Below are positions 1 through 64,000 of a stretch of 64,000 nt of DNA, piece by piece (the first letter of the stretch is position 1; the number at the start of each line of letters is the position of its first letter). Below the pieces are notes generated by a model. The model ran no database searches, had not been told where the DNA came from, and worked only from the letters and a program-made list of their open reading frames with translations. A program made the translations under genes and the position numbers. The stretch is from Bradyrhizobium sp. WBOS07 (GTDB lineage Bacteria > Pseudomonadota > Alphaproteobacteria > Rhizobiales > Xanthobacteraceae). The stretch is taken from NCBI RefSeq assembly GCF_024585165.1, contig NZ_CP029008.1, positions 1,860,001-1,924,000 on the forward strand, written 5' to 3'.

Positions 1-1
1 C

Positions 2-751
2 GCGACGTTGAGCGACACGCGGCTCGAGCCGGACCTCGACGATCTGCTCTGGTCGACCGTCAACCTGTTCCACCGAGCCGTCGACCGCATCGGTCGCCAA
101 CTCGACGACAACGAACAGGCGCAACGGAAGAGTCAGCGCGAGCAGGACGGTTCCGAAGTTCGATCCGTCGAACTCGAACGCATCACGGCGGAAGGCACCA
201 CGTTGATCGAGCGACGCAACTGCCTGGAGCTCTTCCGTGACCAAGCCATCGAACGCTTCGAGACTCACACCGGCACATTATGGCGCCCCCGATCGGGATC
301 GCTGGTGAACCACCGCACCCTGACCGCGGCGATGATCGACTCCCGCGACTTCATCGCAGCCAAGCGCCGCGCCGAGACCGAGATCCTGCTGCCCTCAGGG
401 CCAAAGATCGCGCTCACCGGAGGGCTCGACTTCAACGACCACCACCTCATCTGGGATCGTCTCGACAAGGTTCATGCCAAGCATCCCGACATGGTCCTGC
501 TGCATGGCGGCTCCCCGAGGGGGGCCGAACTGATCGCCTCGAAATGGGCGAGCAACCGCAAAGTGGCCCAGATCGCCTTCAAGCCCGACTGGACGAGGCA
601 CGCCAAGGCAGCACCGTTCAAGCGCAACGATGCCATGCTCGAACTCCTGCCGATCGGCGTCATGCACTTCCCGGGCACGGGCATCCAGGACAACCTCGCC
701 GACAAGGCGAAACGGCTCGGCATCCCGGTCTGGATGTTCGGCGGCGCATGA
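2..751 (+). CDS. DUF2493 (SLOG/YspA-like) protein, 5' end cut by the window
   Basis: The reading frame is open to the left edge, so the true start may lie outside; the first usable in-window start is TTG at 8. The N-terminal half (about residues 1-130) is charged and helical. The C-terminal 110 residues look like DUF2493, a Rossmann-like SLOG family thought to bind nucleotide or nucleic-acid ligands: 'ALTGGLDF' near residue 140, then 'LLHGGSPRGAE', 'KPDWTRHAKAA', and a C-terminal 'GIPVWMFGG'. Proteins of this family are common in the backbone of rhizobial ICEs and plasmids. No biochemical role is established, and nothing in the sequence shows the ligand. Confidence 0.8.
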   Translation, partial: ATLSDTRLEPDLDDLLWSTVNLFHRAVDRIGRQLDDNEQAQRKSQREQDGSEVRSVELERITAEGTTLIERRNCLELFRDQAIERFETHTGTLWRPRSGSLVNHRTLTAAMIDSRDFIAAKRRAETEILLPSGPKIALTGGLDFNDHHLIWDRLDKVHAKHPDMVLLHGGSPRGAELIASKWASNRKVAQIAFKPDWTRHAKAAPFKRNDAMLELLPIGVMHFPGTGIQDNLADKAKRLGIPVWMFGGA

Positions 752-891
752 GCGCCGTCTGCTCAACTGAAGTCTTTGAGGCGAAATTGCTCCCGCCGCA
801 ACTCCGCCTCGTTTCAGTCTCATATCCAGAGTTGCGCCGTGGTGGTGGTGGAAGGCGCGACTGGTAGATCTATGCACATGGAGCCACCACC

Positions 892-1341
892 ATGCTCGCT
901 ATTGGGCTTGTTCTCAACACACTCGGCATCGGTCTGTTCTGCTGGGCGATCATTGCGCTTGCCGTGTATGCCCTGCCGTTTTTTGTCGCACTCATTATCG
1001 GGATGATGACGTTTCACAGCGACGCCGGCCTCATTGGCGCCATGCTTATCGCGACGGCCGGCGGTGCGCTGACGCTGGTCCTCGGCCAGGTCGCCTTTGC
1101 TGTTACTCGGTCCTCGGCCTTGCGCATCGCGATCGCAACAGCATTCGCTGTTCCCGCCGCCGTCGCCGGCTATCATGTGGTGTTCGCCGTGTCCAATATC
1201 GGGGTGCCCTCGCTGGCTTGGCGTGAAGTCTTCGCTTCCTTGGGCGCGGTTTGCGTTGGCGGCACGGCGATGACGCGCTTGGTGGTTTTGGCGAAGACCC
1301 GCCCGTTCGAGCCCGATGTGGTGGTGGAGAAACCGTCCTAG
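892..1341 (+). CDS. Small integral membrane protein, unknown function
   Basis: This 149-residue protein is mostly hydrophobic, with about four membrane segments (around residues 5-25, 27-45, 50-75 and 83-105) and a short soluble tail ending 'RPFEPDVVVEKPS'. I recognise no catalytic or binding motif. It starts with ATG shortly after a 'GGAGCC' stretch and stands alone between the DUF2493 gene and the DUF736 gene. Its position suggests an ICE backbone accessory membrane protein, but no function can be assigned from the sequence. Confidence 0.6.
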   Translation: MLAIGLVLNTLGIGLFCWAIIALAVYALPFFVALIIGMMTFHSDAGLIGAMLIATAGGALTLVLGQVAFAVTRSSALRIAIATAFAVPAAVAGYHVVFAVSNIGVPSLAWREVFASLGAVCVGGTAMTRLVVLAKTRPFEPDVVVEKPS

Positions 1342-1918
1342 CCAATTCTTACGGCCGCATGGCCCCAGGGGCGATCGCTTACCGCTGCCATGTCGAATAG
1401 CTTCGTTTCGCGTAGATCGGCGCGGTGAACGGGATGATCGAACTTGAGCGCGGAGATCTCGTCCTGCTCGGAATTCATCGATCAAGCTGCCGACATTCGG
1501 TCTGGCCCACGCAGCCGCGGCAGAACGATCTTATCTCGATCCGTTCTTGGGAGACGATACCGCCTTTTGCAGGAGATTGTTTCTCTTTCCCCGCTGAATC
1601 GTTCACGCCTCTTGTTCATCAAAACCGAGATAGCCACGCTTCTCCAGATATCGTGGTTCAGCACGCGGACGCACGTGGCCTCGTTGATGGCTTGATCTGG
1701 CCGAAGACCGGCTTCGCCTCGATCGTCTGAGCCGCAACGCCGTTGATGCGACTTTCTTCCCCTGGGCTTCGCCCATTCCTCGCGAGGCAAGAAAGTCGCC
1801 ACAACGACGTCCTCCGCTGCGCTCCGGCCCGAGCGGGTGCGTCGCCGATCGTCCTCGGCCCTAGATCGCCATCGAGGCCGCGGTGGTCGCGGGCTCGAAA
1901 CACAACAGGAGAAGTGAC
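1342..1918. other. Gap without a convincing gene, leader of the DUF736 gene
   Basis: About 580 bases have no frame that I recognise. Short open frames exist on both strands (for example + 1444-1695), but they overlap one another, lack family resemblance and have no clear ribosome binding sites. The right third carries the inverted repeat described at 1748-1799 and probably serves as the promoter and leader of the DUF736 gene. A decayed gene cannot be excluded. Confidence 0.4.
1748..1799. repeat. Inverted repeat with 11-bp perfect arms
   Basis: GCGACTTTCTT at 1748-1758 is the exact reverse complement of AAGAAAGTCGC at 1789-1799. The 30-base interior holds a small GGGC-ttc-GCCC hairpin (1764-1774) and the palindrome CCTCGCGAGG (1778-1787). 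It lies 120 bases before the DUF736 start. It could act as an mRNA structure, a protein-binding site or a remnant of a recombination site; the sequence does not decide between these. Confidence 0.55.
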
Positions 1919-2239
1919 ATGGCTAACATCGGTTCTTTCAAGAAGGTCGGTAACGAATTCCAGGGCGAGATCGTCACCCTGAGCCTGAAGGCCAAGGGCG
2001 TCCGCATCGTCGCCGAGACCAACCGCTCCAATGACAACGCCCCCAGCCACCGCATCTATGTGGGCCGGGCGGAGATCGGCGCAGCCTGGTCGAAGCGTTC
2101 CGAGGAAGGCCGCGACTACCTCTCGCTCAAGCTCGACGATCCTTCCTTCAACGCGCCGATCTACGCGAACCTGTTCGACGACGAAGGCGGTGAAGGCTAC
2201 ACCCTGCTCTGGTCGCGGCCGCGCAAGACCGGCGAGTAG
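1919..2239 (+). CDS. DUF736 family protein
   Basis: This 106-residue protein begins 'MANIGSFKKVGNEFQGEI' and continues through 'HRIYVGRAEIGAAW' and 'GYTLLWSRPR', the usual outline of DUF736. The ATG at 1919 is chosen because a clear AGGAGAAG ribosome binding site lies 4-12 bases upstream; longer in-frame extensions have no such site. DUF736 proteins are abundant and highly conserved in alphaproteobacterial ICEs and plasmids, and are often strongly expressed small proteins. No activity is known. Its place at the left of the transfer-control module fits that pattern. A GC-rich hairpin follows the stop codon. Confidence 0.9.
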   Translation: MANIGSFKKVGNEFQGEIVTLSLKAKGVRIVAETNRSNDNAPSHRIYVGRAEIGAAWSKRSEEGRDYLSLKLDDPSFNAPIYANLFDDEGGEGYTLLWSRPRKTGE

Positions 2240-2250
2240 GCCACTTCATC

Positions 2251-2280
2251 AAGCCCCGTCCGGTCTGCCGGGCGGGGCTT
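2251..2280 (+). terminator. Hairpin after the DUF736 gene, likely terminator
   Basis: AAGCCCCG at 2251-2258 pairs with CGGGGCTT at 2273-2280, with further pairing inside (TCCGG with CCGGG). It starts 12 bases after the DUF736 stop codon. The downstream tail (CCCATCCTTCC) is poor in T, so this is a weak match to the classic intrinsic terminator. Confidence 0.5.
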
Positions 2281-2340
2281 CCCATCCTTCCAGGCGTCAG
2301 TGAGCGCGAACCGGCCGCCGGATCGAGCGGGTCGGCTCAA

Positions 2341-2589
2341 TCACTCGGCCTGCCCCCGAGTCCTTTTCTTGGTGCTTGTGGGCGGGCGAGTGAGCAGGTC
2401 GGCGGCCTCGACACCCAGGCTGCGAGCGAGCCGATCGACAACGTCGATACCCGCCGCATAAACGCTTCGCTCGAGTGCGCTGATATAAGTGCGGTCAATT
2501 TCAGCACGATGAGCCAATTCCTCCTGTGACAAACCACGGGCCTGCCGGAGCTTCCGCAAATTGATTGCAAGTATCTCGCGTATATCCAT
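2341..2589 (-). CDS. qseC: XRE/HTH_3 regulator, QseC-like
   Basis: This 82-residue protein is almost only a Cro/C1-type helix-turn-helix: 'LRKLRQARGLSQEELAHRA' forms the first helices and 'RTYISALERSVYAAGIDVV' the recognition part, followed by a short basic tail. It is transcribed divergently from a small DUF2285 gene. In the Mesorhizobium loti symbiosis island ICEMlSymR7A the same arrangement is QseC and QseM: QseC binds operators between the genes, represses qseM and controls its own expression, making a bistable switch on transfer. Size, domain and divergent layout match, and this assignment rests on them. The 146-base intergenic region contains repeats that could be the operators. Confidence 0.7.
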   Translation of the reverse strand: MDIREILAINLRKLRQARGLSQEELAHRAEIDRTYISALERSVYAAGIDVVDRLARSLGVEAADLLTRPPTSTKKRTRGQAE

Positions 2590-2612
2590 ACGCGAGAGGG
2601 CATGTCCTTGAA

Positions 2613-2635
2613 GAGTATTTCACCACGGAGTATTT
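2613..2635. repeat. Direct repeat GAGTATTT, candidate QseC operator
   Basis: GAGTATTT occurs at 2613-2620 and 2628-2635, 15 bases apart, just upstream of qseC. Its position suits regulator binding over the qseC promoter, but a role is only inferred. Confidence 0.35.
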
Positions 2636-2702
2636 TCGACAAAACGCGATCCGGACGGCTTCCGCGACAATTTTGGCGCTTCTGCTCCTTCCTGCCCGCG
2701 TG

Positions 2703-2717
2703 TTAGAAATTGTCTAA
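2703..2717. promoter_or_regulatory. Inverted repeat TTAGA-N5-TCTAA upstream of qseM, candidate operator
   Basis: TTAGA (2703-2707) and TCTAA (2713-2717) form a perfect dyad centred 26 bases before the qseM start codon. Spacing and location suit a site where a QseC dimer blocks the qseM promoter. Binding is not shown. Confidence 0.45.
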
Positions 2718-2735
2718 ACTAAGGCGTGGAGTCTT

Positions 2736-3008
2736 ATGAGGAAGCCGCCGCTCGACCCAGGCGTCGCCGACGCTGCGCCTGCAGATCAAATTCTCACTGC
2801 CTACGATGAGCAGCATGTCGTGACCTACATGCGCCTTCTGCAGGCCGAAAGCCAAGGGGCTGACTGGATGGAAGTCGCTCGAGTGGTGCTGCATATCGAT
2901 CCGGTGCGGGAGCCGGACCGTGCGCGAAGCGCATATCAGAGTCATCTCGCGCGCGCCAAATGGGTGACCGAGCAGGGACGCCTCTTGCGCGGCACCGGCT
3001 CAAAATAG
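2736..3008 (+). CDS. qseM: DUF2285 antiactivator, QseM-like
   Basis: This 90-residue protein has a single DUF2285 domain, with the core 'HVVTYMRLLQAESQGADW' and 'RARSAYQSHLARAKWVTEQG'. An ATG preceded by GGAG is used. In ICEMlSymR7A the small DUF2285 protein QseM binds both the quorum-sensing activator TraR and the excision activator FseA and inactivates them, holding the element in the chromosome in most cells. Its position here, divergent from a small XRE regulator and just upstream of the split fseA-like gene, matches that role well. The alternative is an unrelated DUF2285 regulator, but the context makes that less likely. Confidence 0.72.
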   Translation: MRKPPLDPGVADAAPADQILTAYDEQHVVTYMRLLQAESQGADWMEVARVVLHIDPVREPDRARSAYQSHLARAKWVTEQGRLLRGTGSK

Positions 3009-3076
3009 AAGAAAACCGCCGGCCGGCGACTTGCAGGCAGAACTATTTTCTTTTGCTGATCGGTGGTCATTCCGGT

Positions 3077-3090
3077 GCACCACGTGGTGC
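3077..3090. promoter_or_regulatory. Perfect 14-bp palindrome, candidate LuxR/TraR box
   Basis: GCACCACGTGGTGC is a perfect palindrome in the 165-base region between qseM and the fseA-like gene, 84 bases before the start codon. In ICEMlSymR7A the genes that form fseA are activated by TraR with acyl-homoserine lactone, so a dyad of about this length is expected here. The assignment is inference from position and symmetry. Confidence 0.45.
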
Positions 3091-3173
3091 CAAACTAGGG
3101 GCTTCCTACAACCGCCTCGTTCATACCTATTGCGGCGCAATCGTTGTTAGCAGCGTGCAATGGGGCGGAAGCA

Positions 3174-3945
3174 ATGCCTGAATTCGACTGGCGGTCGCCG
3201 GAATCCTACAAGAGCCTACAAGACGCCGAAATCACCGACATCGCCTGGGAATGTCTCCGCCGCAACGCCGGTTACCGGCGTGAGTACGAGGTGATGATTG
3301 CCAACAGCCCGAACGGCGAAGTGACTGACGAATTCAGGAGGAGGTGGGGCCTCTGCTTTCGCCCATGACCCGCGGCGGTCGTTCGATGAGCAGACGATCT
3401 TTTGGGCGCCTGAGGTTCTAGCGGCGGTCGTTCCGGTCAAGGTTGCCTCGGCCGCCGATCGCAGTTCAGCGCCTCAACCGCTGCTTGACCTTGCAGCAGG
3501 CCAGATGCGCCGCGCCGCCGACGGCTGGCACGCCGTGCTGCGCATCGGTGCAGTGGATCACCGTGTCTGGTCCAAGGATCCACCGGTGCTTGGCGCGTCA
3601 TATGCAGCCGAACTGCCATTTGACGGCGATTTCGGCGCGCGTGCGTATGCAGCCCGCCGGCTGTGGCGCGCGATGAATGGACGCGCACCAGGTCCTGCCT
3701 TTCACCAACTATCTAAACAGCGGCGCGAACGCTTGAGCGCCGCGATCCGTGCGCTTGATGCTCGCAGCGCCGGCGGAAGCTATCGCGTTATCGCCGAAGC
3801 GCTCTTCGGCAAAAAGCGAATCCCCGACCGTGCCTGGAAGACCCATGATCTGCGCAATCGAACAATCCGCTTGGTGCAAGGCGGCCTTGCGTTGATGCGC
3901 GGTGGTTACCGCAAACTTCTGCGGTCCGGGCGCAGGGACGAATAG
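3174..3945 (+). CDS. fseA: Excision activator FseA, two frames joined by +1 frameshift
   Basis: Frame 1 (3174-3368) encodes 64 residues starting 'MPEFDWRSPESYKSL' (DUF6499 type, like Msi172) and ending 'RRRWGLCFRP'. Frame 2, open from 3361 to 3945, encodes a DUF2285 domain (like Msi171) that starts without its own ribosome binding site. A +1 slip at the TTT codon 3357-3359 gives '...RRRWGLCF-AHDPRRSFDEQ', a continuous protein of 256 residues. In ICEMlSymR7A exactly this happens: tRNA-Phe slips from UUU to UUC and fuses msi172-msi171 into FseA, which activates rdfS. The rdfS-like gene lies directly downstream here. It is not a sequencing error or plain pseudogene in my reading, because the slip motif itself is kept. 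Confidence 0.8.
3355..3368 (+). other. Programmed +1 frameshift site (TTT-C)
   Basis: The zero frame reads GGC CTC TGC TTT CGC CCA TGA. Slipping one base at TTT puts tRNA-Phe on TTC (3358-3360), and reading continues GCC CAT GAC in the frame of the downstream DUF2285 domain. The in-frame stop at 3366-3368 gives the short product. The UUU to UUC slip is the mechanism established for FseA of Mesorhizobium loti. Confidence 0.75.
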
Positions 3946-4079
3946 CCCTTCCGGTTGGGGGGTATCGAAAGCGGCCCCCTCCATATTCGGCATCCCCCTC
4001 CGAGATCTTGCTTCTCCATGATGACCGCACACACGCCGGCCTAGCCAGGCGTAGTGCGATGTCCTCCTGGAGTCCTCAA

Positions 4080-4361
4080 ATGCCCGATCCGATGGCCGGT
4101 CTACCACCGCGATTCCTGCGTACACCTGAGGCCGCGCGCTATCTTGGCCTGTCCGGTCGCACGCTCGAGAAGCACCGCACGTACGGTACTGGACCGACGT
4201 ATCGGAAGATCGGCGGACGTGTTGTCTACGCCGTCGATGACCTGAAAGCGTGGGCTGACCGCGGCGCCAAGACGTCGACGTCCGATCCCGGGAAGGGGAC
4301 GGTACTGCCGGCCAAGAAGCAGCCCGCGCTGCGCCCGTATGCGGGCCAGGAACGTCGCTGA
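4080..4361 (+). CDS. rdfS: Recombination directionality factor (excisionase) RdfS-like
   Basis: This is a 93-residue MerR/AlpA-type winged-helix DNA-binding protein: 'RFLRTPEAARYLGLSGRTL' is the helix-turn-helix and 'GTGPTYRKIGGRVVYAVDDL' the wing, followed by a basic, proline-rich tail. ATG at 4080 is chosen because GGAG lies 8 bases upstream; earlier in-frame starts exist. In rhizobial ICEs RdfS bends the attachment sites with IntS to drive excision, and its gene heads the operon that continues into the relaxase genes. It lies directly after fseA, its expected activator, and just before the RepA-like gene, which agrees with that role. Confidence 0.78.
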   Translation: MPDPMAGLPPRFLRTPEAARYLGLSGRTLEKHRTYGTGPTYRKIGGRVVYAVDDLKAWADRGAKTSTSDPGKGTVLPAKKQPALRPYAGQERR

Positions 4362-4383
4362 TTGCCGCGTGAGAGTAGTGACC

Positions 4384-5265
4384 ATGCGGCGCAAACACCA
4401 TTCGGAGCGCGACCAGCTTGAGCTCTTTCGGGCGTTGCCCGGCGATCTTGCGCCGCGCGACGCGCAGGATCTGATGGCGTATCCGTTCTTCTCCCTCGCA
4501 AAGACTAAGCGGATCGTGCCGATCGACTTCCGTGCCGGTGCGATCGCAATTCGTGTCGAAGCCGTGCCGGAACACGGCATGGCGACGATCTGGGATGCAG
4601 ACGTTCTGATCTGGGCCGCGTCCCAGATTGTCGAAGCCCGTGATGCCGGCCTGAAGACGTCGCGCCTGATGGCTGCAACGCCGTATGAAATTCTGACGTT
4701 CGTCGGCCGCGGCACCGGCGCACGCGACTATGATCGGCTGAAGGCGGGTCTCGACAGACTTCAGTCAACGACCGTGCTGACGTCGATCCGTCAGCCGGCA
4801 GAGCGGCGACGGCATCGCTTCTCCTGGATCAACGAGTGGAAAGAGACGGCCGATGCAAATGGCCGCCCATTTGGGATCGAGCTGATCCTGCCGGATTGGT
4901 TCTACGCTGGCGTCATCGATGACGCGCTCGTGCTGACGATTGATCGCGCCTATTTCGAGCTGACGGGCGGACTTGAGAGGTGGCTTTATCGTCTTGTGCG
5001 CAAGCACGGCGGACGCCAGGACGGCGGCTGGAGTTTTGATCTGGTGCACCTCCATGCCAAGTCCGGCATCCTCTCGCCCCTCAAGCACTTTGCTTACGAC
5101 GTGCGCCAGATCGTCCAGCGCCAGACATTGCCCGGTTATCAGCTCGTGCTCACGCGCGACCCTGATGGCACCGAGCGACTGAACTTTGCACCCACGCCTG
5201 TTGATCCCTTAACGGCCCGCTTGCGCCGGCGCGGTCTCATTCCAAATTCGGAGGACAACCTGTGA
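4384..5265 (+). CDS. repA: RepA-like replication initiator (RPA family)
   Basis: This 293-residue protein resembles the replication initiator protein A family of alphaproteobacterial plasmids: 'DLMAYPFFSLAKTKRIVPID' near the N-terminus, 'MATIWDADVLIWAASQI', 'ATPYEILTFVGRGTGARDY' and a winged-helix C-terminal half with 'LERWLYRLVRKHGGRQ'. The ATG at 4384 avoids a 23-base overlap with rdfS that the next upstream start would give. Such genes are frequent in ICEs and suggest that the excised circle can replicate for a time. Three iteron-like repeats follow its stop codon at once. The usual partner parA is not seen downstream. Confidence 0.8.
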   Translation: MRRKHHSERDQLELFRALPGDLAPRDAQDLMAYPFFSLAKTKRIVPIDFRAGAIAIRVEAVPEHGMATIWDADVLIWAASQIVEARDAGLKTSRLMAATPYEILTFVGRGTGARDYDRLKAGLDRLQSTTVLTSIRQPAERRRHRFSWINEWKETADANGRPFGIELILPDWFYAGVIDDALVLTIDRAYFELTGGLERWLYRLVRKHGGRQDGGWSFDLVHLHAKSGILSPLKHFAYDVRQIVQRQTLPGYQLVLTRDPDGTERLNFAPTPVDPLTARLRRRGLIPNSEDNL

Positions 5266-5270
5266 ATCAG

Positions 5271-5335
5271 CTCGTGCTATCGGGGACCGCAACCCTCGTG
5301 CTATCGGGGACCCGATCCTCGTGCTATCGGGGACC
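5271..5335 (+). repeat. Three iterons CTCGTGCTATCGGGGACC, candidate origin
   Basis: The 18-base unit occurs exactly at 5271-5288, 5295-5312 and 5318-5335, with starts 24 and 23 bases apart, close to two helical turns. It begins 5 bases after the RepA-like stop codon. Evenly spaced direct repeats beside an initiator gene are the standard form of a RepA-bound origin, so this may be oriV of the excised element. No protein-coding reading is credible here. Confidence 0.65.
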
Positions 5336-5395
5336 GGAATCGAGCTTAAGAGCTTGTTTCTCCGCGCTTTCCAGCCGCTCTAACTTTACTAACCG

Positions 5396-5412
5396 GAAAT
5401 CCTTCGGATTTC
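5396..5412 (+). terminator. Hairpin GAAATCC-TTC-GGATTTC after the iterons
   Basis: A perfect 7-bp stem closes a three-base loop and is followed by TTCTAACGG. It may end transcription of repA or be part of the origin. The T tract is too short to be sure. Confidence 0.4.
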
Positions 5413-5554
5413 TTCTAACGGAGCAGGCCGAAAGCGGCGTCGATGGCGCTCGGCAACGGCAGTCCGACAGGCCAGCCTGCCTTTGCAGGCGATACACACT
5501 CTCGACCGAGCCCCAAGCTCACGGCTGCCAGCCCCAGCGTCCGGGAGCCGCCGC

Positions 5555-6019
5555 ATGAGCGATCTCACGGAAGTGGAAGTGTTGTGGCTCGAGAAGCGCA
5601 TCGAAAACCGCATTCGGTTCGGTCGCATTGTCGGGGAACGGAAGCTTGATCGCCATCGGCGTGTCCTGTCATTCGCGCCAGGCAGCATCTTTGCCTTCGT
5701 CCGGTGGACCTCCAACGACTTTGGCACGATCATTTCGCGCATCGACATCTTGCGCGCGGTCGCACTGGGACAGCGCTGCTCGACCGTTCCTTATGTGACG
5801 CCCGGCGGTGAGATTCTGCTGCGCCTGTCCGGCTGGCCGAAGGTCGAGCGCGTGCTGCAGATGATCGATGCCGTTGAGGCGCTCGGCGTCGATCCGGCTG
5901 ATGTCGCTCCCGACCATTGGCATCACGTTCACAACCGTCTGTCCGTTAATGAAAACCCGCGCCCGTATACGAAAGCGCGCCATCAGGCCTGGCTCCATCG
6001 CCAAAGGGTGATGCGATGA
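5555..6019 (+). CDS. DUF2840 family protein
   Basis: This 154-residue protein starts 'MSDLTEVEVLWLEKRIENRI' and shows the DUF2840 outline, with 'FVRWTSNDFGTIISRIDIL' in the middle and 'ENPRPYTKARHQAWLHRQ' at the end. DUF2840 genes sit between parA and traF in many alphaproteobacterial ICEs; the function is unknown. The gene overlaps the traF start by 4 bases (ATGA), showing translational coupling. A parA gene would be expected just upstream but is missing; only about 220 bases separate this gene from the iterons. Confidence 0.85.
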   Translation: MSDLTEVEVLWLEKRIENRIRFGRIVGERKLDRHRRVLSFAPGSIFAFVRWTSNDFGTIISRIDILRAVALGQRCSTVPYVTPGGEILLRLSGWPKVERVLQMIDAVEALGVDPADVAPDHWHHVHNRLSVNENPRPYTKARHQAWLHRQRVMR

Positions 6020-6528
6020 CGGGCCGCCTACCGATGCTGGCCGTGACGATTGGGGTCGCTGCTGCGCTCATCGCGACGATCGTCCTGGAGCCGATTCCGC
6101 TATACATCTGGAACGCATCCGCGAGCGTGCCGATCGGTCTCTACCGCCTCCGACCGGCGGACCAATTCCAAGTTACTGAATTGGTCGCCGTGCAGCCGCC
6201 GGAGCCGCTCGCGACCTTCCTCGATTTGAACGGCTATTTGCCCATTGGCGTGCCCATGCTGAAGCGCGTGCTCGCCCTTCCGGGGCAGAGTGTTTGCAGA
6301 ACCGGCCTCACGATTTCGGTCGACGAGGTCGCGGTGGGCGAGGCGAAGGACCGCGACGGACGCGGCCGGCCGCTGCCGAAATGGCAGGGCTGCCGCGTCG
6401 TCGGCGACGGCGATCTGTTTCTGATGAACTGGCAGTCGGACGACTCTCTTGATGGCCGGTATTTTGGATTTCTTCCGGCATCCAGCGTGATCGGCCGTGC
6501 GATGCCGGTGTGGACGTGGGAGGGGTGA
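6016..6528 (+). CDS. traF: TraF-like conjugative signal peptidase (S26)
   Basis: This 170-residue protein has one N-terminal membrane anchor (residues 7-30) and the S26 peptidase motifs: the Ser box 'SASVPIGLYRL', with Ser about residue 37, and the Lys box 'PMLKRVLALPG', with Lys about residue 86. TraF-type peptidases process and cyclise the TrbC pilin in RP4-like systems; the pilin gene here is trbC at 14574. The gene overlaps DUF2840 upstream and is followed within 2 bases by a lytic transglycosylase, so the three form one transcription unit for pilus assembly. Confidence 0.88.
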   Translation: MTGRLPMLAVTIGVAAALIATIVLEPIPLYIWNASASVPIGLYRLRPADQFQVTELVAVQPPEPLATFLDLNGYLPIGVPMLKRVLALPGQSVCRTGLTISVDEVAVGEAKDRDGRGRPLPKWQGCRVVGDGDLFLMNWQSDDSLDGRYFGFLPASSVIGRAMPVWTWEG

Positions 6529-6530
6529 TC

Positions 6531-7361
6531 GTGCGTATTCGACGTGTTCTCCTCGCCATGCCCTTGTTCGATCGATTGCGGGATCATTCCTCCGTCTCGA
6601 TCGATGTCTGCAAGGCTGGCGCGAGCCCGACCGCGTGCTTGGGTCGGTTGGGCACGCGCGTTTGTGCAGTCGTGCCCGTGATGCTTCTTCTGACCGCGTT
6701 CGACGGTGCTGCTTTGGCCCAGAGCGGATCAACCGCCCAGCCGGCGATCAGTCAGACCGCTCACTCATTTGCCGGCTTCATCAATGAAGCCGCACAACGC
6801 TTTGCGATTGCGCCGAACTGGATCCGATCAGTCCAACGCATCGAGAGTGCTGGTGACGTGCACGCCAGATCGCCAAAAGGCGCAATGGGCCTGATGCAAA
6901 TCATGCCAGCGACTTGGGCGGAACTTCGTGTGCGCTACAATCTCGGGAACGACCCCTACGACCCGCACGACAACATTCTGGCCGGTACGGCGTACTTGCG
7001 CGAACTGCTCGATCGGTATGGCTCGCCTGGCGTGTTTGCGGCGTACAATGCGGGACCATCTCGCTATGAAGAGCATCTTGCGGGCGGCTCTCTGCCAGAC
7101 GAGACGCGAGCATACGTCGCAAAGCTTGCAAATCTGCTTGCCGTCGAACTGCCGCCGAGGTGGACGTCCGGCGGACAGTCATCAGCAGCTGCGACGCTAT
7201 TCGTCACGCGATCCGATCTCATGAAGACGCGTGATCGGTTGTTGGCGCTCATGCCGTCTAGCGGTGTCACGACCGCGTTCTCGGCGCCCGATGTTTCGCC
7301 CATGGTCCCCCGGCCAATTGGCATGTTCGTCCCTCGATCGGATTCGGGAGTATCGCGATGA
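6531..7361 (+). CDS. Lytic transglycosylase of the conjugation system
   Basis: This protein of about 276 residues carries a signal sequence or anchor (around residues 40-65) and an SLT domain: 'NWIRSVQRIESAGD', in which the Glu is the expected catalytic residue, then 'GAMGLMQIMPATW' and 'FAAYNAGPSRYEEH'. It opens peptidoglycan so that the pilus and secretion channel can cross the periplasm. The GTG at 6531 lies two bases after the traF stop; ATG at 6558 is another possible start. The C-terminal 80 residues beyond the domain are not recognisable. Confidence 0.85.
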   Translation: MRIRRVLLAMPLFDRLRDHSSVSIDVCKAGASPTACLGRLGTRVCAVVPVMLLLTAFDGAALAQSGSTAQPAISQTAHSFAGFINEAAQRFAIAPNWIRSVQRIESAGDVHARSPKGAMGLMQIMPATWAELRVRYNLGNDPYDPHDNILAGTAYLRELLDRYGSPGVFAAYNAGPSRYEEHLAGGSLPDETRAYVAKLANLLAVELPPRWTSGGQSSAAATLFVTRSDLMKTRDRLLALMPSSGVTTAFSAPDVSPMVPRPIGMFVPRSDSGVSR

Positions 7362-7746
7362 CCAGGTGTGCGGGTTCGCAAGCTGATGGTGTATGGGCGA
7401 TGCCTTCGGCCCGCGCTCTACTCGTCGCTTCGCTCCTCACCGAGCCACCCTTCGGGTGTCTCGGCCCTTCGGGTAACGATCGCTATCGCAAGCGCTCGGA
7501 AGCAGTGGGGGCTTCGCGAGTTGGCGGCCAGGTCGCGGTGGCTCTTTCGGGAACCGGCGACCCGGAGACCACGACGGCAGGACGGCGAGATAAAAGGGGC
7601 TCGCCGCTCGAACCGCAAGCCATTGACATGGCTTGGGTTCCGGCGTGCCGGTCGGTCGGGGCGCGTGCCGCGCCTTGGATTTTTAAGAATGAGATCAACT
7701 ACATTTTCGGCACTCTACGCGTTTTGGCGTCCTTCGAGGCGCAGTC
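7362..7746. other. Noncoding region upstream of the relaxase, candidate oriT
   Basis: This 385-base stretch has open frames on both strands but none with a family match. It is rich in short hairpins, best seen at 7440-7464 (CGAG-c-CACCC-ttc-GGGTG-t-CTCG), followed by GGCCC-ttc-GGGT. A structured region directly before a relaxase gene is the usual place for an origin of transfer, and a comparable position is expected by analogy with related ICEs. The nick site cannot be read from the sequence. Confidence 0.45.
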
Positions 7747-9510
7747 ATGACCACGGGCGACAGCGATCTGCGTATCCGGCCCGGGCGCATCCGCAGTACC
7801 CGCGCGCCGAAGCCGAAAAGCTTCATCAATCAGGTGCTACGCGCGGCGAAGAAAACCGGACACACCTCGGGTCAGACCCCGGCCGGCAGGCGTTCCGCGG
7901 CCCATGGGCGTTCGACGTTTGGCCGCGGGCGCCTCGCCTTTAGCCGGGCGAGATTGTTCAGCCCGACGCGGCGCGTTGTGGTGAAGGCGCGCGTGGTTCG
8001 CCACAAAGGACGAGCCTTCCGCTCAGCGCCGCTGACGGCCCATCTCTCGTATCTGAAGCGCGATGGCGTGACCCGGAGTGGTGAGCGGGCCGAGATGTTT
8101 GATGCCCGCGGCGACGGCGCCGATAGCGCGGCGTTTGCCGAACGCTGCAAGGACGACCGTCACCATTTCAGGTTCATTGTCTCGCCGGAGGACGCCGGCG
8201 ATATGACCGACCTGAAGGCCTTCACCCGCGACCTCGCCAAGCAGATGGAAGCCGACTTTGGCACGCGACTGGATTGGGTGGCTGTCGATCATTGGAATAC
8301 CGACAATCCTCACGTCCATCTTCTCGTTCGGGGGGTCGACGAAGAGGGCGCTGATCTCGTGATCTCCCGCGACTACATCAGCCGGGGCCTGCGTTCACGC
8401 GCCGAGGAATTGGTCGCGATCGAACTGGGTCCAAAACCGGAGCACGAGATCCGCAATTCGCTGGAGAGGGAAGTCTCGGCGGAACGATGGACGCGGCTCG
8501 ACCGGGAGGTCCGACTGGCGGCGGAAGAGACCGGGTATATCGATCTTCGACCCAAGAATCCCGGCAGCGCGGATCCTGAGATCCGCCGCCTGATGGTTGG
8601 CCGTCTTCAGCACCTCGAGAAGATGGGCCTTGCCGCATCCGCCGCACCAGGGGAGTGGATGGTCGGACTCGAGGCCGAGCGCAGCTTGCGCGACCTCGGC
8701 ATGCGCGGCGACATCATCAAGACCATGCACCGCGCCTTTACCGAGCGCGGGGAAGCGCGCGGCGTCGCCGACTTCGTCATCGAGGGTGGACAGCCGACGT
8801 CTCAGCTTATGGGACGACTGGTCGAGCGTGGATTGCATGACGAACTGACTGGCGAGGCCTACGCCCTGATCGACGGGACCGACGGACGCGCGCACCACGT
8901 GCGCTTTCGAGGTATCGAGGCCTTCGAACATGCTCCGCCCGTTGGGGGAATCGTCGAAGTCCGACGCTTCGGTCAAGCCGGCGATCCACGGCCGACCGTG
9001 GTGCTCGCCATCCGCTCCGATCTCGATCTTGCCGAGCAGGTCACCGCAAAAGGCGCGACCTGGCTTGACCACAGGCTGGTCGAACGCGACTCCATGCCGC
9101 TTGCCATGGGCGGATTCGGCCGAGAGACGCGCCAAGCCATGGAAGCCCGTACCGAGCATCTGATCCGGGAGGGCCTAGCGCGGCGGCAGGGCCAACGCAT
9201 CATCTTGCAGCGCAACCTCCTGAACACGTTGCGCCAGCTTGAACTGGACCAGGTGGCCGCAAAAGTCTCGGCCGACACCAGCCTCCCTTACGTGAAGTCC
9301 GAATCCGGGGAGCATGTGGCGGGGACATATCGCCAGCGTCTGACGCTCGCCTCGGGACGCTTCGCCATGATCGACAATGGGCTCGGCTTCCAACTCGTGC
9401 CCTGGTCGCGCGAACTCGAAAGGAGGCTCGGCCAACACGTCACCGGCGTCGTGAAGGACGGCGGTGGAATCGAATGGGGCTTTGGTCGCAAGCGCGACCT
9501 CGGTCTCTAA
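7747..9510 (+). CDS. rlxS: Relaxase RlxS (VirD2/TraI-like, DUF3363)
   Basis: This 587-residue protein has a basic, disordered N-terminus (about 90 residues) and then a MOB relaxase fold. 'LTAHLSYLKRDGV' carries the likely nucleophilic Tyr, and 'HWNTDNPHVHLLVRG' is the metal-binding His motif. The C-terminal half matches DUF3363. It should nick oriT and pilot the single strand into the recipient. The length equals that of typical RlxS proteins, and the gene is complete. It is followed after 36 bases by traG, its coupling protein, and preceded by the candidate oriT. Confidence 0.92.
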   Translation: MTTGDSDLRIRPGRIRSTRAPKPKSFINQVLRAAKKTGHTSGQTPAGRRSAAHGRSTFGRGRLAFSRARLFSPTRRVVVKARVVRHKGRAFRSAPLTAHLSYLKRDGVTRSGERAEMFDARGDGADSAAFAERCKDDRHHFRFIVSPEDAGDMTDLKAFTRDLAKQMEADFGTRLDWVAVDHWNTDNPHVHLLVRGVDEEGADLVISRDYISRGLRSRAEELVAIELGPKPEHEIRNSLEREVSAERWTRLDREVRLAAEETGYIDLRPKNPGSADPEIRRLMVGRLQHLEKMGLAASAAPGEWMVGLEAERSLRDLGMRGDIIKTMHRAFTERGEARGVADFVIEGGQPTSQLMGRLVERGLHDELTGEAYALIDGTDGRAHHVRFRGIEAFEHAPPVGGIVEVRRFGQAGDPRPTVVLAIRSDLDLAEQVTAKGATWLDHRLVERDSMPLAMGGFGRETRQAMEARTEHLIREGLARRQGQRIILQRNLLNTLRQLELDQVAAKVSADTSLPYVKSESGEHVAGTYRQRLTLASGRFAMIDNGLGFQLVPWSRELERRLGQHVTGVVKDGGGIEWGFGRKRDLGL

Positions 9511-9546
9511 CAATCGCACCAATCCAGCTGCGGAAGGGCGTTCGGG

Positions 9547-11535
9547 ATGTCCGGAACCAAAATCCTTTGGGGGCAGGTGATCGTGGTCGGCCTGATCGTT
9601 TTGCTGGCCATCTGGGGAGCAACCGAGTGGACGGCCTGGCGGCTCGCCTGGCAACCGGAGCTTGGGCGGCCCTGGTTCGAACTGTTGGGCTTCAAGGTCT
9701 ATTACCCGCCCGTCTTCTTCTGGTGGTGGTTCGTCTACGACGCCTATGCGCCACGGGTCTTTGTCGAAGGAGCCTTCATTGCGGCGTCGGGGACCTTCGT
9801 TTCGATCGCGGTGGCGATCGGCATGTCGGTTTGGCGGGCGCGCGAAGCCAAGAATGTCGCGACCTATGGGTCGGCGCGCTGGGCTGGTGCGGACGAGGTT
9901 CGAGCGGCGGGACTTCTCGGTCCGGATGGTGTGGTGCTCGGCAAGCTCGACCGCGACTACCTTCGCCACGACGGGCCGGAGCACGTGTTGTGTTTTGCAC
10001 CCACCCGATCCGGCAAGGGTGTCGGTCTTGTCGTCCCCTCGCTCCTGGCTTGGCCCGGCTCGGCCATCGTTCACGACATCAAGGGCGAGAATTGGCAACT
10101 GACCGCGGGCTTCCGCTCGCGACACGGCCGCGTCCTGTTGTTCGATCCCACCAACCCAAAGTCCTCAGCCTACAATCCGCTGCTCGAGGTCCGGCGCGGG
10201 GAATGGGAGGTTCGCGACGTCCAGAACGTGGCCGACGTCCTGGTCGACCCCGAAGGCTCCCTCGACAAGCGGAACCACTGGGAGAAGACCAGTCATTCGC
10301 TCCTGGTCGGCGCCATACTCCACGTTCTCTATGCCGAGGCGGACAAGACCTTGGCCGGCGTCGCCGCCTTCCTGTCCGATCCGAAGCAGCCGATCGAGAC
10401 CACGCTGAGGGCGATGATGACTACACCGCACCTTGGCGAGCAGGGCGCCCATCCCGTCGTCGCCTCGACCGCGCGCGAACTCCTCAACAAATCCGAAAAC
10501 GAACGCTCCGGCGTCCTATCCACCGCGATGTCGTTCCTCGGGCTCTACCGCGATCCCGTCGTGGCCCAGGTGACCTGTCGCTGCGACTGGCGGATTGCCG
10601 ATCTGATCGCAGATGGTCGCCCGACGACGCTTTACCTCGTGGTGCCGCCGTCGGATATTTCTCGGACCAAGCCGCTGATCCGTCTGGTGCTGAACCAGAT
10701 CGGCCGGCGCCTGACCGAGGATCTACACGCCCGCGACCGTCGGCATCGAGTGCTAATGATGCTCGACGAGTTCCCGGCGCTGGGGCGGCTGGATTTCTTC
10801 GAGTCTGCGCTCGCCTTCATGGCGGGGTACGGCATCAAGAGCTTCTTGATCGCGCAGTCGCTCAACCAGATCGAGAAGGCCTACGGGCCTAACAACGCCA
10901 TCCTCGACAACTGTCACGTCCGCGTCAGCTTCGCGACCAACGACGAGCGGACCGCCAAGCGGGTATCGGACGCGCTCGGGACCGCGACCGAGATGCGGGC
11001 CATGAAAAACTATGCCGGCCATAGATTGAACCCGTGGTTGGGGCACTTGATGGTCTCGCGGCAGGAGACGGCCAGACCTCTCTTGACCCCGGGCGAGGTC
11101 ATGCAGCTTCCACCGATGGACGAGATCGTCATGGTGGCGGGTACGCCGCCGATCCGGGCGAAGAAAGTTCGCTACTACGAGGATAGGCGGTTCACCGAGC
11201 GGGTTCTGCCGCCGCCAAATCCGGCGAGCGCCGGCCGATCATCGAGAACGGACGGTTGGTCAGCGCTAGGACCATTGAAGCCGACGGCGGGTCCAACTGA
11301 CAAAGCCGCGGAGGTCGAGGAAGACACGGCGAACAGCGGACTCCGTCGCGAGCCCGAACTCCCCGATCACGTCGCGATCGCCAAGGAGACGACCGAACCG
11401 ACGCCGGCAGAAGAATTTGCCGCCGTTCTTGACGATGACGAGGATGGGGTCCGCCAGTCCCGGCTCATACGCCAGCAGATGCGCGGCGTTGCGCGTCAGG
11501 TCGCCATGGACCCGAATGACGGTATGGAGCTCTGA
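9547..11535 (+). CDS. traG: Coupling protein TraG (VirD4-like)
   Basis: This 662-residue protein has two N-terminal membrane segments (about residues 10-30 and 55-95) followed by the AAA+ motor: Walker A 'APTRSGKGVGLV', Walker B 'HRVLMMLDEFPALG' and the 'FLIAQSLNQIEKAYG' motif. It is the inner-membrane ATPase that hands the relaxase-DNA complex to the Trb channel. The C-terminal 100 residues are acidic and low in complexity, which is common for the family. The gene is complete and is followed after 6 bases by a ribbon-helix-helix gene. Confidence 0.93.
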   Translation: MSGTKILWGQVIVVGLIVLLAIWGATEWTAWRLAWQPELGRPWFELLGFKVYYPPVFFWWWFVYDAYAPRVFVEGAFIAASGTFVSIAVAIGMSVWRAREAKNVATYGSARWAGADEVRAAGLLGPDGVVLGKLDRDYLRHDGPEHVLCFAPTRSGKGVGLVVPSLLAWPGSAIVHDIKGENWQLTAGFRSRHGRVLLFDPTNPKSSAYNPLLEVRRGEWEVRDVQNVADVLVDPEGSLDKRNHWEKTSHSLLVGAILHVLYAEADKTLAGVAAFLSDPKQPIETTLRAMMTTPHLGEQGAHPVVASTARELLNKSENERSGVLSTAMSFLGLYRDPVVAQVTCRCDWRIADLIADGRPTTLYLVVPPSDISRTKPLIRLVLNQIGRRLTEDLHARDRRHRVLMMLDEFPALGRLDFFESALAFMAGYGIKSFLIAQSLNQIEKAYGPNNAILDNCHVRVSFATNDERTAKRVSDALGTATEMRAMKNYAGHRLNPWLGHLMVSRQETARPLLTPGEVMQLPPMDEIVMVAGTPPIRAKKVRYYEDRRFTERVLPPPNPASAGRSSRTDGWSALGPLKPTAGPTDKAAEVEEDTANSGLRREPELPDHVAIAKETTEPTPAEEFAAVLDDDEDGVRQSRLIRQQMRGVARQVAMDPNDGMEL

Positions 11536-11541
11536 GGCATT

Positions 11542-11967
11542 ATGCGCGACCGGATGAACGTCTACTTCCCGCCAGAACTGCTGAAACAGATCTCAGAGCT
11601 CGCCGATCGCAAAAGACTTTCTCGGTCGGCGATCGTGGAAGCGGCAGTTGTTTCGTTTCTGTCCCCGGATGGAGCGGACAGGCGAGAAGCGGCGTTTACC
11701 CGGCGCCTCGATCGGCTGTCGCGCCAGATGCAGCGGCTGGAACGCGACGTGGGCTTGACGGCCGAAAGCTTGGCGCTCTTCATCCGCTTTTGGCTGACGA
11801 TCACGCCGCCGCTACCCAACGACGCACAGGCTGCCGCGCAGGCAAAGGGCAGGGATCGTTTTGAAGGATTTGTCGAAGCACTCGGGCGCCGTTTGCAAAA
11901 GGGGCAAAGCTTTCTCCGGGAGATTCCAGAAGACATCGGTCGTCAGGAACCGGCCGAAGAAACTTGA
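11542..11967 (+). CDS. CopG-like ribbon-helix-helix protein
   Basis: This 141-residue protein has a ribbon-helix-helix domain at residues 1-45 ('MNVYFPPELLKQISELADRK', 'SRSAIVEAAVVSFL'), a coiled middle part ('RRLDRLSRQMQRLERDVGL') and a hydrophobic helix ('LALFIRFWLTITPPL'). Such genes follow traG in many alphaproteobacterial ICEs and are annotated as conjugal transfer or CopG proteins. It may repress the tra/trb genes or help form the relaxosome; the sequence does not say which. In the usual layout trbB would follow directly, but an MFS gene stands in between here. Confidence 0.8.
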   Translation: MRDRMNVYFPPELLKQISELADRKRLSRSAIVEAAVVSFLSPDGADRREAAFTRRLDRLSRQMQRLERDVGLTAESLALFIRFWLTITPPLPNDAQAAAQAKGRDRFEGFVEALGRRLQKGQSFLREIPEDIGRQEPAEET

Positions 11968-12003
11968 GAGAGCCACGTAGACAGACCATTTCGCGGATCC
12001 TTC

Positions 12004-12026
12004 TTATTCTACGCCACCCTACGACC
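12004..12026 (+). repeat. Imperfect direct repeat flanking the MFS gene, copy 1
   Basis: The 23-base stretch around TTCTACGCCA matches 13492-13514 at 19 of 23 positions. The two copies bracket the MFS gene, one before it and one just before trbB. They may mark how the gene was inserted, or be two related promoter elements. Confidence 0.4.
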
Positions 12027-12100
12027 GCAGGGATTTACCCGAACTGACGAAAAGCTGGTCGCGCTATCGGCTCGCACGAGCTGACAGCAAGAGGGCCAGC

Positions 12101-13429
12101 ATGCAAATTTCCGGGACATGGCGTCTCATCTCGCGCGTTTTTCTCCCGTTTGCTGCTGGATACTATCTTTCGTATCTGTATCGAACGATCAACGCTTTGA
12201 TCGCCAGTCATCTCAGCTCGGATACCGCGCTCGGGACTGCCGACCTCGGGTTGCTTACGTCAGTCTATTTCCTGATATTCGCGGCGGCTCAGATCCCTGT
12301 CGGTATATTGTTGGATCGCTTTGGTCCGCGTCGCGTCCAGAGTGTTCTGCTCTTGCTAGCCGCAGCGGGCGCCGGACTCTTCGCGATATCGACCGGTTTC
12401 CTGTCGCTTTTGATCGCGCGTGCAATGATCGGGCTTGGCGTGGCGGCGGCGTTGACCGCAGGACTGAAGTCGATCGTCCTTTGGTTCCCCAGAGAACGAG
12501 TTGCCTTGCTTAACGGCTACATGATCATGCTGGGATCGCTAGGAGCGGTGACCGCTACGGTTCCCGTAGAATACCTACTCGCTTGGATGAGCTGGCGGCA
12601 GCTCTTTGAGATCCTAGCGGCGGCGACCGGCGCGACGGCCATTTTCATCTATGTCGTGGTTCCCGAGCGGGGCATTGTCCCATCAGCAGCCTGCGCCACT
12701 CTTAGCTCCGTTTTCAGCGATCGGCGCTTCTGGCGAATGGCCCCGTTGTCGGCGACTTGCGTCGGATCAGCCTGGTCTCTGCAGGGGCTGTGGGCATCAC
12801 CGTGGCTGATCGACGTGGAGAGGCTTGATCGCACAAGTCTCGTCAGACAGCTGTTTACAATGTCCGTCGTACTAAGCGGCGGTGCCTGGTTGTTCGGTAT
12901 GGCCGTCCATTACATCAAACGCAAAGGAATCGGAGCGGAGGCTATATTAGTGGTGGTTGCAGTGCTGTTCATCGCAGCCGATTCAGCCTTGATCTTGCGA
13001 GCGCCCCTGCCGTCCATCCTGCCCTGGTCGGTTGTCGCAATTGCCGGAACGGCAACCGTGGTCAGCTTCGCGGTAATAGCGGATTACTTTCCGCCGGAGC
13101 TTGCTGGTCGTGCCAACGGCGTCTTGAACGTCCTGCACTTTGGTTGGGCATTTCTGGCACAATACGCGACAGGCCTGATCCTGGAGCAATGGCACACGAT
13201 CGATGGCCATAGGTCCGTCCAGGCCTATCAGGTCGCGTTCGGCCTCAACGTAGCGCTGCAGATCGCAGCCTTGGTCTGGTTCGCGCTGCCTTGGCGTAGA
13301 GTCTGCGCTTCATGGATGAGTTTAACTTCCCGCTCCACGCCAGCCTCTGTTTCCAATGGTGTCAAGTCGGTCGGCTTGTACGAGAATTCGCCCATCCTGA
13401 TACCCGCGGACGACGGCGCGGAGTGGTGA
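12101..13429 (+). CDS. MFS transporter
   Basis: This 442-residue protein with about twelve membrane segments belongs to the major facilitator superfamily: 'PVGILLDRFGPRRVQSVL' is the signature between segments 2 and 3, and 'GYYLSYLYRTINALI' the first segment. It resembles the nitrate/sugar-phosphate permease side of the superfamily, but the substrate cannot be read. The ATG start lies after 'AAGAGGGCCAGC', a fair ribosome binding site. It is out of place inside the conjugation gene block, between the CopG-like gene and trbB, and is flanked by an imperfect 23-base direct repeat, so it is probably cargo acquired later. Confidence 0.85.
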   Translation: MQISGTWRLISRVFLPFAAGYYLSYLYRTINALIASHLSSDTALGTADLGLLTSVYFLIFAAAQIPVGILLDRFGPRRVQSVLLLLAAAGAGLFAISTGFLSLLIARAMIGLGVAAALTAGLKSIVLWFPRERVALLNGYMIMLGSLGAVTATVPVEYLLAWMSWRQLFEILAAATGATAIFIYVVVPERGIVPSAACATLSSVFSDRRFWRMAPLSATCVGSAWSLQGLWASPWLIDVERLDRTSLVRQLFTMSVVLSGGAWLFGMAVHYIKRKGIGAEAILVVVAVLFIAADSALILRAPLPSILPWSVVAIAGTATVVSFAVIADYFPPELAGRANGVLNVLHFGWAFLAQYATGLILEQWHTIDGHRSVQAYQVAFGLNVALQIAALVWFALPWRRVCASWMSLTSRSTPASVSNGVKSVGLYENSPILIPADDGAEW

Positions 13430-13491
13430 GCGATAGCTCTTAGCGGACTGGTACGATTGAGCAGGAGTCCAATATCAGTTCTCAGTCTTCC

Positions 13492-13514
13492 TTTTTCTAC
13501 GCCAGTCTACGATC
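13492..13514 (+). repeat. Imperfect direct repeat flanking the MFS gene, copy 2
   Basis: Second copy of the 23-base element with the shared core TTCTACGCCA and CTACGA. It lies about 85 bases before the trbB start and is therefore probably the original copy in the trbB leader. Confidence 0.4.
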
Positions 13515-13597
13515 ACCGAAAGCGCTTGTTGCGCCAACTCCATAGGTGCTTTTTCTAATCATCCCATCTGAGGGCCCTTTGCGGACGCTCTCACTGG

Positions 13598-14572
13598 GTG
13601 GGGACGACGGTGCCAAGCCATTCCATTCAATCGGAAGCGAATTCGCGCGGCGCGCGCATGCTTCGTAGTGCGCTTGGCACAGCGATTGCCGGCTACCTCG
13701 AAGATGAAGCGATCATCGAGGTGATGCTCAATCCGGATGGGCGGTTGTGGATCGACAGGCTGTCGAGTGGCTTGATCGACACAGGCAAAACTCTCTCCGC
13801 AGCGGATGGCGAGCGCATTGTTCGCCTGGTAGCGCACCACGTAGGTGCGGAGGTGCATGCCGGGGCGCCACGGGTTTCGGCAGAACTGCCTGGAACTGGT
13901 GAGCGCTTCGAAGGCCTTTTGCCTCCGGTCGTTGCCGCCCCGGCCTTTGCTATCCGCAAGCCAGCGGTCGCGGTGTTTACCCTCGACGATTACGTCGCCA
14001 AGGAAATCATGACCTCGGAGCAGGCCGAGATCCTGAAGAGCGCGGTCGCCGCACGGAAGAACATCCTCGTCGCCGGGGGAACGTCGACCGGCAAGACGAC
14101 TCTGACAAATGCGCTCCTGGCCGAAGTGGCAAAGACTGCCGATCGGGTCGTGCTGATCGAAGATACGCGCGAACTGCAGTGCACAGCGCCCAACCTTGTC
14201 GCTTTGCGTACCAACGATGGCGTGGCGACGCTATCGGACCTCGTTCGCTCCTCGCTGCGACTGCGTCCTGACCGTATTCCGGTCGGCGAGGTCCGCGGTG
14301 CCGAAGCCCTCGATCTGCTCAAGGCCTGGGGTACCGGGCATCCCGGTGGCATCGGGACCATTCATGCTGGTACCGCGCTCGGTGCCCTGCGGCGGCTTGA
14401 GCAACTCATTCAGGAAGCCGTCATCACGGTTCCGCGTGCCCTGATCGCCGAGACCATCAACGTTATCGCCGTGCTGGCGGGGCGTGGCGCTGATCGTCGC
14501 CTCGTTGAGCTCGCGCTCGTCCGGGGGCTTGGAGCTGCCGGCGACTACAGCCTTTCAACAGCAGGAGACTGA
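13598..14572 (+). CDS. trbB: Conjugal transfer ATPase TrbB
   Basis: This 324-residue VirB11-type secretion ATPase has an N-terminal domain with '[20 protein letters not shown]', Walker A '[19 protein letters not shown]', '[11 protein letters not shown]' as the Asp box and '[14 protein letters not shown]' as the His box. It is a hexameric cytoplasmic ATPase that powers pilus assembly. The start is taken at GTG 13598, giving normal family length. It is the first gene of the trb operon; trbC starts one base after its stop codon. Confidence 0.95.
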
Positions 14573-14573
14573 C

Positions 14574-14897
14574 ATGCGTCAGCAAATTCGTTTTCTTCGA
14601 GGTGCATCGGTGGCCGCCTTCGGCACGGTGCTTTTGGCGGCGGCGCCGGCATGGGCCGCTGGTTCGAATATGCCATGGGAGCAGCCGCTCAATCAGATCC
14701 TGCAATCGGTTGAAGGTCCGGTTGCCAAGATCATCGCGGTCATCATCATCGTCGTGACCGGGCTCACGCTCGCGTTCGGGGATTCGTCGGGTGGTTTCCG
14801 CCGGCTGATCCAGATCGTGTTCGGCCTGTCGATCGCATTTGCCGCCTCGAGCTTCTTCCTATCGTTCTTCTCCTTCGGCGGCGGCGTGGTGGTTTGA
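14574..14897 (+). CDS. trbC: Prepilin TrbC
   Basis: This 107-residue protein has a long signal peptide ending 'APAWAAGSNMPWEQPLNQIL' and two hydrophobic helices ('IIAVIIIVVTGLTLAFG' and 'IVFGLSIAFAASSFFLSFF') separated by a short polar loop with 'DSSGGFRR'. This is the form of VirB2/TrbC pilins. The mature pilin is probably cyclised by TraF (6016). ATG 14574 is used because GCAGGAGA lies upstream and trbB ends two bases earlier. Its stop codon overlaps the trbD start. Confidence 0.93.
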   Translation: MRQQIRFLRGASVAAFGTVLLAAAPAWAAGSNMPWEQPLNQILQSVEGPVAKIIAVIIIVVTGLTLAFGDSSGGFRRLIQIVFGLSIAFAASSFFLSFFSFGGGVVV

Positions 14898-15160
14898 TGG
14901 ATGAACCGGTCACAGGTTTTGTCGTGCCCGTTCACCGCGCACTCACTGAGCCGATTCTGATGGGCGGCGCGCCGCGGTCCGTCGCGATCGTGAACGGCAC
15001 GCTTGCTGCGGCCCTTGGACTTGGATTGCGGCTCTGGATCGCGGGTCTCATCCTCTGGTTCATCGGCCACATGGCCGCCGTCTGGGCCGCCAAGCGCGAT
15101 CCCGCATTTGTCGATGTCGTGCGCCGACATCTGCGCATTCCCAGCCACCTCAACACCTGA
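14897..15160 (+). CDS. trbD: Conjugal transfer protein TrbD
   Basis: This 87-residue VirB3-like inner membrane protein begins 'MDEPVTGFVVPVHRALTEPI'. The PVHRALTEP stretch is the family hallmark, followed by two membrane segments around residues 30-60. It supports pilus assembly together with TrbE. The start codon shares one base with the trbC stop (TGATG), so translation is coupled. The stop lies 10 bases before trbE. Confidence 0.92.
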   Translation: MDEPVTGFVVPVHRALTEPILMGGAPRSVAIVNGTLAAALGLGLRLWIAGLILWFIGHMAAVWAAKRDPAFVDVVRRHLRIPSHLNT

Positions 15161-15170
15161 GCGCTCCGCC

Positions 15171-17612
15171 ATGATGAACCTTGCCGAATATCGTCATTCC
15201 AACGCGCGTCTCGCCGACTTCCTGCCCTGGGCAGCTCTCGTCGACGAGGGAATCATCCTGAACAAGGATGGTTCTTTCCAACGGACAGCAAAGTTCCGGG
15301 GACCTGACCTCGACAGCGCGGTGCCGGCCGAACTCGTTGCCGTCGCCGGTCGTCTGAACAACGCCTTGCGCCGCCTCGGATCCGGCTGGGCCGTGTTCGT
15401 TGAGGCGCAGCGTCATTCTGCGGGCGCTTATCCTCCAAACACCTTTCCGGATGTCGCGTCTGCGCTGGTCGATGCCGAACGCAGAGCGCAATTCGAGGAG
15501 GCAGGTGCCCACTACGAGTCCAGTTATTTCCTGACCTTCCTCTATCTGCCGCCGGAGGAGGGAGCGGCTAAGGCGGAGCGATTGCTCTATGAAGGTCGCG
15601 ACCGCACCGTTGGAGCAGATGCCCGGGAGGTGTTGCGCGGCTTTATCGATCAAACCAACCGCGTGCTGCAACTCGTCGAAGGGTTCATGCCGGATTGCGC
15701 CTGGCTCGATGATCAGGCCACGCTGACCTATCTGCACTCGACGATCTCGACTAAGCGTCACCGCGTTCGCGTGCCCGAAATTCCCATGTACATCGATGCG
15801 CTTTTGGCCGACCAGCCACTGACCGGCGGGCTTGAGCCGATGCTGGGTTCAGCGAACGTGCGGGTCTTGACGATTGTCGGCTTTCCGGGCGCGACGACCC
15901 CGGGGGTCCTGGACGACCTGAATCGCCTGGCATTCTCGTATCGTTGGTCGACGCGCGCAATCATGCTCGACAAGACCGATGCCACCAAGCTGCTGACCAA
16001 GATTCGGCGGCAGTGGTTCGCCAAGCGAAAATCCATTGGCGCCATTCTCAAGGAGGTCATGACCAACGAGGCGTCGACGCTGCTCGATACCGACGCCCAC
16101 AACAAGGCGATCGACGCCGACGCGGCGTTGCAGGAACTGGGGTCGGATCAGATCGGACAAGCCTTTGTTACGGCCACCCTCACTGTGTGGGACCGAGATC
16201 CCAACGCTGCCGATGAAAAGCTGAGGCTGGTCGAGAAGGTCATTCAGGGCCGCGATTTCACCTGCATGATCGAGACGGTGAACGCTGTCGAAGCCTGGCT
16301 CGGTAGCCTGCCGGGACATGTCTATGCGAATGTGCGGCAGCCACCGGTCTCGACGCTCAACCTCGCCCATATGATTCCGATGTCAGCCGTGTGGGCCGGT
16401 GAGGCGAGGGATCTGCACTTCAAGGCGCCGGCACTCCTGTTTGGCAAGACTGAGGGATCGACGCCCTTCCGATTCTCTCTCCACGTCGGCGACGTCGGCC
16501 ACACCCTCGTGGTGGGCCCGACCGGCGCCGGAAAATCCGTTTTGCTGGCTCTGATGGCGTTGCAATTCCGCCGTTATCCGAACTCTCAGGTCTTTGCGTT
16601 CGACTTCGGCGGTTCAATTCGGGCGGCTGCGCTCGCCATGGGTGGCGACTGGCATGATCTCGGCGGTGCATTGTCAGACGGGGACGAAAACCCCGTCGCC
16701 CTGCAGCCGCTGGCCTGGATTGAGGATCCTTCCGAGCGCGGATGGGCGACGGAATGGATCGGCGCGATCCTGGCACGGGAAAAGGTCGAGATCACCCCGG
16801 AGGTCAAGGATCATCTGTGGTCGGCACTGACATCTCTCGCTTCGGCGCCGAGGGAGGAGCGGACCCTGACGGGCTTGTCAGTCCTGCTCCAATCGAACTC
16901 TCTGAAACGCGCCTTGCAACCTTATTGCCTCGGCGGACCTTCCGGGCGCTTGCTCGACGCCGAATTCGAGCGCCTTGGCGAAGCCTCGGTCCAGGCGTTT
17001 GAGACCGAAGGTTTGATTGGAACGGGTGCTGCGCCGGCCGTGCTGTCGTACCTCTTCCATCGCATCGGGGGCCGTCTCGACGGCCGGCCTACACTCCTTA
17101 TTGTCGATGAAGGTTGGCTTGCCCTCGATGACGAGGATTTTGCGGGGCAACTCCGGGAATGGCTGAAGACGCTTCGGAAGAAGAACGCGTCCGTCATCTT
17201 CGCCACACAGTCGCTTTCTGACATTGATGGCTCCGCGATAGCACCGGCGATCATCGAAAGCTGCCCGACGCGCCTGTTGCTGCCGAACGAACGGGCGATC
17301 GAACCGCAGATCACCGCCATCTACCGCCGCTTCGGACTCAACGATCGCCAGATCGAACTTCTGAGCCGGGCAACGCCAAAGCGCGACTACTATTGCCAGT
17401 CTCGTCGCGGCAACCGGATGTTCGAACTTGGCCTTGGTGAGGTTGCGCTCGCCTTCACCGCAGCCTCTTCCAAGACAGACCAGGCAGCCATCGCGCAGCT
17501 CCTTGCCGAACATGGACCTGACGGCTTCGTGCCCGCCTGGCTCCAGCACCGCGGCGTCGCCTGGGCCCTCGACCTGATCCCCAACCTCGTCAATCTGGAG
17601 AAATCGCAATGA
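15171..17612 (+). CDS. trbE: Conjugal transfer ATPase TrbE (VirB4-like)
   Basis: This protein of 813 residues begins 'MMNLAEYRHSNARLADFLPW'. The first 400 residues form the VirB4 N-terminal domain. The ATPase domain has Walker A 'VGPTGAGKSVLLALM' and Walker B 'TLLIVDEGWLALDD', and ends with 'KRDYYCQSRRGNRMFELGL'. It energises pilus assembly and substrate transport at the inner membrane. ATG at 15171 is preferred over far upstream in-frame starts, which would overlap trbD. It overlaps trbJ by 4 bases. Confidence 0.95.
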   Translation: MMNLAEYRHSNARLADFLPWAALVDEGIILNKDGSFQRTAKFRGPDLDSAVPAELVAVAGRLNNALRRLGSGWAVFVEAQRHSAGAYPPNTFPDVASALVDAERRAQFEEAGAHYESSYFLTFLYLPPEEGAAKAERLLYEGRDRTVGADAREVLRGFIDQTNRVLQLVEGFMPDCAWLDDQATLTYLHSTISTKRHRVRVPEIPMYIDALLADQPLTGGLEPMLGSANVRVLTIVGFPGATTPGVLDDLNRLAFSYRWSTRAIMLDKTDATKLLTKIRRQWFAKRKSIGAILKEVMTNEASTLLDTDAHNKAIDADAALQELGSDQIGQAFVTATLTVWDRDPNAADEKLRLVEKVIQGRDFTCMIETVNAVEAWLGSLPGHVYANVRQPPVSTLNLAHMIPMSAVWAGEARDLHFKAPALLFGKTEGSTPFRFSLHVGDVGHTLVVGPTGAGKSVLLALMALQFRRYPNSQVFAFDFGGSIRAAALAMGGDWHDLGGALSDGDENPVALQPLAWIEDPSERGWATEWIGAILAREKVEITPEVKDHLWSALTSLASAPREERTLTGLSVLLQSNSLKRALQPYCLGGPSGRLLDAEFERLGEASVQAFETEGLIGTGAAPAVLSYLFHRIGGRLDGRPTLLIVDEGWLALDDEDFAGQLREWLKTLRKKNASVIFATQSLSDIDGSAIAPAIIESCPTRLLLPNERAIEPQITAIYRRFGLNDRQIELLSRATPKRDYYCQSRRGNRMFELGLGEVALAFTAASSKTDQAAIAQLLAEHGPDGFVPAWLQHRGVAWALDLIPNLVNLEKSQ

Positions 17613-18337
17613 GACCTCTTGGCCTATTGGCGACCACGGCCGCCTTCGCGCTGCTGCTTGGCGTCACGGTGCCTGCACGGGCGCTGATCGTCTTTGACCC
17701 CACCAACTACGTCCAGAATGTCCTGACGGCCGCGCGGGAGCTCCAGCAGGTTAATAATCAGATCACCTCGTTGCAGAACGAGGCACAGATGCTGATCAAT
17801 CAGGCAAGGAATTTGGCAAGCCTGCCGTATTCATCGCTGCAGCAACTGCAATCATCGATCCAGCGGACCCAGCAATTGCTGGCCCAGGCCCAGCGGATCG
17901 CCTACGACGTTCAGCAGATTGATCATGCCTTCTCGACAAGTTACGCGCCAGCGACCAGCAGCCAATCGAACCAGTTGCTGATCTCCAACGCTCAGTCACG
18001 TTGGCAGAATTCCTATGCCGCAACGCAAGACGCGCTTCGCGTCCAGGCGGGCATTGTTGGCAACCTCGACACCAATCGCATCCAGACATCCGCGCTCGTA
18101 ACGTCAAGCCAGGGTGCCAGCGGCGCGCTGCAGGCAACGCAGGCTGGCAATCAGATTCTCGCGCTGAACGCGCAGCAGCTCGCCGACCTCACCGCCGTCG
18201 TGACGGCGCAAGGTCGGGCGCAGAGCCTTGAAGCGGCTCAGCGCGCCTCGGCCCAGGATCAGGGACGAGAACAGCTTCGTCGGTTCCTGACTCCGGGACA
18301 GGGCTATCAGTCATCCAACGTACAGATGTTCCACTGA
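17609..18337 (+). CDS. trbJ: Conjugal transfer protein TrbJ (VirB5-like)
   Basis: This 242-residue protein has a Sec signal peptide (residues 1-25, ending 'VPARA') followed by 'LIVFDPTNYVQNVLTAAREL', a conserved start of mature TrbJ, and a long glutamine-rich coiled coil. It is a periplasmic protein presumed to cap the pilus tip or assist adhesion. ATGA overlaps link it to trbE upstream and to the trbK-like gene downstream. Confidence 0.92.
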   Translation: MRPLGLLATTAAFALLLGVTVPARALIVFDPTNYVQNVLTAARELQQVNNQITSLQNEAQMLINQARNLASLPYSSLQQLQSSIQRTQQLLAQAQRIAYDVQQIDHAFSTSYAPATSSQSNQLLISNAQSRWQNSYAATQDALRVQAGIVGNLDTNRIQTSALVTSSQGASGALQATQAGNQILALNAQQLADLTAVVTAQGRAQSLEAAQRASAQDQGREQLRRFLTPGQGYQSSNVQMFH

Positions 18338-18708
18338 TGACGGACATAAGGGCATTCAAGGCGTTGTCGCTGCTTACGACAATCGGCGTGTTGGTCGTCA
18401 CTGCCTGCACGATTCAGCTTCGCGGTGGTGACGAGCAGCCCGCGCTGCCGAAGGCCGCGCAGACGACAGATGCAACCAGCTCTGACCTCGCACGCTGCCG
18501 CAGCGTCACTGCGGAGGAAACGGCAGGTTATCAGCATTGCAGGCAGGTCTGGGCCGAAAACCGGCGACGCTTCTTGGCCAAGAAATCTGGTGCCGCGGTT
18601 CGTGGCCAAGAAGAACCCGCCGCTGCGTTGGCGCCGGCCCCAAAGGATCAGAGCCGGATCCCGCAGGGATATCTGCTACCGGCGACACCTGAGGCGAGCA
18701 AGCCATGA
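18337..18708 (+). CDS. trbK: TrbK-like entry exclusion lipoprotein
   Basis: This 123-residue protein has a hydrophobic N-terminus ('LSLLTTIGVLVVTACTIQL') containing a likely lipobox Cys, then 'DLARCRSVTAEETAGYQHCRQVWAEN' in part, a pattern with paired cysteines seen in alphaproteobacterial TrbK-alt proteins. It probably blocks re-entry of the same element into a cell that already carries it. It is coupled to trbJ and trbL by overlapping stop and start codons. The assignment rests mainly on position and the Cys/Trp pattern. Confidence 0.78.
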   Translation: MTDIRAFKALSLLTTIGVLVVTACTIQLRGGDEQPALPKAAQTTDATSSDLARCRSVTAEETAGYQHCRQVWAENRRRFLAKKSGAAVRGQEEPAAALAPAPKDQSRIPQGYLLPATPEASKP

Positions 18709-19928
18709 CGGGTACGGGGATTATCGACCAATTCCTGGAAACGTTCACGCGATATATCGACAACGGCTTCGGCCTGCTCGGTAGCGACGTCGGCTATCTC
18801 GCAACGACCCTTGCCGCGATCGACATCACGCTTGCTGCGTTGTTCTGGAGTTGGGGGCCGGACGAAGACATCGTCGCGCGCCTCGTCAAGAAGACGCTCT
18901 TTGTAGGCGTCTTTGCCTATCTAATCGGTAATTGGAACAGTCTGGCACGCATCGTTTTCGAGAGCTTTGCCGGCCTTGGGCTAAAAGCATCAGGCGCAAG
19001 TCTCTCCGCGTCGGACTTCCTTCGGCCGGGAAAGATCGCTCAAGTCGGACTTGACGCTGGCCGACCGCTGCTCGATTCGATCTCCAATCTGATGGGCTAC
19101 ATCAGTTTCTTCGAGAATTTCGTCCAGATCGTCGTTCTCCTGTTTGCCTGGATCGTGGTGCTGCTCGCCTTCTTCATTCTGGCGATCCAACTCTTCGTCA
19201 CCCTGATCGAGTTCAAACTCACGACGCTGGCCGGCTTCGTGCTCATTCCCTTTGGGTTGTTTGGCAAGACAGCCTTCGCGGCAGAGCGGGTCTTGGGCAA
19301 CGTCATCTCTTCAGGGATCAAGGTCTTGGTCCTGGCCGCCATCGTCGGCATCGGCTCGACTTTGTTCTCGCAGTTCACCGCTGGCTTTGGTGGCAATCAG
19401 CCGACCATAGAAGACGCGATGACCCTGGTCCTTGCGGCGCTCTCCTTGCTTGGCCTGGGCATCTTCGGTCCTGGAATCGCCAACGGCCTGGTGTCGGGTG
19501 GGCCTCAGCTCGGTGCCGGTGCCGCGGTTGGAACAGGCCTTGCTGCCGGTGGCATTGTTGCGGCGGGCGCGGGTCTTGCCGCCGGCGGTGTTGGTCTCGC
19601 TGGCGGCGCGATTGCGGGCGCCGCGCGCGGTGGTGGCGCTGTCATAAGGGGAGCGTCAGCCGCCTATCGAAGCGGCGGCCTTGCTGGCGTCGCTGAGGCG
19701 GGCAGCTCGGCTGCCATGAGTCCATTGCGTCGTGCAGCGGCTGCCTTCGGGGGCGAGCAAGCTGGCGAGCAGGCCGCAAGCGCTTCGGCCGAAGGGCTGC
19801 CCGATTGGGCGCGCCGCATGAAGCGCGCCGAGACTATTCGGCATGGTGCCTCGGCTGCTGGTCACGTCCGCTCGGGCGATCATGGTGGCAGCGGCTCCTC
19901 CGTCGATTTGTCCGAAGGAGAGCGCTGA
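18705..19928 (+). CDS. trbL: Conjugal transfer protein TrbL (VirB6-like)
   Basis: This 407-residue polytopic inner-membrane protein begins 'MTGTGIIDQFLETFTRYIDN', the usual TrbL start, with about six to seven membrane segments up to residue 265. A long Gly/Ala-rich region (residues 265-320) follows, then a polar tail. It forms part of the translocation channel. The start overlaps the trbK-like stop by 4 bases. A 100-base gap follows before trbF, the only real gap inside the trb operon. Confidence 0.93.
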   Translation: MTGTGIIDQFLETFTRYIDNGFGLLGSDVGYLATTLAAIDITLAALFWSWGPDEDIVARLVKKTLFVGVFAYLIGNWNSLARIVFESFAGLGLKASGASLSASDFLRPGKIAQVGLDAGRPLLDSISNLMGYISFFENFVQIVVLLFAWIVVLLAFFILAIQLFVTLIEFKLTTLAGFVLIPFGLFGKTAFAAERVLGNVISSGIKVLVLAAIVGIGSTLFSQFTAGFGGNQPTIEDAMTLVLAALSLLGLGIFGPGIANGLVSGGPQLGAGAAVGTGLAAGGIVAAGAGLAAGGVGLAGGAIAGAARGGGAVIRGASAAYRSGGLAGVAEAGSSAAMSPLRRAAAAFGGEQAGEQAASASAEGLPDWARRMKRAETIRHGASAAGHVRSGDHGGSGSSVDLSEGER

Positions 19929-20028
19929 GACGCATCACCGCACTTTCGCCACCCGCCACGCGGCAGCGCCTCAAACCCAGACACTACACGGCTCAAAGCC
20001 GATCACTTGATCTCAGGGGCAATCATCA

Positions 20029-20712
20029 ATGATCAAACGACCATTAGTTCACTACGGGCGCATGCCCGAACCGATCACGCCTTATCAAAAAGCAGCCCAA
20101 GTTTGGGACGAACGCATTGGATCCGCCCGCGTGCAAGCCAAAAACTGGCGGCTGATGGCGTTCGGTTGTCTCATACTGTCAGCCGGTCTCGCTGGTGGGT
20201 TGGTCTGGCAATCAAGCCATGGGTCGATCACGCCCTGGGTGGTCGAAGTCGACCATCTTGGCCAAGCCCAGAGGGTTGCGCCGGCCAACTTCGACTATCA
20301 ACCGACTGATGCGCAGATCGCCTACCATCTGGCGCGCTTTATCGAGGATGTCAGAGGTCTGCCGGCCGACGGCATCGTTCTACGCCAAAACTGGCTCCGG
20401 GCCTATGATTTTACGACCGATCGCGGCGCCGCTGCGCTCAACGACTACGCGCGGAACAATGACCCCTTTGCCAAGCTCGGTAAGGCGCAAATCTCCGTCG
20501 ACGTCTCGAGCGTCATTCGCGCGTCGTCGGAAAGCTTTCGGGTCGCATGGACCCAGCGCACCTATGACAACGGTTCGCTGAGCTCGACCGAACGCTGGAC
20601 CGCAATTCTCACCATCGTGATCGAGATGCCCCGCGATGCCGAACGCCTGCGCAAGAATCCCCTTGGCGTTTACGTCCGCGCCATCAACTGGTCAAAGGAG
20701 TTGAGTCAGTGA
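20029..20712 (+). CDS. trbF: Conjugal transfer protein TrbF (VirB8-like)
   Basis: This 227-residue protein begins 'MIKRPLVHYGRMPEPITPYQ', has 'AAQVWDERIGSARVQAKNWR' before a single membrane segment (about residues 45-62), and a periplasmic VirB8-type domain with 'SVDVSSVIRASSESFRVAW'. It is a bitopic inner-membrane scaffold of the mating channel. The start overlaps no other gene. Its stop overlaps the trbG start, showing coupled translation. Confidence 0.94.
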   Translation: MIKRPLVHYGRMPEPITPYQKAAQVWDERIGSARVQAKNWRLMAFGCLILSAGLAGGLVWQSSHGSITPWVVEVDHLGQAQRVAPANFDYQPTDAQIAYHLARFIEDVRGLPADGIVLRQNWLRAYDFTTDRGAAALNDYARNNDPFAKLGKAQISVDVSSVIRASSESFRVAWTQRTYDNGSLSSTERWTAILTIVIEMPRDAERLRKNPLGVYVRAINWSKELSQ

Positions 20713-21743
20713 CCAAGACGCCGTTTGACGTTTATTCGAAGCGCCCCGCCCCGGACTGCGGGATCGGTCCCACTTGGCCCGCGTTCTTGACCGCGAAGCG
20801 AGCAGTTTTGTTTGCTCTCCTGCTTGGTTCCTCGGCGCTCGGTGGGTGCGCGACCTACATTCCTCCGGAGATCAGCTATGACGCCGAAGTGCCTCCGTTA
20901 CCGGCTACGCCGGTGGCTCTCGACGACAGATCGCGACCGCTTCACATTCCACCCCTCTGGAAGCCGGCTCTCGGCGGCAAGTCGGGAGGGAAGGAAGACG
21001 CTGAACCTGTGAGCCGGGTTGAGACAGCAAATAGCGCGGCCCGGGTCGAACCGCGCAAGCGAGGGTATTTCAACGCAGCGCAAATCTACGCCTACAGTCC
21101 TGGGGCGCTCTATCAGATTTACGCCGCGCCGGGGCAGATCACGGATATCGCGCTCGAGGAAGGAGAACTTTTGACGGGATCAGGGCCGATCGCGGCCGGA
21201 GATACCGTACGCTGGGTCGTGGGCGATACCGAGAGCGGGAGCGGCGACACACGGCGCGTCCATATCCTGGTCAAGCCGACCCGAGCCTCGATCGAGACCA
21301 ACCTGGTGGTCAATACTGACCGGCGCACCTACCTGATTGAGCTCCGCTCTCGCGAGCGGCCGTACATGCCATCCGTTGCTTGGTACTATCCTGAGACGGT
21401 ACGCGAACGGTCGCGTTCAGCTGCTCTGAAGCCCGTTCTTCCGGACCCAGCGCAGCGTATCTCCCGCTATTCCATCGAAGGCGACAGTCCTCCCTGGCGG
21501 CCGCTAGCCGCATATGACGATGGCCGCAAGGTCTACGTCGAATTCCCGCTCGGCATCGTGCAGGGCGAAATGCCTCCGCTCTTTGTCATCGGCCCAGACG
21601 GCAAGACAGAACTCGTCAACTATCGCGCCTACGGCAATGTGTTGATCGTCGATCGGCTGTTTGCGGCCGCCGAACTCCGGCTCGGCGGTGAGCACCAGCA
21701 GAAGGTCAGGATTGTCAGGACCGACGGGAGACCGTCGTCATGA
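20709..21743 (+). CDS. trbG: Conjugal transfer protein TrbG (VirB9-like)
   Basis: This 344-residue protein starts with GTG in an overlap with the trbF stop. A signal sequence with lipobox 'LLGSSALGGCATYIPPE' lies around residues 38-50. The VirB9 fold follows with 'VYAYSPGALYQIYAAPGQI'-like sequence (here 'QIYAYSPGALYQIYAAPGQ'), 'TNLVVNTDRRTYLIELRS' and a C-terminal 'DGRKVYVEFPLGI'. It is an outer-membrane-core component of the channel. The presence of a lipobox is slightly unusual, because VirB7-like lipoproteins often carry that role. Confidence 0.93.
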   Translation: MTKTPFDVYSKRPAPDCGIGPTWPAFLTAKRAVLFALLLGSSALGGCATYIPPEISYDAEVPPLPATPVALDDRSRPLHIPPLWKPALGGKSGGKEDAEPVSRVETANSAARVEPRKRGYFNAAQIYAYSPGALYQIYAAPGQITDIALEEGELLTGSGPIAAGDTVRWVVGDTESGSGDTRRVHILVKPTRASIETNLVVNTDRRTYLIELRSRERPYMPSVAWYYPETVRERSRSAALKPVLPDPAQRISRYSIEGDSPPWRPLAAYDDGRKVYVEFPLGIVQGEMPPLFVIGPDGKTELVNYRAYGNVLIVDRLFAAAELRLGGEHQQKVRIVRTDGRPSS

Positions 21744-22951
21744 ACACCCGGAATGAAAACGATCACGAGCAAGCAGTTCCGCCGGAGACACAAGCGGAGC
21801 AGTCCGAAAGTTTCCGCTTGAGAGCGGAGCATCCGCGCGTGACGCGGTTGTCGCGGAAGGTCTTGGCTGGCGGGAGCGCGGTTGCCCTGCTTGTTATCGG
21901 CGGAGCAGTGTTGTGGTCACTTCAGAGCAATCGTGCTCGAAATCAGGCGGCCGATGAGCTTTACAGCACCGACCATCACAATGTTGCCGACGGCATTACG
22001 ACCCTGCCGAAGGACTATGCTGGCGTTCCGCGCCAGCCAATCCCGCAGCTTGGTCCGCCGCTCCCCGGTGACCTCGGTCGACCGATCCTTGCCGCTCAAG
22101 GCCAGTCGCCGACGAGCGGCGCTGATCCGGACCAGCAGCGCCGGGATCAGGAGACCGAAGCAGCCCGCATCAGTCATCTGTTCGCTTCGACCAATGGACG
22201 AGAAGTGCGTCCGTCCGCGACTGCGGCTGTTGGAAGCGAGCGGGTCGTGCCACCGAACGCAACGAGCACCGGCGACGATGGATCTGTGCAAAACGGTCAG
22301 GACCGGAAGCTTGCCTTCGTCAACGCCTCTGTGGACCGTCGCACGGTAAGCCCTGACCGCATCACCAGGCCGGCCTCACCGTATGTCGTGCAGGCTGGGA
22401 CGGTCATTCCGGGTGCCCTGATCACCGGGATCCGATCAGACCTTCCGGGCCAGGTTACAGCGCAGGTAACCGAAAATGTTTTTGATACCCCGACCGGCCG
22501 CTTTCTGCTTGTGCCTCAGGGAGCGCGTCTGATCGGCATCTACGATAGCCAGGTCACTTTCGGCCAGTCCCGCGTCCTGCTCGTCTGGACCCGGCTGATC
22601 ATGCCGAACGGACGTTCTATCGTTCTCGAGCGGCAGCCTGGCGTTGACGCTGCCGGGTATGCAGGCCTCGAAGACCAGGTCGACAATCACTGGGGTGAGC
22701 TGTTCAAGGCTGCGGCCCTATCGACGTTTCTGGCGGTCGGGACCGAACTGGGTGCCGGCTCGGACACCAACAGCAACGACAGCGCAATTATCCAGGCCTT
22801 GCGACACGGCGCCTCGGACTCACTGAATCAAACCGGACAACAGGTGGTTCGGCGCAGTCTCAACATCCAGCCGACCCTGACGATCCGCCCGGGTTTTCCG
22901 GTTCGTGTCATCGTCAACCGGGATCTCCGCCTCGAGCCTTACACAGGATGA
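21740..22951 (+). CDS. trbI: Conjugal transfer protein TrbI (VirB10-like)
   Basis: This 403-residue protein has a short cytoplasmic N-terminus, one membrane segment ('AVALLVIGGAVLWSL'), a proline-rich periplasmic linker and a VirB10 beta-barrel core: 'YVVQAGTVIPGALITGIRSD', 'GRFLLVPQGARLIGIYDSQ' and 'LERQPGVDAAGYAGLEDQVD'. It spans both membranes and transduces energy to the channel. It overlaps trbG upstream and the DUF2274 gene downstream by 4 bases each. Confidence 0.95.
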   Translation: MNTRNENDHEQAVPPETQAEQSESFRLRAEHPRVTRLSRKVLAGGSAVALLVIGGAVLWSLQSNRARNQAADELYSTDHHNVADGITTLPKDYAGVPRQPIPQLGPPLPGDLGRPILAAQGQSPTSGADPDQQRRDQETEAARISHLFASTNGREVRPSATAAVGSERVVPPNATSTGDDGSVQNGQDRKLAFVNASVDRRTVSPDRITRPASPYVVQAGTVIPGALITGIRSDLPGQVTAQVTENVFDTPTGRFLLVPQGARLIGIYDSQVTFGQSRVLLVWTRLIMPNGRSIVLERQPGVDAAGYAGLEDQVDNHWGELFKAAALSTFLAVGTELGAGSDTNSNDSAIIQALRHGASDSLNQTGQQVVRRSLNIQPTLTIRPGFPVRVIVNRDLRLEPYTG

Positions 22952-23199
22952 CAACCTCAATGACGAAGCTGAAGATCGCCGCCGTCCCAGACGACAAGCC
23001 GGTGAAGGTGACCGCGGAGTTGCCTGCATCCGTCCACCGGGACCTTGCTGCGTACGCGGAGGCAATCGCGCGTGAAACGGGTCAGCGCGCCGATCCAACA
23101 AAATTGATCGCGCCGATGCTGGCGCGGTTCATGGCGGCTGACCGAGGATTCGCCCGTCTACGACGCGCGTGTCAATCGCCGAGAGATGGGGAGGAATAG
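22948..23199 (+). CDS. DUF2274 family protein, end of the trb operon
   Basis: This 83-residue protein contains 'PVKVTAELPASVHRDLAAYA' and 'DPTKLIAPMLARFMAADRGF', the DUF2274 pattern, which resembles a small ribbon-helix-helix or helical DNA-binding protein. It is the standard last gene of trb operons in this ICE family; the function is unknown. An alternative start is ATG 22960. Its last 28 bases overlap the convergent LysR gene. Two decayed copies of its C-terminal half occur at 56538 and 56803, which matters for the history of the element. Confidence 0.88.
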   Translation: MTTSMTKLKIAAVPDDKPVKVTAELPASVHRDLAAYAEAIARETGQRADPTKLIAPMLARFMAADRGFARLRRACQSPRDGEE

Positions 23200-24131
23200 C
23201 GCTCCGCCAGCATTTCGAGAAAGCGGTTGAGGGCTGGATTCTCGTTGTCAGCGCACCAGTGTGCAGAAAAGCCGATATGGCTTGATCCTGTCCCGTCCCG
23301 TAGTTCGCGATATTTCAGTCCGGCGAAACTCGCGCCCATATCGGACTCCATGACGAGGCTAATGCCTAGTTTCATACTGACGAGACCCTTGATCATGCTT
23401 CGGCTGACGTCGTGTCGGTCGATCTTGGGCCGATCGTCCGTAGATACAAATTTCGATATGATGAGATCTTCAAACTCGCGGCTGGAATCGTGATGGCTTA
23501 GTAGTACGGTTTCGTCGCGAAGATCGGTCCAATAAACCGCGTCGCGCGCCGCCAAAGGGTGATCCTCAGGCAATGCAACGAGGACGCGTTCGCTCCAGAC
23601 CCTGAGCGTCTTGTTGTCCGATGATGGCGTGTCGCTCGTAACGATGAGAACGTCGAGTGTTCCGCTCCGGAGCGCGTTCATAAGCAAAGTGCGCGGCCGT
23701 TCGGCTATAGCGAGTTCGATCCGAGGAAATCTCGTTCTAAAGTCGAGGAGGGTAGTCCGCAGATTGCCTGCTGAAATCGACGTGCAGAAGCCGACCGAAA
23801 GGTGGCCAGTTTCGCCACGACCAATTGATCTGCCGGTTGCAACGAGTGTATCAACCTGCTCCAGCACCATTCTTGCGATCCGCACGACTACTTTACCAGC
23901 AAGTGTTGGCTGGACTCCCGCGGTCGACCGCTCAAACAAGCTGGTCCCGACTAGGCGCTCGAGTTGGCCAATGGAGCGGCTCACGACAGAATGTGGAATG
24001 GAAAGTAATTCAGCGGCTTGCCGAAGACTTCCACAGTCGTTGGCAACGACTGCAAACCGAAGCAGGCGCAGGCCGATGACGGGCATTCCGGTCGTGCGCT
24101 GCTGGTTGTCAATGTTGTTGATTTCCATCAT
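23172..24131 (-). CDS. LysR family transcriptional regulator
   Basis: This protein of 319 residues has an N-terminal winged helix-turn-helix, 'SLRQAAELLSIPHSVVSRSI', followed by 'QLERLVGTSLFERSTAGVQ', and a periplasmic-binding-protein-like effector domain with 'HLSVGFCTSISAGNLRTTLL'. It is convergent with the end of the trb operon and lies just downstream of the luxI-like gene on the same strand. LysR genes at this position are common in related ICEs. Its target and co-inducer are unknown. It could act on the quorum genes, on trb or on the cargo pathway. Confidence 0.9.
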   Translation of the reverse strand: MMEINNIDNQQRTTGMPVIGLRLLRFAVVANDCGSLRQAAELLSIPHSVVSRSIGQLERLVGTSLFERSTAGVQPTLAGKVVVRIARMVLEQVDTLVATGRSIGRGETGHLSVGFCTSISAGNLRTTLLDFRTRFPRIELAIAERPRTLLMNALRSGTLDVLIVTSDTPSSDNKTLRVWSERVLVALPEDHPLAARDAVYWTDLRDETVLLSHHDSSREFEDLIISKFVSTDDRPKIDRHDVSRSMIKGLVSMKLGISLVMESDMGASFAGLKYRELRDGTGSSHIGFSAHWCADNENPALNRFLEMLAERYSSPSLGD

Positions 24132-24187
24132 GCCTGTAGCCCGTCAGTAGGCGAAACTGCGTCCCAGGGGTCCGCTGTGCGACCGTT

Positions 24188-24817
24188 CTAGGCGACGCGC
24201 AATACAGGCGCCCAGAGCACTGGCCCGGAAAGTCCGCCTGCCCCACGGAGTTTCGCGAGCGCCGCACTGGAGATATCCAGATATCCAGCGACGGCGAGAG
24301 TGTTCCCAATCTTAGAGGGAGCGCCGATTCGACGTAGCGGCCACCCAGCGCGCCGCAGGATCCTTTCCATTCGGGCGTCGGTAACGGTAACAATATCGCT
24401 CAGATGCCGCGAAAGCCCAAATTCCACCATGCCAGCAAACAACTCGTAGGTGGCACAAGCTATTCCGTGTTCTCCTTTTGGTGTGTCGAGTCTAGCGTCG
24501 ATCGCAAAGCGGCTGCTTTCCCATATCTGCGGACTCATGGGCATCGGCTGACCATTCAGAAGCGCGGGAAATGTGTCGCGGAGCATCGTCGGTCCCTTGG
24601 TTGGAAGCAGGCGGACGCAGCCTTGTACCCGGCCGTCGTCCGAGAGTTGGGCGAGGTATGCCGGATGCAACGAGTCGAACTTGTCAACTTCCATGTCGCC
24701 GCTAATTTGAACGTCCCAGTCCATCCGGACCTTGAAGACGCGATGTCGTAGTTGGTGTATTGCAAAGAGCGTATGGGAGAATTCGCCGTACCAAGGCTCC
24801 GTGATGAGCTGAATCAT
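24188..24817 (-). CDS. traI: Acyl-homoserine-lactone synthase (LuxI/TraI family)
   Basis: This 209-residue protein keeps the LuxI core: 'LRHRVFKVRMDW', 'DKFDSLHPAYLAQLSDD', 'GCVRLLPTKGP' and 'WESSRFAID'. It makes an N-acyl-homoserine lactone from S-adenosylmethionine and an acyl carrier protein substrate. The start at 24817 is preferred over 24838 because GGAGGA lies 4-9 bases upstream of it. It lies 81 bases downstream of the luxR-like gene on the same strand. In the related ICEMlSymR7A this signal activates transfer through TraR. The acyl chain cannot be told from the sequence. Confidence 0.88.
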   Translation of the reverse strand: MIQLITEPWYGEFSHTLFAIHQLRHRVFKVRMDWDVQISGDMEVDKFDSLHPAYLAQLSDDGRVQGCVRLLPTKGPTMLRDTFPALLNGQPMPMSPQIWESSRFAIDARLDTPKGEHGIACATYELFAGMVEFGLSRHLSDIVTVTDARMERILRRAGWPLRRIGAPSKIGNTLAVAGYLDISSAALAKLRGAGGLSGPVLWAPVLRVA

Positions 24818-24898
24818 GACATCCTCCAAGGTTGCCATGATTCTTTGAGGCGAAGTTACGCTAAGAAGCATCACCCCTAGTTGTGGGAGGAGTTCGCC

Positions 24899-25627
24899 TT
24901 AGTTTTGCTGTTCTCGTTTGGCAGCGGCCACGCGTAGTGCCGCTTGAACAACGGTTCGCACTCCCAATTTTGCTTTCGCGTTGTTCAGGTAAGAGATAGC
25001 AGTGTGATGCGATATTCCCAGAATGCGTCCGATGTCCCAAGCGCTCTTGCCGCGGGCGGCCCACTCCAGACATTCGAACTCGCGGGCGGACAAAGCTGCT
25101 CCATCAACACGAAGATCGCTCGCGAGTTTGCGGCGAACGTGTGAGTGGAAGAACATCGCCATCAACTGAAGCATTCGAGGGTTCGACGTGACGAAGCGTT
25201 CGAATTGAGCTTCCCGTTGGTTGCCGGCAAAGGTGACGGCGGCAACGGGGCCGTGTCCGTCATGGATAGGAACGGTGAATCCTAGCCGAATGCCATATTG
25301 GGAGGCTTCGTCCAGCAACCGCTTCTGTGCCGGCGAAAGATATCGTTCGGTCGATCCGATTCCCCAGCGAAACGGCTCGGTGTCCCGTAGCGCCTGCATG
25401 ATAACCGGATCGATCCGTTCGTAGTGGCTCCTTAGGTAGTGTGAAGTCCACTCCTTTGGGTATGTCGACATAAGACGGGGTGTCCCATCGAGCTTTTGCG
25501 GTAGCGCGAGGTACGCAAAGCAAGACAGGTCGAGAGCCGCGGCTGTGACGGCCATGGCTCCCGAAAGCTCTGCTTGATCTTCAGCGCTCGAAAGATGATC
25601 AATGAAGTCTTGAAATATGCGATGCAT
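24899..25627 (-). CDS. traR: LuxR family quorum-sensing regulator, TraR-like
   Basis: This 242-residue protein has an N-terminal autoinducer-binding domain ('YLRSHYERIDPVIMQAL', 'FRWGIGSTERYLSPAQ' and 'GFTVPIHDGHGPVAAVTFAG') and a C-terminal LuxR helix-turn-helix ('LSAREFECLEWAARGKSAWD' to 'KAKLGV'). The domains are complete. It is followed on the same strand by the luxI-like gene, so the pair forms a signalling unit. Its likely targets are the ICE excision genes, above all the fseA-like gene at 3174, where a 14-bp palindrome lies in the promoter region. Confidence 0.88.
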   Translation of the reverse strand: MHRIFQDFIDHLSSAEDQAELSGAMAVTAAALDLSCFAYLALPQKLDGTPRLMSTYPKEWTSHYLRSHYERIDPVIMQALRDTEPFRWGIGSTERYLSPAQKRLLDEASQYGIRLGFTVPIHDGHGPVAAVTFAGNQREAQFERFVTSNPRMLQLMAMFFHSHVRRKLASDLRVDGAALSAREFECLEWAARGKSAWDIGRILGISHHTAISYLNNAKAKLGVRTVVQAALRVAAAKREQQN

Positions 25628-25957
25628 GTCGAGCTAGGTTAGGTGGCGTCGGTACTTGATCTCCGGCACGGCTGTCCCGGTTAAACCTTCCTTATCGAAC
25701 GGTCAGAGCAGCACGGACATCGTTGACGATTGCGGGTGATGTCCAAAAGGGTACTCAAATCCATAAAAGAAGCCCGGGACCCGTCATCGGACCCCGGGCA
25801 GTCTAGGGAGGACGCCCTCAGGCGCTTGCTGCCATTTACTGACACCTTCGCGTCAGACCGCCGACAACGAGCGGGACCACGGGAAATCAAGCGATGGCCT
25901 GTGCGATGAAAGGCAGGGTTTCAGATTGTTCCTGCCATTGAGGGAGAGAACATTGGG
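25628..25957. other. Gap between the quorum genes and the catabolic cargo
   Basis: About 330 bases without a credible gene. It must hold the traR promoter at its left side and holds the terminator for the GMC oxidoreductase gene at 25764-25799. It forms the left border of the catabolic cargo. Confidence 0.5.
25764..25799 (-). terminator. Terminator after the GMC oxidoreductase gene
   Basis: Read on the minus strand, GCCCGGG and CCCGGGC (25772-25778 and 25793-25799) form a 7-bp GC stem, followed by TCTTTTATGG. It lies about 160 bases beyond the GMC gene and ends its transcription before the quorum-sensing genes. Confidence 0.65.
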
Positions 25958-27550
25958 TCACTTCCCGGCAATCAACTCTGCAGCTTTCTCCGCCATAGCC
26001 ATGATCGGCAGATTGGTGTTTCCGCTGATCACGGTCGGCATAAGTGAACCGTCGATAACGCGTAGATTGTCGATGCCCCGAACCCGAAGCTTGCTATCGA
26101 CCACGGCGTCGCGATCCTCACCCATGCGACATGTTCCGACCGGGTGGTAGATCGTTTCTGCGCGGGCTCGTATCCACTTTTTGCGGGATTCCGTGCTGGT
26201 AAACGGATCGATATCGAGTTTGCGCTTAATGTGTTTTCGGAGCGCCGGCTGATCGATGATCTCGCACATCTGCCGAACGCCTTCTTGCATGCTGACGAAA
26301 TCACTTTCATCGGATAGAAAGCGGGGGTCGATCGCCGGCGCGACGAAGGGATCGGCCGACCGCAGGCGCAGCGTTCCACGACTCTTCGGACGAAGCTGGC
26401 ATACGCGAATGGCAAAGCCGTGCGGGACGCGCTCGCCCTGCGGCGGGTTTCGCAGCGCGACGATGAGATGAGCCTGCCACTCAGGCCACGATGAGGTTTT
26501 ATCGGGCCCCCAGAAGGCTCCGGCTTCGACCCCCTGTGAGGTGCCGGGCCCCGTGCCTCGGAGCATATATTGTGCGCCGGCCAAGGCACCTCTGAACAAT
26601 CCGATGTACGGCGTCAGTGTGATCGGCTGCGACGCCTCCAATCGAATTGCGCAATCCAAATGATCTTGCAGATTGCTTCCAACGCCGGCGGAATCGAGCA
26701 CCGGCTTGATGCCGAGTGAACGGAGGTGATCGGCCGGTCCAATTCCTGACAGCATCAGTAATTGCGGCGAACCAATGGCCCCGGAAGTCAGCAAGACTTC
26801 TCGTTCGGCCGAAACGGTGACCTCACGCCCGTTGTGGTCAATGACAACACCCCGAACGCGCGTGCCTTCGACCGCGAGGCGCCGAACCTGAGTGTTGGCC
26901 ATGATGGTCAGATTGCTTCGTCCTTTCCCCTGGTCGAGAAACTTGAAAGCACCTGAACGCTTGCCGTCTGAAATCGTAAGTTCGTAGAAGCCTGCGCCCA
27001 TCTGAGACGGACCATTGAAGCCGTTGTTCTCGGGGAGGCCTGCCGACTTGGCGCTCTCAATAAATGCCTTCGAGATTGGATGCTGCAACACGCCATAAGA
27101 AAGTCGGATCGGACCCGAATAACCTCGGTCCTGATCGGGCTGGGACGTTACCTGGGCGGCGTCCTCGATTTTTCTAAGGTAGGGGCGGAGGTTTTCGTAC
27201 CCCCACCCACGACAGCCTTGCGCTTCCCATGAGTCGTAATCCTGAGGATTTCCCCGGATCGCAATCATGGAGTTGATGGCGGACGACCCTCCCACCACCT
27301 TGCCACGGGGAATATAGATCTTGCGATTGTTGAGTTCGGTCTGCGGTTCGGTCCAAAATTGCCAGTTATGCTTCGGACTCGTGTAGAGCACGCGAATGCC
27401 CGCCGGCATGTGAACGAAGATTGAAGAAGAGGGACGTCCGGCCTCGAGCAGCAACACCTTGACGTTGGGATCTTCGCTCAATCGAGCGGCGAGCACGCAT
27501 CCTGCCGATCCTGCGCCGACAACGATATAATCGTATTTCGAGAGCTTCAT
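25958..27550 (-). CDS. GMC family alcohol oxidoreductase (FAD)
   Basis: This 530-residue protein has the FAD-binding start 'YDYIVVGAGSAGCVLAARLS', the GMC signature 'RGKVVGGSSAINSMIAIRG' and the active site near the C-terminus, 'YHPVGTCRMG' and 'SGNTNLPIMAMAEKAAELI', with catalytic His and Asn. It is closest in outline to choline dehydrogenase-like and polyethylene-glycol-dehydrogenase-like enzymes that oxidise a primary alcohol to an aldehyde. Operator-like palindromes lie about 100 bases upstream. With the aldehyde dehydrogenase and CoA ligase elsewhere in the cargo it could give alcohol to acid to CoA ester. The exact substrate is unknown. Confidence 0.88.
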   Translation of the reverse strand: MKLSKYDYIVVGAGSAGCVLAARLSEDPNVKVLLLEAGRPSSSIFVHMPAGIRVLYTSPKHNWQFWTEPQTELNNRKIYIPRGKVVGGSSAINSMIAIRGNPQDYDSWEAQGCRGWGYENLRPYLRKIEDAAQVTSQPDQDRGYSGPIRLSYGVLQHPISKAFIESAKSAGLPENNGFNGPSQMGAGFYELTISDGKRSGAFKFLDQGKGRSNLTIMANTQVRRLAVEGTRVRGVVIDHNGREVTVSAEREVLLTSGAIGSPQLLMLSGIGPADHLRSLGIKPVLDSAGVGSNLQDHLDCAIRLEASQPITLTPYIGLFRGALAGAQYMLRGTGPGTSQGVEAGAFWGPDKTSSWPEWQAHLIVALRNPPQGERVPHGFAIRVCQLRPKSRGTLRLRSADPFVAPAIDPRFLSDESDFVSMQEGVRQMCEIIDQPALRKHIKRKLDIDPFTSTESRKKWIRARAETIYHPVGTCRMGEDRDAVVDSKLRVRGIDNLRVIDGSLMPTVISGNTNLPIMAMAEKAAELIAGK

Positions 27551-27646
27551 CCTCCGTCCCCTATTTCAAAAGCCGACGATCGGTTCGTTTTTGCGACCAG
27601 TTTCGCCAAGGTCAGGCCTTCCCGACTTGCAAAAGCCATCGCCAAA

Positions 27647-27685
27647 CTATAATTGGTCCTACCAATCAGGTCGATCCAATTATAG
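27647..27685. promoter_or_regulatory. GntR-type operator inside a larger inverted repeat
   Basis: ATTGGT-CCT-ACCAAT (27652-27666) is a perfect palindrome of the form TGGTNNNACCA. Around it CTATAATTGG (27647-27656) and CCAATTATAG (27676-27685) form a second perfect dyad. It sits between the GMC gene (minus strand) and a small ORF (plus strand), so it can control both. The most likely binder is the GntR protein at 33751. Confidence 0.7.
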
Positions 27686-27721
27686 CGACGAAGGCCTGGT
27701 AGTCAACGGAGAGCTCGTCTC

Positions 27722-27862
27722 ATGTTTCAATACCGGAGGATCGTGGCCGCGTTCCTGCTCCTCGGCGCAGGGCTCGCCGTTTTGCTGCTCGCTCCTGCCA
27801 AACCTGCCATCCAGCCGGACCAAGAGACGATTCGACGAGTGATATGGGCTCTTGGCCCCTAG
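27722..27862 (+). CDS. Possible 46-residue membrane peptide
   Basis: ATG at 27722 follows GGAGAG by about 9 bases and opens a frame of 46 codons. The product begins 'MFQYRRIVAAFLLLGAGLAV', continues 'LLLAPAKPAIQP' and ends 'RRVIWALGP': a basic N-terminus, one clear membrane helix and a charged tail. It lies directly downstream of the operator at 27652 and ends in a 4-base overlap with the convergent CoA-transferase gene (CTAG). I recognise no family. Such small proteins can adjust transporters or anchor enzymes, but that is speculation. It could also be a chance frame. Confidence 0.4.
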   Translation: MFQYRRIVAAFLLLGAGLAVLLLAPAKPAIQPDQETIRRVIWALGP

Positions 27863-29106
27863 CCGACTTCGGGACGTCCGATATCGATGATCCGTCGCTC
27901 ACTTAGATCTTGGATGGCCGCCGAGTCGTACTTCAGTATCGACTTGAGGATGTTTGCAGTATCCTCGCCTCGCCGCGGCGGTCCTTTGGCATATTCGATC
28001 TTCGTTCCGGAAAACTTTATCGGATTGGCGACGAGAGGGGCTGTTGTTCCGGAAGAATGAGGAAGATTGACCTGCATCTCCCGATGGATAACCTGAGGGT
28101 GAGCGAACACCTGATCCAGCCGGTTGATCGGTGCGCAAGGCACGCCCACGGGCTCCAGAATGGAAATCCAATGCTGGGTCGTCTGCTGTATCAGATGCGC
28201 ATCGAGTAGGGGGATGAGTTGATCACGATTCTTAAGCCGGTCGGTGTTAGTGACGAAACGGCTATCGGTTGCCAGGCCGCTTAAACCAGTAGCTGCACAG
28301 AACTTCCGGAATTGCTGATCATTACCAACGGCGAGCACGAAGGAACCGTCGCTGGTTCTGAAGACCTGATATGGAACGATGTTTGGATGCGCGTTGCCGA
28401 ACCGTTTCGGCGGCGTGCCGGTCGTGAGGAAATTCAAATTTTGGTTGGCGAGAACCGCGACCTGGACGTCCAGCAGTGCCATGTCGATATGCTGTCCTTC
28501 TCCGGTGCGTTCGCGATGCAGTAATGCGGAGATGACGCCGGCGGCGCTATACATGCCAGTGAGAATATCGACGATCGGAACCCCGACCTTCTGCGGACCC
28601 CCGCCTGGCTTGTCATCACTCTCTCCGGTAATGCTCATCAGGCCGCCGATGGCCTGAATGGCCATATCGTATCCTGCGACGTCCTTCATCGGGCCGGTCT
28701 GGCCATAGCCGGTGATGGAACAGTAAATGATGTCAGGCTTGACCCTTTTAAGCGCCTCGTAGTCGAGGCCGTAACGCGCCATGTCGCCGACCTTGTAGTT
28801 CTCGATCACGAGATCGGCTTGCTGGGCAAGTGCGCGCACAATGGCGCTACCCTCGTCAGTCGATATATCGACGCATATCGAATGCTTGCCGCGATTGGCG
28901 CTCAGGAAATACGCGCTTTCGGTCGTATCAATTCCACCGTCTTTCCGCAGAAAGGGCGGGCCCCACTGCCGCGTATCGTCGCCGGTGCCAGGGCGTTCGA
29001 TCTTCCAAACCTCGGCTCCTAGATCAGACAGCAACTGCGCTAACCAAGGCCCCGCGAGGATTCTCGAAAGATCCAGCACTCGATAACCTGCCAACGGTCC
29101 AGCCAT
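27859..29106 (-). CDS. Class III CoA-transferase (CaiB/BaiF)
   Basis: This 415-residue protein starts 'MAGPLAGYRVLDLSRILAGP', with AAGGAAG upstream of the ATG at 29106. 'AGYDMAIQAIGGLMSITGE' carries the catalytic Asp that forms the acyl anhydride, and 'LLHRERTGEGQHIDMALLD' is typical of the family. It moves CoA between an acyl-CoA and a free acid, such as oxalate, carnitine or an aromatic acid in known members. Two GntR-type operators lie between it and the divergent ABC transporter. It probably activates an acid intermediate of the cargo pathway without spending ATP. Confidence 0.88.
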   Translation of the reverse strand: MAGPLAGYRVLDLSRILAGPWLAQLLSDLGAEVWKIERPGTGDDTRQWGPPFLRKDGGIDTTESAYFLSANRGKHSICVDISTDEGSAIVRALAQQADLVIENYKVGDMARYGLDYEALKRVKPDIIYCSITGYGQTGPMKDVAGYDMAIQAIGGLMSITGESDDKPGGGPQKVGVPIVDILTGMYSAAGVISALLHRERTGEGQHIDMALLDVQVAVLANQNLNFLTTGTPPKRFGNAHPNIVPYQVFRTSDGSFVLAVGNDQQFRKFCAATGLSGLATDSRFVTNTDRLKNRDQLIPLLDAHLIQQTTQHWISILEPVGVPCAPINRLDQVFAHPQVIHREMQVNLPHSSGTTAPLVANPIKFSGTKIEYAKGPPRRGEDTANILKSILKYDSAAIQDLSERRIIDIGRPEVG

Positions 29107-29182
29107 CACGCTTCCTTGAAGTCTGCGGGTCAAATAGCCGCGCGCCGTGCGAGGCCGCACTAACTATATGTGGAGCGACCAG

Positions 29183-29197
29183 ATTGGTCAAACCAAA
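29183..29197. promoter_or_regulatory. GntR-type operator 2
   Basis: ATTGGT-CAA-ACCAAA has the TGGTNNNACCA form. It lies 77 bases before the CoA-transferase start on the minus strand and suits control of that promoter. Confidence 0.65.
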
Positions 29198-29240
29198 TGC
29201 TGCTTGACACCGCGCATCACGCGACATACGGTCCTGCCAA

Positions 29241-29255
29241 ATTGGTTTAACCAAT
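29241..29255. promoter_or_regulatory. GntR-type operator 3
   Basis: ATTGGT-TTA-ACCAAT is a perfect 15-bp palindrome 39 bases before the ABC transporter operon start. Together with operator 2 it covers the divergent promoters. Confidence 0.7.
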
Positions 29256-29293
29256 TAATGAAAATACCGGGAAGAACGTGAAGGTCTGGCTGT

Positions 29294-30454
29294 ATGGCGC
29301 GAGTAACTCTCCAGAATGTCGCGAAATCCTTTGGAGGAGATCGAGGGCCATGGGCCGTTCAGGACTTTTCGTTGGATATTGCCGATGGCGAACTGGTCGT
29401 GTTCGTCGGCCCGTCCGGCTGCGGCAAGTCCACGACGTTGCGAATGCTCGCCGGTCTAGATGACGTCACATTCGGCAAGATTCTGATCGACGGAAGGGAC
29501 GTCACCGCGCTTCCGCCGAAAGATCGCAACATTGCGATGGTTTTTCAGAACTACGCTCTCTATCCACAGAAGACGGTCTTCGAAAACATGGCCTTCGGCC
29601 TTCGGGTCCGTAGGACGCCACAGCAGGAGATCGATCGTCGGGTGCGCAGCGCGGCATCAAGTCTCGGATTGGAGGCCCTGCTGGAGCGCAAGCCACGCCA
29701 ATTGTCGGGTGGTCAGATGCAGCGCGTAGCGCTTGGTCGCGCGTTAGTCAGAGATCCCGACGTATTCCTCCTCGACGAACCCCTCTCGAACCTTGATGCG
29801 AAGCTGCGGGTCCGGACGCGAGAAGAGATTGCGACGCTACACGCCCGATTGGGCGCGACGATGATATTTGTTACCCACGATCAGGTCGAGGCCATGACGC
29901 TCGGCGATCGTATCGTGATCATGCGTGACGGATTCATCCAACAGGCGGGCAGTCCGCTTGACCTTTATGATCGGCCCGCGAACGCCTTCGTGGCGACTTT
30001 CATCGGGTCTCCAGAGATGAACCTGATTGATGGCGGGTTGATGCGCGACGGGGGCGCGCTCGTAATGCGCTCCGGCGGTTTGAGCGTCAACTTGCCTGCC
30101 CAGTCATTCTCCGAAGCGGAAAGGGATGTCACGCTTGGCATTAGGCCCGAGCACATCGAGCGCGCGGAAACCTCCACGGCTTTTGAGCTGGTAGTCGGCT
30201 TGGTCGAGCAAATCGGCGCGCAAACCTATGTGCTGGGTAAGATCGATGGCAACAAAATCCGCGCGGTATTTGCTCGGGACGATGCGCTGAGGGCGGGCGA
30301 CCGAATTTTTGTGAATTTGTCTCAAGAGAAGTTGCACCTGTTCTCGCGCGAGAGCGGCAAGACACTGAGGCGGACCTCGACGAAAGGCGAAAATGGCAAC
30401 GGGAGAGAACTTCATGGACAAGCTCAGCTTAGGCGCGCCGAGTTCCAAGGCTAA
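29294..30454 (+). CDS. ABC transporter ATPase, MalK/UgpC-like
   Basis: This 386-residue protein has Walker A 'GPSGCGKSTTLRMLAGLD', the signature 'LSGGQMQRVALGRALVRDP', Walker B 'VFLLDEPLSN' and a C-terminal TOBE regulatory domain with 'GIRPEHI'. It energises a sugar-type (CUT1) importer formed with the next three genes. Its end overlaps the binding-protein gene by about 60 bases in another frame, a tight operon. The first gene after operators 2 and 3, it is likely repressed by the GntR protein until substrate is present. Confidence 0.92.
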   Translation: MARVTLQNVAKSFGGDRGPWAVQDFSLDIADGELVVFVGPSGCGKSTTLRMLAGLDDVTFGKILIDGRDVTALPPKDRNIAMVFQNYALYPQKTVFENMAFGLRVRRTPQQEIDRRVRSAASSLGLEALLERKPRQLSGGQMQRVALGRALVRDPDVFLLDEPLSNLDAKLRVRTREEIATLHARLGATMIFVTHDQVEAMTLGDRIVIMRDGFIQQAGSPLDLYDRPANAFVATFIGSPEMNLIDGGLMRDGGALVMRSGGLSVNLPAQSFSEAERDVTLGIRPEHIERAETSTAFELVVGLVEQIGAQTYVLGKIDGNKIRAVFARDDALRAGDRIFVNLSQEKLHLFSRESGKTLRRTSTKGENGNGRELHGQAQLRRAEFQG

Positions 30455-31775
30455 CGTGAGCGACATCGATCGGCGGCGTTTTCTCAAAACGACGGCTGGT
30501 GCAGCGGCTGGCATCGCGGGCTCACTTTCCGCGCCCTATGTCAACGCACAGTCCGGGGTAACGCTTCGCATTTTGAACGCTGAAACGACTGCTGCGAGCC
30601 AATCGGCCTTGCGCGATGCGTGCAATGAATACGAGAGCAAGTTCGGCGTAAAAATCGTCGTCGACTCGACGCCGATTAGTGGTGGTTATGCGAAGTCGAT
30701 GGCGGCCATCAATGCTGGCGCTCCTTACGATATCGCCACGGCGGGATACATTGCGCACATCTTGCAATACGCGATGGCGGGTCACATCGTGCCGTTGACG
30801 GATCTTGTCAAAAAATATTCGTGGGGGAAGCAGGGAACCTGGTCATATAAGGGAGAAAATTGGTTCTATCCCTATGACTACAATTTGGTGACGGTTTTCT
30901 ACAGAAAAGATCTGTATCAGGAGAAGGGCCTGAAGGTTCCCAACACATGGGCCGAGTTCCTTGAGAATTGCCGGGCGCTGACTGTCGCGAAGGATGGCAA
31001 CATAGAGCGAGGGGGGTGCGTCATACCGCTCGCGAGTGACAGTGCCACCAACTGGGCGAGCTTCGGCAACTTGTTTGCAGACGCGCCGAAGTTTTATGAC
31101 GACAAGTGGAACGTCGTTCTCGATGCGCCGGGGAATGCCGGACCGACCGGCCGTTTTCTCGATCTATATGCCGATCTTTATAAAACGATGCCGGCTGGCA
31201 TGAACACGGTCAGCTATGCTGAGCTGATGAGTCTTTTCGCGACGGGAAAGGTTGCGCATACCGTCTATTCGGGCCGCGTAGTCGAGGCGCTGGAAGCTCG
31301 CAATCCGGACCTCGCAAACAAGTATGGTATTTTCGCTTCTCCAGACAGTGCTGGTAAGCAGAACGCACTGTCCTTCGCCTTCGATGGCTTTATTCTTTAC
31401 AAGACTAAGCAGACTGAGGCGGCCTTTAAGTTTCTACAATGGTTTATTGACGCGCACTATATTCGCTGGCTGCACTCCGCCTGGATGAATTTCCAACCGG
31501 CGCGATTGGACATTTACGAAGATCCACGGTGGAAAAATCATCCGATGATTCAGAAGCATTGGGCGACGATGGAGCAGATGAAGTCGTTCATTGATGAAGA
31601 CAGCAAGACGGTTCTTAACTCAATAGATATGACGGGTCCGTCGTTTGATCTGCGACCGTGCAAGGTCTTTGATGCGAACATTATGCCGGAGATGCTGCAA
31701 AATCGGGTTCTTAAGAACATGTCGTCAAGCGACTGCGTGAAAGCCGCCGCCGATCGAATCCGAAAAATTGGCTGA
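30393..31775 (+). CDS. Extracellular solute-binding protein (family 1), Tat exported
   Basis: This 460-residue protein carries a twin-arginine signal 'DIDRRRFLKTTAGAAAGIAG' ending near 'APYVNAQ', then a family 1 binding-protein fold ('YDIATAGYIAHILQYAMAGH', 'PNTWAEFLENCRAL', 'ALSFAFDGFILYKTKQTEAA'). It captures the substrate in the periplasm for the two permeases that follow. Start may be ATG 30393 or ATG 30414. Tat export of a binding protein is less usual than Sec export and may reflect folding needs. The ligand is unknown; the fold is used for sugars, glycerol-phosphates and polyols. Confidence 0.9.
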   Translation: MATGENFMDKLSLGAPSSKANVSDIDRRRFLKTTAGAAAGIAGSLSAPYVNAQSGVTLRILNAETTAASQSALRDACNEYESKFGVKIVVDSTPISGGYAKSMAAINAGAPYDIATAGYIAHILQYAMAGHIVPLTDLVKKYSWGKQGTWSYKGENWFYPYDYNLVTVFYRKDLYQEKGLKVPNTWAEFLENCRALTVAKDGNIERGGCVIPLASDSATNWASFGNLFADAPKFYDDKWNVVLDAPGNAGPTGRFLDLYADLYKTMPAGMNTVSYAELMSLFATGKVAHTVYSGRVVEALEARNPDLANKYGIFASPDSAGKQNALSFAFDGFILYKTKQTEAAFKFLQWFIDAHYIRWLHSAWMNFQPARLDIYEDPRWKNHPMIQKHWATMEQMKSFIDEDSKTVLNSIDMTGPSFDLRPCKVFDANIMPEMLQNRVLKNMSSSDCVKAAADRIRKIG

Positions 31776-31807
31776 GCATCGGAACTGGTGAATAGAGGCC
31801 CGAGGCT

Positions 31808-32680
31808 ATGCGACAGGACTGGCGAATCATCGGTTTGTTCATCGGGGGTGTACTGGTACTCGGTACAATTGTTGGCGGACCTCTCCTCTATTCGATAAAG
31901 CTCTCCTTCTACACAGCGGCGTCGTTCATCGACCCGCCGCAGTGGGTGGGACTTGGCAATTACGTGAAGGTTCTTAGTGAGCCGCTGTTCTGGGGCTCGC
32001 TGTTAAACGGTGTCACGATCGCCATCTCGGCGATCGTGCTGCAAGTCGTTCTCGGCGTCACCATTGCGCTCGTCCTCAATAGGCAGTTTGTGGGGCAGAC
32101 TGTCGTGCGGGCGCTGTCAATCGTGCCGTATTTTCTTCCGACGGTCGTCGCCTGCCTCATCACGCAGTGGATTCTTGATCCCAACTACGGCCTTCTCAAG
32201 AGTGTCTTCGCGTCATTCGGATATGGGATGTTCGATTGGGGAGGTAATTCAACGAGCGCGAAGGCGACTATTGTCCTTGTTAGCGTTTGGATCTGGACGC
32301 CGTTTGTCGTGACCTGTGTTCTTGCCGGCCTTCAATCCATTCCGGCTCAACTGTATGAAGCGGCCCGGGTCGATGGAGCAGGGGTTATGAAGCAATTCTG
32401 GCATGTCACGCTGCCAGGATTGAGGTCAGTGTTGATCGTGGTCATCCTCCTGAGAGGGATCTGGATGTTCAACAAGTTCGACGTGATCTGGCTTCTAACG
32501 AAGGGCGGACCGCTCAACGAAACCGAGACGCTTCCCACGTTGGCCTACCGAAAAGCGTTTCTCGAGTTCGACTTGGGAGGGGGGGCCGCTGTCGCCACCA
32601 TCTCGTTCTTGATGTTGGCGAGCATTATCTTGATTTACCTCAGGGTTTTTCCGATCGACGAGGCCAAGCAGGGACGATGA
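31808..32680 (+). CDS. ABC transporter permease 1 (UgpA/MalF-like)
   Basis: This 290-residue protein has six membrane segments and the coupling loop 'LYEAARVDGAGVMKQFWHVT' (EAA motif). It forms half of the membrane channel of the importer. It starts 32 bases after the binding-protein gene and overlaps the second permease by 4 bases, so both are translated together. Confidence 0.92.
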   Translation: MRQDWRIIGLFIGGVLVLGTIVGGPLLYSIKLSFYTAASFIDPPQWVGLGNYVKVLSEPLFWGSLLNGVTIAISAIVLQVVLGVTIALVLNRQFVGQTVVRALSIVPYFLPTVVACLITQWILDPNYGLLKSVFASFGYGMFDWGGNSTSAKATIVLVSVWIWTPFVVTCVLAGLQSIPAQLYEAARVDGAGVMKQFWHVTLPGLRSVLIVVILLRGIWMFNKFDVIWLLTKGGPLNETETLPTLAYRKAFLEFDLGGGAAVATISFLMLASIILIYLRVFPIDEAKQGR

Positions 32681-33663
32681 CGATGTCGACTCAAAATCAA
32701 GCCCGCTCTGCTGCCGCTGTCGTCGTTGGTTCACGAGCGGTGCGGATGTTGCATAGCTCTAGCGGCTCAGGAAGAGAAATCTCAGACTCCACACCTTCAG
32801 TCTCGCACGGGAAAACGACGCGGTATTACGGCAAGTCGCTGAAGCAGATTGCCGGCCGCGTCGGTTTGTATGCCGCGGTTGCGCTAATCTGCATCTATTC
32901 CTTCTTCCCGATCTACTGGATGATCCTCTCCAGTCTGAGGTCGCCCGAAAAGCTATTTCTGGATTCATCCTTGGTTTTCTGGCCACCCGATCTAAGCTCT
33001 TACAAGTCACTCTTGCAGCTTACGAACTATCCGGCGAATTTCGTTAATAGCGTCATGATGGCTATGGCTACGATTGCCGTGGCGACGACGCTGTCATCAT
33101 TCATTGCTTATGGAGCGACGCGTTTACGGTTTCGGGGCAAAACGACGTTGGTCGCGTCCATGCTGTTCGCCTACATGTTTCCGCCATTGATGTTGGTTAT
33201 TCCGATGTCCGCCTTGTTCCGAATAGCTGGCTTAGCCGATAGCTTGTGGGGCCTGCTAATCGCTCACCTGGCGATTTCGCTGCCGCTGGCGGTGTGGCTG
33301 CTATGGGGCTTTTTCAAATCGATGCCGTTCGATCTGGAGGAAGCGGCAATGGTGGACGGCTGTTCCCAATTCGGCGCCTTCATCAAGGTGGTCCTTCCGC
33401 TTTCGGCCCCCGGCTTGATTACGGTCGGCATCTTCTCGTTTTTGCTGTCCTGGGCGGACTACGTATTCGCGCTCATCCTCATCATGAGTGATGATCGCAA
33501 GACATTGCCCGTGGGCTTGGCATCAATGCTTGGCGCGCAAGATCTGCGTTGGGGTGAGATACTCGCCGGCGCAACCCTTATTGCTCTGCCGTTGTTCGTT
33601 ATCTTTATGTTCTGCTATCGATATTTCGTCGCAGGGCTGACGGCGGGTGCGCTCAAAGGTTAG
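32677..33663 (+). CDS. ABC transporter permease 2 (UgpE/MalG-like)
   Basis: This 328-residue protein has a longer polar N-terminus (about 60 residues) than usual, then six membrane segments and the EAA loop 'DLEEAAMVDGCSQFGAFIKV'. It is the second half of the importer channel. The extra N-terminus suggests that a start nearer residue 45 could be real, but the ATGA overlap with the previous gene supports the annotated start. A strong hairpin follows 11 bases after the stop codon. Confidence 0.9.
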   Translation: MTMSTQNQARSAAAVVVGSRAVRMLHSSSGSGREISDSTPSVSHGKTTRYYGKSLKQIAGRVGLYAAVALICIYSFFPIYWMILSSLRSPEKLFLDSSLVFWPPDLSSYKSLLQLTNYPANFVNSVMMAMATIAVATTLSSFIAYGATRLRFRGKTTLVASMLFAYMFPPLMLVIPMSALFRIAGLADSLWGLLIAHLAISLPLAVWLLWGFFKSMPFDLEEAAMVDGCSQFGAFIKVVLPLSAPGLITVGIFSFLLSWADYVFALILIMSDDRKTLPVGLASMLGAQDLRWGEILAGATLIALPLFVIFMFCYRYFVAGLTAGALKG

Positions 33664-33674
33664 GCACTGTTCGA

Positions 33675-33698
33675 GCGAAGCACGTCCTCGTGCTTCGC
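33675..33698 (+). terminator. Strong hairpin after the sugar-type ABC operon
   Basis: GCGAAGCACG (33675-33684) and CGTGCTTCGC (33689-33698) form a perfect 10-bp stem with a TCCT loop between two convergent transcription units. There is no T tract, so it may work in both directions or with Rho. Confidence 0.6.
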
Positions 33699-33750
33699 GC
33701 TAGACCGTGGGTATTTCGCGTAGAGATGGCGGACGGGGTGCCCGGCAAGA

Positions 33751-34479
33751 CTAACGTTTTGTGACTTTGGTTTCCCCTAGAAGCGATTGCCATGCCTCCA
33801 CTGTTCGCGAGAGGTGAGCGTTCATCTGTTGTTCGGCTAGGCCTACCCGCCGCTCTTCGATCGCTTCCAAGATGGTGCAATGGTCCTCATAAGATTGTCG
33901 ACCTCGATTTTGGTCGGCAAAGTAGACCTTCCGTCGATGCCTGGACAGTTCGTAGAACGATCTCGCCACGCGCAGCAAAATGTCGTTCTTGGTTGCAGCA
34001 AAAATCGCAAGATGGAACGCCTCGTCCTCGCGCTCTATGCTTTGCTTTTTGGATAGGCGCTTGTTGGTCTCTTCAAGTATGGCGGTGATCTCGCGAATGT
34101 TGTCCGCGGTCCTGCGTGTGCAGGCCAACCTGACCGCCTGCCCTTCGAGCATGCGCCGGACCTCCATGACGTCGGCGATTTCCTTGGCCTCGAATGGAAC
34201 TCCGGATTCAGCATAAAGCACTAGAGCATCGATGCTGCTCTCTTCGATCTTTCGCAGATAGATTCCAGAATTTGGGCGCCGTTCTATCACTCGCATGGTT
34301 TCAAGTGCGGCCAGAGCCTCTCGAACCGCGCCGCGACTGGTGTCGAACTTTTCCGCAAAGTCGCGTTCTGATGGCAACCGTTCGGAGGGCTGATAGCGGC
34401 GCTCACGGATGAAGGAAAGGATCTTTCCGATGGCGTTCGAAGGAGCCTCAAGCTTGTCGGTTCGATTTCGCTCAGTCAT
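33751..34479 (-). CDS. GntR/FadR-type repressor of the cargo pathway
   Basis: This 242-residue protein has an N-terminal winged helix-turn-helix ('YQPSERLPSERDFAEKFDTS', 'RGAVREALAALETMRVIERR') and a helical FCD ligand-binding domain ('EVRRMLEGQAVRLACTRRTA', 'DEAFHLAIFAATKND'). FCD regulators of the FadR subgroup bind sites of the form TNGTNNNACNA. Seven such sites lie in this 25-kb cargo, one beside this gene. It is therefore the best candidate for the pathway repressor, released by an intermediate acid or CoA ester. A site upstream of its own start suggests autoregulation. Confidence 0.9.
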   Translation of the reverse strand: MTERNRTDKLEAPSNAIGKILSFIRERRYQPSERLPSERDFAEKFDTSRGAVREALAALETMRVIERRPNSGIYLRKIEESSIDALVLYAESGVPFEAKEIADVMEVRRMLEGQAVRLACTRRTADNIREITAILEETNKRLSKKQSIEREDEAFHLAIFAATKNDILLRVARSFYELSRHRRKVYFADQNRGRQSYEDHCTILEAIEERRVGLAEQQMNAHLSRTVEAWQSLLGETKVTKR

Positions 34480-34543
34480 CTAAAATATCCTGCCTGGTCC
34501 TGCCGACCACTTGATTTCGATTTCCTCGGTAGCTAATCATGGC

Positions 34544-34558
34544 CGACCAAATTGGTCG
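34544..34558. promoter_or_regulatory. GntR-type operator 4 (variant), near the repressor gene
   Basis: CGACCAA-A-TTGGTCG is a perfect dyad with a one-base centre, and a TGGT-CG-ACCA overlap follows. Spacing differs from the other sites, so the repressor may bind differently here. It lies 65 bases before the GntR start (minus) and 124 bases before gor (plus). Confidence 0.55.
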
Positions 34559-34681
34559 ACCAGTACTTTGGAGGAACCTTGAGGATCTCGGTCGAATCCG
34601 CCCTGCTTCAGTAGATATCAGGTTGAGGAAATTGAAGCATCTGAAACGCGCCAAATCCACCTAAAGAATTGATTTCCCAGC

Positions 34682-36067
34682 ATGGATAGCTTTGAGACGG
34701 ATCTGTTTGTCATAGGTGGCGGCTCGGGCGGCGTGCGCGCCGCGCGGATCGCCGCTGGCCATGGCGCCCGCGTCATGATCGCCGAGGAATATCGGATGGG
34801 CGGCACTTGCGTCATTCGCGGGTGCGTACCGAAGAAGCTATTCGCCTACGCCTCGCATTTCAGCCACGACATCGCGGATGCCGCGGGCTTCGGCTGGACC
34901 GTTCCGCCGGCGACGTTCGACTGGGCCACCCTGATCGCCAACAAAGACAAGGAGATCGCCCGGCTGGAAGCGGCCTACACCACCAACGTGGAGAAATCTG
35001 GCGTGCAGGTGATCAAGTCGCGCGCCGTGTTCGAGGACCCGCATACGCTGGTGCTCGACGGCGGCAGGAGGGTGCGCTCGAAGTATATCCTGATCGCCAC
35101 GGGCGGCGCACCGAACCACGGCAAGGCCATTCCCGGCATCGAGCATGTCATCTCATCGAACGAAGCATTTCATCTACCCGAATTGCCGAAGCGTATCCTG
35201 ATCCAGGGCGGTGGCTATATCGCGCTGGAGTTTGCGTGCATCTTCTCGGGCCTGGGTTCCCTCGTGACTGTGGTCTATCGCGGCGACAACATCCTGCGTG
35301 GCTTCGACGACGACGTCCGCGCCCATGTCCGCGATGAGATGGAGAAGAACGGCATTACCATCCTGACCGGTTGCACGGTCGACGGGATTGAGAAGCACGA
35401 CGATTGGTACACGTCGCACCTGTCGAATGGCTCCAGCATCGCGTCCGACAAGGTGATGTTCGCCATCGGCCGTCACCCCGCCGTCGCAAATCTCGGGCTG
35501 GAGAAAGCCGGCGTCGCCATCAACCCGGATAACGGAGGCATCGTCGTCAACGAAGCCTCGCAGAGCTCGGTGCCACATATCTATGCGGTCGGCGACGTCA
35601 CCCATCGCTTCAATCTGACGCCGGTAGCGATCCGTGAGGGCCACGCTTTCGCCGATACGGTTTTCGGCAAGCGGGCGGTCAAGGTCGATCACATCGATAT
35701 TCCGACCGCCGTGTTCACGCAGCCCCAGGTCGGCACCGTGGGCCTCACCGAGGCGCAGGCGCGGGCGCAGTTCGCTATCGTTGATGTCTACAAGGCGGCG
35801 TTCCGCCCGTTGAAGGCGACGCTGTCCGGCAGCGAGTCGCGGGTGTTGATGAAACTGGTGGTTGACGCGGGGAGCGACCGCGTCGTGGGTTGCCATATCG
35901 TTGGATCGGACGCGGCCGAATTGGTTCAGGTCATCGCCATTGCCGTAAAGATGAAGGCTACCAAGGCGGACTTCGACGCCACTATGGCGCTGCACCCGAC
36001 CTCCGCCGAGGAACTGGTGACTATGCGTACCCGCACTGCACGTTACGTGCGCGACGCGGCGGCTTAG
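34682..36067 (+). CDS. gor: Glutathione-disulfide reductase
   Basis: This 461-residue flavoprotein has 'DLFVIGGGSGGVRAARIAAG' for FAD, the redox pair 'GGTCVIRGCVPKK', an NADPH domain 'RILIQGGGYIALEFACIFSG' and the catalytic C-terminal 'LHPTSAEELVTM'. It regenerates glutathione with NADPH. Chromosomal genomes carry their own gor, so a copy within the catabolic cargo points to a pathway that consumes glutathione, in agreement with the GST gene at 52068. Its GC content looks higher than that of its neighbours, suggesting separate recruitment. Confidence 0.93.
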   Translation: MDSFETDLFVIGGGSGGVRAARIAAGHGARVMIAEEYRMGGTCVIRGCVPKKLFAYASHFSHDIADAAGFGWTVPPATFDWATLIANKDKEIARLEAAYTTNVEKSGVQVIKSRAVFEDPHTLVLDGGRRVRSKYILIATGGAPNHGKAIPGIEHVISSNEAFHLPELPKRILIQGGGYIALEFACIFSGLGSLVTVVYRGDNILRGFDDDVRAHVRDEMEKNGITILTGCTVDGIEKHDDWYTSHLSNGSSIASDKVMFAIGRHPAVANLGLEKAGVAINPDNGGIVVNEASQSSVPHIYAVGDVTHRFNLTPVAIREGHAFADTVFGKRAVKVDHIDIPTAVFTQPQVGTVGLTEAQARAQFAIVDVYKAAFRPLKATLSGSESRVLMKLVVDAGSDRVVGCHIVGSDAAELVQVIAIAVKMKATKADFDATMALHPTSAEELVTMRTRTARYVRDAAA

Positions 36068-36168
36068 AAAGCTCAATTTCGATCGATTGTGCAAATTCAG
36101 GCCGTTGGCGCGCGCGTTATGCGGCGCCGCTCAAAACGCACTTGACAATACGATTGTGATCATACCAA

Positions 36169-36183
36169 ACTGGTCCTACCAGT
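36169..36183. promoter_or_regulatory. GntR-type operator 5
   Basis: ACTGGT-CCT-ACCAGT is a perfect 15-bp palindrome 100 bases before the acyl-CoA synthetase start. It probably controls the operon from 36283 onward. Confidence 0.7.
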
Positions 36184-36282
36184 ATCGGTGAAAATCCAGC
36201 AACAGACTAACCTCGCCATCCGCAGCCGCTTGTAGTCGAGGAGCTGGATGCGGAAGTTCTGGCGAAGAAGATTGGGCCCACC

Positions 36283-37839
36283 ATGGAAGTGGATTATTTG
36301 ACTAGCCTGCCGCGACGCATCCACCTCATTGTGGATGAGGGGGCCAAAGCAGGAGCATCCCGGCCGGCTCTTACTGACGAGCGGGGCATCGTTTGGTCCT
36401 ATCGGAGACTGATCGATACGATCGAGGCCGTTGCAGGTGACTTGGCGCGTCTAGGGATCCGTCCCGGTGATCGGGTCATGGTGGTGGGCGAGAACTCAAT
36501 CGGCGCCATCGTCCTGATGTATGCGGCGAGCCGGCTTGATGCATGGGCAGTGATGACGAGCGCACGGCTCGGCCCGCACGAACTGGACGCCATTGAGGGT
36601 GATTGCAAGCCCAGACGCGTATTCTATACGCATGGAATATCGGCGGAAGCAGATGCTGCGGCGTGCCGGCGCGGCGCGGAAGCCGAAGCGTTCACGGGGA
36701 TTGGAGCGATCAAGGTCGGTAAGTTGGAGGCGAGCGCCGTTCCCGAGGAGGTCTATGAGGATCCCGCCCGTCAGGTTGCAGTTCTCATCTACACGACGGG
36801 GACTACCGGTCGCCCGAAGGGAGTGATGCTCAGTCATCGCAACCTCGCTTACGTGGCGGGCCGGGGCAAAAGAACCAACACGCTCTTTCCCGAGGACGTC
36901 ACGCTTTGCGTTATGCCGATCTCTCATTCGTACGGGTTGACGTTGCTGCAAGGTATGTTGTTTGTCGGCGCACACCTGCGGATCATGCCGAGGTTCTCTC
37001 TCACGCAAGCAATCGACGCCGTCGTGAATGGTTCGTTGACCGCCTTCAATGCCGTCCCTGCGATGTTGTCGCGGATCATCGCTTACGTCGATCAGAACAA
37101 TATCAAGCTCACGCCCAATAACCTTCGTTATGTCTATACCGGAACGGCACCGCTCGATCTGTCTCTGCGACAGAGCGTCGAGCGAGTGTTCGGCGTGGTG
37201 CTTCATAATGGTTACGGGCTGACCGAGACGTCTCCGACCATCAGTCGGACGCTGTATGCCATGGGAAGCAACGAAATCAACATCGGACCGCCAATCCCGG
37301 GAATCGAAACCAAGATCGTCGGACCTGATGGGCGGGAAGTACCCGATGGCGAAGCGGGCGAACTGCTCGTTCGCGGGCCCAACGTGATGTTGGGGTATTA
37401 TGGTCAGCCGGACATGACCGCGGAGGCGATCGATCGCGAAGGATATTTGAAAACCGGAGATATCGTCAGCCGGTCGCCGGGCGGCGAACTGGTGGTCCAA
37501 GGCCGGTCGAAGGAGCTAATTATCAGGTCCGGCTTCAACGTCTATCCGCCCGAAATCGAGGCTGTCCTCAATTCTCATCCGGCGGTTCTCAATTCCGCGG
37601 TAGTCGGGCGATCAATCGAGGGCAACGAGGAAATCATCGCTTTCGTTGAGCCGACCCCTGGAAGCACCATCGAAGTGGCCGAACTGCTCGCGCTCGTGGA
37701 GCGGCAGCTCGCACCATACAAGAAGCCGCAGCAGATCATTGTCTTGCCGCAACTTCCGGTAGCCCCGAACGGGAAGATTAGAAAGCACGACTTGAAAAAG
37801 CGCGCCGAGGAGTCGCTGTCAGCGGCTACCTCAGTTTAA
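36283..37839 (+). CDS. Acyl-CoA synthetase (class I adenylate-forming)
   Basis: This 518-residue protein has the AMP-binding motif 'IYTTGTTGRPKGVMLSHRN', the core 'GYGLTETSPTISRTL', 'GYLKTGDIVSR' and the C-terminal lysine motif 'PVAPNGKIRKHDLKK'. It joins a carboxylic acid to CoA with ATP. The family includes long-chain, aryl and aryloxy acid ligases; the pocket cannot be read by eye. It opens a plus-strand operon with the aldehyde dehydrogenase next, so it probably acts on the acid made by that enzyme. Confidence 0.9.
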   Translation: MEVDYLTSLPRRIHLIVDEGAKAGASRPALTDERGIVWSYRRLIDTIEAVAGDLARLGIRPGDRVMVVGENSIGAIVLMYAASRLDAWAVMTSARLGPHELDAIEGDCKPRRVFYTHGISAEADAAACRRGAEAEAFTGIGAIKVGKLEASAVPEEVYEDPARQVAVLIYTTGTTGRPKGVMLSHRNLAYVAGRGKRTNTLFPEDVTLCVMPISHSYGLTLLQGMLFVGAHLRIMPRFSLTQAIDAVVNGSLTAFNAVPAMLSRIIAYVDQNNIKLTPNNLRYVYTGTAPLDLSLRQSVERVFGVVLHNGYGLTETSPTISRTLYAMGSNEINIGPPIPGIETKIVGPDGREVPDGEAGELLVRGPNVMLGYYGQPDMTAEAIDREGYLKTGDIVSRSPGGELVVQGRSKELIIRSGFNVYPPEIEAVLNSHPAVLNSAVVGRSIEGNEEIIAFVEPTPGSTIEVAELLALVERQLAPYKKPQQIIVLPQLPVAPNGKIRKHDLKKRAEESLSAATSV

Positions 37840-37864
37840 CGAATTATAGACCGGACGGACGGAA

Positions 37865-39319
37865 ATGGTGACAAGTCGCGAGCAGATGTACCCCGATACA
37901 AAGTTGTTCATCGATGGATCCTGGCGCGATGGAACGAGCGGAAAGGTCGAGCCCATCCTGAATCCGGCGACGGGAAAATTGATCGGAACAGTTGCGCACG
38001 CGTCTATCCCCGATCTCGACGACGCACTTGAATCGGCCGTGCGCGGGTTCGAATTGTGGCGGAGGACGTCTTCCTTCGAGCGATACAAATTGATGCGTGG
38101 GGCTGCCGAAAAGCTCCGCGAGCGAGCCGCCTCAATCGCGCGTATCATGACGCTCGAGCAAGGCAAGCCGCTGGGCGAGGCGAAGATGGAGGTGTTGCTC
38201 GGCGCAGACATCATCGACTGGTTCGCGGAGGAGGCGCGTCGATCCTACGGTCGGACCATTCCGTCACGTTCCGGCGCCGTACAGCAGGTCGTGATCCGCG
38301 AGCCAGTTGGGCCTGTCGCCGCCTTCACGCCGTGGAATTTTCCGATCAACCAAGCCGTCAGAAAGATATCAGCTGCGATGGCGGCCGGGTGCTCCGTGAT
38401 TCTGAAGGGACCCGAAGAAACGCCGGCAAGTTGTGCAGCTCTGGTCAATGCTTATGTCGATGCCGGCTTGCCCTCCGGTGTCCTCAATCTCGTTTTCGGT
38501 GTGCCGTCCGACATATCGGAATACTTGATTGCCCACCCTGTCATTCGCAAGATTTCGTTCACGGGTTCGACGCCAGTCGGGAAGCGGCTTGCGGCTCTCG
38601 CTGGAAGTCACATGAAGCGCGTTACGATGGAGCTAGGTGGACATGCGCCTGCGCTAGTCTTCGAGGACGCAGATGTCAAACAAGCGGCAAAATTGCTGTC
38701 CGCGGCAAAGTTCAGGAATGCCGGCCAGGTTTGTGTTTCTCCGACCCGGTTCATGGTCCATGAACGGGTCTACGACGACTTCGTTGAACAATTCACCGCT
38801 GCTGCCAAAGCTCTCGTCGTCGGGGACGGCCTCGACGAAGCGACCCAAATGGGACCACTAGCTAATCTCCGTCGAGTCGAGGCGATGGACGCGCTGGTCT
38901 CGGACGCCGTTCAGCGCGGCGCGCGCATCCGGACAGGTGGAAGGCGCCTGCGCAACGATGGCTTCTTCTTTCAACCGACGGTTCTGACGGACGTGCCTCT
39001 GGACTCGCGCATTATGAACGAGGAGCCATTCGGCCCTGTTGTGCCAATCGCGTCGTTCTCGACATTCGAGGATGCCATGGTCGAAGCGAATCGGCTCCCT
39101 TATGGCCTTGCTGCATATGCGTATACGAAGTCAGCGGCGACGATCGGCGCGCTCGGCTCGATCGTGGAGAGTGGAATGGTGTCGATCAACCACCAAGGCC
39201 TTGCCTTACCGGAGACTCCCTTCGGAGGAATCAAGGACTCCGGATACGGTTCGGAAGGTGGTACAGAAGCGATGGACGCGTATCTCAACACTAAGTTCCT
39301 GACCCAGATGCACGGTTAG
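37865..39319 (+). CDS. NAD(P)-dependent aldehyde dehydrogenase
   Basis: This 484-residue protein begins '[20 protein letters not shown]'. It has '[20 protein letters not shown]' for cofactor binding, catalytic Glu in '[18 protein letters not shown]' and catalytic Cys in '[12 protein letters not shown]'. The family resembles succinate-semialdehyde and glycolaldehyde-type dehydrogenases. It oxidises the aldehyde from an alcohol step (perhaps the GMC enzyme at 25958) to an acid. It starts 26 bases after the CoA ligase gene, in one operon. Confidence 0.92.
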
Positions 39320-39446
39320 CATGCGCGATCGGCAATGCTGATACGCCGTCGCGGAGCATGCGTCGCGCAGGTCAAACCTCGCGACGGTCCTTCGCCGCGC
39401 CAGACTCTAGGGCCCAAAGATCCAACGCCTAAAGCGAGTTAGCGAA

Positions 39447-40316
39447 GTGTTGTTGACCATCGACCGCGTTCAGATCGCGACGCCGGATGCCAAAAGTGCC
39501 GCGGAGATGTGGCGTCGCCGATTGGGGGCGGAACAAGTCTCTGCGGATCGGGTCCGGGGATTGGGCGCCAAACGAGTGACATTGCGTGCCGGGACCGGCG
39601 AGATTGAGTTGTTGGAGCCGGAAGGCAACGGCGTTGTCGCGGACGAACTGGCAAGACGCGGGCGATCTCATCTATTCGGCGCCGGCGCGACCTCACTCGA
39701 CCCGCGTGCACTGGTGCATCATGCCACGTCGGTCGGAGTTGAGCATCAGCACGAAAATGGCCAGGATTTTCTCCGGTTCGAAATCGAGGGGAAGCCGGTC
39801 CATTTCGTAATCTCTCCCCCGCGTACGGTGGAGCCGACCGGCGGGATTGATTTCCTTTATGAGGTGACTTTGCTCGCGGCCGACCAGGCAGCCGCGGTAA
39901 CGCGCTTCGCCGAAGTCTTTCGTCTTGATACACGGAATTTCGTGACGATTACCTCGGAGCTCTTTGGCTATACGGGCGTCCTCACTCTCTTCGCGCCTGA
40001 TCGCCTCGACCGATTTGAAGTCATCACGCCGACGGACTTCACCAAGACGCTCGGCAGGTATCACGCCCGCCAAGGCTCGTCTTTCTATATGGCGTATGCC
40101 GAAAGCCGAGAGATCGGTCGCATCGAAAGATCGGCGAAGGCGGACGACGTGGGACACACGCTGGATCCGCGCGAGGAGAAGCGGAGCGGTCGAGATCCGG
40201 AGCAACTCTGGCTTCATCCTCCGGCCCTTGGCGGAATGATGCTAGGGCTATCGCGGCCGACGCTTGGTTGGCGCTGGTCGGGCCACCCTGAGAGGGTCGT
40301 GGCGTTAGTGCAATAG
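39447..40316 (+). CDS. VOC/glyoxalase-like protein
   Basis: This 289-residue protein starts 'MLLTIDRVQIATPDAKSAAE' and has two vicinal-oxygen-chelate modules, the second ending 'EQLWLHPPALGGMMLGLSRP'. The family includes glyoxalases, epimerases and extradiol ring-cleavage dioxygenases. The first module has Gln instead of the usual metal-binding His ('DRVQIA'), so a ring-cleaving role is doubtful; an epimerase, lyase or CoA-ester-binding role is more likely. GTG or TTG could serve as start. It sits between the aldehyde dehydrogenase and glcD in the same direction. Confidence 0.7.
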   Translation: MLLTIDRVQIATPDAKSAAEMWRRRLGAEQVSADRVRGLGAKRVTLRAGTGEIELLEPEGNGVVADELARRGRSHLFGAGATSLDPRALVHHATSVGVEHQHENGQDFLRFEIEGKPVHFVISPPRTVEPTGGIDFLYEVTLLAADQAAAVTRFAEVFRLDTRNFVTITSELFGYTGVLTLFAPDRLDRFEVITPTDFTKTLGRYHARQGSSFYMAYAESREIGRIERSAKADDVGHTLDPREEKRSGRDPEQLWLHPPALGGMMLGLSRPTLGWRWSGHPERVVALVQ

Positions 40317-40403
40317 AAGCTCGATGGTGGATGCGTCGGGCTTATGTCGATTGCATCAGGCCGCGACTGACCCATCGGAAAAATATCCGATGACGAGGAT
40401 ACG

Positions 40404-41840
40404 ATGAGCAAAATTAGGTTCACCGAACCAAATCGAGAAATCCTCGCGCGCCGAGATTCAATCATAAACGATCTAACCCGCCTTGTTGACCCCGCTGGGC
40501 TAATAACGTCGACGGACGAGTGTCGGGCTTATGAGACAGATGCGTTGACGGCCTATCGCAAGATGCCGCTCGCCGTCGTCCTACCGAAGACGACCGAAGA
40601 GGTGAGTGCCGTTTTGAAATACTGTCACGACACCGGCGTCAAGGTCGTGCCGCGCGGCGCAGGTACGTCTCTCGCCGGCGGGGCAATTCCGAGTGAAGAC
40701 GCCGTCGTTCTCGGACTTTCAAAGATGAATCGGGTGCTCGCGGTCAACTACGATGACCGCTTCATCCGCGTCGAAGCGGGAGTCACAAATTTGAGCGTAA
40801 CGGCGGTGGTGGCGGAGAACGGCTTCTTCTATGCGCCAGACCCTTCCTCTCAACTTGCCTGCACGATCGGAGGCAACATTGCCAACAACTCCGGAGGCGC
40901 GCATTGCCTGAAGTATGGAGTCACGACCAATAACCTCCTCGGCGTAAGGATGGTACTGATCGATGGATCGATCATCGATCTCGGCGGTGACTATCTCGAT
41001 AGCGCTGGACTCGATCTGCTGGGCCTGGTCGTCGGCTCCGAGGGGCAGCTCGGGATAGTGACCGAAGCGACCCTCCGAATTCTGAAATCGGCCGAGGGAG
41101 CGCGCCCGGTTCTGTTCGGTTTCCCGTCTTGCGAGGGAGCGGGCAAGGCGGTTGCGGACGTCATTGCCGCCGGTATCATTCCCGTAGCCATCGAATACAT
41201 GGACAAGGCCGCCATCGAGATCTGCGAGGCCTTCGCCAAGGCCGGCTATCCGCTCGATGTCGAGGCCCTTCTGATTGTAGAGGTCGAAGGGTCCGACGCC
41301 GAGATGGACGCGACGCTGGCGGACATCACCGCCATCGCTCGTGCGAATGGTGCGACGACAGTGCGCGAGAGCAGGTCGGCAATTGAGACGGCGGCAATCT
41401 GGAAGGGGCGGAAGTCGGCTTTCGGTGCGACCGGGCGAGTCGCTGACTATTTGTGCATGGACGGCACGGTGCCGACCGGCAAGCTGTCGTACGTTTTGGC
41501 GGAGATCTCCAAGATCGTACAGCGACACGGATTGCGTGTCGCGAATGTTTTCCATGCCGGTGACGGCAACATGCATCCGCTCATCCTCTACAACGCGAAC
41601 GATCCGTCGCAGCAGTCGAAGGCGGAAGCAGCGGGAGATGACATTCTCAGGCTCTGCGTTGAAGTTGGTGGGTGCCTGACGGGCGAGCACGGTGTCGGTA
41701 TCGAGAAGCGTGATCTAATGCGCTGCCAGTTTGACGATGCCGATCTGGCTCAACAGATTCGGGTGCGCGCCGCGTTCGATCCGCGATGGCTGCTCAATAC
41801 GGATAAGGTGTTTCCCCTCGATTTTCGATGTCAAGGTTAG
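40404..41840 (+). CDS. glcD: Glycolate oxidase subunit GlcD (FAD)
   Basis: This 478-residue FAD-linked oxidase has 'VVPRGAGTSLAGGAIPSEDA', 'CTIGGNIANNSGGAHCLKYG', 'VGSEGQLGIVTEATLRIL' and the C-terminal 'GEHGVGIEKRDLM'. GlcD is the catalytic subunit that oxidises glycolate (or a related 2-hydroxy acid) to glyoxylate at the membrane. It forms a complete glcDEF set with the next two genes, 12 and 16 bases apart. Its presence in the cargo suggests that the pathway gives off glycolate or another 2-hydroxy acid. Confidence 0.93.
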   Translation: MSKIRFTEPNREILARRDSIINDLTRLVDPAGLITSTDECRAYETDALTAYRKMPLAVVLPKTTEEVSAVLKYCHDTGVKVVPRGAGTSLAGGAIPSEDAVVLGLSKMNRVLAVNYDDRFIRVEAGVTNLSVTAVVAENGFFYAPDPSSQLACTIGGNIANNSGGAHCLKYGVTTNNLLGVRMVLIDGSIIDLGGDYLDSAGLDLLGLVVGSEGQLGIVTEATLRILKSAEGARPVLFGFPSCEGAGKAVADVIAAGIIPVAIEYMDKAAIEICEAFAKAGYPLDVEALLIVEVEGSDAEMDATLADITAIARANGATTVRESRSAIETAAIWKGRKSAFGATGRVADYLCMDGTVPTGKLSYVLAEISKIVQRHGLRVANVFHAGDGNMHPLILYNANDPSQQSKAEAAGDDILRLCVEVGGCLTGEHGVGIEKRDLMRCQFDDADLAQQIRVRAAFDPRWLLNTDKVFPLDFRCQG

Positions 41841-41852
41841 GGTGACGGGAGT

Positions 41853-43046
41853 GTGATGACCGATTGCTATAAGCCGCGCGACGAGTGCGGACTGTCGTCT
41901 GCCATCAAGGATGCGGCTACAGCAAAGATGCCTCTCGTCGTGCGCGGCGCCGGCTCCAAGTCGGCGATGGGCCGACCGCTGGGTGGATACGCTATGCCTC
42001 TAACGACCGAGCGCATGCGCGGAGTTTCACTTTATGAGCCGACAGAGCTCGTCATCGGTGCTTTGCCTGGAACGCCGGTTTCCGAAATCGATCGGATGCT
42101 CGCCAAGCACAACCAGATGCTTCCGTTCGAGCCGATGGATCATCGTGTGTTGTTCGGGACGAGCGCAGAGCCGACAATCGGAGGTATTGTCGCCGGGAAT
42201 GTTTCGGGTCCGCGTCGTGTCGCGGTCGGAGCTTGTCGCGACAGCCTGATCGGCGTTCGCTTGGTCACGGGCCGCGGAGACATCGTGAAATCCGGCGGGC
42301 GCGTGATGAAGAATGTCACCGGGCTCGATTTGGTCAAGCTGACCTGCGGTGCGTGGGGCACGCTCGGCGTTTTGAGCGAAGCCATCTTCAAGGTGTTGCC
42401 GAAGCCGGCGCGTTCCCTATCGCTGGGATTGCGCGGCTTGGACGACATGACAGCGATTTCGGCGCTAACCGCAGCGCTCGGGTCGACTTTCGCGGTCTCG
42501 GCGGCGGCGCATATCCCGGCGAGTATTGGGTCGGACTCGACTACGATCGTTCGACTAGAGGGGTCCGAGGGCTCGGTAGCCTACGGATCCCGCGAACTTG
42601 CCAGGCTCTGGTGCTCCTTTGGGCTGCCCGACCTGATCGAAGGGGATGAAAGCGCAAACTTTTGGTTGCGCATCCGCGACGCGCACTGGCTGGCTCAGCC
42701 AATGGATCGTTCCATTTGGCGGTTGTCCTTGGCCCCCTCCAAAGCGCCGCGTGCTCTTGCTGACATCCGGCGAAAACTCGGCGTGCGGTATTTCTACGAC
42801 TGGGGCGGTGGTCTCGTGTGGCTCGCGGTCGTGGGCGCTGACGATGCGGGAGCGTCGGTCGTTCGGGAAGCTATGGTCAATACCGGTGGGCACGCCACAC
42901 TCGTACGGGCTTCATCGGAGATTCGCCGCAGGATCGATGTGTTCGAGCCGCTTCCTCCTGCGGTGCTCAAGTTGACGCAGGAAATCAAGAAATCTTTCGA
43001 TCCTGACCGCGTTCTAAATTTCGGCAGGATGTACGCCGGTATCTGA
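41853..43046 (+). CDS. glcE: Glycolate oxidase subunit GlcE
   Basis: This 397-residue protein has an FAD-binding region ('PLVVRGAGSKSAMGRPLGGY', 'GTSAEPTIGGIVAGNVSGP', 'MKNVTGLDLVKLTCGAWGTL'). GlcE is a second flavin-type subunit needed for glycolate oxidase activity. The gene follows glcD by 12 bases and precedes glcF, the normal order. It looks complete and of ordinary length. Confidence 0.92.
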   Translation: MMTDCYKPRDECGLSSAIKDAATAKMPLVVRGAGSKSAMGRPLGGYAMPLTTERMRGVSLYEPTELVIGALPGTPVSEIDRMLAKHNQMLPFEPMDHRVLFGTSAEPTIGGIVAGNVSGPRRVAVGACRDSLIGVRLVTGRGDIVKSGGRVMKNVTGLDLVKLTCGAWGTLGVLSEAIFKVLPKPARSLSLGLRGLDDMTAISALTAALGSTFAVSAAAHIPASIGSDSTTIVRLEGSEGSVAYGSRELARLWCSFGLPDLIEGDESANFWLRIRDAHWLAQPMDRSIWRLSLAPSKAPRALADIRRKLGVRYFYDWGGGLVWLAVVGADDAGASVVREAMVNTGGHATLVRASSEIRRRIDVFEPLPPAVLKLTQEIKKSFDPDRVLNFGRMYAGI

Positions 43047-43062
43047 GGCGAGGCGGACTGGT

Positions 43063-44370
43063 ATGCAAACAAACTTCTCGCTGACGGCCTTGGCCGATGC
43101 ACATGTAAGCGAGTCAGAAAAAATCCTCCGTGCCTGTGTGCATTGCGGCTTTTGTACTGCGACATGCCCGACATATCTGCTTCTTGGTGACGAAGCGGAC
43201 AGTCCGCGCGGGCGCATCTATCTGATCAAGGACATGTTGGAGGAGGAAAAGCCGGCGACCCCTCAGGTCGTCGAGCATATCGATCGATGTCTGACGTGTC
43301 TTTCCTGCATGACGACCTGTCCGTCCGGCGTGCACTACATGCACCTGGTCGATCACGCGCGAGCCCATATCGCCCGAACCTATACGCGTCCTCTGCCTGA
43401 TCGGTTGCTTCGAGGCATGTTGGCGAAGGTGCTGCCGTTTCCGGGCCGACTTAGGTTGGCTTTACGCGTGGCTACCGTGAGCAGGCCGATCAGAAAGTGG
43501 CTCGCCAATCTTCCCGGCGGCGCGCAACTCGCCGCGATGATTGAACTTTCGTCGTCATTCAAGCGAAGAAGGCCGACCCGAAGGTTACCGGGCGCGACCG
43601 TCGATAGGCCGCGCGGTCGGGTTGCGCTTCTGAGCGGATGTGCCCAGCAGGTCCTCGGCCAGAACATCAACGAGGCTGCAATCCGGTTGTTGACGCGTCA
43701 CGGTATCGAAGTAGTTCAACCGATCGACGAAGGGTGCTGCGGAGCTCTCGTGCAGCACTTGGGATACGAAAGTCGGGCGCTGGATGCGGCTCGACACAAC
43801 GTGGATGTATGGACACGCGAAATCGAGAACGGCGGCCTCGACGCCATCGTGGTTACGACGTCCGGTTGCGGAACGGTCATTAAAGATTATGGCTTCCTAC
43901 TTCGCAACGATAACGCCTACGCTCAGAAAGCCGTACGGATCTCGGCTCTAGCGCGGGACATCACAGAATTCTTGCATGAATTACCGCTTCAAGACGGTGT
44001 TCGGACTACCGGCCAGGTCGTGGCTTACCATTCGGCATGCTCGATGCAGCATGGACAGCAGGTTAGAGATCAGCCGAAGTCACTTTTGAGGCGAATGGGG
44101 TTTGTAGTGAGAGAAGTACCGGAAGGCCACATATGTTGCGGCTCCGCCGGAACATACAACGTACTGCAGCCTGAGATCGCCAATCGACTGCGCGCACGAA
44201 AGGTCACCAACATTGAGAAGGTCAAACCGCAAATCATTGCGAGTGGAAATCTCGGCTGCATAACGCAGATTGGTGCTGGAACACGCATTCCAGTCGTCCA
44301 CACGGTGGAGTTGGTCGATTGGGCGATGGGCGGCCCGTTGCCTGACGTCCTAAAGGGGTGCTTGGGCTAG
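43063..44370 (+). CDS. glcF: Glycolate oxidase iron-sulfur subunit GlcF
   Basis: This 435-residue protein has two 4Fe-4S clusters, 'CVHCGFCTATCPTY' and 'CLTCLSCMTTCPSGVHYM', and two C-terminal CCG domains ('GCCGALVQHLGYES', 'HICCGSAGTYNVLQPE'). It passes electrons from GlcD to the quinone pool. It ends the operon from 36283. A convergent ABC operon begins 28 bases after its stop, with no hairpin between. Confidence 0.93.
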   Translation: MQTNFSLTALADAHVSESEKILRACVHCGFCTATCPTYLLLGDEADSPRGRIYLIKDMLEEEKPATPQVVEHIDRCLTCLSCMTTCPSGVHYMHLVDHARAHIARTYTRPLPDRLLRGMLAKVLPFPGRLRLALRVATVSRPIRKWLANLPGGAQLAAMIELSSSFKRRRPTRRLPGATVDRPRGRVALLSGCAQQVLGQNINEAAIRLLTRHGIEVVQPIDEGCCGALVQHLGYESRALDAARHNVDVWTREIENGGLDAIVVTTSGCGTVIKDYGFLLRNDNAYAQKAVRISALARDITEFLHELPLQDGVRTTGQVVAYHSACSMQHGQQVRDQPKSLLRRMGFVVREVPEGHICCGSAGTYNVLQPEIANRLRARKVTNIEKVKPQIIASGNLGCITQIGAGTRIPVVHTVELVDWAMGGPLPDVLKGCLG

Positions 44371-44397
44371 GTGCGGACAAGCGACCGCTCTGACGTC

Positions 44398-45453
44398 CTA
44401 GTTTGGATTGCCATTTCCGTCCATCGCGGCTTCGATTGCCTTATTGGCTGCTGTCTCATCATACAGATGGCAGGCGATCTGCCGATTGCCGTGCAACCGC
44501 AGCGGCGGAATTTCGCGGCTGCAGACCGGCATGGCGGACTGACAGCGAGGGTGAAATGGACAGCCGGGCGGGGGGGTGGCGACGCTCGGCACCTCGCCCT
44601 GAAGGAGCACGTGATCGCGGGCGCGCTCGATTTGCGGGTCCGGCACCGCTACCGCATCGAGAAGAATGCGCGTGTAGGGATGGAGCGGTTCGCCGTAGAG
44701 GTCGTCGCGCGTCGCGATCTCGACGATGCGTCCGAGATACATCACTGCGACCCGATCGCTCATGTGTCGGACGACGCCGAGGTCGTGCGAGATGAACAGA
44801 TAGGACAAGCCGAACTGCTCCTTGAGGTCGGAAAACAAGTTCAGAACCTGGGCCTGCACTGAGACGTCGAGAGCTGAGACCGGCTCATCACAGATGAGCA
44901 GTTTCGGACGCAGTGACAGGGCGCGCGCGATGGCGACCCGCTGACGCTGGCCGCCGCTGAGTTGGTGCGGATAGCGGTCGAGGAAGCGAGTACCCATTCC
45001 GACCGTATCTAGGAGTTCGGCAGCCTTCGCGCGGCGCTCGTGGCCCGATCTGCCGACGCCCTGAATCGCCATCGGTTCGGCGATCAGGTCGGCGATTGTC
45101 ATGCGGGGATTTAGCGACCCGAACGGATCCTGGTAGATGATCTGCATCTCACGCCTTAGCGGTCGCATCTGGCGATGACTGAAGCCCGTGATATCGCGTC
45201 CGTCGAACACGACCCGGCCGCCGCTCGGCGGCGTCAGTTGTAGTATGGCCATGGCCGTGGTGGATTTGCCGCAACCGCTTTCGCCGACGAGCGAGAGAGT
45301 TTCGCCGCGCTGGAGTGTGAGGGATATGCCCTTGACAGCTCGAACGGAGGGGGCGCCCGTTACGCCGAAAGAGGTTGTGCTTGCATAGTCGACGCACAGG
45401 TCCGAGACCTCGAGAATATTCGTTGCTACGTCGTTCATAGCGGATTCCAGCAC
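44398..45453 (-). CDS. Peptide-type ABC transporter ATPase (DppF/OppF)
   Basis: This 351-residue protein has Walker A 'VGESGCGKSTTAMAIL', signature 'LSGGQRQRVAIARALSLRP', Walker B 'LLICDEPVSALD' and the C-terminal oligopeptide-type Cys region 'PPPGCPFHPRC'. It is the second ATPase of a peptide/nickel-family importer and is the last gene of the minus-strand operon 44398-50043. It overlaps the DppD-like gene by 19 bases. Confidence 0.92.
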   Translation of the reverse strand: MLESAMNDVATNILEVSDLCVDYASTTSFGVTGAPSVRAVKGISLTLQRGETLSLVGESGCGKSTTAMAILQLTPPSGGRVVFDGRDITGFSHRQMRPLRREMQIIYQDPFGSLNPRMTIADLIAEPMAIQGVGRSGHERRAKAAELLDTVGMGTRFLDRYPHQLSGGQRQRVAIARALSLRPKLLICDEPVSALDVSVQAQVLNLFSDLKEQFGLSYLFISHDLGVVRHMSDRVAVMYLGRIVEIATRDDLYGEPLHPYTRILLDAVAVPDPQIERARDHVLLQGEVPSVATPPPGCPFHPRCQSAMPVCSREIPPLRLHGNRQIACHLYDETAANKAIEAAMDGNGNPN

Positions 45454-46433
45454 GCGAACAGATGGCCGTTCCGTGTGCGTTCGTCGCCGCTAAGCGGAGG
45501 GCGTTCGTCGCACCGTTCGGTCCGACGTGGGCAGCGCGGTGCGAAGGCGCAGCCCCCGGTTCCGTCGGAGGGGGCGGGTGGCTGCCCAGCGATCGACTCG
45601 AGCCGATGAGCGATCGGACCGACGATCTTGGGCACGGAGGCGAGGAGGGCGTGCGTATAAGGATGGCGCCCATCGCGATAGAGGTCGTCGGCCGCCGCTG
45701 TCTCGACGATGCGGCCGGCATACATCACGTTGACCCAGTCGGCGTAGCGCGCCACGACGCCGAGATCGTGCGTGATGAGAAGCAGCGCCCCGCCCAATCC
45801 GCGGGTAAGGTCAGTGAGAAGCGTCAAAATCTGCGCCTGCACGGTGACGTCGAGTGCTGTCGTCGGCTCGTCCGCGATGATGAGTCTTGGCTCGCAGGAG
45901 ATCGCGATAGCAACCATGACACGCTGGCGCATACCCCCACTGAGCTGGTGAGGATAGGCCTCGGCTTTGGTCTCTGCATCCGGGATGCGGACCTTCTTGA
46001 GAAGGTAGATCGCCTGCGCTTTGGCGGCGCTCCAGGACATCCGGCGATGACGCACCAGCGGCTCGGCGATCTGGCGCCAGATGCGCAGGCTTGGGTTCAG
46101 CGCTGTCATCGGCTCCTGGAAAACGATGCCGACCTCGTTGCCTCGGATGTCCCTGATCTGTTTTGGTGACTGCGTCTGCATATCACGGCCGGAGAGGCGT
46201 ATTTCGCCGGCCGTGATCTTGATCGGTGGCATTGGCAGTAGATGGGTGAGCGACATCGCGGTGATGCTCTTGCCCGCGCCGCTTTCGCCTACGAGCGCCA
46301 CGACCTGGCCTGAATAGGCCCGGAACGAAACGTCTGCGACAGCACTCAGCTCCGTCTTGCCCGACCAGATGCCCACGCAGAGCCCGCGTACATCCAGTAT
46401 CGGGGGCCCCGACATTTCCAAAGTTCCGTGCAT
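45435..46433 (-). CDS. Peptide-type ABC transporter ATPase (DppD/OppD)
   Basis: This 332-residue protein has Walker A 'VGESGAGKSITAMSL', signature 'LSGGMRQRVMVAIAIS', Walker B 'LIIADEPTTALD' and the Cys-rich end 'GGCAFAPRCPRRTERC'. It pairs with the DppF-like ATPase to drive uptake through the two permeases at 48168 and 49075. It starts 3 bases after the binding-protein gene, in the same operon. Confidence 0.92.
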   Translation of the reverse strand: MHGTLEMSGPPILDVRGLCVGIWSGKTELSAVADVSFRAYSGQVVALVGESGAGKSITAMSLTHLLPMPPIKITAGEIRLSGRDMQTQSPKQIRDIRGNEVGIVFQEPMTALNPSLRIWRQIAEPLVRHRRMSWSAAKAQAIYLLKKVRIPDAETKAEAYPHQLSGGMRQRVMVAIAISCEPRLIIADEPTTALDVTVQAQILTLLTDLTRGLGGALLLITHDLGVVARYADWVNVMYAGRIVETAAADDLYRDGRHPYTHALLASVPKIVGPIAHRLESIAGQPPAPSDGTGGCAFAPRCPRRTERCDERPPLSGDERTRNGHLFACWNPL

Positions 46434-46436
46434 CGA

Positions 46437-48134
46437 TCAGAAGCCCATCGACTTCTTTAGATCCTGATCGATCCAAGCGCGCGCCCAGACCGGCGCATCA
46501 CGCCGAGCGGAGACCGAAATCTCACCATAGTAATTCTTGACCCACGGCCACCATACCGTGAACGAGCGCGGCCTGGGCAGAAACAGGAATGGCGCTCGCG
46601 CGGTCATCTCATTGGTGAGCGCGGCGACGCCCTTCTTGACCTTGTCCGGGTCCCTCTCCTGCTGGATGGTGTCGAGTGCCGCATCGACCTTCGGGTCGTT
46701 GACGCGGGCCGAATTCCAGACGGAAGAGGACCGGTACAGTTTCTCGATTGAGGCCGTCGGATTGCTCATGCCTGCGAAATGCCAATAGCCGGGGCCGTGC
46801 TTGCCGGTGGTCATCAGACTGAGAAACGCTCCATACTCCTTTGGCTCGATGGTCATCTTTACGCCGATTGCCGACAGATATCCGGCTACAATCTGCGCTT
46901 TCTTTAGCTGCTCAGGGAAGCTCGGAACCTGTGCCTTGAACTCGAAACCATTCGCAAGACCCGCTTCGGCGAGGAGCTTCTTGGCCTTGGCCGGATCGTA
47001 CTGGAGAACCTCCCGGGCATCGTTCGGCATCTTTTCGGGCGGCGTGAAATAGCCTTCCCAAGTTTCGTCCATCGGCAGGTGCGGAAAGTCGGCGTGGCCG
47101 CCATAGATCTGCTTCGAGATGGCGGCCCGGTCGACCGCGAGATTCAAGGCGAGACGCACCTTCGGGTTGTCGAAGGGTGGTGCATCGACCCGCATTGCCA
47201 GTGCCTCACCCGCATAGTCGGGGTGTTCGATGACTTTGATTTTATCTTGGATCGGCGCCAGTGACTTGAGTTCGTCCCAGTTGATATTCGCCATGACATC
47301 GATCTTGCCGGTGCGGAAGGCGGCTAGGCGTGTCTGTGAATCCCCGATCGTCCGCATCACAAGGTTATCGACGAATGGGATCTTGTAAGGTTTGCCGTCG
47401 ATCGTCTCGCGGTCCCAGTACTCCTTGTTAGCCTGATAATCCCCGAAGGCCCCGGCCTCATACCGCGTCAACCGGAAGGGACCCGTGCCGCAGGCATTCT
47501 GCCAGTTGCCAGCACCGCCGTTAGGGGCCTCCGTGATCTCTTTGGGATAGATGCCGGCGTAATAGCCGTAGCCGAGGCGGTACTTCCACTCCGAGTTGTA
47601 CTCCTTCAGGAAGAAGGTCACCTGGTGCGGTCCCGTCTCCTCGGCCCTGTCGATGAAGGAAAAATAGACTTTGTTCGCCTTCGGACTAGCGACGAGACGG
47701 TTATACGCGAACACGACGTCTTTGGCGGTAAAGTCGCGCGCTTCCATGATGCCTTTGCAGGCCTGCCATTTCACGTTCTTGCGCAGGTTGATAACGATCG
47801 AGAGCGGTTTGTCGACGACCTCCCAGCTCTCTGCGAGTTCGCCGCGCAGCACGTCGTCGCTGAGCCAGGCCTCGCTGAAAAAGTTGTTCTTCCCGCCGCC
47901 ACGTACGCCTTTGCTTAGATCGCCCACCATCAACTGCTCCATGTAGGGCCCAGCATCGATAGAGACCTTCCAGTTCCAGTCGGCGGGATCCCACGACAAC
48001 GCCGCAATCCCCGGGGAGTAAGGAACGATGGTCAGCGTGCCACCGTATTTGGGTTCCTGGGCGCTCACGGCTTGGGTCGCAATCACAGTCCCGAGCGCGA
48101 TAACCGCCATAGTTCCGAGATGTCGGCCTACCAT
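46437..48134 (-). CDS. Peptide-family ABC solute-binding protein
   Basis: This 565-residue protein has a Sec signal peptide ('MVGRHLGTMAVIALGTVIAT', cleaved after 'VSAQ') and the SBP_bac_5 domain, with 'YGGTLTIVPYSPG' at the mature start and 'VRLALNLAVDRAAISKQIYG' in the middle. The family carries peptides, nickel, opines and also aromatic or sugar-derived ligands. Placed within the cargo, its ligand may be the pathway substrate or a conjugate and not a peptide. Its order (after both permeases, before both ATPases) is slightly unusual. Confidence 0.9.
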   Translation of the reverse strand: MVGRHLGTMAVIALGTVIATQAVSAQEPKYGGTLTIVPYSPGIAALSWDPADWNWKVSIDAGPYMEQLMVGDLSKGVRGGGKNNFFSEAWLSDDVLRGELAESWEVVDKPLSIVINLRKNVKWQACKGIMEARDFTAKDVVFAYNRLVASPKANKVYFSFIDRAEETGPHQVTFFLKEYNSEWKYRLGYGYYAGIYPKEITEAPNGGAGNWQNACGTGPFRLTRYEAGAFGDYQANKEYWDRETIDGKPYKIPFVDNLVMRTIGDSQTRLAAFRTGKIDVMANINWDELKSLAPIQDKIKVIEHPDYAGEALAMRVDAPPFDNPKVRLALNLAVDRAAISKQIYGGHADFPHLPMDETWEGYFTPPEKMPNDAREVLQYDPAKAKKLLAEAGLANGFEFKAQVPSFPEQLKKAQIVAGYLSAIGVKMTIEPKEYGAFLSLMTTGKHGPGYWHFAGMSNPTASIEKLYRSSSVWNSARVNDPKVDAALDTIQQERDPDKVKKGVAALTNEMTARAPFLFLPRPRSFTVWWPWVKNYYGEISVSARRDAPVWARAWIDQDLKKSMGF

Positions 48135-48167
48135 TCCTTGCTCCTCCTTAGTGTTATGGTTTTTCGC

Positions 48168-49070
48168 TCAATTGCGCACTATTCCGCGTGGATCGAGAAG
48201 ATCGCGGAGAGAGTCTCCGAAGATGTTCACGCAAAAAACGATCAGAGTTATCGCGAGGCCAGGGGCCGCGACCATCCAGACGTTCTCGAACATGTAAGGG
48301 CGGGCATCGCTCAGCATACGGCCCCACGCGGGTGCGGGCGGTGGCACACCAAGACCAAGGAAGCTGAGACTCGATTCGGCCAGGATCACGCCGCCGAGGC
48401 GCGTGGTGTAAAGCACGATGAGGGGCGCGGCGATCGTCGGCAGGATGTGCCGGAGAATAATGTGCCAGTTACCGGCGCCGAAGGAATGGCCCGCCTGCAC
48501 GTACAGTTGCTCGCGCGCCGACAGGACCGCGCCGCGTACGATGCGCGAACCGGCAACGCCGTAGAGGATGCCGAGGAGGGCGATGATCTGCACGATCCCG
48601 GGGCCGAGAACCGCGACGCCCGCGATCAGCACGATTAGGTCGGGAAAGCTCTGCCAGGTATCGACGAACCGCTGAACCAGGGCATCGAGACGTCCGCCGA
48701 AATACCCGGACAGAACCCCGAGCGTGACCGATAGGGCGAGCGATAGCAGCGCGGCGGTGATACAGACGATAACGGAAGTACGGGCTCCATAGATGATGCG
48801 GCTGAGGATGTCGCGTCCGAGTTCGTCTGTGCCGAGGTGGTGCGACCAGGACGGCCCTTGCATCAGCGATGTAAGGTCGATCGCGTCGAAGTCGTACGGT
48901 GCGATCCAAGGTGCCAAGAGTGCGCAGACCACGATCGCGGCGAGAAGGCCGGCGCAAACCGTTCCGAGGATATCCTGCTTAAAAAGGCGACTGAAGAAAG
49001 TCCTGACGGGTGCTGCCCAAGCGCCTCGCCCGGGACCTGTTTCGATCTTCAGAGGTGACTCGATAGTCAT
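48168..49070 (-). CDS. Peptide-type ABC permease (DppC)
   Basis: This 300-residue protein has six membrane segments, the DppC N-terminal region and the coupling loop 'QAGHSFGAGNWHIILRHILP'. It is the second channel subunit of the importer. It starts 4 bases after the DppB-like gene, in the same operon. Confidence 0.9.
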   Translation of the reverse strand: MTIESPLKIETGPGRGAWAAPVRTFFSRLFKQDILGTVCAGLLAAIVVCALLAPWIAPYDFDAIDLTSLMQGPSWSHHLGTDELGRDILSRIIYGARTSVIVCITAALLSLALSVTLGVLSGYFGGRLDALVQRFVDTWQSFPDLIVLIAGVAVLGPGIVQIIALLGILYGVAGSRIVRGAVLSAREQLYVQAGHSFGAGNWHIILRHILPTIAAPLIVLYTTRLGGVILAESSLSFLGLGVPPPAPAWGRMLSDARPYMFENVWMVAAPGLAITLIVFCVNIFGDSLRDLLDPRGIVRN

Positions 49071-49074
49071 GCGT

Positions 49075-50043
49075 TCAGCCCTGACGAATCTTGGGATCTA
49101 GGAGGGCGTAGCTGATGTCGACGAGCAGGTTGATCGTCATTACGCCGACGCCCACGAGAAGAAAGATGCCCGTAATGACCGGATAGTCCCGCTGCGACAC
49201 CGCCATCAGGAGTAGTTGGCCCATACCGGAGATCACGAAGATCTGCTCAATCACGACCGCGCCACCGATCAGCAGGGGCAACTGCAACCCGACGATGGTT
49301 ATGACCGGCAGAAGCGCGTTTTTGAGGACATGGCGCAGGACGACCGTCCGCTCGTCGAGACCCTTGCTCCAAGCTGTACGGACATAATCCTGGCGCATGA
49401 CTTCGAGGACCATGGTGCGGGTCATCCGCATCGTCACTCCCGACAAGGCGATGCCGAGGACGATGGCGGGCGGCACCATCTGGCGGAGGCTAAGGAGGGG
49501 ATCGTCGGTCAGCCGAACATATTGCACGGTCGGAGCGATCCCCCAGAGCATCGCCGGCACGACCACCACTAATGTCCCGAGCCAAAAAGGCGGGACGGAC
49601 AGGGCCGTGATGGCAAAGACACGGCCGAGATAATCGACCGGCTTGTTTTGCCGGATCGCCGAGATGATCCCGACGGGCAGCGCGATCAAGAGCGCGAATA
49701 TCATGGCCAGCACGCCTAGATACAGAGTAATCGGCATGCGCTCGGCGACGAGGCGGGTGACGCTATCTCCCGTCCAAAGCGAGCGACCGAAATCTCCGTG
49801 GAACACAATCGAGCTGATCCAGTGCCAATATTGTACAAGGACCGGCTGATCGAGCCCGAGTGCCTTGATAAGATCTTCGCGGGTCTGGACGCTGGCCGAG
49901 ATGTCGTTCTGCGACATCATCATGTCGATCGTGTTTCCCGGTATCAGGCGAATGGCCGAGAACACAATAACGCTCGCTAACAGGAACGTCGGCACAAGGG
50001 CGACAAGGCGACGAATTAGATATCTCAGCATGACGCGGTCCAT
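49075..50043 (-). CDS. Peptide-type ABC permease (DppB)
   Basis: This 322-residue protein begins with the DppB hallmark 'LRYLIRRLVALVPTFLLASV' and has 'SIRLIPG'-like sequence ('IRLIPGNTIDMMM') and the loop 'MRQDYVRTAWSKGLDERTVV'. It is the first gene of the minus-strand operon. Two GntR-type operators lie between it and the divergent flavin oxidase gene, so uptake and catabolism are probably induced together. Confidence 0.9.
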   Translation of the reverse strand: MDRVMLRYLIRRLVALVPTFLLASVIVFSAIRLIPGNTIDMMMSQNDISASVQTREDLIKALGLDQPVLVQYWHWISSIVFHGDFGRSLWTGDSVTRLVAERMPITLYLGVLAMIFALLIALPVGIISAIRQNKPVDYLGRVFAITALSVPPFWLGTLVVVVPAMLWGIAPTVQYVRLTDDPLLSLRQMVPPAIVLGIALSGVTMRMTRTMVLEVMRQDYVRTAWSKGLDERTVVLRHVLKNALLPVITIVGLQLPLLIGGAVVIEQIFVISGMGQLLLMAVSQRDYPVITGIFLLVGVGVMTINLLVDISYALLDPKIRQG

Positions 50044-50192
50044 TGGAGGGCGCGCTCACCATGCAGATTGGCTTGGTCCGACAGCACCACGCTCTTGTCC
50101 CTCTCTATGTGAAAAAGGCCGCTGAACGCCCGCTCATCAAAAAATGAGGTGAGTTCTCTATTTGCAGATCAGTTGCAATCTGGCACATCCAA

Positions 50193-50207
50193 TCTGGTCA
50201 TACCATT
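50193..50207. promoter_or_regulatory. GntR-type operator 6
   Basis: TCTGGT-CAT-ACCATT keeps the TGGTNNNACCA core. It lies 150 bases before the DppB-like gene on the minus strand and probably controls that operon. Confidence 0.65.
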
Positions 50208-50315
50208 CAAGCGTGCTCTTGGCGGCGGTGTCAAGGCGAATGTTGTCGCGGTGGCGTAGCTCCGGGGTGCTTATCTACTCCGAGAACCATTGACCGACCG
50301 AATTGGATATGCCAA

Positions 50316-50330
50316 TTTGGTCGAACCAGA
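50316..50330. promoter_or_regulatory. GntR-type operator 7
   Basis: TTTGGT-CGA-ACCAGA keeps the TGGTNNNACCA core, 73 bases before the flavin oxidase start on the plus strand. Confidence 0.65.
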
Positions 50331-50402
50331 TCGCGATGTCTACCAAAACGCATGCGCACCTGGATGGTTGATTTACGTCGAAAATCTCGAAGGAGAAGCG
50401 CT

Positions 50403-52055
50403 GTGGCGAAGGAAAAGAGTGGCTACTACGGCCAGCGAAGGAAGTTCTGGTCGTGGGGATATGAAGGTGAAGCTAATTCCAAGGACGAAATCCGAACCAT
50501 GCGAGACCGCGTGGAGCAGCGGCTTGGAATTAAAGACATCGAAATTCTGTCAGACCCGACTCTGGACGAGATTGAACTTTATGCGTCGCGCATAAAGATC
50601 CCGCGAACGCTGGAGGATTTCTGTACCTCGGAAAAATGGGACAGAATTGTTCATACGTACGGTAAGGGTTTCAAGGACATGACCCTTATCTACCGGCGCG
50701 ATTTCAAGAAGGCTCCGGACGTCGTGGCCTATCCGCGCGACGAAGAAGACATCGCTGCCATCTTCGACTGGTGCGGGGAAAATAGTTATGCATGCATCCC
50801 GTATGGCGGCGGATCGAGCGTCACCGGCGGCTTCTGGGGTCCCGAGCGCGACGCCTTTCCCGGGGTCGTCGTAATCGACTTGGGCAACCTCAACAAGATT
50901 CTCGAAGTCGACCCCGTGTCGCGCTGCGCGCGGATCCAGGCGGGCATTCTCGGTCCGGCTCTGGAAGAACAACTGAAGCCGCATGGCCTCACCTTGCGCC
51001 ATATTCCGCAATCGTGGGAATTCTCATCGCTGGGCGGTTGGATCGCAACCCGCTCGTCCGGTCACTATGCGACCCATCTCACGCATATTGACGACATGGT
51101 GGAAAGCCTGCGCGTGGTCACCCCGGCGGGAACGATCCAGAACCGCCGCCTGCCAGGCTCGGGTGCGGGACCCAATCCGGATCGGCTGTTCATCGGGTCT
51201 GAGGGCTCGCTGGGCATCATCACCGATGCATGGATGCGTCTACAGGGGCGTGTGAAATTCCGTGCGAATGCGTCGATCTCCTTCAAGACGTTCTATCAGG
51301 GTGCCAAGGCCGTCCGTCAGATCACCCAAGCAGGACTGTTCCCGGCGAACTGTCGCTATCTGGACGAGCAGGACGCCAAATTCTACGGCGCTGGAGACGG
51401 CACCGATTCGGTCCTGTTGCTGGGCTTCGAATCCGCCGACCATCCGGTGGACGCGTGGCTGGAGCGTAGTCTCGAAATCTGCAAGGACTTCGGTGGCGTC
51501 GTGAAGCAACAGGCGGGAACTGCGGACAACGCGCTGGAGACCAGCCGTAGCGGGCCGCAGGGTAACTGGCGGCACCAGTTCAGATATCTGCCCCGGTTGA
51601 TGCATACGCGCGCAGCGATGGGAATCGTCAGCTTCACGTTCGAAACTGCCTACACTTGGGATCGGTTCGAAGAAGTCGATACCGAGATCATGCGTCGCAT
51701 CCGGAAGGCCCAGAAGGAAAATCTTGGCGGCGGCATCGTCTGCCGCAGGTTCTCCTTCCTGTATCCGGACGGCCCGGCTCCTTACTATTCGATCATGGCT
51801 CCTTCGACGCACGCCAACAGCCTTGAAGCCTATAAGATGCTCCACGACGTTGCGTCGGACGCGCTAATCGAACTCGGCGCAACCATCACGCACCACCATG
51901 CTGTCGGAAAATCGTTCCGTCCTTGGTACGACAAGGAAGTCGATCCGTTGTTCCGCCGTGTGCTGGCAGCCGCCAAGACCGAACTGGACCCGAAGTGGAT
52001 GTTGAACCCTGGGCTGATCGTTGACAAGCCAGCAGGGCTCAAGATCGTCGGATAG
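50403..52055 (+). CDS. FAD-linked oxidase of the AGPS type
   Basis: This 550-residue protein starts with GTG at 50403, preceded by GGAGAAG. It has the VAO-type FAD domain ('CIPYGGGSSVTGGFWGPERD'), 'SWEFSSLGGWIATRSSGHYA', 'LFIGSEGSLGIITDAWMRLQ' and the tract 'HHHAVGKSFRPWYDKE'. These are features of alkyldihydroxyacetonephosphate synthase, an enzyme that makes ether bonds at a flavin, and of related bacterial oxidases. In bacteria many members oxidise other substrates. Lying with a GST and a dioxygenase it may handle an ether or alkyl side chain, but that is inference. Confidence 0.85.
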   Translation: MAKEKSGYYGQRRKFWSWGYEGEANSKDEIRTMRDRVEQRLGIKDIEILSDPTLDEIELYASRIKIPRTLEDFCTSEKWDRIVHTYGKGFKDMTLIYRRDFKKAPDVVAYPRDEEDIAAIFDWCGENSYACIPYGGGSSVTGGFWGPERDAFPGVVVIDLGNLNKILEVDPVSRCARIQAGILGPALEEQLKPHGLTLRHIPQSWEFSSLGGWIATRSSGHYATHLTHIDDMVESLRVVTPAGTIQNRRLPGSGAGPNPDRLFIGSEGSLGIITDAWMRLQGRVKFRANASISFKTFYQGAKAVRQITQAGLFPANCRYLDEQDAKFYGAGDGTDSVLLLGFESADHPVDAWLERSLEICKDFGGVVKQQAGTADNALETSRSGPQGNWRHQFRYLPRLMHTRAAMGIVSFTFETAYTWDRFEEVDTEIMRRIRKAQKENLGGGIVCRRFSFLYPDGPAPYYSIMAPSTHANSLEAYKMLHDVASDALIELGATITHHHAVGKSFRPWYDKEVDPLFRRVLAAAKTELDPKWMLNPGLIVDKPAGLKIVG

Positions 52056-52067
52056 GAGTCCTCTGCG

Positions 52068-52748
52068 ATGATTGATCTATACTTCTGGCCAACCCCGAAC
52101 GGGTATAAAGCAGCCATAATGCTGGCAGAGTTGGACTTGGAGTATCGTGTAGTTCCGGTTGATATAACGGCAGGTGAGCAGTTTCATCCGGAATTTCTGA
52201 AGATCAATCCAAATAACAAAGTGCCGGCCATCGTGGATCACGATGGCCCGCACAACAAGCCATATGCAGTTTTTGAATCCGCGGTCGTTCTTATCTATCT
52301 CGCGGAAAAGTCCGGTAGATTTCTCTCTCAGGATCCTGAAAAGCGCTACGATACGCTAAAGTGGCTTGTATTTCAGAATACGACGATGGGTCCAATGCTG
52401 GGCCAAGCGCACCACTTCATGGTGTATGCGACTGAGAAGATCGATTACGCGATCGAACGTTATGATCGGGAAGTTGGTCGAATATACAACATTCTCGAGA
52501 AGCGCCTTGGCGAATTTGAATATCTCGCCGGCGAGTATTCCATCGCTGACATCAGCACATTCCCTTGGGTTCGCACGCGAAAGCTGCATCGACGTGACTT
52601 GTCGGAGTACCCGAACATTGATCGATGGTACCAGGCGATCAAAGACCGTCCGGGGGTTAGGGCGGGCATAAATACGTTGTCCGACAGCAAACAATGGGAA
52701 GCGAAGCCGGGCACCGAGGCCTGGAAGAATATGTTCGGAAAGAACTGA
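52068..52748 (+). CDS. Glutathione S-transferase (Nu/YfcG-like)
   Basis: This 226-residue protein has a thioredoxin-like N-terminal domain with 'YFWPTPNGYKAAIMLAELDL', the cis-Pro segment 'NNKVPAIVDHDG', the glutathione-contact 'ESAVVLIYLAEKSGRFL' and an all-helical C-terminal domain. The Thr-Pro-Asn motif is typical of the Nu/YfcG class, with disulfide reductase or ether-cleaving activity in relatives. Together with gor (34682) it argues for a glutathione-dependent step. It starts 12 bases after the flavin oxidase gene, in one operon. Confidence 0.9.
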   Translation: MIDLYFWPTPNGYKAAIMLAELDLEYRVVPVDITAGEQFHPEFLKINPNNKVPAIVDHDGPHNKPYAVFESAVVLIYLAEKSGRFLSQDPEKRYDTLKWLVFQNTTMGPMLGQAHHFMVYATEKIDYAIERYDREVGRIYNILEKRLGEFEYLAGEYSIADISTFPWVRTRKLHRRDLSEYPNIDRWYQAIKDRPGVRAGINTLSDSKQWEAKPGTEAWKNMFGKN

Positions 52749-52783
52749 AGTTCGCAACAATCCAAAAGCGAGCGTCGACTCGA

Positions 52784-53125
52784 ATGACTAACTGGGTAAA
52801 AGCCGCTCTTACGAAAGATGTGTCGGATGACAGCATTCAGCAGCTCAATATCAACGGATGCAAAGTTGCGCTCTACCGCTGCGGCGAAGAGTATTTTGCC
52901 ACGTCTGACGTTTGTACTCATGCCTATGCACTTCTGTCCGACGGTTGGCTCGATGGTTACGAGATCGAGTGCCCGCTTCATGGCGCCCGCTTCGATGTTC
53001 GAACGGGCGCGGCGTTGACCTCACCAGCAGAAACGGCCCTGGCAACCTATCCTGTTCGTGTCGCCGGTGATGCTGTGGAAATCGATGTCACCTCGGCACC
53101 GTCTAATCCCGACGCGTCAACCTAA
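52784..53125 (+). CDS. Rieske ferredoxin of a ring-hydroxylating oxygenase
   Basis: This 113-residue protein has the Rieske motif 'CTHAYALLSDGW' and 'CPLHGARFDVRTG' (CxH and CxxH ligands of a 2Fe-2S cluster). It carries electrons from the reductase at 55301 to the oxygenase at 53229. ATG at 52784 gives the normal length; a longer start would overlap the GST gene. Separate ferredoxin and reductase mark a three-component dioxygenase. Confidence 0.9.
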   Translation: MTNWVKAALTKDVSDDSIQQLNINGCKVALYRCGEEYFATSDVCTHAYALLSDGWLDGYEIECPLHGARFDVRTGAALTSPAETALATYPVRVAGDAVEIDVTSAPSNPDAST

Positions 53126-53228
53126 CTTAACGGCAAGGGGGGCGACGATGTCGCCATTTTGTGTGACGCCCCCATCTCGTCCGAAATAGCCGCTCCGCTT
53201 TGCTACAAGAAAAATAGAGGAGGTCGAA

Positions 53229-54644
53229 TTGACCAGCTTCAGGTCGGAAGTACCCAGCCCTGTGAGGCCGAGCGACGGTGGTGTCAGAGGTGGGCCAATC
53301 ACACCCGAAATGGTTTCGAAGCTGCTGGACGATCGACCCGATGACGGAATATTTCGGGTAGATCGGACGGTGTTCACCGACCAGGATATTTTTGAGCGCG
53401 AACTTACTCACGTTTTCGAGGGGACTTGGGTTTTCGTCGGGCTGGAAAGTCAGTTACGCAAGCCGAATGACTTCGTGACGACGTACATCGGGCGCCACCC
53501 CGTCCTGATTACAAAGGACGGGACTGGAGAAATTCGATGCTTCTTTAACACCTGTCGCCACCGCGGGGCGATCGTTTGCCCCTTTAAGAAGGGCAATCAG
53601 AAATTCCATGTTTGTCGCTATCATGGGTGGTCGTACGATAGTGCCGGCAAGAATGTTTCGATGACCGATGAGAAGGATGGCCAGTATCCGCCGTCCTTTC
53701 TTGCGGATGATCATGGCCTCAAGCCTGTTCCCAAGATTGCAAGCTATCGAGGGCTTCTGTTTGCAAGCGTGTCGCCCGACGTGCCGACGCTAGAGGAGCA
53801 TCTTGGTGACGCGCGCGCGTTTATCGATCTCGTTGTCGATCAGGGCATCGAAGGGCTGGAGTTCGTTGACGGAAACGTAAGCTACACGTTCGACGCCAAT
53901 TGGAAGCTTCAGTTCGAGAACGGGCTTGATTATTACCACTTCGCTTCAACGCACAGTTCGTATATCGACGTTCTCAAGAAGCGTGAAGTGCGGAGAGGAC
54001 CGCTAGAAGTAAAGCCGTGGAATCCGACAGAGACCGACCCCGACGCGCAAGGAAGCTTCAGCCTGGCGAGGGGGCACGCGATGATGTGGTCCATTCATGC
54101 GTCAAGGGTTTATAAGCTCCGCCCTCTCAATCAGGATGGCAAACTTCTGTCGACGGTTCAGGGGCAGACTCGGGAAGACAAGCTCAAGTGGATGTTTCGT
54201 CAGCGCAATCTCACGATTTATCCTAACCTGCAGATCGTTGATATCGGCACGCTGCAGTTGCGGACGTGGCGGCCATTGGCTCCGGACAAGACGGAGATTA
54301 CGTCTCACTGTCTTGCCCCAGTTGGTGAAAGTGACGAGGCGCGCCGCGTTCGCATCCGTCTGTATGAGGATTTCTTCAATCCGAGCGGTCTTGCGACGTC
54401 CGACGACAACGTCATGTACGAGCTTTGCCAGACCGGCTACGGAGCTCGTTTCGCTGGTCCTACGCAGGGGTATGCGCGAGGCTTGAGGCCGAAGTCCGGC
54501 GAGGCACTCAACTACTCTTCCGAATTGCAGGTTTCACCTGATCGGTGGACCTATGGAGCGCCCCTGTTCGGCGATGAGACATGCTTTCATTCCGGTTACC
54601 GGGAATGGCTGCGCCTTATGACTCGTGATCCCTCGGAAGGCTAG
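53229..54644 (+). CDS. Aromatic ring-hydroxylating dioxygenase, alpha subunit
   Basis: This 471-residue protein has Rieske ligands 'CRHRGAIVCPFKKGNQKFHV' followed by 'CRYHGW', and the mononuclear iron site 'GLDYYHFASTHSSY', with a late Asp near 'VRIRLYEDFFNP'. The sequence is most like the benzoate/anthranilate 1,2-dioxygenase group. It adds two oxygen atoms to an aromatic ring, probably of an aromatic acid or amine. GGAGG precedes the TTG start at 53229. The exact ring substrate is unknown, and no ring-cleavage enzyme is seen in the window. Confidence 0.92.
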   Translation: MTSFRSEVPSPVRPSDGGVRGGPITPEMVSKLLDDRPDDGIFRVDRTVFTDQDIFERELTHVFEGTWVFVGLESQLRKPNDFVTTYIGRHPVLITKDGTGEIRCFFNTCRHRGAIVCPFKKGNQKFHVCRYHGWSYDSAGKNVSMTDEKDGQYPPSFLADDHGLKPVPKIASYRGLLFASVSPDVPTLEEHLGDARAFIDLVVDQGIEGLEFVDGNVSYTFDANWKLQFENGLDYYHFASTHSSYIDVLKKREVRRGPLEVKPWNPTETDPDAQGSFSLARGHAMMWSIHASRVYKLRPLNQDGKLLSTVQGQTREDKLKWMFRQRNLTIYPNLQIVDIGTLQLRTWRPLAPDKTEITSHCLAPVGESDEARRVRIRLYEDFFNPSGLATSDDNVMYELCQTGYGARFAGPTQGYARGLRPKSGEALNYSSELQVSPDRWTYGAPLFGDETCFHSGYREWLRLMTRDPSEG

Positions 54645-54653
54645 GTTAGCGAC

Positions 54654-55154
54654 ATGTCAGAGGATGATTACCTGAAGATTGCTACTCGCGTTCTCTTCAC
54701 GGAGGCAAGACTTCTGGATCAGAAGAAATTCCGCGATTGGGTCAAGCTCTACGCTGACGATGCGATTTTCTGGGTGCCGGCCTGGAAGGACGAGTACGAG
54801 ACGACGTCCAATCCGAACCGCGAGCTTTCAATGATATATCATGAGAACTCATATGGGCTGAGTGACCGAATTGACAGGATACAGTCGCGAAAGTCCATCA
54901 CGGCGATGCCGCTTCCGCGCACGGTTCATTCCTATACGAACATCATGGTCGATGCGGCCTCGACGGATTCGATCGAGGGAAATGCCTGCTTCACGGTTCA
55001 TACGTACGATCCGCGCGCTTGTAAAAGCCATACCAACTTCGGACGCCTTGAATTTCGGCTGCGCCGTCTTGGAGAGGCTTGGCTGATCGGATTCAAAAAG
55101 ATTTCCCTTACGAACGATCAAATGGCCACTGCGCTCGATTTCTACAGCGTCTAG
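54654..55154 (+). CDS. Aromatic ring-hydroxylating dioxygenase, beta subunit
   Basis: This 166-residue protein has the small-subunit fold: 'LFTEARLLDQKKFRDWVKLY', 'IFWVPAWKDE', 'SRKSITAMPLPRTVHSYTNI' and 'GRLEFRLRRLGEAWLIGFKK'. It supports the alpha subunit in an alpha3beta3 hexamer. It starts 9 bases after the alpha gene. Its length is normal for BenB/AntB-type subunits. Confidence 0.92.
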   Translation: MSEDDYLKIATRVLFTEARLLDQKKFRDWVKLYADDAIFWVPAWKDEYETTSNPNRELSMIYHENSYGLSDRIDRIQSRKSITAMPLPRTVHSYTNIMVDAASTDSIEGNACFTVHTYDPRACKSHTNFGRLEFRLRRLGEAWLIGFKKISLTNDQMATALDFYSV

Positions 55155-55300
55155 CAAGTGCGTCGCAGATGAATATCAGCAGAATCTGCCAACTAGCCTT
55201 CGGCTGAAGGTATTGAATGTGAGAGTGCTCGGCGCCTGTCAACGGCGGATAAGGAGGACGGGCGCGCCGAATGTGCCCTTCCCCTACAGGGAGCGCTAAA

Positions 55301-56482
55301 ATGCGTTTTGTGATTGTCGGAGCAGGCCTCGCGGGGCACACAGCCGCCGTGCATCTTCGCGAGTTGGCGCCACAAGCCAAGATCGATATTCTCGGAGACG
55401 AACTCGGCCTGCCGTATGATCGCCCGCCGCTGTCCAAAGAAGTCCTTGGCGAGGGCGCACCGCGCTATCTGGCAAACGCGGAGACCTATCATGAGAACGG
55501 TATTTCGTATCATCCCGGACAAACCGCGACGCAGATCGATCGAAACCGCTCCGAAATTCTAACCGCTTGCGGAAATGCTTATGCTTACGATCGGCTACTC
55601 CTCGCGACCGGATCGCGGGCGAGAAAATTGCCGGATAGCGTCGGGCAAAGCTCGAAAATTCTCTATCTGCGAACGCTTGAAGACGCGGTTCGCTTGAAAT
55701 CCGTGCTTCGGGAATCGCGTCGAATTGCTGTGATCGGCGGCGGGTTCATTGGGTTAGAGGTTGCTGCCGCCGCTCGAGCGATGGCCTGCGAGGTTTTTCT
55801 GTTTGAGATGACGGATCGGATACTATCTCGCGGCATGCCTGCTATCCTGAGCCGTTGGGCTGAGAAATTGCATCGCCTGAACGGAGTCCAGTTCGAATTT
55901 GGCTCAAAGATCGATTCAATTCATCATCAGGATGATGGTTCGTTGCGATTGCGCTGGAATGCATTCGCAGATGTCGACGCAGTCGTTGTCGGGATCGGGG
56001 TTCAACCCAACACCCAACTTGCATCGGACGCGGGGCTGGACGTCGATGATGGTATTGTCGTGGATGATCGCTGCCAGACATCTGATCCGGCGATCTTCGC
56101 TGCGGGAGAGGTGACGTCACACCCCGTCTTAGGCGGCGCGTTTCGTCAGCGACTTGAGTCCTGGAAGGTGGCCTCGGGCCAATCGCTGGTCGCGGCGAAA
56201 TCCATGGCAGGGATTGACTCGCATTATGCGGAGCCGCCGTGGCTATGGTCGGACCAGTTTGGACACAACATTCAGTCGTTAGGAGTGCTGCAAAATGCTG
56301 ACCGCAGTGTCGTGCTGGACGATCCTGAAACGAACAATTGGACGGCAATCTTCCTCGATAGTCACGATAAAATTGCCGGCGCAATCGCGGTGAACAACGG
56401 CCGTGATATTTCGATGCTAAAGCGTGCCTTGCTTCATGACGGAATCATTCCAGAGAAACTGCTCAATAGAGCCGCCAGATAG
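55301..56482 (+). CDS. Ferredoxin reductase (FAD, NADH)
   Basis: This 393-residue protein from ATG 55301 has 'FVIVGAGLAGHTAAVHLREL' for FAD, 'LPYDRPPLSKEVLGEG', 'RIAVIGGGFIGLEVAAAARA' for NADH and 'IFAAGEVTSHPVLGG'. It is of the BphA4/CamA type and reduces the Rieske ferredoxin. A longer in-frame start (55271) exists, but the conserved FAD motif starts near 55301. It is the last intact gene of the catabolic cargo and follows the beta subunit by 146 bases. Confidence 0.9.
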   Translation: MRFVIVGAGLAGHTAAVHLRELAPQAKIDILGDELGLPYDRPPLSKEVLGEGAPRYLANAETYHENGISYHPGQTATQIDRNRSEILTACGNAYAYDRLLLATGSRARKLPDSVGQSSKILYLRTLEDAVRLKSVLRESRRIAVIGGGFIGLEVAAAARAMACEVFLFEMTDRILSRGMPAILSRWAEKLHRLNGVQFEFGSKIDSIHHQDDGSLRLRWNAFADVDAVVVGIGVQPNTQLASDAGLDVDDGIVVDDRCQTSDPAIFAAGEVTSHPVLGGAFRQRLESWKVASGQSLVAAKSMAGIDSHYAEPPWLWSDQFGHNIQSLGVLQNADRSVVLDDPETNNWTAIFLDSHDKIAGAIAVNNGRDISMLKRALLHDGIIPEKLLNRAAR

Positions 56483-56537
56483 CGCTCCTATTACGTGTTC
56501 ATCATGAGAACCGAGATACCGAGCGATATGCTTGGCT

Positions 56538-56627
56538 TCGACCAAACTCATTGCGCCTATGTTGGCGCGGTTCATGGCGACGGACAGAAGCTTTTTTGAA
56601 GGCTCGCCGAGTGCGTCATTTCGCTAA
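56538..56627 (+). pseudogene. Decayed DUF2274 gene, C-terminal remnant 1
   Basis: This frame reads 'STKLIAPMLARFMATDRSFF' before a stop at 56625, nearly identical to 'PTKLIAPMLARFMAADRGF' of the intact DUF2274 gene at 22948. The N-terminal half is missing and there is no start codon. It shows that another trb operon end once stood here, about 33 kb from the intact one. Confidence 0.75.
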
Positions 56628-56802
56628 GCGAGCCGAAGGGTAGCCCTCGGAGAGCATCCTCAGGAAAGAGTCAGAGCGGGGTTCCCATTGTCGGCTCTCC
56701 AATAGGCCGAATAGTAAAGCCGGTTTGGGCCCGCGCCATGCGCAGTTTTCGTTGCCTATTCCGAAGCTCTAGCCGGGACCGCGTTCGCAGCCGCGCCTTC
56801 CC

Positions 56803-56937
56803 GATCCGGCTAAGCTGGTCCCGCCGATGTTCAAGTGCGTCATGGCGGCGGATAAGGGGCCGGAAGGCGAGAGGAAGTTGTCAGTTAAGGTAGATAGCAT
56901 CAAAGCAGAAGGGGACGCCGCATGTATTGTAATATAG
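56803..56937 (+). pseudogene. Decayed DUF2274 gene, C-terminal remnant 2
   Basis: The frame from 56803 reads 'DPAKLVPPMFKCVMAADKG' and ends at TAG 56935. It matches 'DPTKLIAPMLARFMAADRG' of the intact DUF2274 at 11 of 19 positions. It is more diverged than remnant 1 and lacks an N-terminal half. It directly abuts the CBASS operon. The stretch between the remnants holds no recognisable gene. Confidence 0.55.
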
Positions 56938-56940
56938 CCG

Positions 56941-57417
56941 TCAGATCCTCGGTTGCCGCGTCGCGCGACGCACCCGTCGACCATAACGCTCGTTATCCGT
57001 CGGATCGGGGTGCTTGCCGCCGCCCTTCCAGTCGTCGGAGATCAGCCAGTCCTCGAAATAGTAAAGCCACGTTGTGGCCCAGGGTACGAATGTCTGATCG
57101 ATCCGCATCGTGCCGGTCCACTCGCGCGTTCCTGGCAACGTGAGGCACAGGCGCAGGGGATCATGATAGACGTGCGGCAGGGGCCGCTCACCCGCCAAAG
57201 CCGAAAGCTCGGGGTCCGTGACGAAGACGCTTGGTGTTTCGCCCCGCTGAAATGTAATGCGCATGGAGTATTCACGGCTAAGGGGCGTCGGCCTGTCACG
57301 ATAATCCCAAATAAAGCCAGTCGCGTGCAGCCGGCCTGTCCCCGTACAGATGGGATTGGCGCGCAGAAACATAAACTGCTGCGCGGGCGTCAGGTCTGGG
57401 CGGTCACGCGAAAACAC
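56941..57417 (-). CDS. CBASS E2-like protein (type II-short)
   Basis: This 158-residue protein has 'LTPAQQFMFLRANPICTGTG' at the N-terminus, the presumed active-site region 'PLPHVYHDPLRLCLTLPG' with Cys, and the family hallmark 'WLYYFEDWLISDDWKGGGKH'. It resembles the ubiquitin-conjugating-enzyme-like E2 half of Cap2. Operons with E2 only, without E1 and JAB domains, are the short form of type II CBASS. There it is thought to ligate the CD-NTase to a target and prime it. It starts with GTG directly after the CD-NTase stop codon. Confidence 0.82.
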   Translation of the reverse strand: MFSRDRPDLTPAQQFMFLRANPICTGTGRLHATGFIWDYRDRPTPLSREYSMRITFQRGETPSVFVTDPELSALAGERPLPHVYHDPLRLCLTLPGTREWTGTMRIDQTFVPWATTWLYYFEDWLISDDWKGGGKHPDPTDNERYGRRVRRATRQPRI

Positions 57418-58617
57418 CTAGTCACCGAAGAACGTGTTGGAGCGAACCGGCGTCGCATTGGCCGCGCTGGACAGCGTGAGCCCGACCGTCGGCGCGACGT
57501 AGAGCTTCTTGGCCGTGCGTGCCTGCGAAATGCTGTCGGTGCGAGCATCGATAACTTTGCGAACGACCGAACTCCCGAGGCTTCCTTCCAAGCTCTTGCC
57601 GATAACGTCGATGCCCTGCAAATCCGGAAGGGCCTCGAAGTCCGCCAGTGCCTTCGCATGCCACTCGTAGAAGGCGGCGGCGCGAGCCGGCTCAGTATTC
57701 CAGCGCTCGGCGAAGTTCTCGCCGACCGTGGTTTCGTTGGCCACCACATAGATCCGCCGACCATTGACGACCGGCTTATCGATGAAGTGTGGCATCAACC
57801 GAATGGTCGCGATCAGAACGTCAAGTTCGGAATCGAAAACAAAGCTCTTGACGCAATACTCATACGACTGTGCCGCGAGCGTGGTGATGATGATGGAGAT
57901 CGGTGCGATCTCCTCGACGACTTCCAGGAAATGCACATCACGATGCCGCTTGAGGATCTGCACCGTCCGCCGCAGGATGCCTTTGGCGGTGCCATGCACA
58001 GGGAAGGGCTCGACGGCCGCACGGTCCTCGGCAGCGAGAGCCTTTTGCATCCGCAAGGTGGGGATTAGGGCTGCCCTGCGTTCAAAGAGCGCCTTGTAGC
58101 CTTTCGGATTCGTCGGTTTGAATTCCCGCAGCTTCTTGTCGGGAACCAATTCGCCGCCGTTGGCGCATTTGGCATTGTTGATCGTCGGCGAGATGTCGAG
58201 ATGATATTCGCGTGCGTAGTTCAAGCGCCAGCAGCGCTTCTTCTCTTCGAGCATGGCAGCGTAGCGCGCGTTCTCCTTCAGGCGATCGCCGACAATGCGT
58301 TTCAACTCTGCCGGTGGCCGGTCAGCGGTAAAGCGCAGCACCTTGCAGATGAGATCGACGTCGAAATCTTCGCGCCCGATCGGTTTGACCGTCGTGCCGA
58401 GGCCGGTCGAGCCGTGAGCATAAATATCGATCCACTTCAGAAGAGGGTTGTCCGACCCGGAGAGCCATTCCGCGACAGCCTCGTAGCTCGTCCGCGCAGC
58501 CTCAAGCTGAGCAGCGGTCAACTCCAGCGCTTGGCAAATCTGATCGAGGAGCGAGTAAACCTCGGCTTTGCGCAAAAGCAGATGCGTCTGGGGAGGCGCC
58601 GTGAACATCTGATTCAT
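57418..58617 (-). CDS. CD-NTase (CBASS cyclic nucleotide synthase)
   Basis: This 399-residue nucleotidyltransferase has the pol-beta motif 'YAHGSTGLGTTVKPIG', with metal-binding Asp residues in 'DFDVDLICKV', and a third Asp in 'EYHLDISPTINNAKC'. It synthesises a cyclic oligonucleotide signal on phage infection, which activates the phospholipase. It overlaps the effector gene by 4 bases. The C-terminus ends 'RSNTFFGD', a flexible tail of the kind that the E2-like protein may conjugate. The clade and nucleotide product cannot be read by eye. Confidence 0.88.
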   Translation of the reverse strand: MNQMFTAPPQTHLLLRKAEVYSLLDQICQALELTAAQLEAARTSYEAVAEWLSGSDNPLLKWIDIYAHGSTGLGTTVKPIGREDFDVDLICKVLRFTADRPPAELKRIVGDRLKENARYAAMLEEKKRCWRLNYAREYHLDISPTINNAKCANGGELVPDKKLREFKPTNPKGYKALFERRAALIPTLRMQKALAAEDRAAVEPFPVHGTAKGILRRTVQILKRHRDVHFLEVVEEIAPISIIITTLAAQSYEYCVKSFVFDSELDVLIATIRLMPHFIDKPVVNGRRIYVVANETTVGENFAERWNTEPARAAAFYEWHAKALADFEALPDLQGIDVIGKSLEGSLGSSVVRKVIDARTDSISQARTAKKLYVAPTVGLTLSSAANATPVRSNTFFGD

Positions 58618-59630
58618 GGCTCAATTCCTTTCACGGTGTAGATAGGTTTGAACGATTCGGCAGTTTCCGTCAGAAAAACGGGTTCAATGCGAGGACGCTC
58701 CTTACGAGCTGATGAGGCGCCCATGCCTTTGAGTTGCGCGATCTTGCGCGTGTCATCGAGATTGAAGAAATCCTTCGGCACATCCGGGCAGCACCGGAAA
58801 ATCGCCTCACGTTCGTATTGATGGCCGGTAAGCAACTTCGCCATACCAAGCGCGCCATGCGACTGGCCGTCCATGAACAGGCGGGTCACATCCTTTGCGA
58901 GACCGCCCCAACCAGGCGCCTCGCCGATCATGTAGACCTCGTTGACGCAGCCCAGGCTCAGCACTCGCAGACTGCTGGCCGGCCAGTCGAGCAAAGTGAC
59001 GGCCTCGACCACCGCCAACGCGATCGGGTTGTTGGCCCATACGCCGCCGTCGAGCAGACCGACATCCTCGGCGGTCCGGTGGCGCTTGTAGTAGGTGGGC
59101 GCGGCGGCCGTCGCCATCGCGGCATCGACGGCGAGGCGCTTGTAATCGGTCTTGAGGCGGGGATGATGCGCTGTCTTGAAAATATAGACACCGCGATGGT
59201 CGGCATCCCATGCGGGAATCACCAGTCGCGTTCTCGCATCCCCAATGCGCCTGCTGCCGAGAACTGTAGAGAGTTCGCTCCGCAGCAGATCAGCGTCATG
59301 CTTCGGGGTGACGATGTGCTTGAGGCGACGCCACGCGTCGCCGGCGAAGCTCGCCAGAGCGCCGCCCGACTGTCCAAAAATGTGTGGGCCGCGACGGACA
59401 TAGAGGTCAAGGAGATCACGCGCGGGAAGACCCATCGCCAATCCGATCGCCAGAATGCCGCCCGTGGACGTTCCTGCGATCAGATCGAAATACTCTCCGA
59501 TGGGCCGGTCGAGATCCTCTTCCAGAGACGTAAGAAAGGACGCCGGCTGCGTTCCCATGATGCCGCCGCCGTCAATCGAGAGAATTCGACGAATCGGCGG
59601 TTTATCTGAAGGAACTGCAACCTGCGTCAT
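58614..59630 (-). CDS. capV: Patatin-like phospholipase effector (CapV)
   Basis: This 338-residue protein has the patatin signature: 'ILSIDGGGIMGTQPASFLTS' as the oxyanion loop, 'GTSTGGILAIGLAMG' with the catalytic Ser, and 'LLDGGVWANNPIALAV' with the catalytic Asp. In CBASS such enzymes are turned on by the cyclic nucleotide and destroy membrane phospholipids, killing the infected cell before phage release. Its gene leads directly into the CD-NTase gene, with DUF2188 just upstream. Confidence 0.9.
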   Translation of the reverse strand: MTQVAVPSDKPPIRRILSIDGGGIMGTQPASFLTSLEEDLDRPIGEYFDLIAGTSTGGILAIGLAMGLPARDLLDLYVRRGPHIFGQSGGALASFAGDAWRRLKHIVTPKHDADLLRSELSTVLGSRRIGDARTRLVIPAWDADHRGVYIFKTAHHPRLKTDYKRLAVDAAMATAAAPTYYKRHRTAEDVGLLDGGVWANNPIALAVVEAVTLLDWPASSLRVLSLGCVNEVYMIGEAPGWGGLAKDVTRLFMDGQSHGALGMAKLLTGHQYEREAIFRCCPDVPKDFFNLDDTRKIAQLKGMGASSARKERPRIEPVFLTETAESFKPIYTVKGIEP

Positions 59631-59635
59631 GTCGC

Positions 59636-59860
59636 TTAGCCCTTCGGAGGATAGGGATCGTGCCCGTAGGAATTCTTGTCGCGAATCCGACCGTCCGGCC
59701 GATGAATGACGACTTCGCTCTGCTGGTTGATCGCGATCTCCCGTGCAGCCCGTTCGGCATCTCCCTGGGTCGGATGGATCGAGGTTGCCCTCTCATTCCT
59801 TTCGCCACGCACGGCCCATTCGTCACCGTGCGGAACGACATGCTGATTCTTGCCTGCCAT
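59636..59860 (-). CDS. DUF2188 protein at the head of the CBASS operon
   Basis: This 74-residue protein begins 'MAGKNQHVVPHGDEWAVRGE' and has 'ATSIHPTQGDAERAAREIAI' and 'EVVIHRPDGRIRDKNSYG', the DUF2188 pattern. AGGAG lies upstream of the ATG at 59860. It ends 5 bases before capV and is thus co-transcribed with the CBASS genes. DUF2188 proteins are widespread small beta/alpha proteins without known function. Its tie to CBASS could be chance or could mark an accessory protein. Confidence 0.8.
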   Translation of the reverse strand: MAGKNQHVVPHGDEWAVRGERNERATSIHPTQGDAERAAREIAINQQSEVVIHRPDGRIRDKNSYGHDPYPPKG

Positions 59861-59909
59861 GCTCACAACTCCTGATTCCTTGACCTGATTCGCAAATCGT
59901 AATAAGTAG

Positions 59910-60000
59910 CTATACGCTCTGTCATAGCCTGAGCCGAAGAAATAGCCCCGCGGGGCTGTCGACGATCTAGACATGGAACTCTATACGATCTGTCATGGCC
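59910..60000. promoter_or_regulatory. Repeated operator between the CBASS operon and the XRE gene
   Basis: CTATACGCTCTGTCATAGCC (59910-59929) and CTATACGATCTGTCATGGCC (59981-60000) match at 18 of 20 positions. The second spans the start codon of the XRE gene. Between them lies the perfect palindrome AGCCCCGCGGGGCT (59944-59957). The first copy also has GCTAT-N10-ATAGC symmetry. Two copies covering divergent promoters suggest that the XRE protein represses both itself and CBASS. Confidence 0.6.
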
Positions 60001-60309
60001 GAGTCAAGCGCACCAAAAGACTTCGCCTCTCGCCTGCGCAAAACGCGCGAAACGCGGGAGCTAAGCCAATCCGAACTGGCCAGGGAAGCCGGCATGCAAC
60101 CTTCGGCCATCGCCCATTTTGAGGCTGGGCGCCGCAAGCCGTCGTTCGACAACGTGCGAGCGCTCGCGAAGGCGCTGAAGGTCTCGGCCGACTACCTACT
60201 CGGGGCGCAAGCCGCGACGACCGCCTTTCGCGACGAAGACAAGCTGAGCGCAAAAGATCGACTTTTTATTCAGAACATCATCGACACAATGATTAAGGAC
60301 AAGAAATAG
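59995..60309 (+). CDS. capH: XRE regulator, CapH-like
   Basis: This 104-residue protein has a Cro/C1 helix-turn-helix, 'LSQSELAREAGMQPSAIAHF' and 'RRKPSFDNVRALAKALKVSA', and a helical tail with 'LSAKDRLFIQNIIDTMIKDK'. It is followed after 10 bases by an ImmA/IrrE-type protease and is divergent from CBASS. In known CBASS systems CapH (HTH) and CapP (metallopeptidase) form such a pair: CapH represses CBASS until CapP cleaves it after DNA damage. Domain order and position fit that model; an ordinary phage-type repressor is the alternative. Confidence 0.7.
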   Translation: MAESSAPKDFASRLRKTRETRELSQSELAREAGMQPSAIAHFEAGRRKPSFDNVRALAKALKVSADYLLGAQAATTAFRDEDKLSAKDRLFIQNIIDTMIKDKK

Positions 60310-60319
60310 GGGGCGAAAC

Positions 60320-61201
60320 ATGGCGGGCTTTCGGTTGAAGATGGCAACCCAGCACGGCGAAAAGGTCGCTGAGGAATTTGGCTTCAATCAGTTTCCAGTT
60401 AGACCTCGAGAGATCGCCAAGGCCAGGGATATTGTCATCCAGGCGAAACCAGCCGAAGTGACGGGCGTGTCCGGCGCGATCATCTTCGCCGGTGATTCGG
60501 CCACCATCATCTACTCCACCGAGCACGGCAACGAAGGCTTCGAGAATTTCTCCATTGGCCATGAGCTGGGGCATTGGTTCCTGCCGGGCCATCCCGAGGA
60601 GATTATCAAGGCCGGCGGCGCGCACATGTCCCGCGCCAATTTTACACAGAATACGTCGATCGAGCTGGAGGCTGACCACTTCGCCAGCGGCCTTCTCTTG
60701 CCGTCCAATCTCACACGCAACCTGCTCTCCAATTATCAGATCGGCCTCGACGGCATTCTCAAGCTGGCTGAGAAGGCCCATTGTTCGATCACGGCTGCCG
60801 CGATTCGGGCCGCGGAGTGCGGCAGCTATCCGATGGCGATCATCGTCAGCAAGGGCAACGAGATCGCATATGCGTTTACCTCGGAGTCTTTCAAGAATCT
60901 CGGCAAGCTAGCGTTCTTGCGAAAAGGCGCTCCTTTGCCCGACGGAGCGACGCAGAGGTTCAACGCGGATGCGGCGAATGTCCTTCGCGCCGAACGCGCC
61001 GTTGGTGAAACCGACTTGGCGACATGGTTCGACGGCCCGGGTCGGATCACTCTTGATGAAGAGATCATCGGCCTTGGCAAATACGGCTACACCTTGACCG
61101 TGTTGACCAGCGAGGGGCTGCCCGAAGCCCCTCTCGATGAGGAGGATGAGGATGCTGAATTGGAGCGAAGCTGGACACCCCGCTTCGCTTATGGCCGGTA
61201 G
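60320..61201 (+). CDS. capP: ImmA/IrrE-type metalloprotease, CapP-like
   Basis: This 293-residue protein has the zinc motif 'IGHELGHWFLPGHPEEI' and a third ligand Glu in 'IELEADHFASGLLLPSN', followed by a C-terminal domain of about 130 residues. ImmA/IrrE peptidases cut XRE repressors when they sense stress such as single-stranded DNA. With the upstream XRE gene it likely forms a CapH/CapP switch for the adjacent CBASS operon. The C-terminal domain may sense the inducing signal; nothing in it identifies the ligand. Confidence 0.75.
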   Translation: MAGFRLKMATQHGEKVAEEFGFNQFPVRPREIAKARDIVIQAKPAEVTGVSGAIIFAGDSATIIYSTEHGNEGFENFSIGHELGHWFLPGHPEEIIKAGGAHMSRANFTQNTSIELEADHFASGLLLPSNLTRNLLSNYQIGLDGILKLAEKAHCSITAAAIRAAECGSYPMAIIVSKGNEIAYAFTSESFKNLGKLAFLRKGAPLPDGATQRFNADAANVLRAERAVGETDLATWFDGPGRITLDEEIIGLGKYGYTLTVLTSEGLPEAPLDEEDEDAELERSWTPRFAYGR

Positions 61202-61646
61202 CCACATCCGACATTGGGCCGATTAGCAGGGCCATGCTGCGGGCCGTGGGATTGCCCTCGAACTAATACGGGTGTTGCACCCCCCGCAACCATCCCCTCT
61301 TCGAAACAGTATTATGACCCTTCCGGTAATTTCGGCTGCCGGAGATGATATTTCGGACGTGGCCGTAGTCCAGGAAGGTCGAAAATGCTTTATCTTTCAG
61401 CGGGGGCTGACTGACACTCTCTCCGTCGCACTGCTTCTCCATTGTATCCGGCCGTTCGAAGCCACGGCAAAGCATTGGATCTAGGCGACAACGGCTGTTG
61501 CGGTTATCTCAGGCGGACAAGCGCAACGCGATGCAACGGATGCGAAATCGATCCTTCCAGCACGAGATGCACAAGCGTCGACGATTATCACATGAGCTTT
61601 GCGACGGGTTGAATTGGGCAACTTAACAGGCCTGATGATAGGCGAC
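61202..61646. other. Gap between the CapP-like gene and the integrase
   Basis: About 445 bases without a convincing gene. A frame at 61314-61484 on the plus strand could encode 56 residues starting 'MTLPVISAAGDDISD', but I recognise nothing in it and see no good ribosome binding site. The integrase terminator is expected here, but no strong hairpin is evident. Confidence 0.4.
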
Positions 61647-63017
61647 TCAAGCCTGCGCGCCTCCCTTGATCGGCATCACCTTCTTGGGATCGAGCCAGTG
61701 GTCGATCCGATCAGCCCAATGCTGCATCAGCTTCGTGCGCGAGCCGATCAGCGCGAGGGGTCCGTGCTTCTTGTAGAGACCTTCCACAGTAGAGTTATCG
61801 AGATGTGCGAGCTGCAGCTCGACGACATCGCCATCCCATGCCTTGGCGTCCTTGATCTCTTCGTGGTGAGATAGAGTCGAGAACGTGGTCCGGAATCCGT
61901 GGGCACAATGATCAGTCTTGGTATCAATGCCAAGCAGCCGCAAGCGCTTGTTGAGCGTATTGTTTGATAGCGGCGCGTCCTTCGAGCAGGAAAACGCGTA
62001 CCGGCGATGGCCGGTCAGCTTCTGGACGCTACGCAGGATCGCGAGTGCCTGTCGTGACAAGGGCACAACATGGTCCCAACCGGTCTTCATCTTGGGAGCT
62101 GGAACAGTCCAGCGTTTGGCATCCCAATCGACCTCGCCCCATTCCATTTCATTGACCATGCCGGGGCGGGGAATGGTCAGCGCATTGAAGCGCAAGGCAA
62201 GGCCAACGACGTCACCAAATCTCGCTCTCGTCCACGGTGCGCTGATAAGTTTGAAGACGCGCGTGACGTCGCGTGGTTCGGTGACACCGGGACGCGGCGT
62301 CGAAATGTTGGCAATCATCTGTCCATTCAGGTTGCGGAATGGATTGTAGCCGTCGCCTTCGACGTCGGCATAGTCGCAGATCTGCTCGCCGATGCTGCGC
62401 ACTCGGTCCCGGGTTTCCAGCCTTCCCTCTGCTTCATATGAACGCATGAAAGCGAGCACGTCGGGACGCTTGATGTCCTGCCTGCACAGCTTGCCGAAGC
62501 GAGCCTTGACGTAGCCGACGCGCAGCTCGAGCACCTCGACGGTCTTGGGGTCGCGCACTGCGACGATCCTGCCGCGCTTGACTTTCTCCACCTTCTTCTT
62601 GGCGAGCCACTCATCGGCCCATTGCGCGAAAGGCCGGGCGGCGGCCTGCTTGTGCTTGTCGAGCTGCTTCTCGATGCTCGGGTCTTTGCCTTCCTTGAGC
62701 AGGTCTTTGGCCTTGTCGCGCTCGCGCCGCGCGTCTGCGAGCGAGAACGTGCCATCCCTGCCGTTGCCGTAGGGGCCGATGGAGTAGGTTTTCTGGCGGC
62801 CGTGGAAACGGTAGTCCATCCGCCAGAGCTTGGAGGCAGCGTTGCCGGGCCTGCTCACGTCCGGCGTGACGAAGAGATAGAGCCAGCCGCCGGTCACGTC
62901 GGAAATCTTAGCGGGACTCCACGCGCCATTGTCGAATTTCGGTCGGGCGGCGCGGCAGTCGACGTCGGTCTTAATCTGCTTGGGATTGGCGCACGCGCCG
63001 TCGTTCTTGCCGCCCAT
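61647..63017 (-). CDS. int: Tyrosine recombinase, ICE integrase
   Basis: This 456-residue P4/ICE-type integrase has an N-terminal arm-binding domain ('LWRMDYRFHGRQKTYSIGPY', 'SLADARRERDKAKDLL'), a core-binding domain and the catalytic domain: Arg in 'IPRPGMVNEMEW', 'HCAHGFRTTFSTL' with His and Arg, and 'VVELQLAHLDNSTVEGLYKK' with His and the Tyr nucleophile. It integrates the ICE into the nearby tRNA-Leu gene and excises it with RdfS. ATG 63017 is preferred because AAGGA lies upstream and the conserved domain starts soon after; a longer start at 63167 is possible. Confidence 0.92.
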   Translation of the reverse strand: MGGKNDGACANPKQIKTDVDCRAARPKFDNGAWSPAKISDVTGGWLYLFVTPDVSRPGNAASKLWRMDYRFHGRQKTYSIGPYGNGRDGTFSLADARRERDKAKDLLKEGKDPSIEKQLDKHKQAAARPFAQWADEWLAKKKVEKVKRGRIVAVRDPKTVEVLELRVGYVKARFGKLCRQDIKRPDVLAFMRSYEAEGRLETRDRVRSIGEQICDYADVEGDGYNPFRNLNGQMIANISTPRPGVTEPRDVTRVFKLISAPWTRARFGDVVGLALRFNALTIPRPGMVNEMEWGEVDWDAKRWTVPAPKMKTGWDHVVPLSRQALAILRSVQKLTGHRRYAFSCSKDAPLSNNTLNKRLRLLGIDTKTDHCAHGFRTTFSTLSHHEEIKDAKAWDGDVVELQLAHLDNSTVEGLYKKHGPLALIGSRTKLMQHWADRIDHWLDPKKVMPIKGGAQA

Positions 63018-63228
63018 CGGCTCAATTCCTTCATTCGGCAAAGCGAAAGTCGCCGTGAACGTTTGTTCTCCCGATACCAGCAAAAATACCAGCAAATCGG
63101 GCGGCTGGGATCGGAGGAGAACAAACGGTGACGAACTAGAACGTACGCGGAAGTGCCTATTTTTCAAGGCTTTCCGAGCACGGTGCGGACGGTTGCGGAC
63201 GTTTCGGAACGGGCTTGAACAGCCTGGT

Positions 63229-63313
63229 TGGTGCCCCTGGCCGGAATCGAACCAGCACTCCTTGCGGAACTCGATTTTGAGTCGAGCGCGTCTACCAGTT
63301 CCGCCACAGGGGC
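63229..63313 (-). tRNA. tRNA-Leu(CAA), integration site of the ICE
   Basis: On the minus strand the gene begins GCCCCTG and ends CAGGGGC-ACCA, a 7-bp acceptor stem with encoded CCA. The anticodon loop CTCAAAA lies between CTCGA and TCGAG, giving anticodon CAA. The long variable arm is that of tRNA-Leu, and the T arm GGTTCGATTCC is present. Its 3' end faces the integrase, so the ICE is inserted there. A copy of the 3' end (the other att site) is expected beyond the left edge of the window. Confidence 0.93.
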
Positions 63314-63469
63314 CCTCGGTCGGCCCTTGGAGGGAGCGTCGCGAAGCCGGCGGACTATAGCCATGGACAAAGCGGGGTCAACCCGCGCCAAAGTGATGTC
63401 CGCCGTTCTCGACAGCTGCCTGGACCGGGGCTAGAGGCTAAGGCCACGCCGCATCCGGAAGAGGCCGCC

Positions 63470-64000
63470 GTGACGACCCAGAGTGCCGCAATACCTGCAT
63501 TCAGGCCGGGGGCCGCGAGCCCCGCGCTGACGGCCTCGCTACTCGTCACGTTGATCGCGGCCGCGGCCATCGCGGGCGCCTGGTTCTTCCAGCTCGTGCT
63601 GGAGATCCTGCCCTGCCCGCTCTGCCTCGAGCAGCGCTACGCCTATTACCTCGCGATTCCGCTTGGCGCGCTCACGGCTTTTGCTGCAAAGAATCACGCG
63701 CCGCGGCCGCTGCTGCTGGCGGGGCTCGCGATTCTCGCGCTGGCGACGCTCGCCAATGCCGGCCTCGGCGCCTACCATTCCGGCGTCGAGTGGGGATTCT
63801 GGAAGGGACCGACCGATTGCAGCGGTCCCGTCGTCAATCTCGGCAATGCCGGCGATCTGTTTTCACGGCTCGACACCGTCAAGGTGGTGCGCTGCGACGA
63901 GGTGCAGTGGCGTTTCCTCGGCCTCTCGCTCGCCGGCTACAACGTGCTGATCTCGCTGCTGATGGCCGCGGTCGCCGCGTGGGGATTTGCGGCGACGGCG
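63470..64000 (+). CDS. dsbB: DsbB family disulfide bond formation protein, 3' end cut by the window
   Basis: Starting at GTG 63470 the frame is open to the window edge (177 codons). It encodes four or more membrane helices with the DsbB active site 'LEILPCPLCLEQRYAYY' (CxxC) and a second Cys pair in 'GPTDCSGP' and 'KVVRCDEVQWRFLG'. DsbB re-oxidises DsbA with quinone to form disulfides in the periplasm. It lies outside the ICE, 157 bases beyond the tRNA-Leu gene, and is ordinary chromosome. Confidence 0.88.
   Translation, partial: MTTQSAAIPAFRPGAASPALTASLLVTLIAAAAIAGAWFFQLVLEILPCPLCLEQRYAYYLAIPLGALTAFAAKNHAPRPLLLAGLAILALATLANAGLGAYHSGVEWGFWKGPTDCSGPVVNLGNAGDLFSRLDTVKVVRCDEVQWRFLGLSLAGYNVLISLLMAAVAAWGFAATA

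Follow-up and report, generated by a model that had tools for sequence, protein, structure and literature searches.

The locus at 3174–3945 of the window, that is, of the whole stretch of 64,000 nt from Bradyrhizobium sp. WBOS07 that was analysed, raises the question of whether two overlapping open reading frames stand for a broken gene, two genes or a single gene read in two frames. An earlier note, made from the letters of the DNA alone, had proposed that a one-base slip at TTTC joins them into an FseA-type activator of 256 residues, and the two frames were found exactly where it had placed them. The first (3174–3368, + strand) encodes 64 residues, of which residues 5–63 matched DUF6499 (PF20109, E 7.2e−22), and the second (3361–3945, + strand) encodes 194 residues, of which residues 85–188 matched the DUF2285 or RovC DNA-binding domain (PF10074, E 2.7e−31). 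These were the single matches of either family at E ≤0.001 in the 6.73-Mb genome. Moreover, the N-terminal DUF6499 part bears AWECLRRN, the counterpart of the AWEFLRRN-like motif of FseA-type proteins, and the DUF2285 domain of the second part has a computed pI of 11.9 and a net charge of +17. The letters at the joint are CTC TGC TTT C GCC CAT GAC. After TTT (3357–3359), the 0 frame runs through two further codons, the first being CGC in the A site, and ends at TGA (3366–3368). On the other hand, a +1 step over the TTT-C site (3357–3360), in which the P-site pairing passes from UUU to UUC and one base is skipped, gives a stop-free DUF6499-DUF2285 protein, and the product of 256 residues was thereby reproduced.

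Conservation of the two-frame arrangement

Relatives were gathered in two sets. The best 80 of 87 relatives were taken, corresponding to 78 distinct loci, and further loci came from 397 genomes sampled evenly across the order, 86 of which had the first domain. A total of 125 sites were found in this genome sample, one being the window itself, and 110 of the other 124 were used; the 14 unused sites comprised one with an E-value of 2.5e−13 and others that were among the weakest (4e−9 to 8.5e−5). The two sets overlap (L021/L090), only exact duplicates having been taken out. By tblastn, with the window included, the second part lay at +1 in 102 of the 105 loci with both parts placed, two being at 0 and one at +2, and the first part was absent in four loci (L082, L091, L095 and L099). 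Furthermore, a strict seed pattern caught 65 loci, and the profiles built from these then found 184 pairs of N- and C-terminal parts (window included), 174 at +1 and 10 at 0; L193, at a contig end, had no second part in the profile search. Relatives ordinarily carrying both halves in one frame, which according to the earlier note would mean a simple mutation here, were thus searched for in two ways, and both returned the split as the usual state. It should be kept in mind that the loci share kinship, so that these counts do not represent independent events.

The codon pair TGG-GGN (or TGG-AGN) precedes the slip codon in 164 of the 184 pairs, of which 163 are at +1 and one, L065, was scored 0; the 20 pairs without TGG-GGN (9 at offset 0 and 11 at +1) were kept out of the motif counts. 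Among the 163 motif-bearing +1 pairs, the slip codon and the next base read TTTC (158), TTTT (3), TTTA (1) or TGTC (1), and the +1 codon was a Phe codon, TTC or TTT, in 161. In these 161 pairs, with TTTC or TTTT, tRNA-Phe would be able to re-pair one base further on. Considering the distinct loci, the slip codon was TTT in 153 of 154, against 357 of 1,152 Phe codons (31%) elsewhere in these genes. The alignment of the slip motif in relatives that had been suggested as a check accordingly gave TTT-C and the +1 offset as the rule.

Both parts are under selection, each in its own frame. The loci with TGC before TTT were termed window-type (54 loci, TGC being present in 54 of 54 by this definition), and variability was analysed in the 49 unbroken ones, five with stops having been dropped. 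In these 49 loci, variability peaked at phase 2 of the codon as far as the slip and at phase 0 beyond it. No synonymous change was seen in TGC-TTT in any of them, a fixity equalled by none of 90 other conserved codons (0/90), and such fixity is not mere recency, since the third positions of the second part differed by 42% on average between pairs.

The exceptions to the +1 rule were of several kinds. In L042 both parts lie in one frame through the loss of one base upstream of the slip, and the conserved Trp is lost too; L097 is truncated and the first half of L098 is broken, both being scored as single-frame, and L109 is a broken copy. The offset of 0 given by the profiles for L065 was an alignment effect, as tblastn placed it at +1. 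Six remote single-frame proteins (L208, L209, L213, L214, L215 and L219) had no slip motif, in accordance with the approximately 39% of published homologues that, taken as the remainder of the split ones, need no slip. At the place of the slip codon, TGT was found in L179 and in L223 (a plasmid of Azospirillum lipoferum), both domains still being readable in each, and L077 had TTTA; either the rule has exceptions, or these copies are dead, and the two TGT copies may be dead or may use another kind of slip. Among five plasmid loci, three had TTT-C at +1 (pMLb of M. japonicum, Bradyrhizobium guangxiense and Ketogulonicigenium). For L222, on a plasmid of Bradyrhizobium sp. 172, no DUF6499 was found upstream, and a TTTC remnant, CTGCTTTCACCCATGACCC, stands before the DUF2285 part. 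The motif was missing near the profile end in 11 +1 pairs, two of which came from L084, where the Trp codon is replaced by a stop. DUF6499-like and DUF2285-like parts at +1 with no TGG-GGN-TTT near the joint were observed in L203, L204, L205, L207, L211, L212, L216, L217 and L218.

The same evidence bears on three other explanations of the locus. That the halves are two separate proteins, the second frame starting by itself through stop coupling or at an ATG at 3505 and an upstream AGGAGG serving that start, would agree with the position of this AGGAGG ahead of the ATGA overlap at 3365–3368 and with annotations in which the halves are separate genes, the second starting from an internal codon (NZ_CP022220.1, for example). 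However, the ATG at 3365 belongs to the third frame, possible start codons (ATG, GTG or TTG) are absent from the second frame until 3505, and the stretch from the slip to 3505 already shows the third-position excess in the +1 frame; moreover, two separate proteins would not need the slip codon to be TTT rather than TTC in all loci except one, and we consider them very unlikely. Even less likely is transcriptional slippage, which would likewise join the frames with the DNA unchanged, by giving a mixed mRNA in which the frame is restored. In bacteria this usually requires a long run of a single base, but the run here is no longer than TTT, and the Phe codon is preserved as an in-frame TTT. The least credible explanation is a damaged gene or a sequencing error, with halves once in one frame and a broken copy in the window, since, although a split frame resembles a simple mutation at first sight and L042 shows that one-base changes do happen in the fseA family, the split is the rule among relatives (102/105), selection still acts on both frames, identical copies are present in several other assemblies, and the conserved split together with the phase switch of codon variability led us to reject both a pseudogene and an assembly error. 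We thus return to one gene, fseA, contained in two frames at 3174–3945, gated by a +1 slip and driving an excision circuit, a reading that we regard as very probable.

The slip signal in the lineage of the window

The codons around the slip site differed between the window-type loci and the other 100 distinct loci. In the latter, the pre-slip Gly codon was GGG in 81 (background, 133 of 1,276 Gly codons) and CGA stood immediately before TTT in 71 (background, 218 of 2,248 Arg codons). The usual signal of the family is thus UGGGGG-NNN-CGA-UUU-C, in which 6 nt separate the end of UGGGGG from the slip codon; this hexamer has been described as resembling a ribosome-binding site and possibly causing stalling (PMC10359603). 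The window departs from this signal: in window-type loci the pre-slip Gly codon was GGC or GGT in 53 of 54. The window carries AGGAGGAGG at 3336–3344 (+ strand), complementary to the anti-SD, in which 15 nt lie between AGGAGG (3336–3341) and the slip codon. When a stretch of 24 nt was scored, AGGAGG was present in 47 of the 54 window-type loci, at a distance of 15 nt in 46 and of 12 nt in one, and in none of the 100 others. Furthermore, the 0-frame TGA as the third codon after the slip codon is kept with the same spacing in 50 of the 54. In a pairing profile, the strongest mean pairing with the 16S 3′ end was given by 8-mers starting 17–23 nt before the slip in window-type loci, compared to 11–14 nt in the others; the host genome has GGATCACCTCCTTT twice, presumably as its 16S ends.

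The Arg pair encoded by AGGAGG is itself conserved, and AGG was used in 89 of its 98 cells, while only 6 of 909 cells had it at 19 other conserved Arg codons. Random synonymous choice produced AGGAGG in 164 of 9,800 draws, against 41 of 49 loci observed; pairwise nucleotide identity among these 49 unbroken window-type loci goes down to 52%. In a tree of the second parts, from which 5 short ones out of 154 were dropped, 50 window-type rows out of 149 fell inside a clade of 52 members (SH-aLRT 94, quick tree). With two changes in all on the tree, the window-type signal has in essence one origin and, consequently, the change of signal has no independent repeats. RNA structure was also considered as a stimulator and found no support, no stable structure being predicted downstream of the slip (3361–3440, z −0.13) or around it (3300–3420, z +1.88).

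Based on this, we tentatively propose, as a possibility rated a little short of even, that the lineage of the window rebuilt its slip signal, giving up UGGGGG and CGA for AGGAGG 15 nt upstream, TGC and a nearby stop. That AGGAGG acts on the slippage is what we infer here from the sequence. No published account of the AGGAGG variant was found among titles and abstracts on FseA, DUF2285 frameshifting and Bradyrhizobium ICEs, and neither Bradyrhizobium nor Shine is mentioned in the available text of PMC10359603. The split FseA class has already been described and the fseA of the window is a further member of it; the change of slip signal is the part that was not found in print.

The probable excision circuit and the island

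The genes next to fseA are those of a known control module. Upstream lies a homologue of QseM (2736–3008, + strand), a lone DUF2285-type antiactivator whose residues 10–81 matched the QseM structure (PDB 7uqt, E 1.4e−17); it scored 19.4 bits against PF10074, below the cut-off, contains no DUF6499, and has a net charge of 0 and a pI of 6.8, an overall negative surface being the feature expected of QseM. Divergent from it stands an XRE-type HTH regulator (2341–2589, − strand; PF01381, E 3.5e−14), which is called QseC-like from its position and fold class and not from a direct match. Downstream of fseA there is a homologue of RdfS, the recombination directionality factor with a winged HTH (4080–4361, + strand; PF12728, E 8.5e−9; PDB 8dgl, E 2.8e−11). 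Across 75 loci in which the first part was placed, the window being counted and several loci ending early at contig ends, fseA was directly preceded by a same-strand qseM in 70, a divergent match to the qseC-like gene was seen in 66 and rdfS was present in 73. The best-match identity of the QseC-like gene ranged from 32 to 100%, far more variable than that of the adjoining qseM or rdfS, as if repressor types had been exchanged, although some weaker hits may belong to different HTH genes.

Two repeats flank fseA. The perfect palindrome GCACCACGTGGTGC (3077–3090), centred 90 bp before the fseA start, is a candidate fseA operator and occurs exactly once in the genome. When the 175 nt upstream of fseA were compared across 52 distinct window-type loci, the centre of the best palindrome fell exactly at −90 in 35 and within −86 to −94 in at least 46. 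In three of nine loci tried from other lineages (L104, L106 and L110), GGCATGACGTTATGCC was observed at −87 or −88. With luxR and luxI on the element, the palindrome may be a tra-box; a tra-box shared by fseA and the luxR-luxI genes, however, was dropped as an explanation, as a search for a palindrome like that at 3077–3090 before luxR-luxI found none. The second repeat is the inverted repeat ATCGAA-N16-TTCGGC (3964–3991), upstream of rdfS. Published FseA boxes consist of two inverted hexamers 16 bp apart, the two central bases being the most conserved (PMC10359603). In 41 of 69 distinct fseA-rdfS promoters, a hexamer pair with this 16-bp spacing and 5 or 6 inverted matches out of 6 stood at one place, the commonest form being GCCGAA-N16-TTCGGC and the pair being perfect in 32 of 69; the pair of the window itself is weaker, with 4 of 6 matches. 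With inverted hexamers at the 15–16 bp spacing of such boxes, the repeat in the rdfS promoter may be taken for an FseA box. A sigma-70 promoter scan of 2560–4120 found none.

The working of this circuit can be drawn by analogy with ICEMlSymR7A, from which the slippage, its rarity and all the later regulatory steps are carried over. Most ribosomes reaching UUU would read two codons on and stop at UGA, releasing the DUF6499 fragment, and in a minority of them tRNA-Phe would re-pair from UUU to UUC, completing the DUF6499-DUF2285 activator. The activator would then bind the inverted repeat at 3964–3991 and switch on rdfS together with the transfer genes that follow, and RdfS would turn the integrase at the right end towards excision. 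Meanwhile, the QseM homologue would bind the DUF6499 part and hold the activator back.

Behind rdfS follow, all on the + strand, replication initiator protein A (4339–5265; PF10134, E 1.8e−86), a DUF2840 protein (5483–6019; PF11000, E 5.1e−72), a TraF-like S26 peptidase (6016–6528; PF10502, E 1.9e−29), an RlxS-like relaxase (7747–9510; PF11843, E 3.5e−87, and PF03432, E 1.9e−6) and the coupling protein TraG (9547–11535; PF02534, E 4.9e−101). The trb genes were read from the list of open reading frames, the ATPase at 13598–14572 being the one given a domain search. On the − strand, a LuxI-type autoinducer synthase (24188–24874; PF00765, E 5.8e−54) and a LuxR/TraR-type regulator (24899–25627; PF03472, E 5.7e−30; best PDB match TraR 2q0o, E 2.7e−28) were found, and at the right end a tyrosine integrase (61647–63167, − strand; PF13356, PF00589 and PF22022). 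The integrase is followed by the 16-bp attachment repeat TGGTGCCCCTGGCCGG (63229–63244), which is the 3′ end of a tRNA-Leu(CAA) gene identified by ARAGORN (63229–63313, − strand). The left end was not found in the 35 kb to the left of the window but lay beyond, where the flanking sequence of a relative led to it: an identical 16-mer is present at G000:C1:1808590–1808605 (L139:2590–2605) and adjoins the stretch that flanks the tRNA in relative G401. The repeat at both ends would delimit an island of 114,655 bp whose right end holds the integrase; this island may be one element or two stacked ones. Seven relatives of the same genus have a long match here, and five of these align only from 63225–63229 on. 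In the relatives G398 and G400 (L117 and L122), the match goes beyond the tRNA into the integrase side (window 63170–63229), so that these two genomes seem to carry a related insertion at this tRNA-Leu.

As far as can be read from sequence, the island holds the set of an ICE of the ICEMlSymR7A type, namely integrase, RDF, relaxase, T4SS and attachment repeats. Positions 1–8942 of the window showed 100% identity in four records (L033, L034, L036 and L037), which include Bradyrhizobium japonicum in8p8, Afipia sp. OHSU_II-C1 and a Bradyrhizobiaceae MAG, and were nearly identical in others; over this compared stretch, the identity across records fits a recent transfer. Catabolic and defence cargo had been predicted for the element, and the domain search identified a Rieske oxygenase, the oxidases and ABC transporters being as read from the list of open reading frames, together with a CBASS-like pair (a cyclase and a patatin-like phospholipase effector) and a CapP-like M78 peptidase near the integrase end (57418–59630 and 60320–61201).

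Relation to known systems and meaning

The earlier reading of an FseA-type activator was supported by the same two domains, the TTT-C slip, the QseM and RdfS homologues, the box-like repeat and the tRNA-Leu island. The first paper on the slip, published in PNAS in 2015, reportedly described a slip of tRNA-Phe from UUU to UUC. According to PMC10359603, FseA of ICEMlSymR7A arises from msi172-msi171 through a +1 frameshift of low frequency, and approximately 61% of 4,709 FseA homologues are split at the conserved site and often misannotated. The element of Mesorhizobium japonicum R7A and that of the window share the two-frame DUF6499-DUF2285 activator, the +1 slip, QseM and a box before rdfS (PMC10359603 and PMC11963761). 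They differ in the promoter of fseA: in ICEMlSymR7A, fseA follows traI2 under a tra-box through which TraR acts, before traI2-msi172-msi171 (PMC5882170), whereas fseA in the window comes directly behind qseM, with the conserved palindrome at −90. The pMLb locus of M. japonicum MAFF 303099, used as an R7A-related comparison, reads TGG GGT TTG CAG TTT C. As regards the genes behind rdfS, in non-symbiotic Mesorhizobium ICEs and Tn4371-like elements, too, rdfS and traF are separated by genes for an initiator and a DUF2840 protein, but the initiator named there is of the Rep_3 type (PMC8627217) and that of the window is a PF10134 RPA; host and cargo differ as well, the window belonging to a 114.7-kb island at tRNA-Leu(CAA).

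Two more distant systems are also comparable. The Yersinia protein RovC (PDB 6xz5) belongs to the same DNA-binding family, PF10074 being named after it, the sequence match having an E-value of 0.45, and to our knowledge it involves no frameshift. In prfB, encoding release factor 2, a +1 slip is accompanied by an SD-like stretch some 3 nt ahead of the slip, and the A site is occupied by a stop. The window resembles prfB in its +1 slip with an upstream SD-like stretch; it departs from prfB in its AGGAGG, which ends 15 nt ahead of the slip, and in having CGC in the A site, with the stop coming as the third codon after UUU.

Judging by the signs in its sequence, this element with catabolic and defence cargo carries the same frameshift gate as was described for a symbiosis island, and its control region is identical in Bradyrhizobium and Afipia records. 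If the proposed rebuilding of the slip signal is true, one regulatory slip would have two interchangeable ribosomal stimulators, and a long-spaced SD would be an unusual stimulator of a +1 slip. The lineage-specific change of the signal makes directly testable the mechanistic question of what upstream in the mRNA drives a ribosome decoding UUU one base forward.
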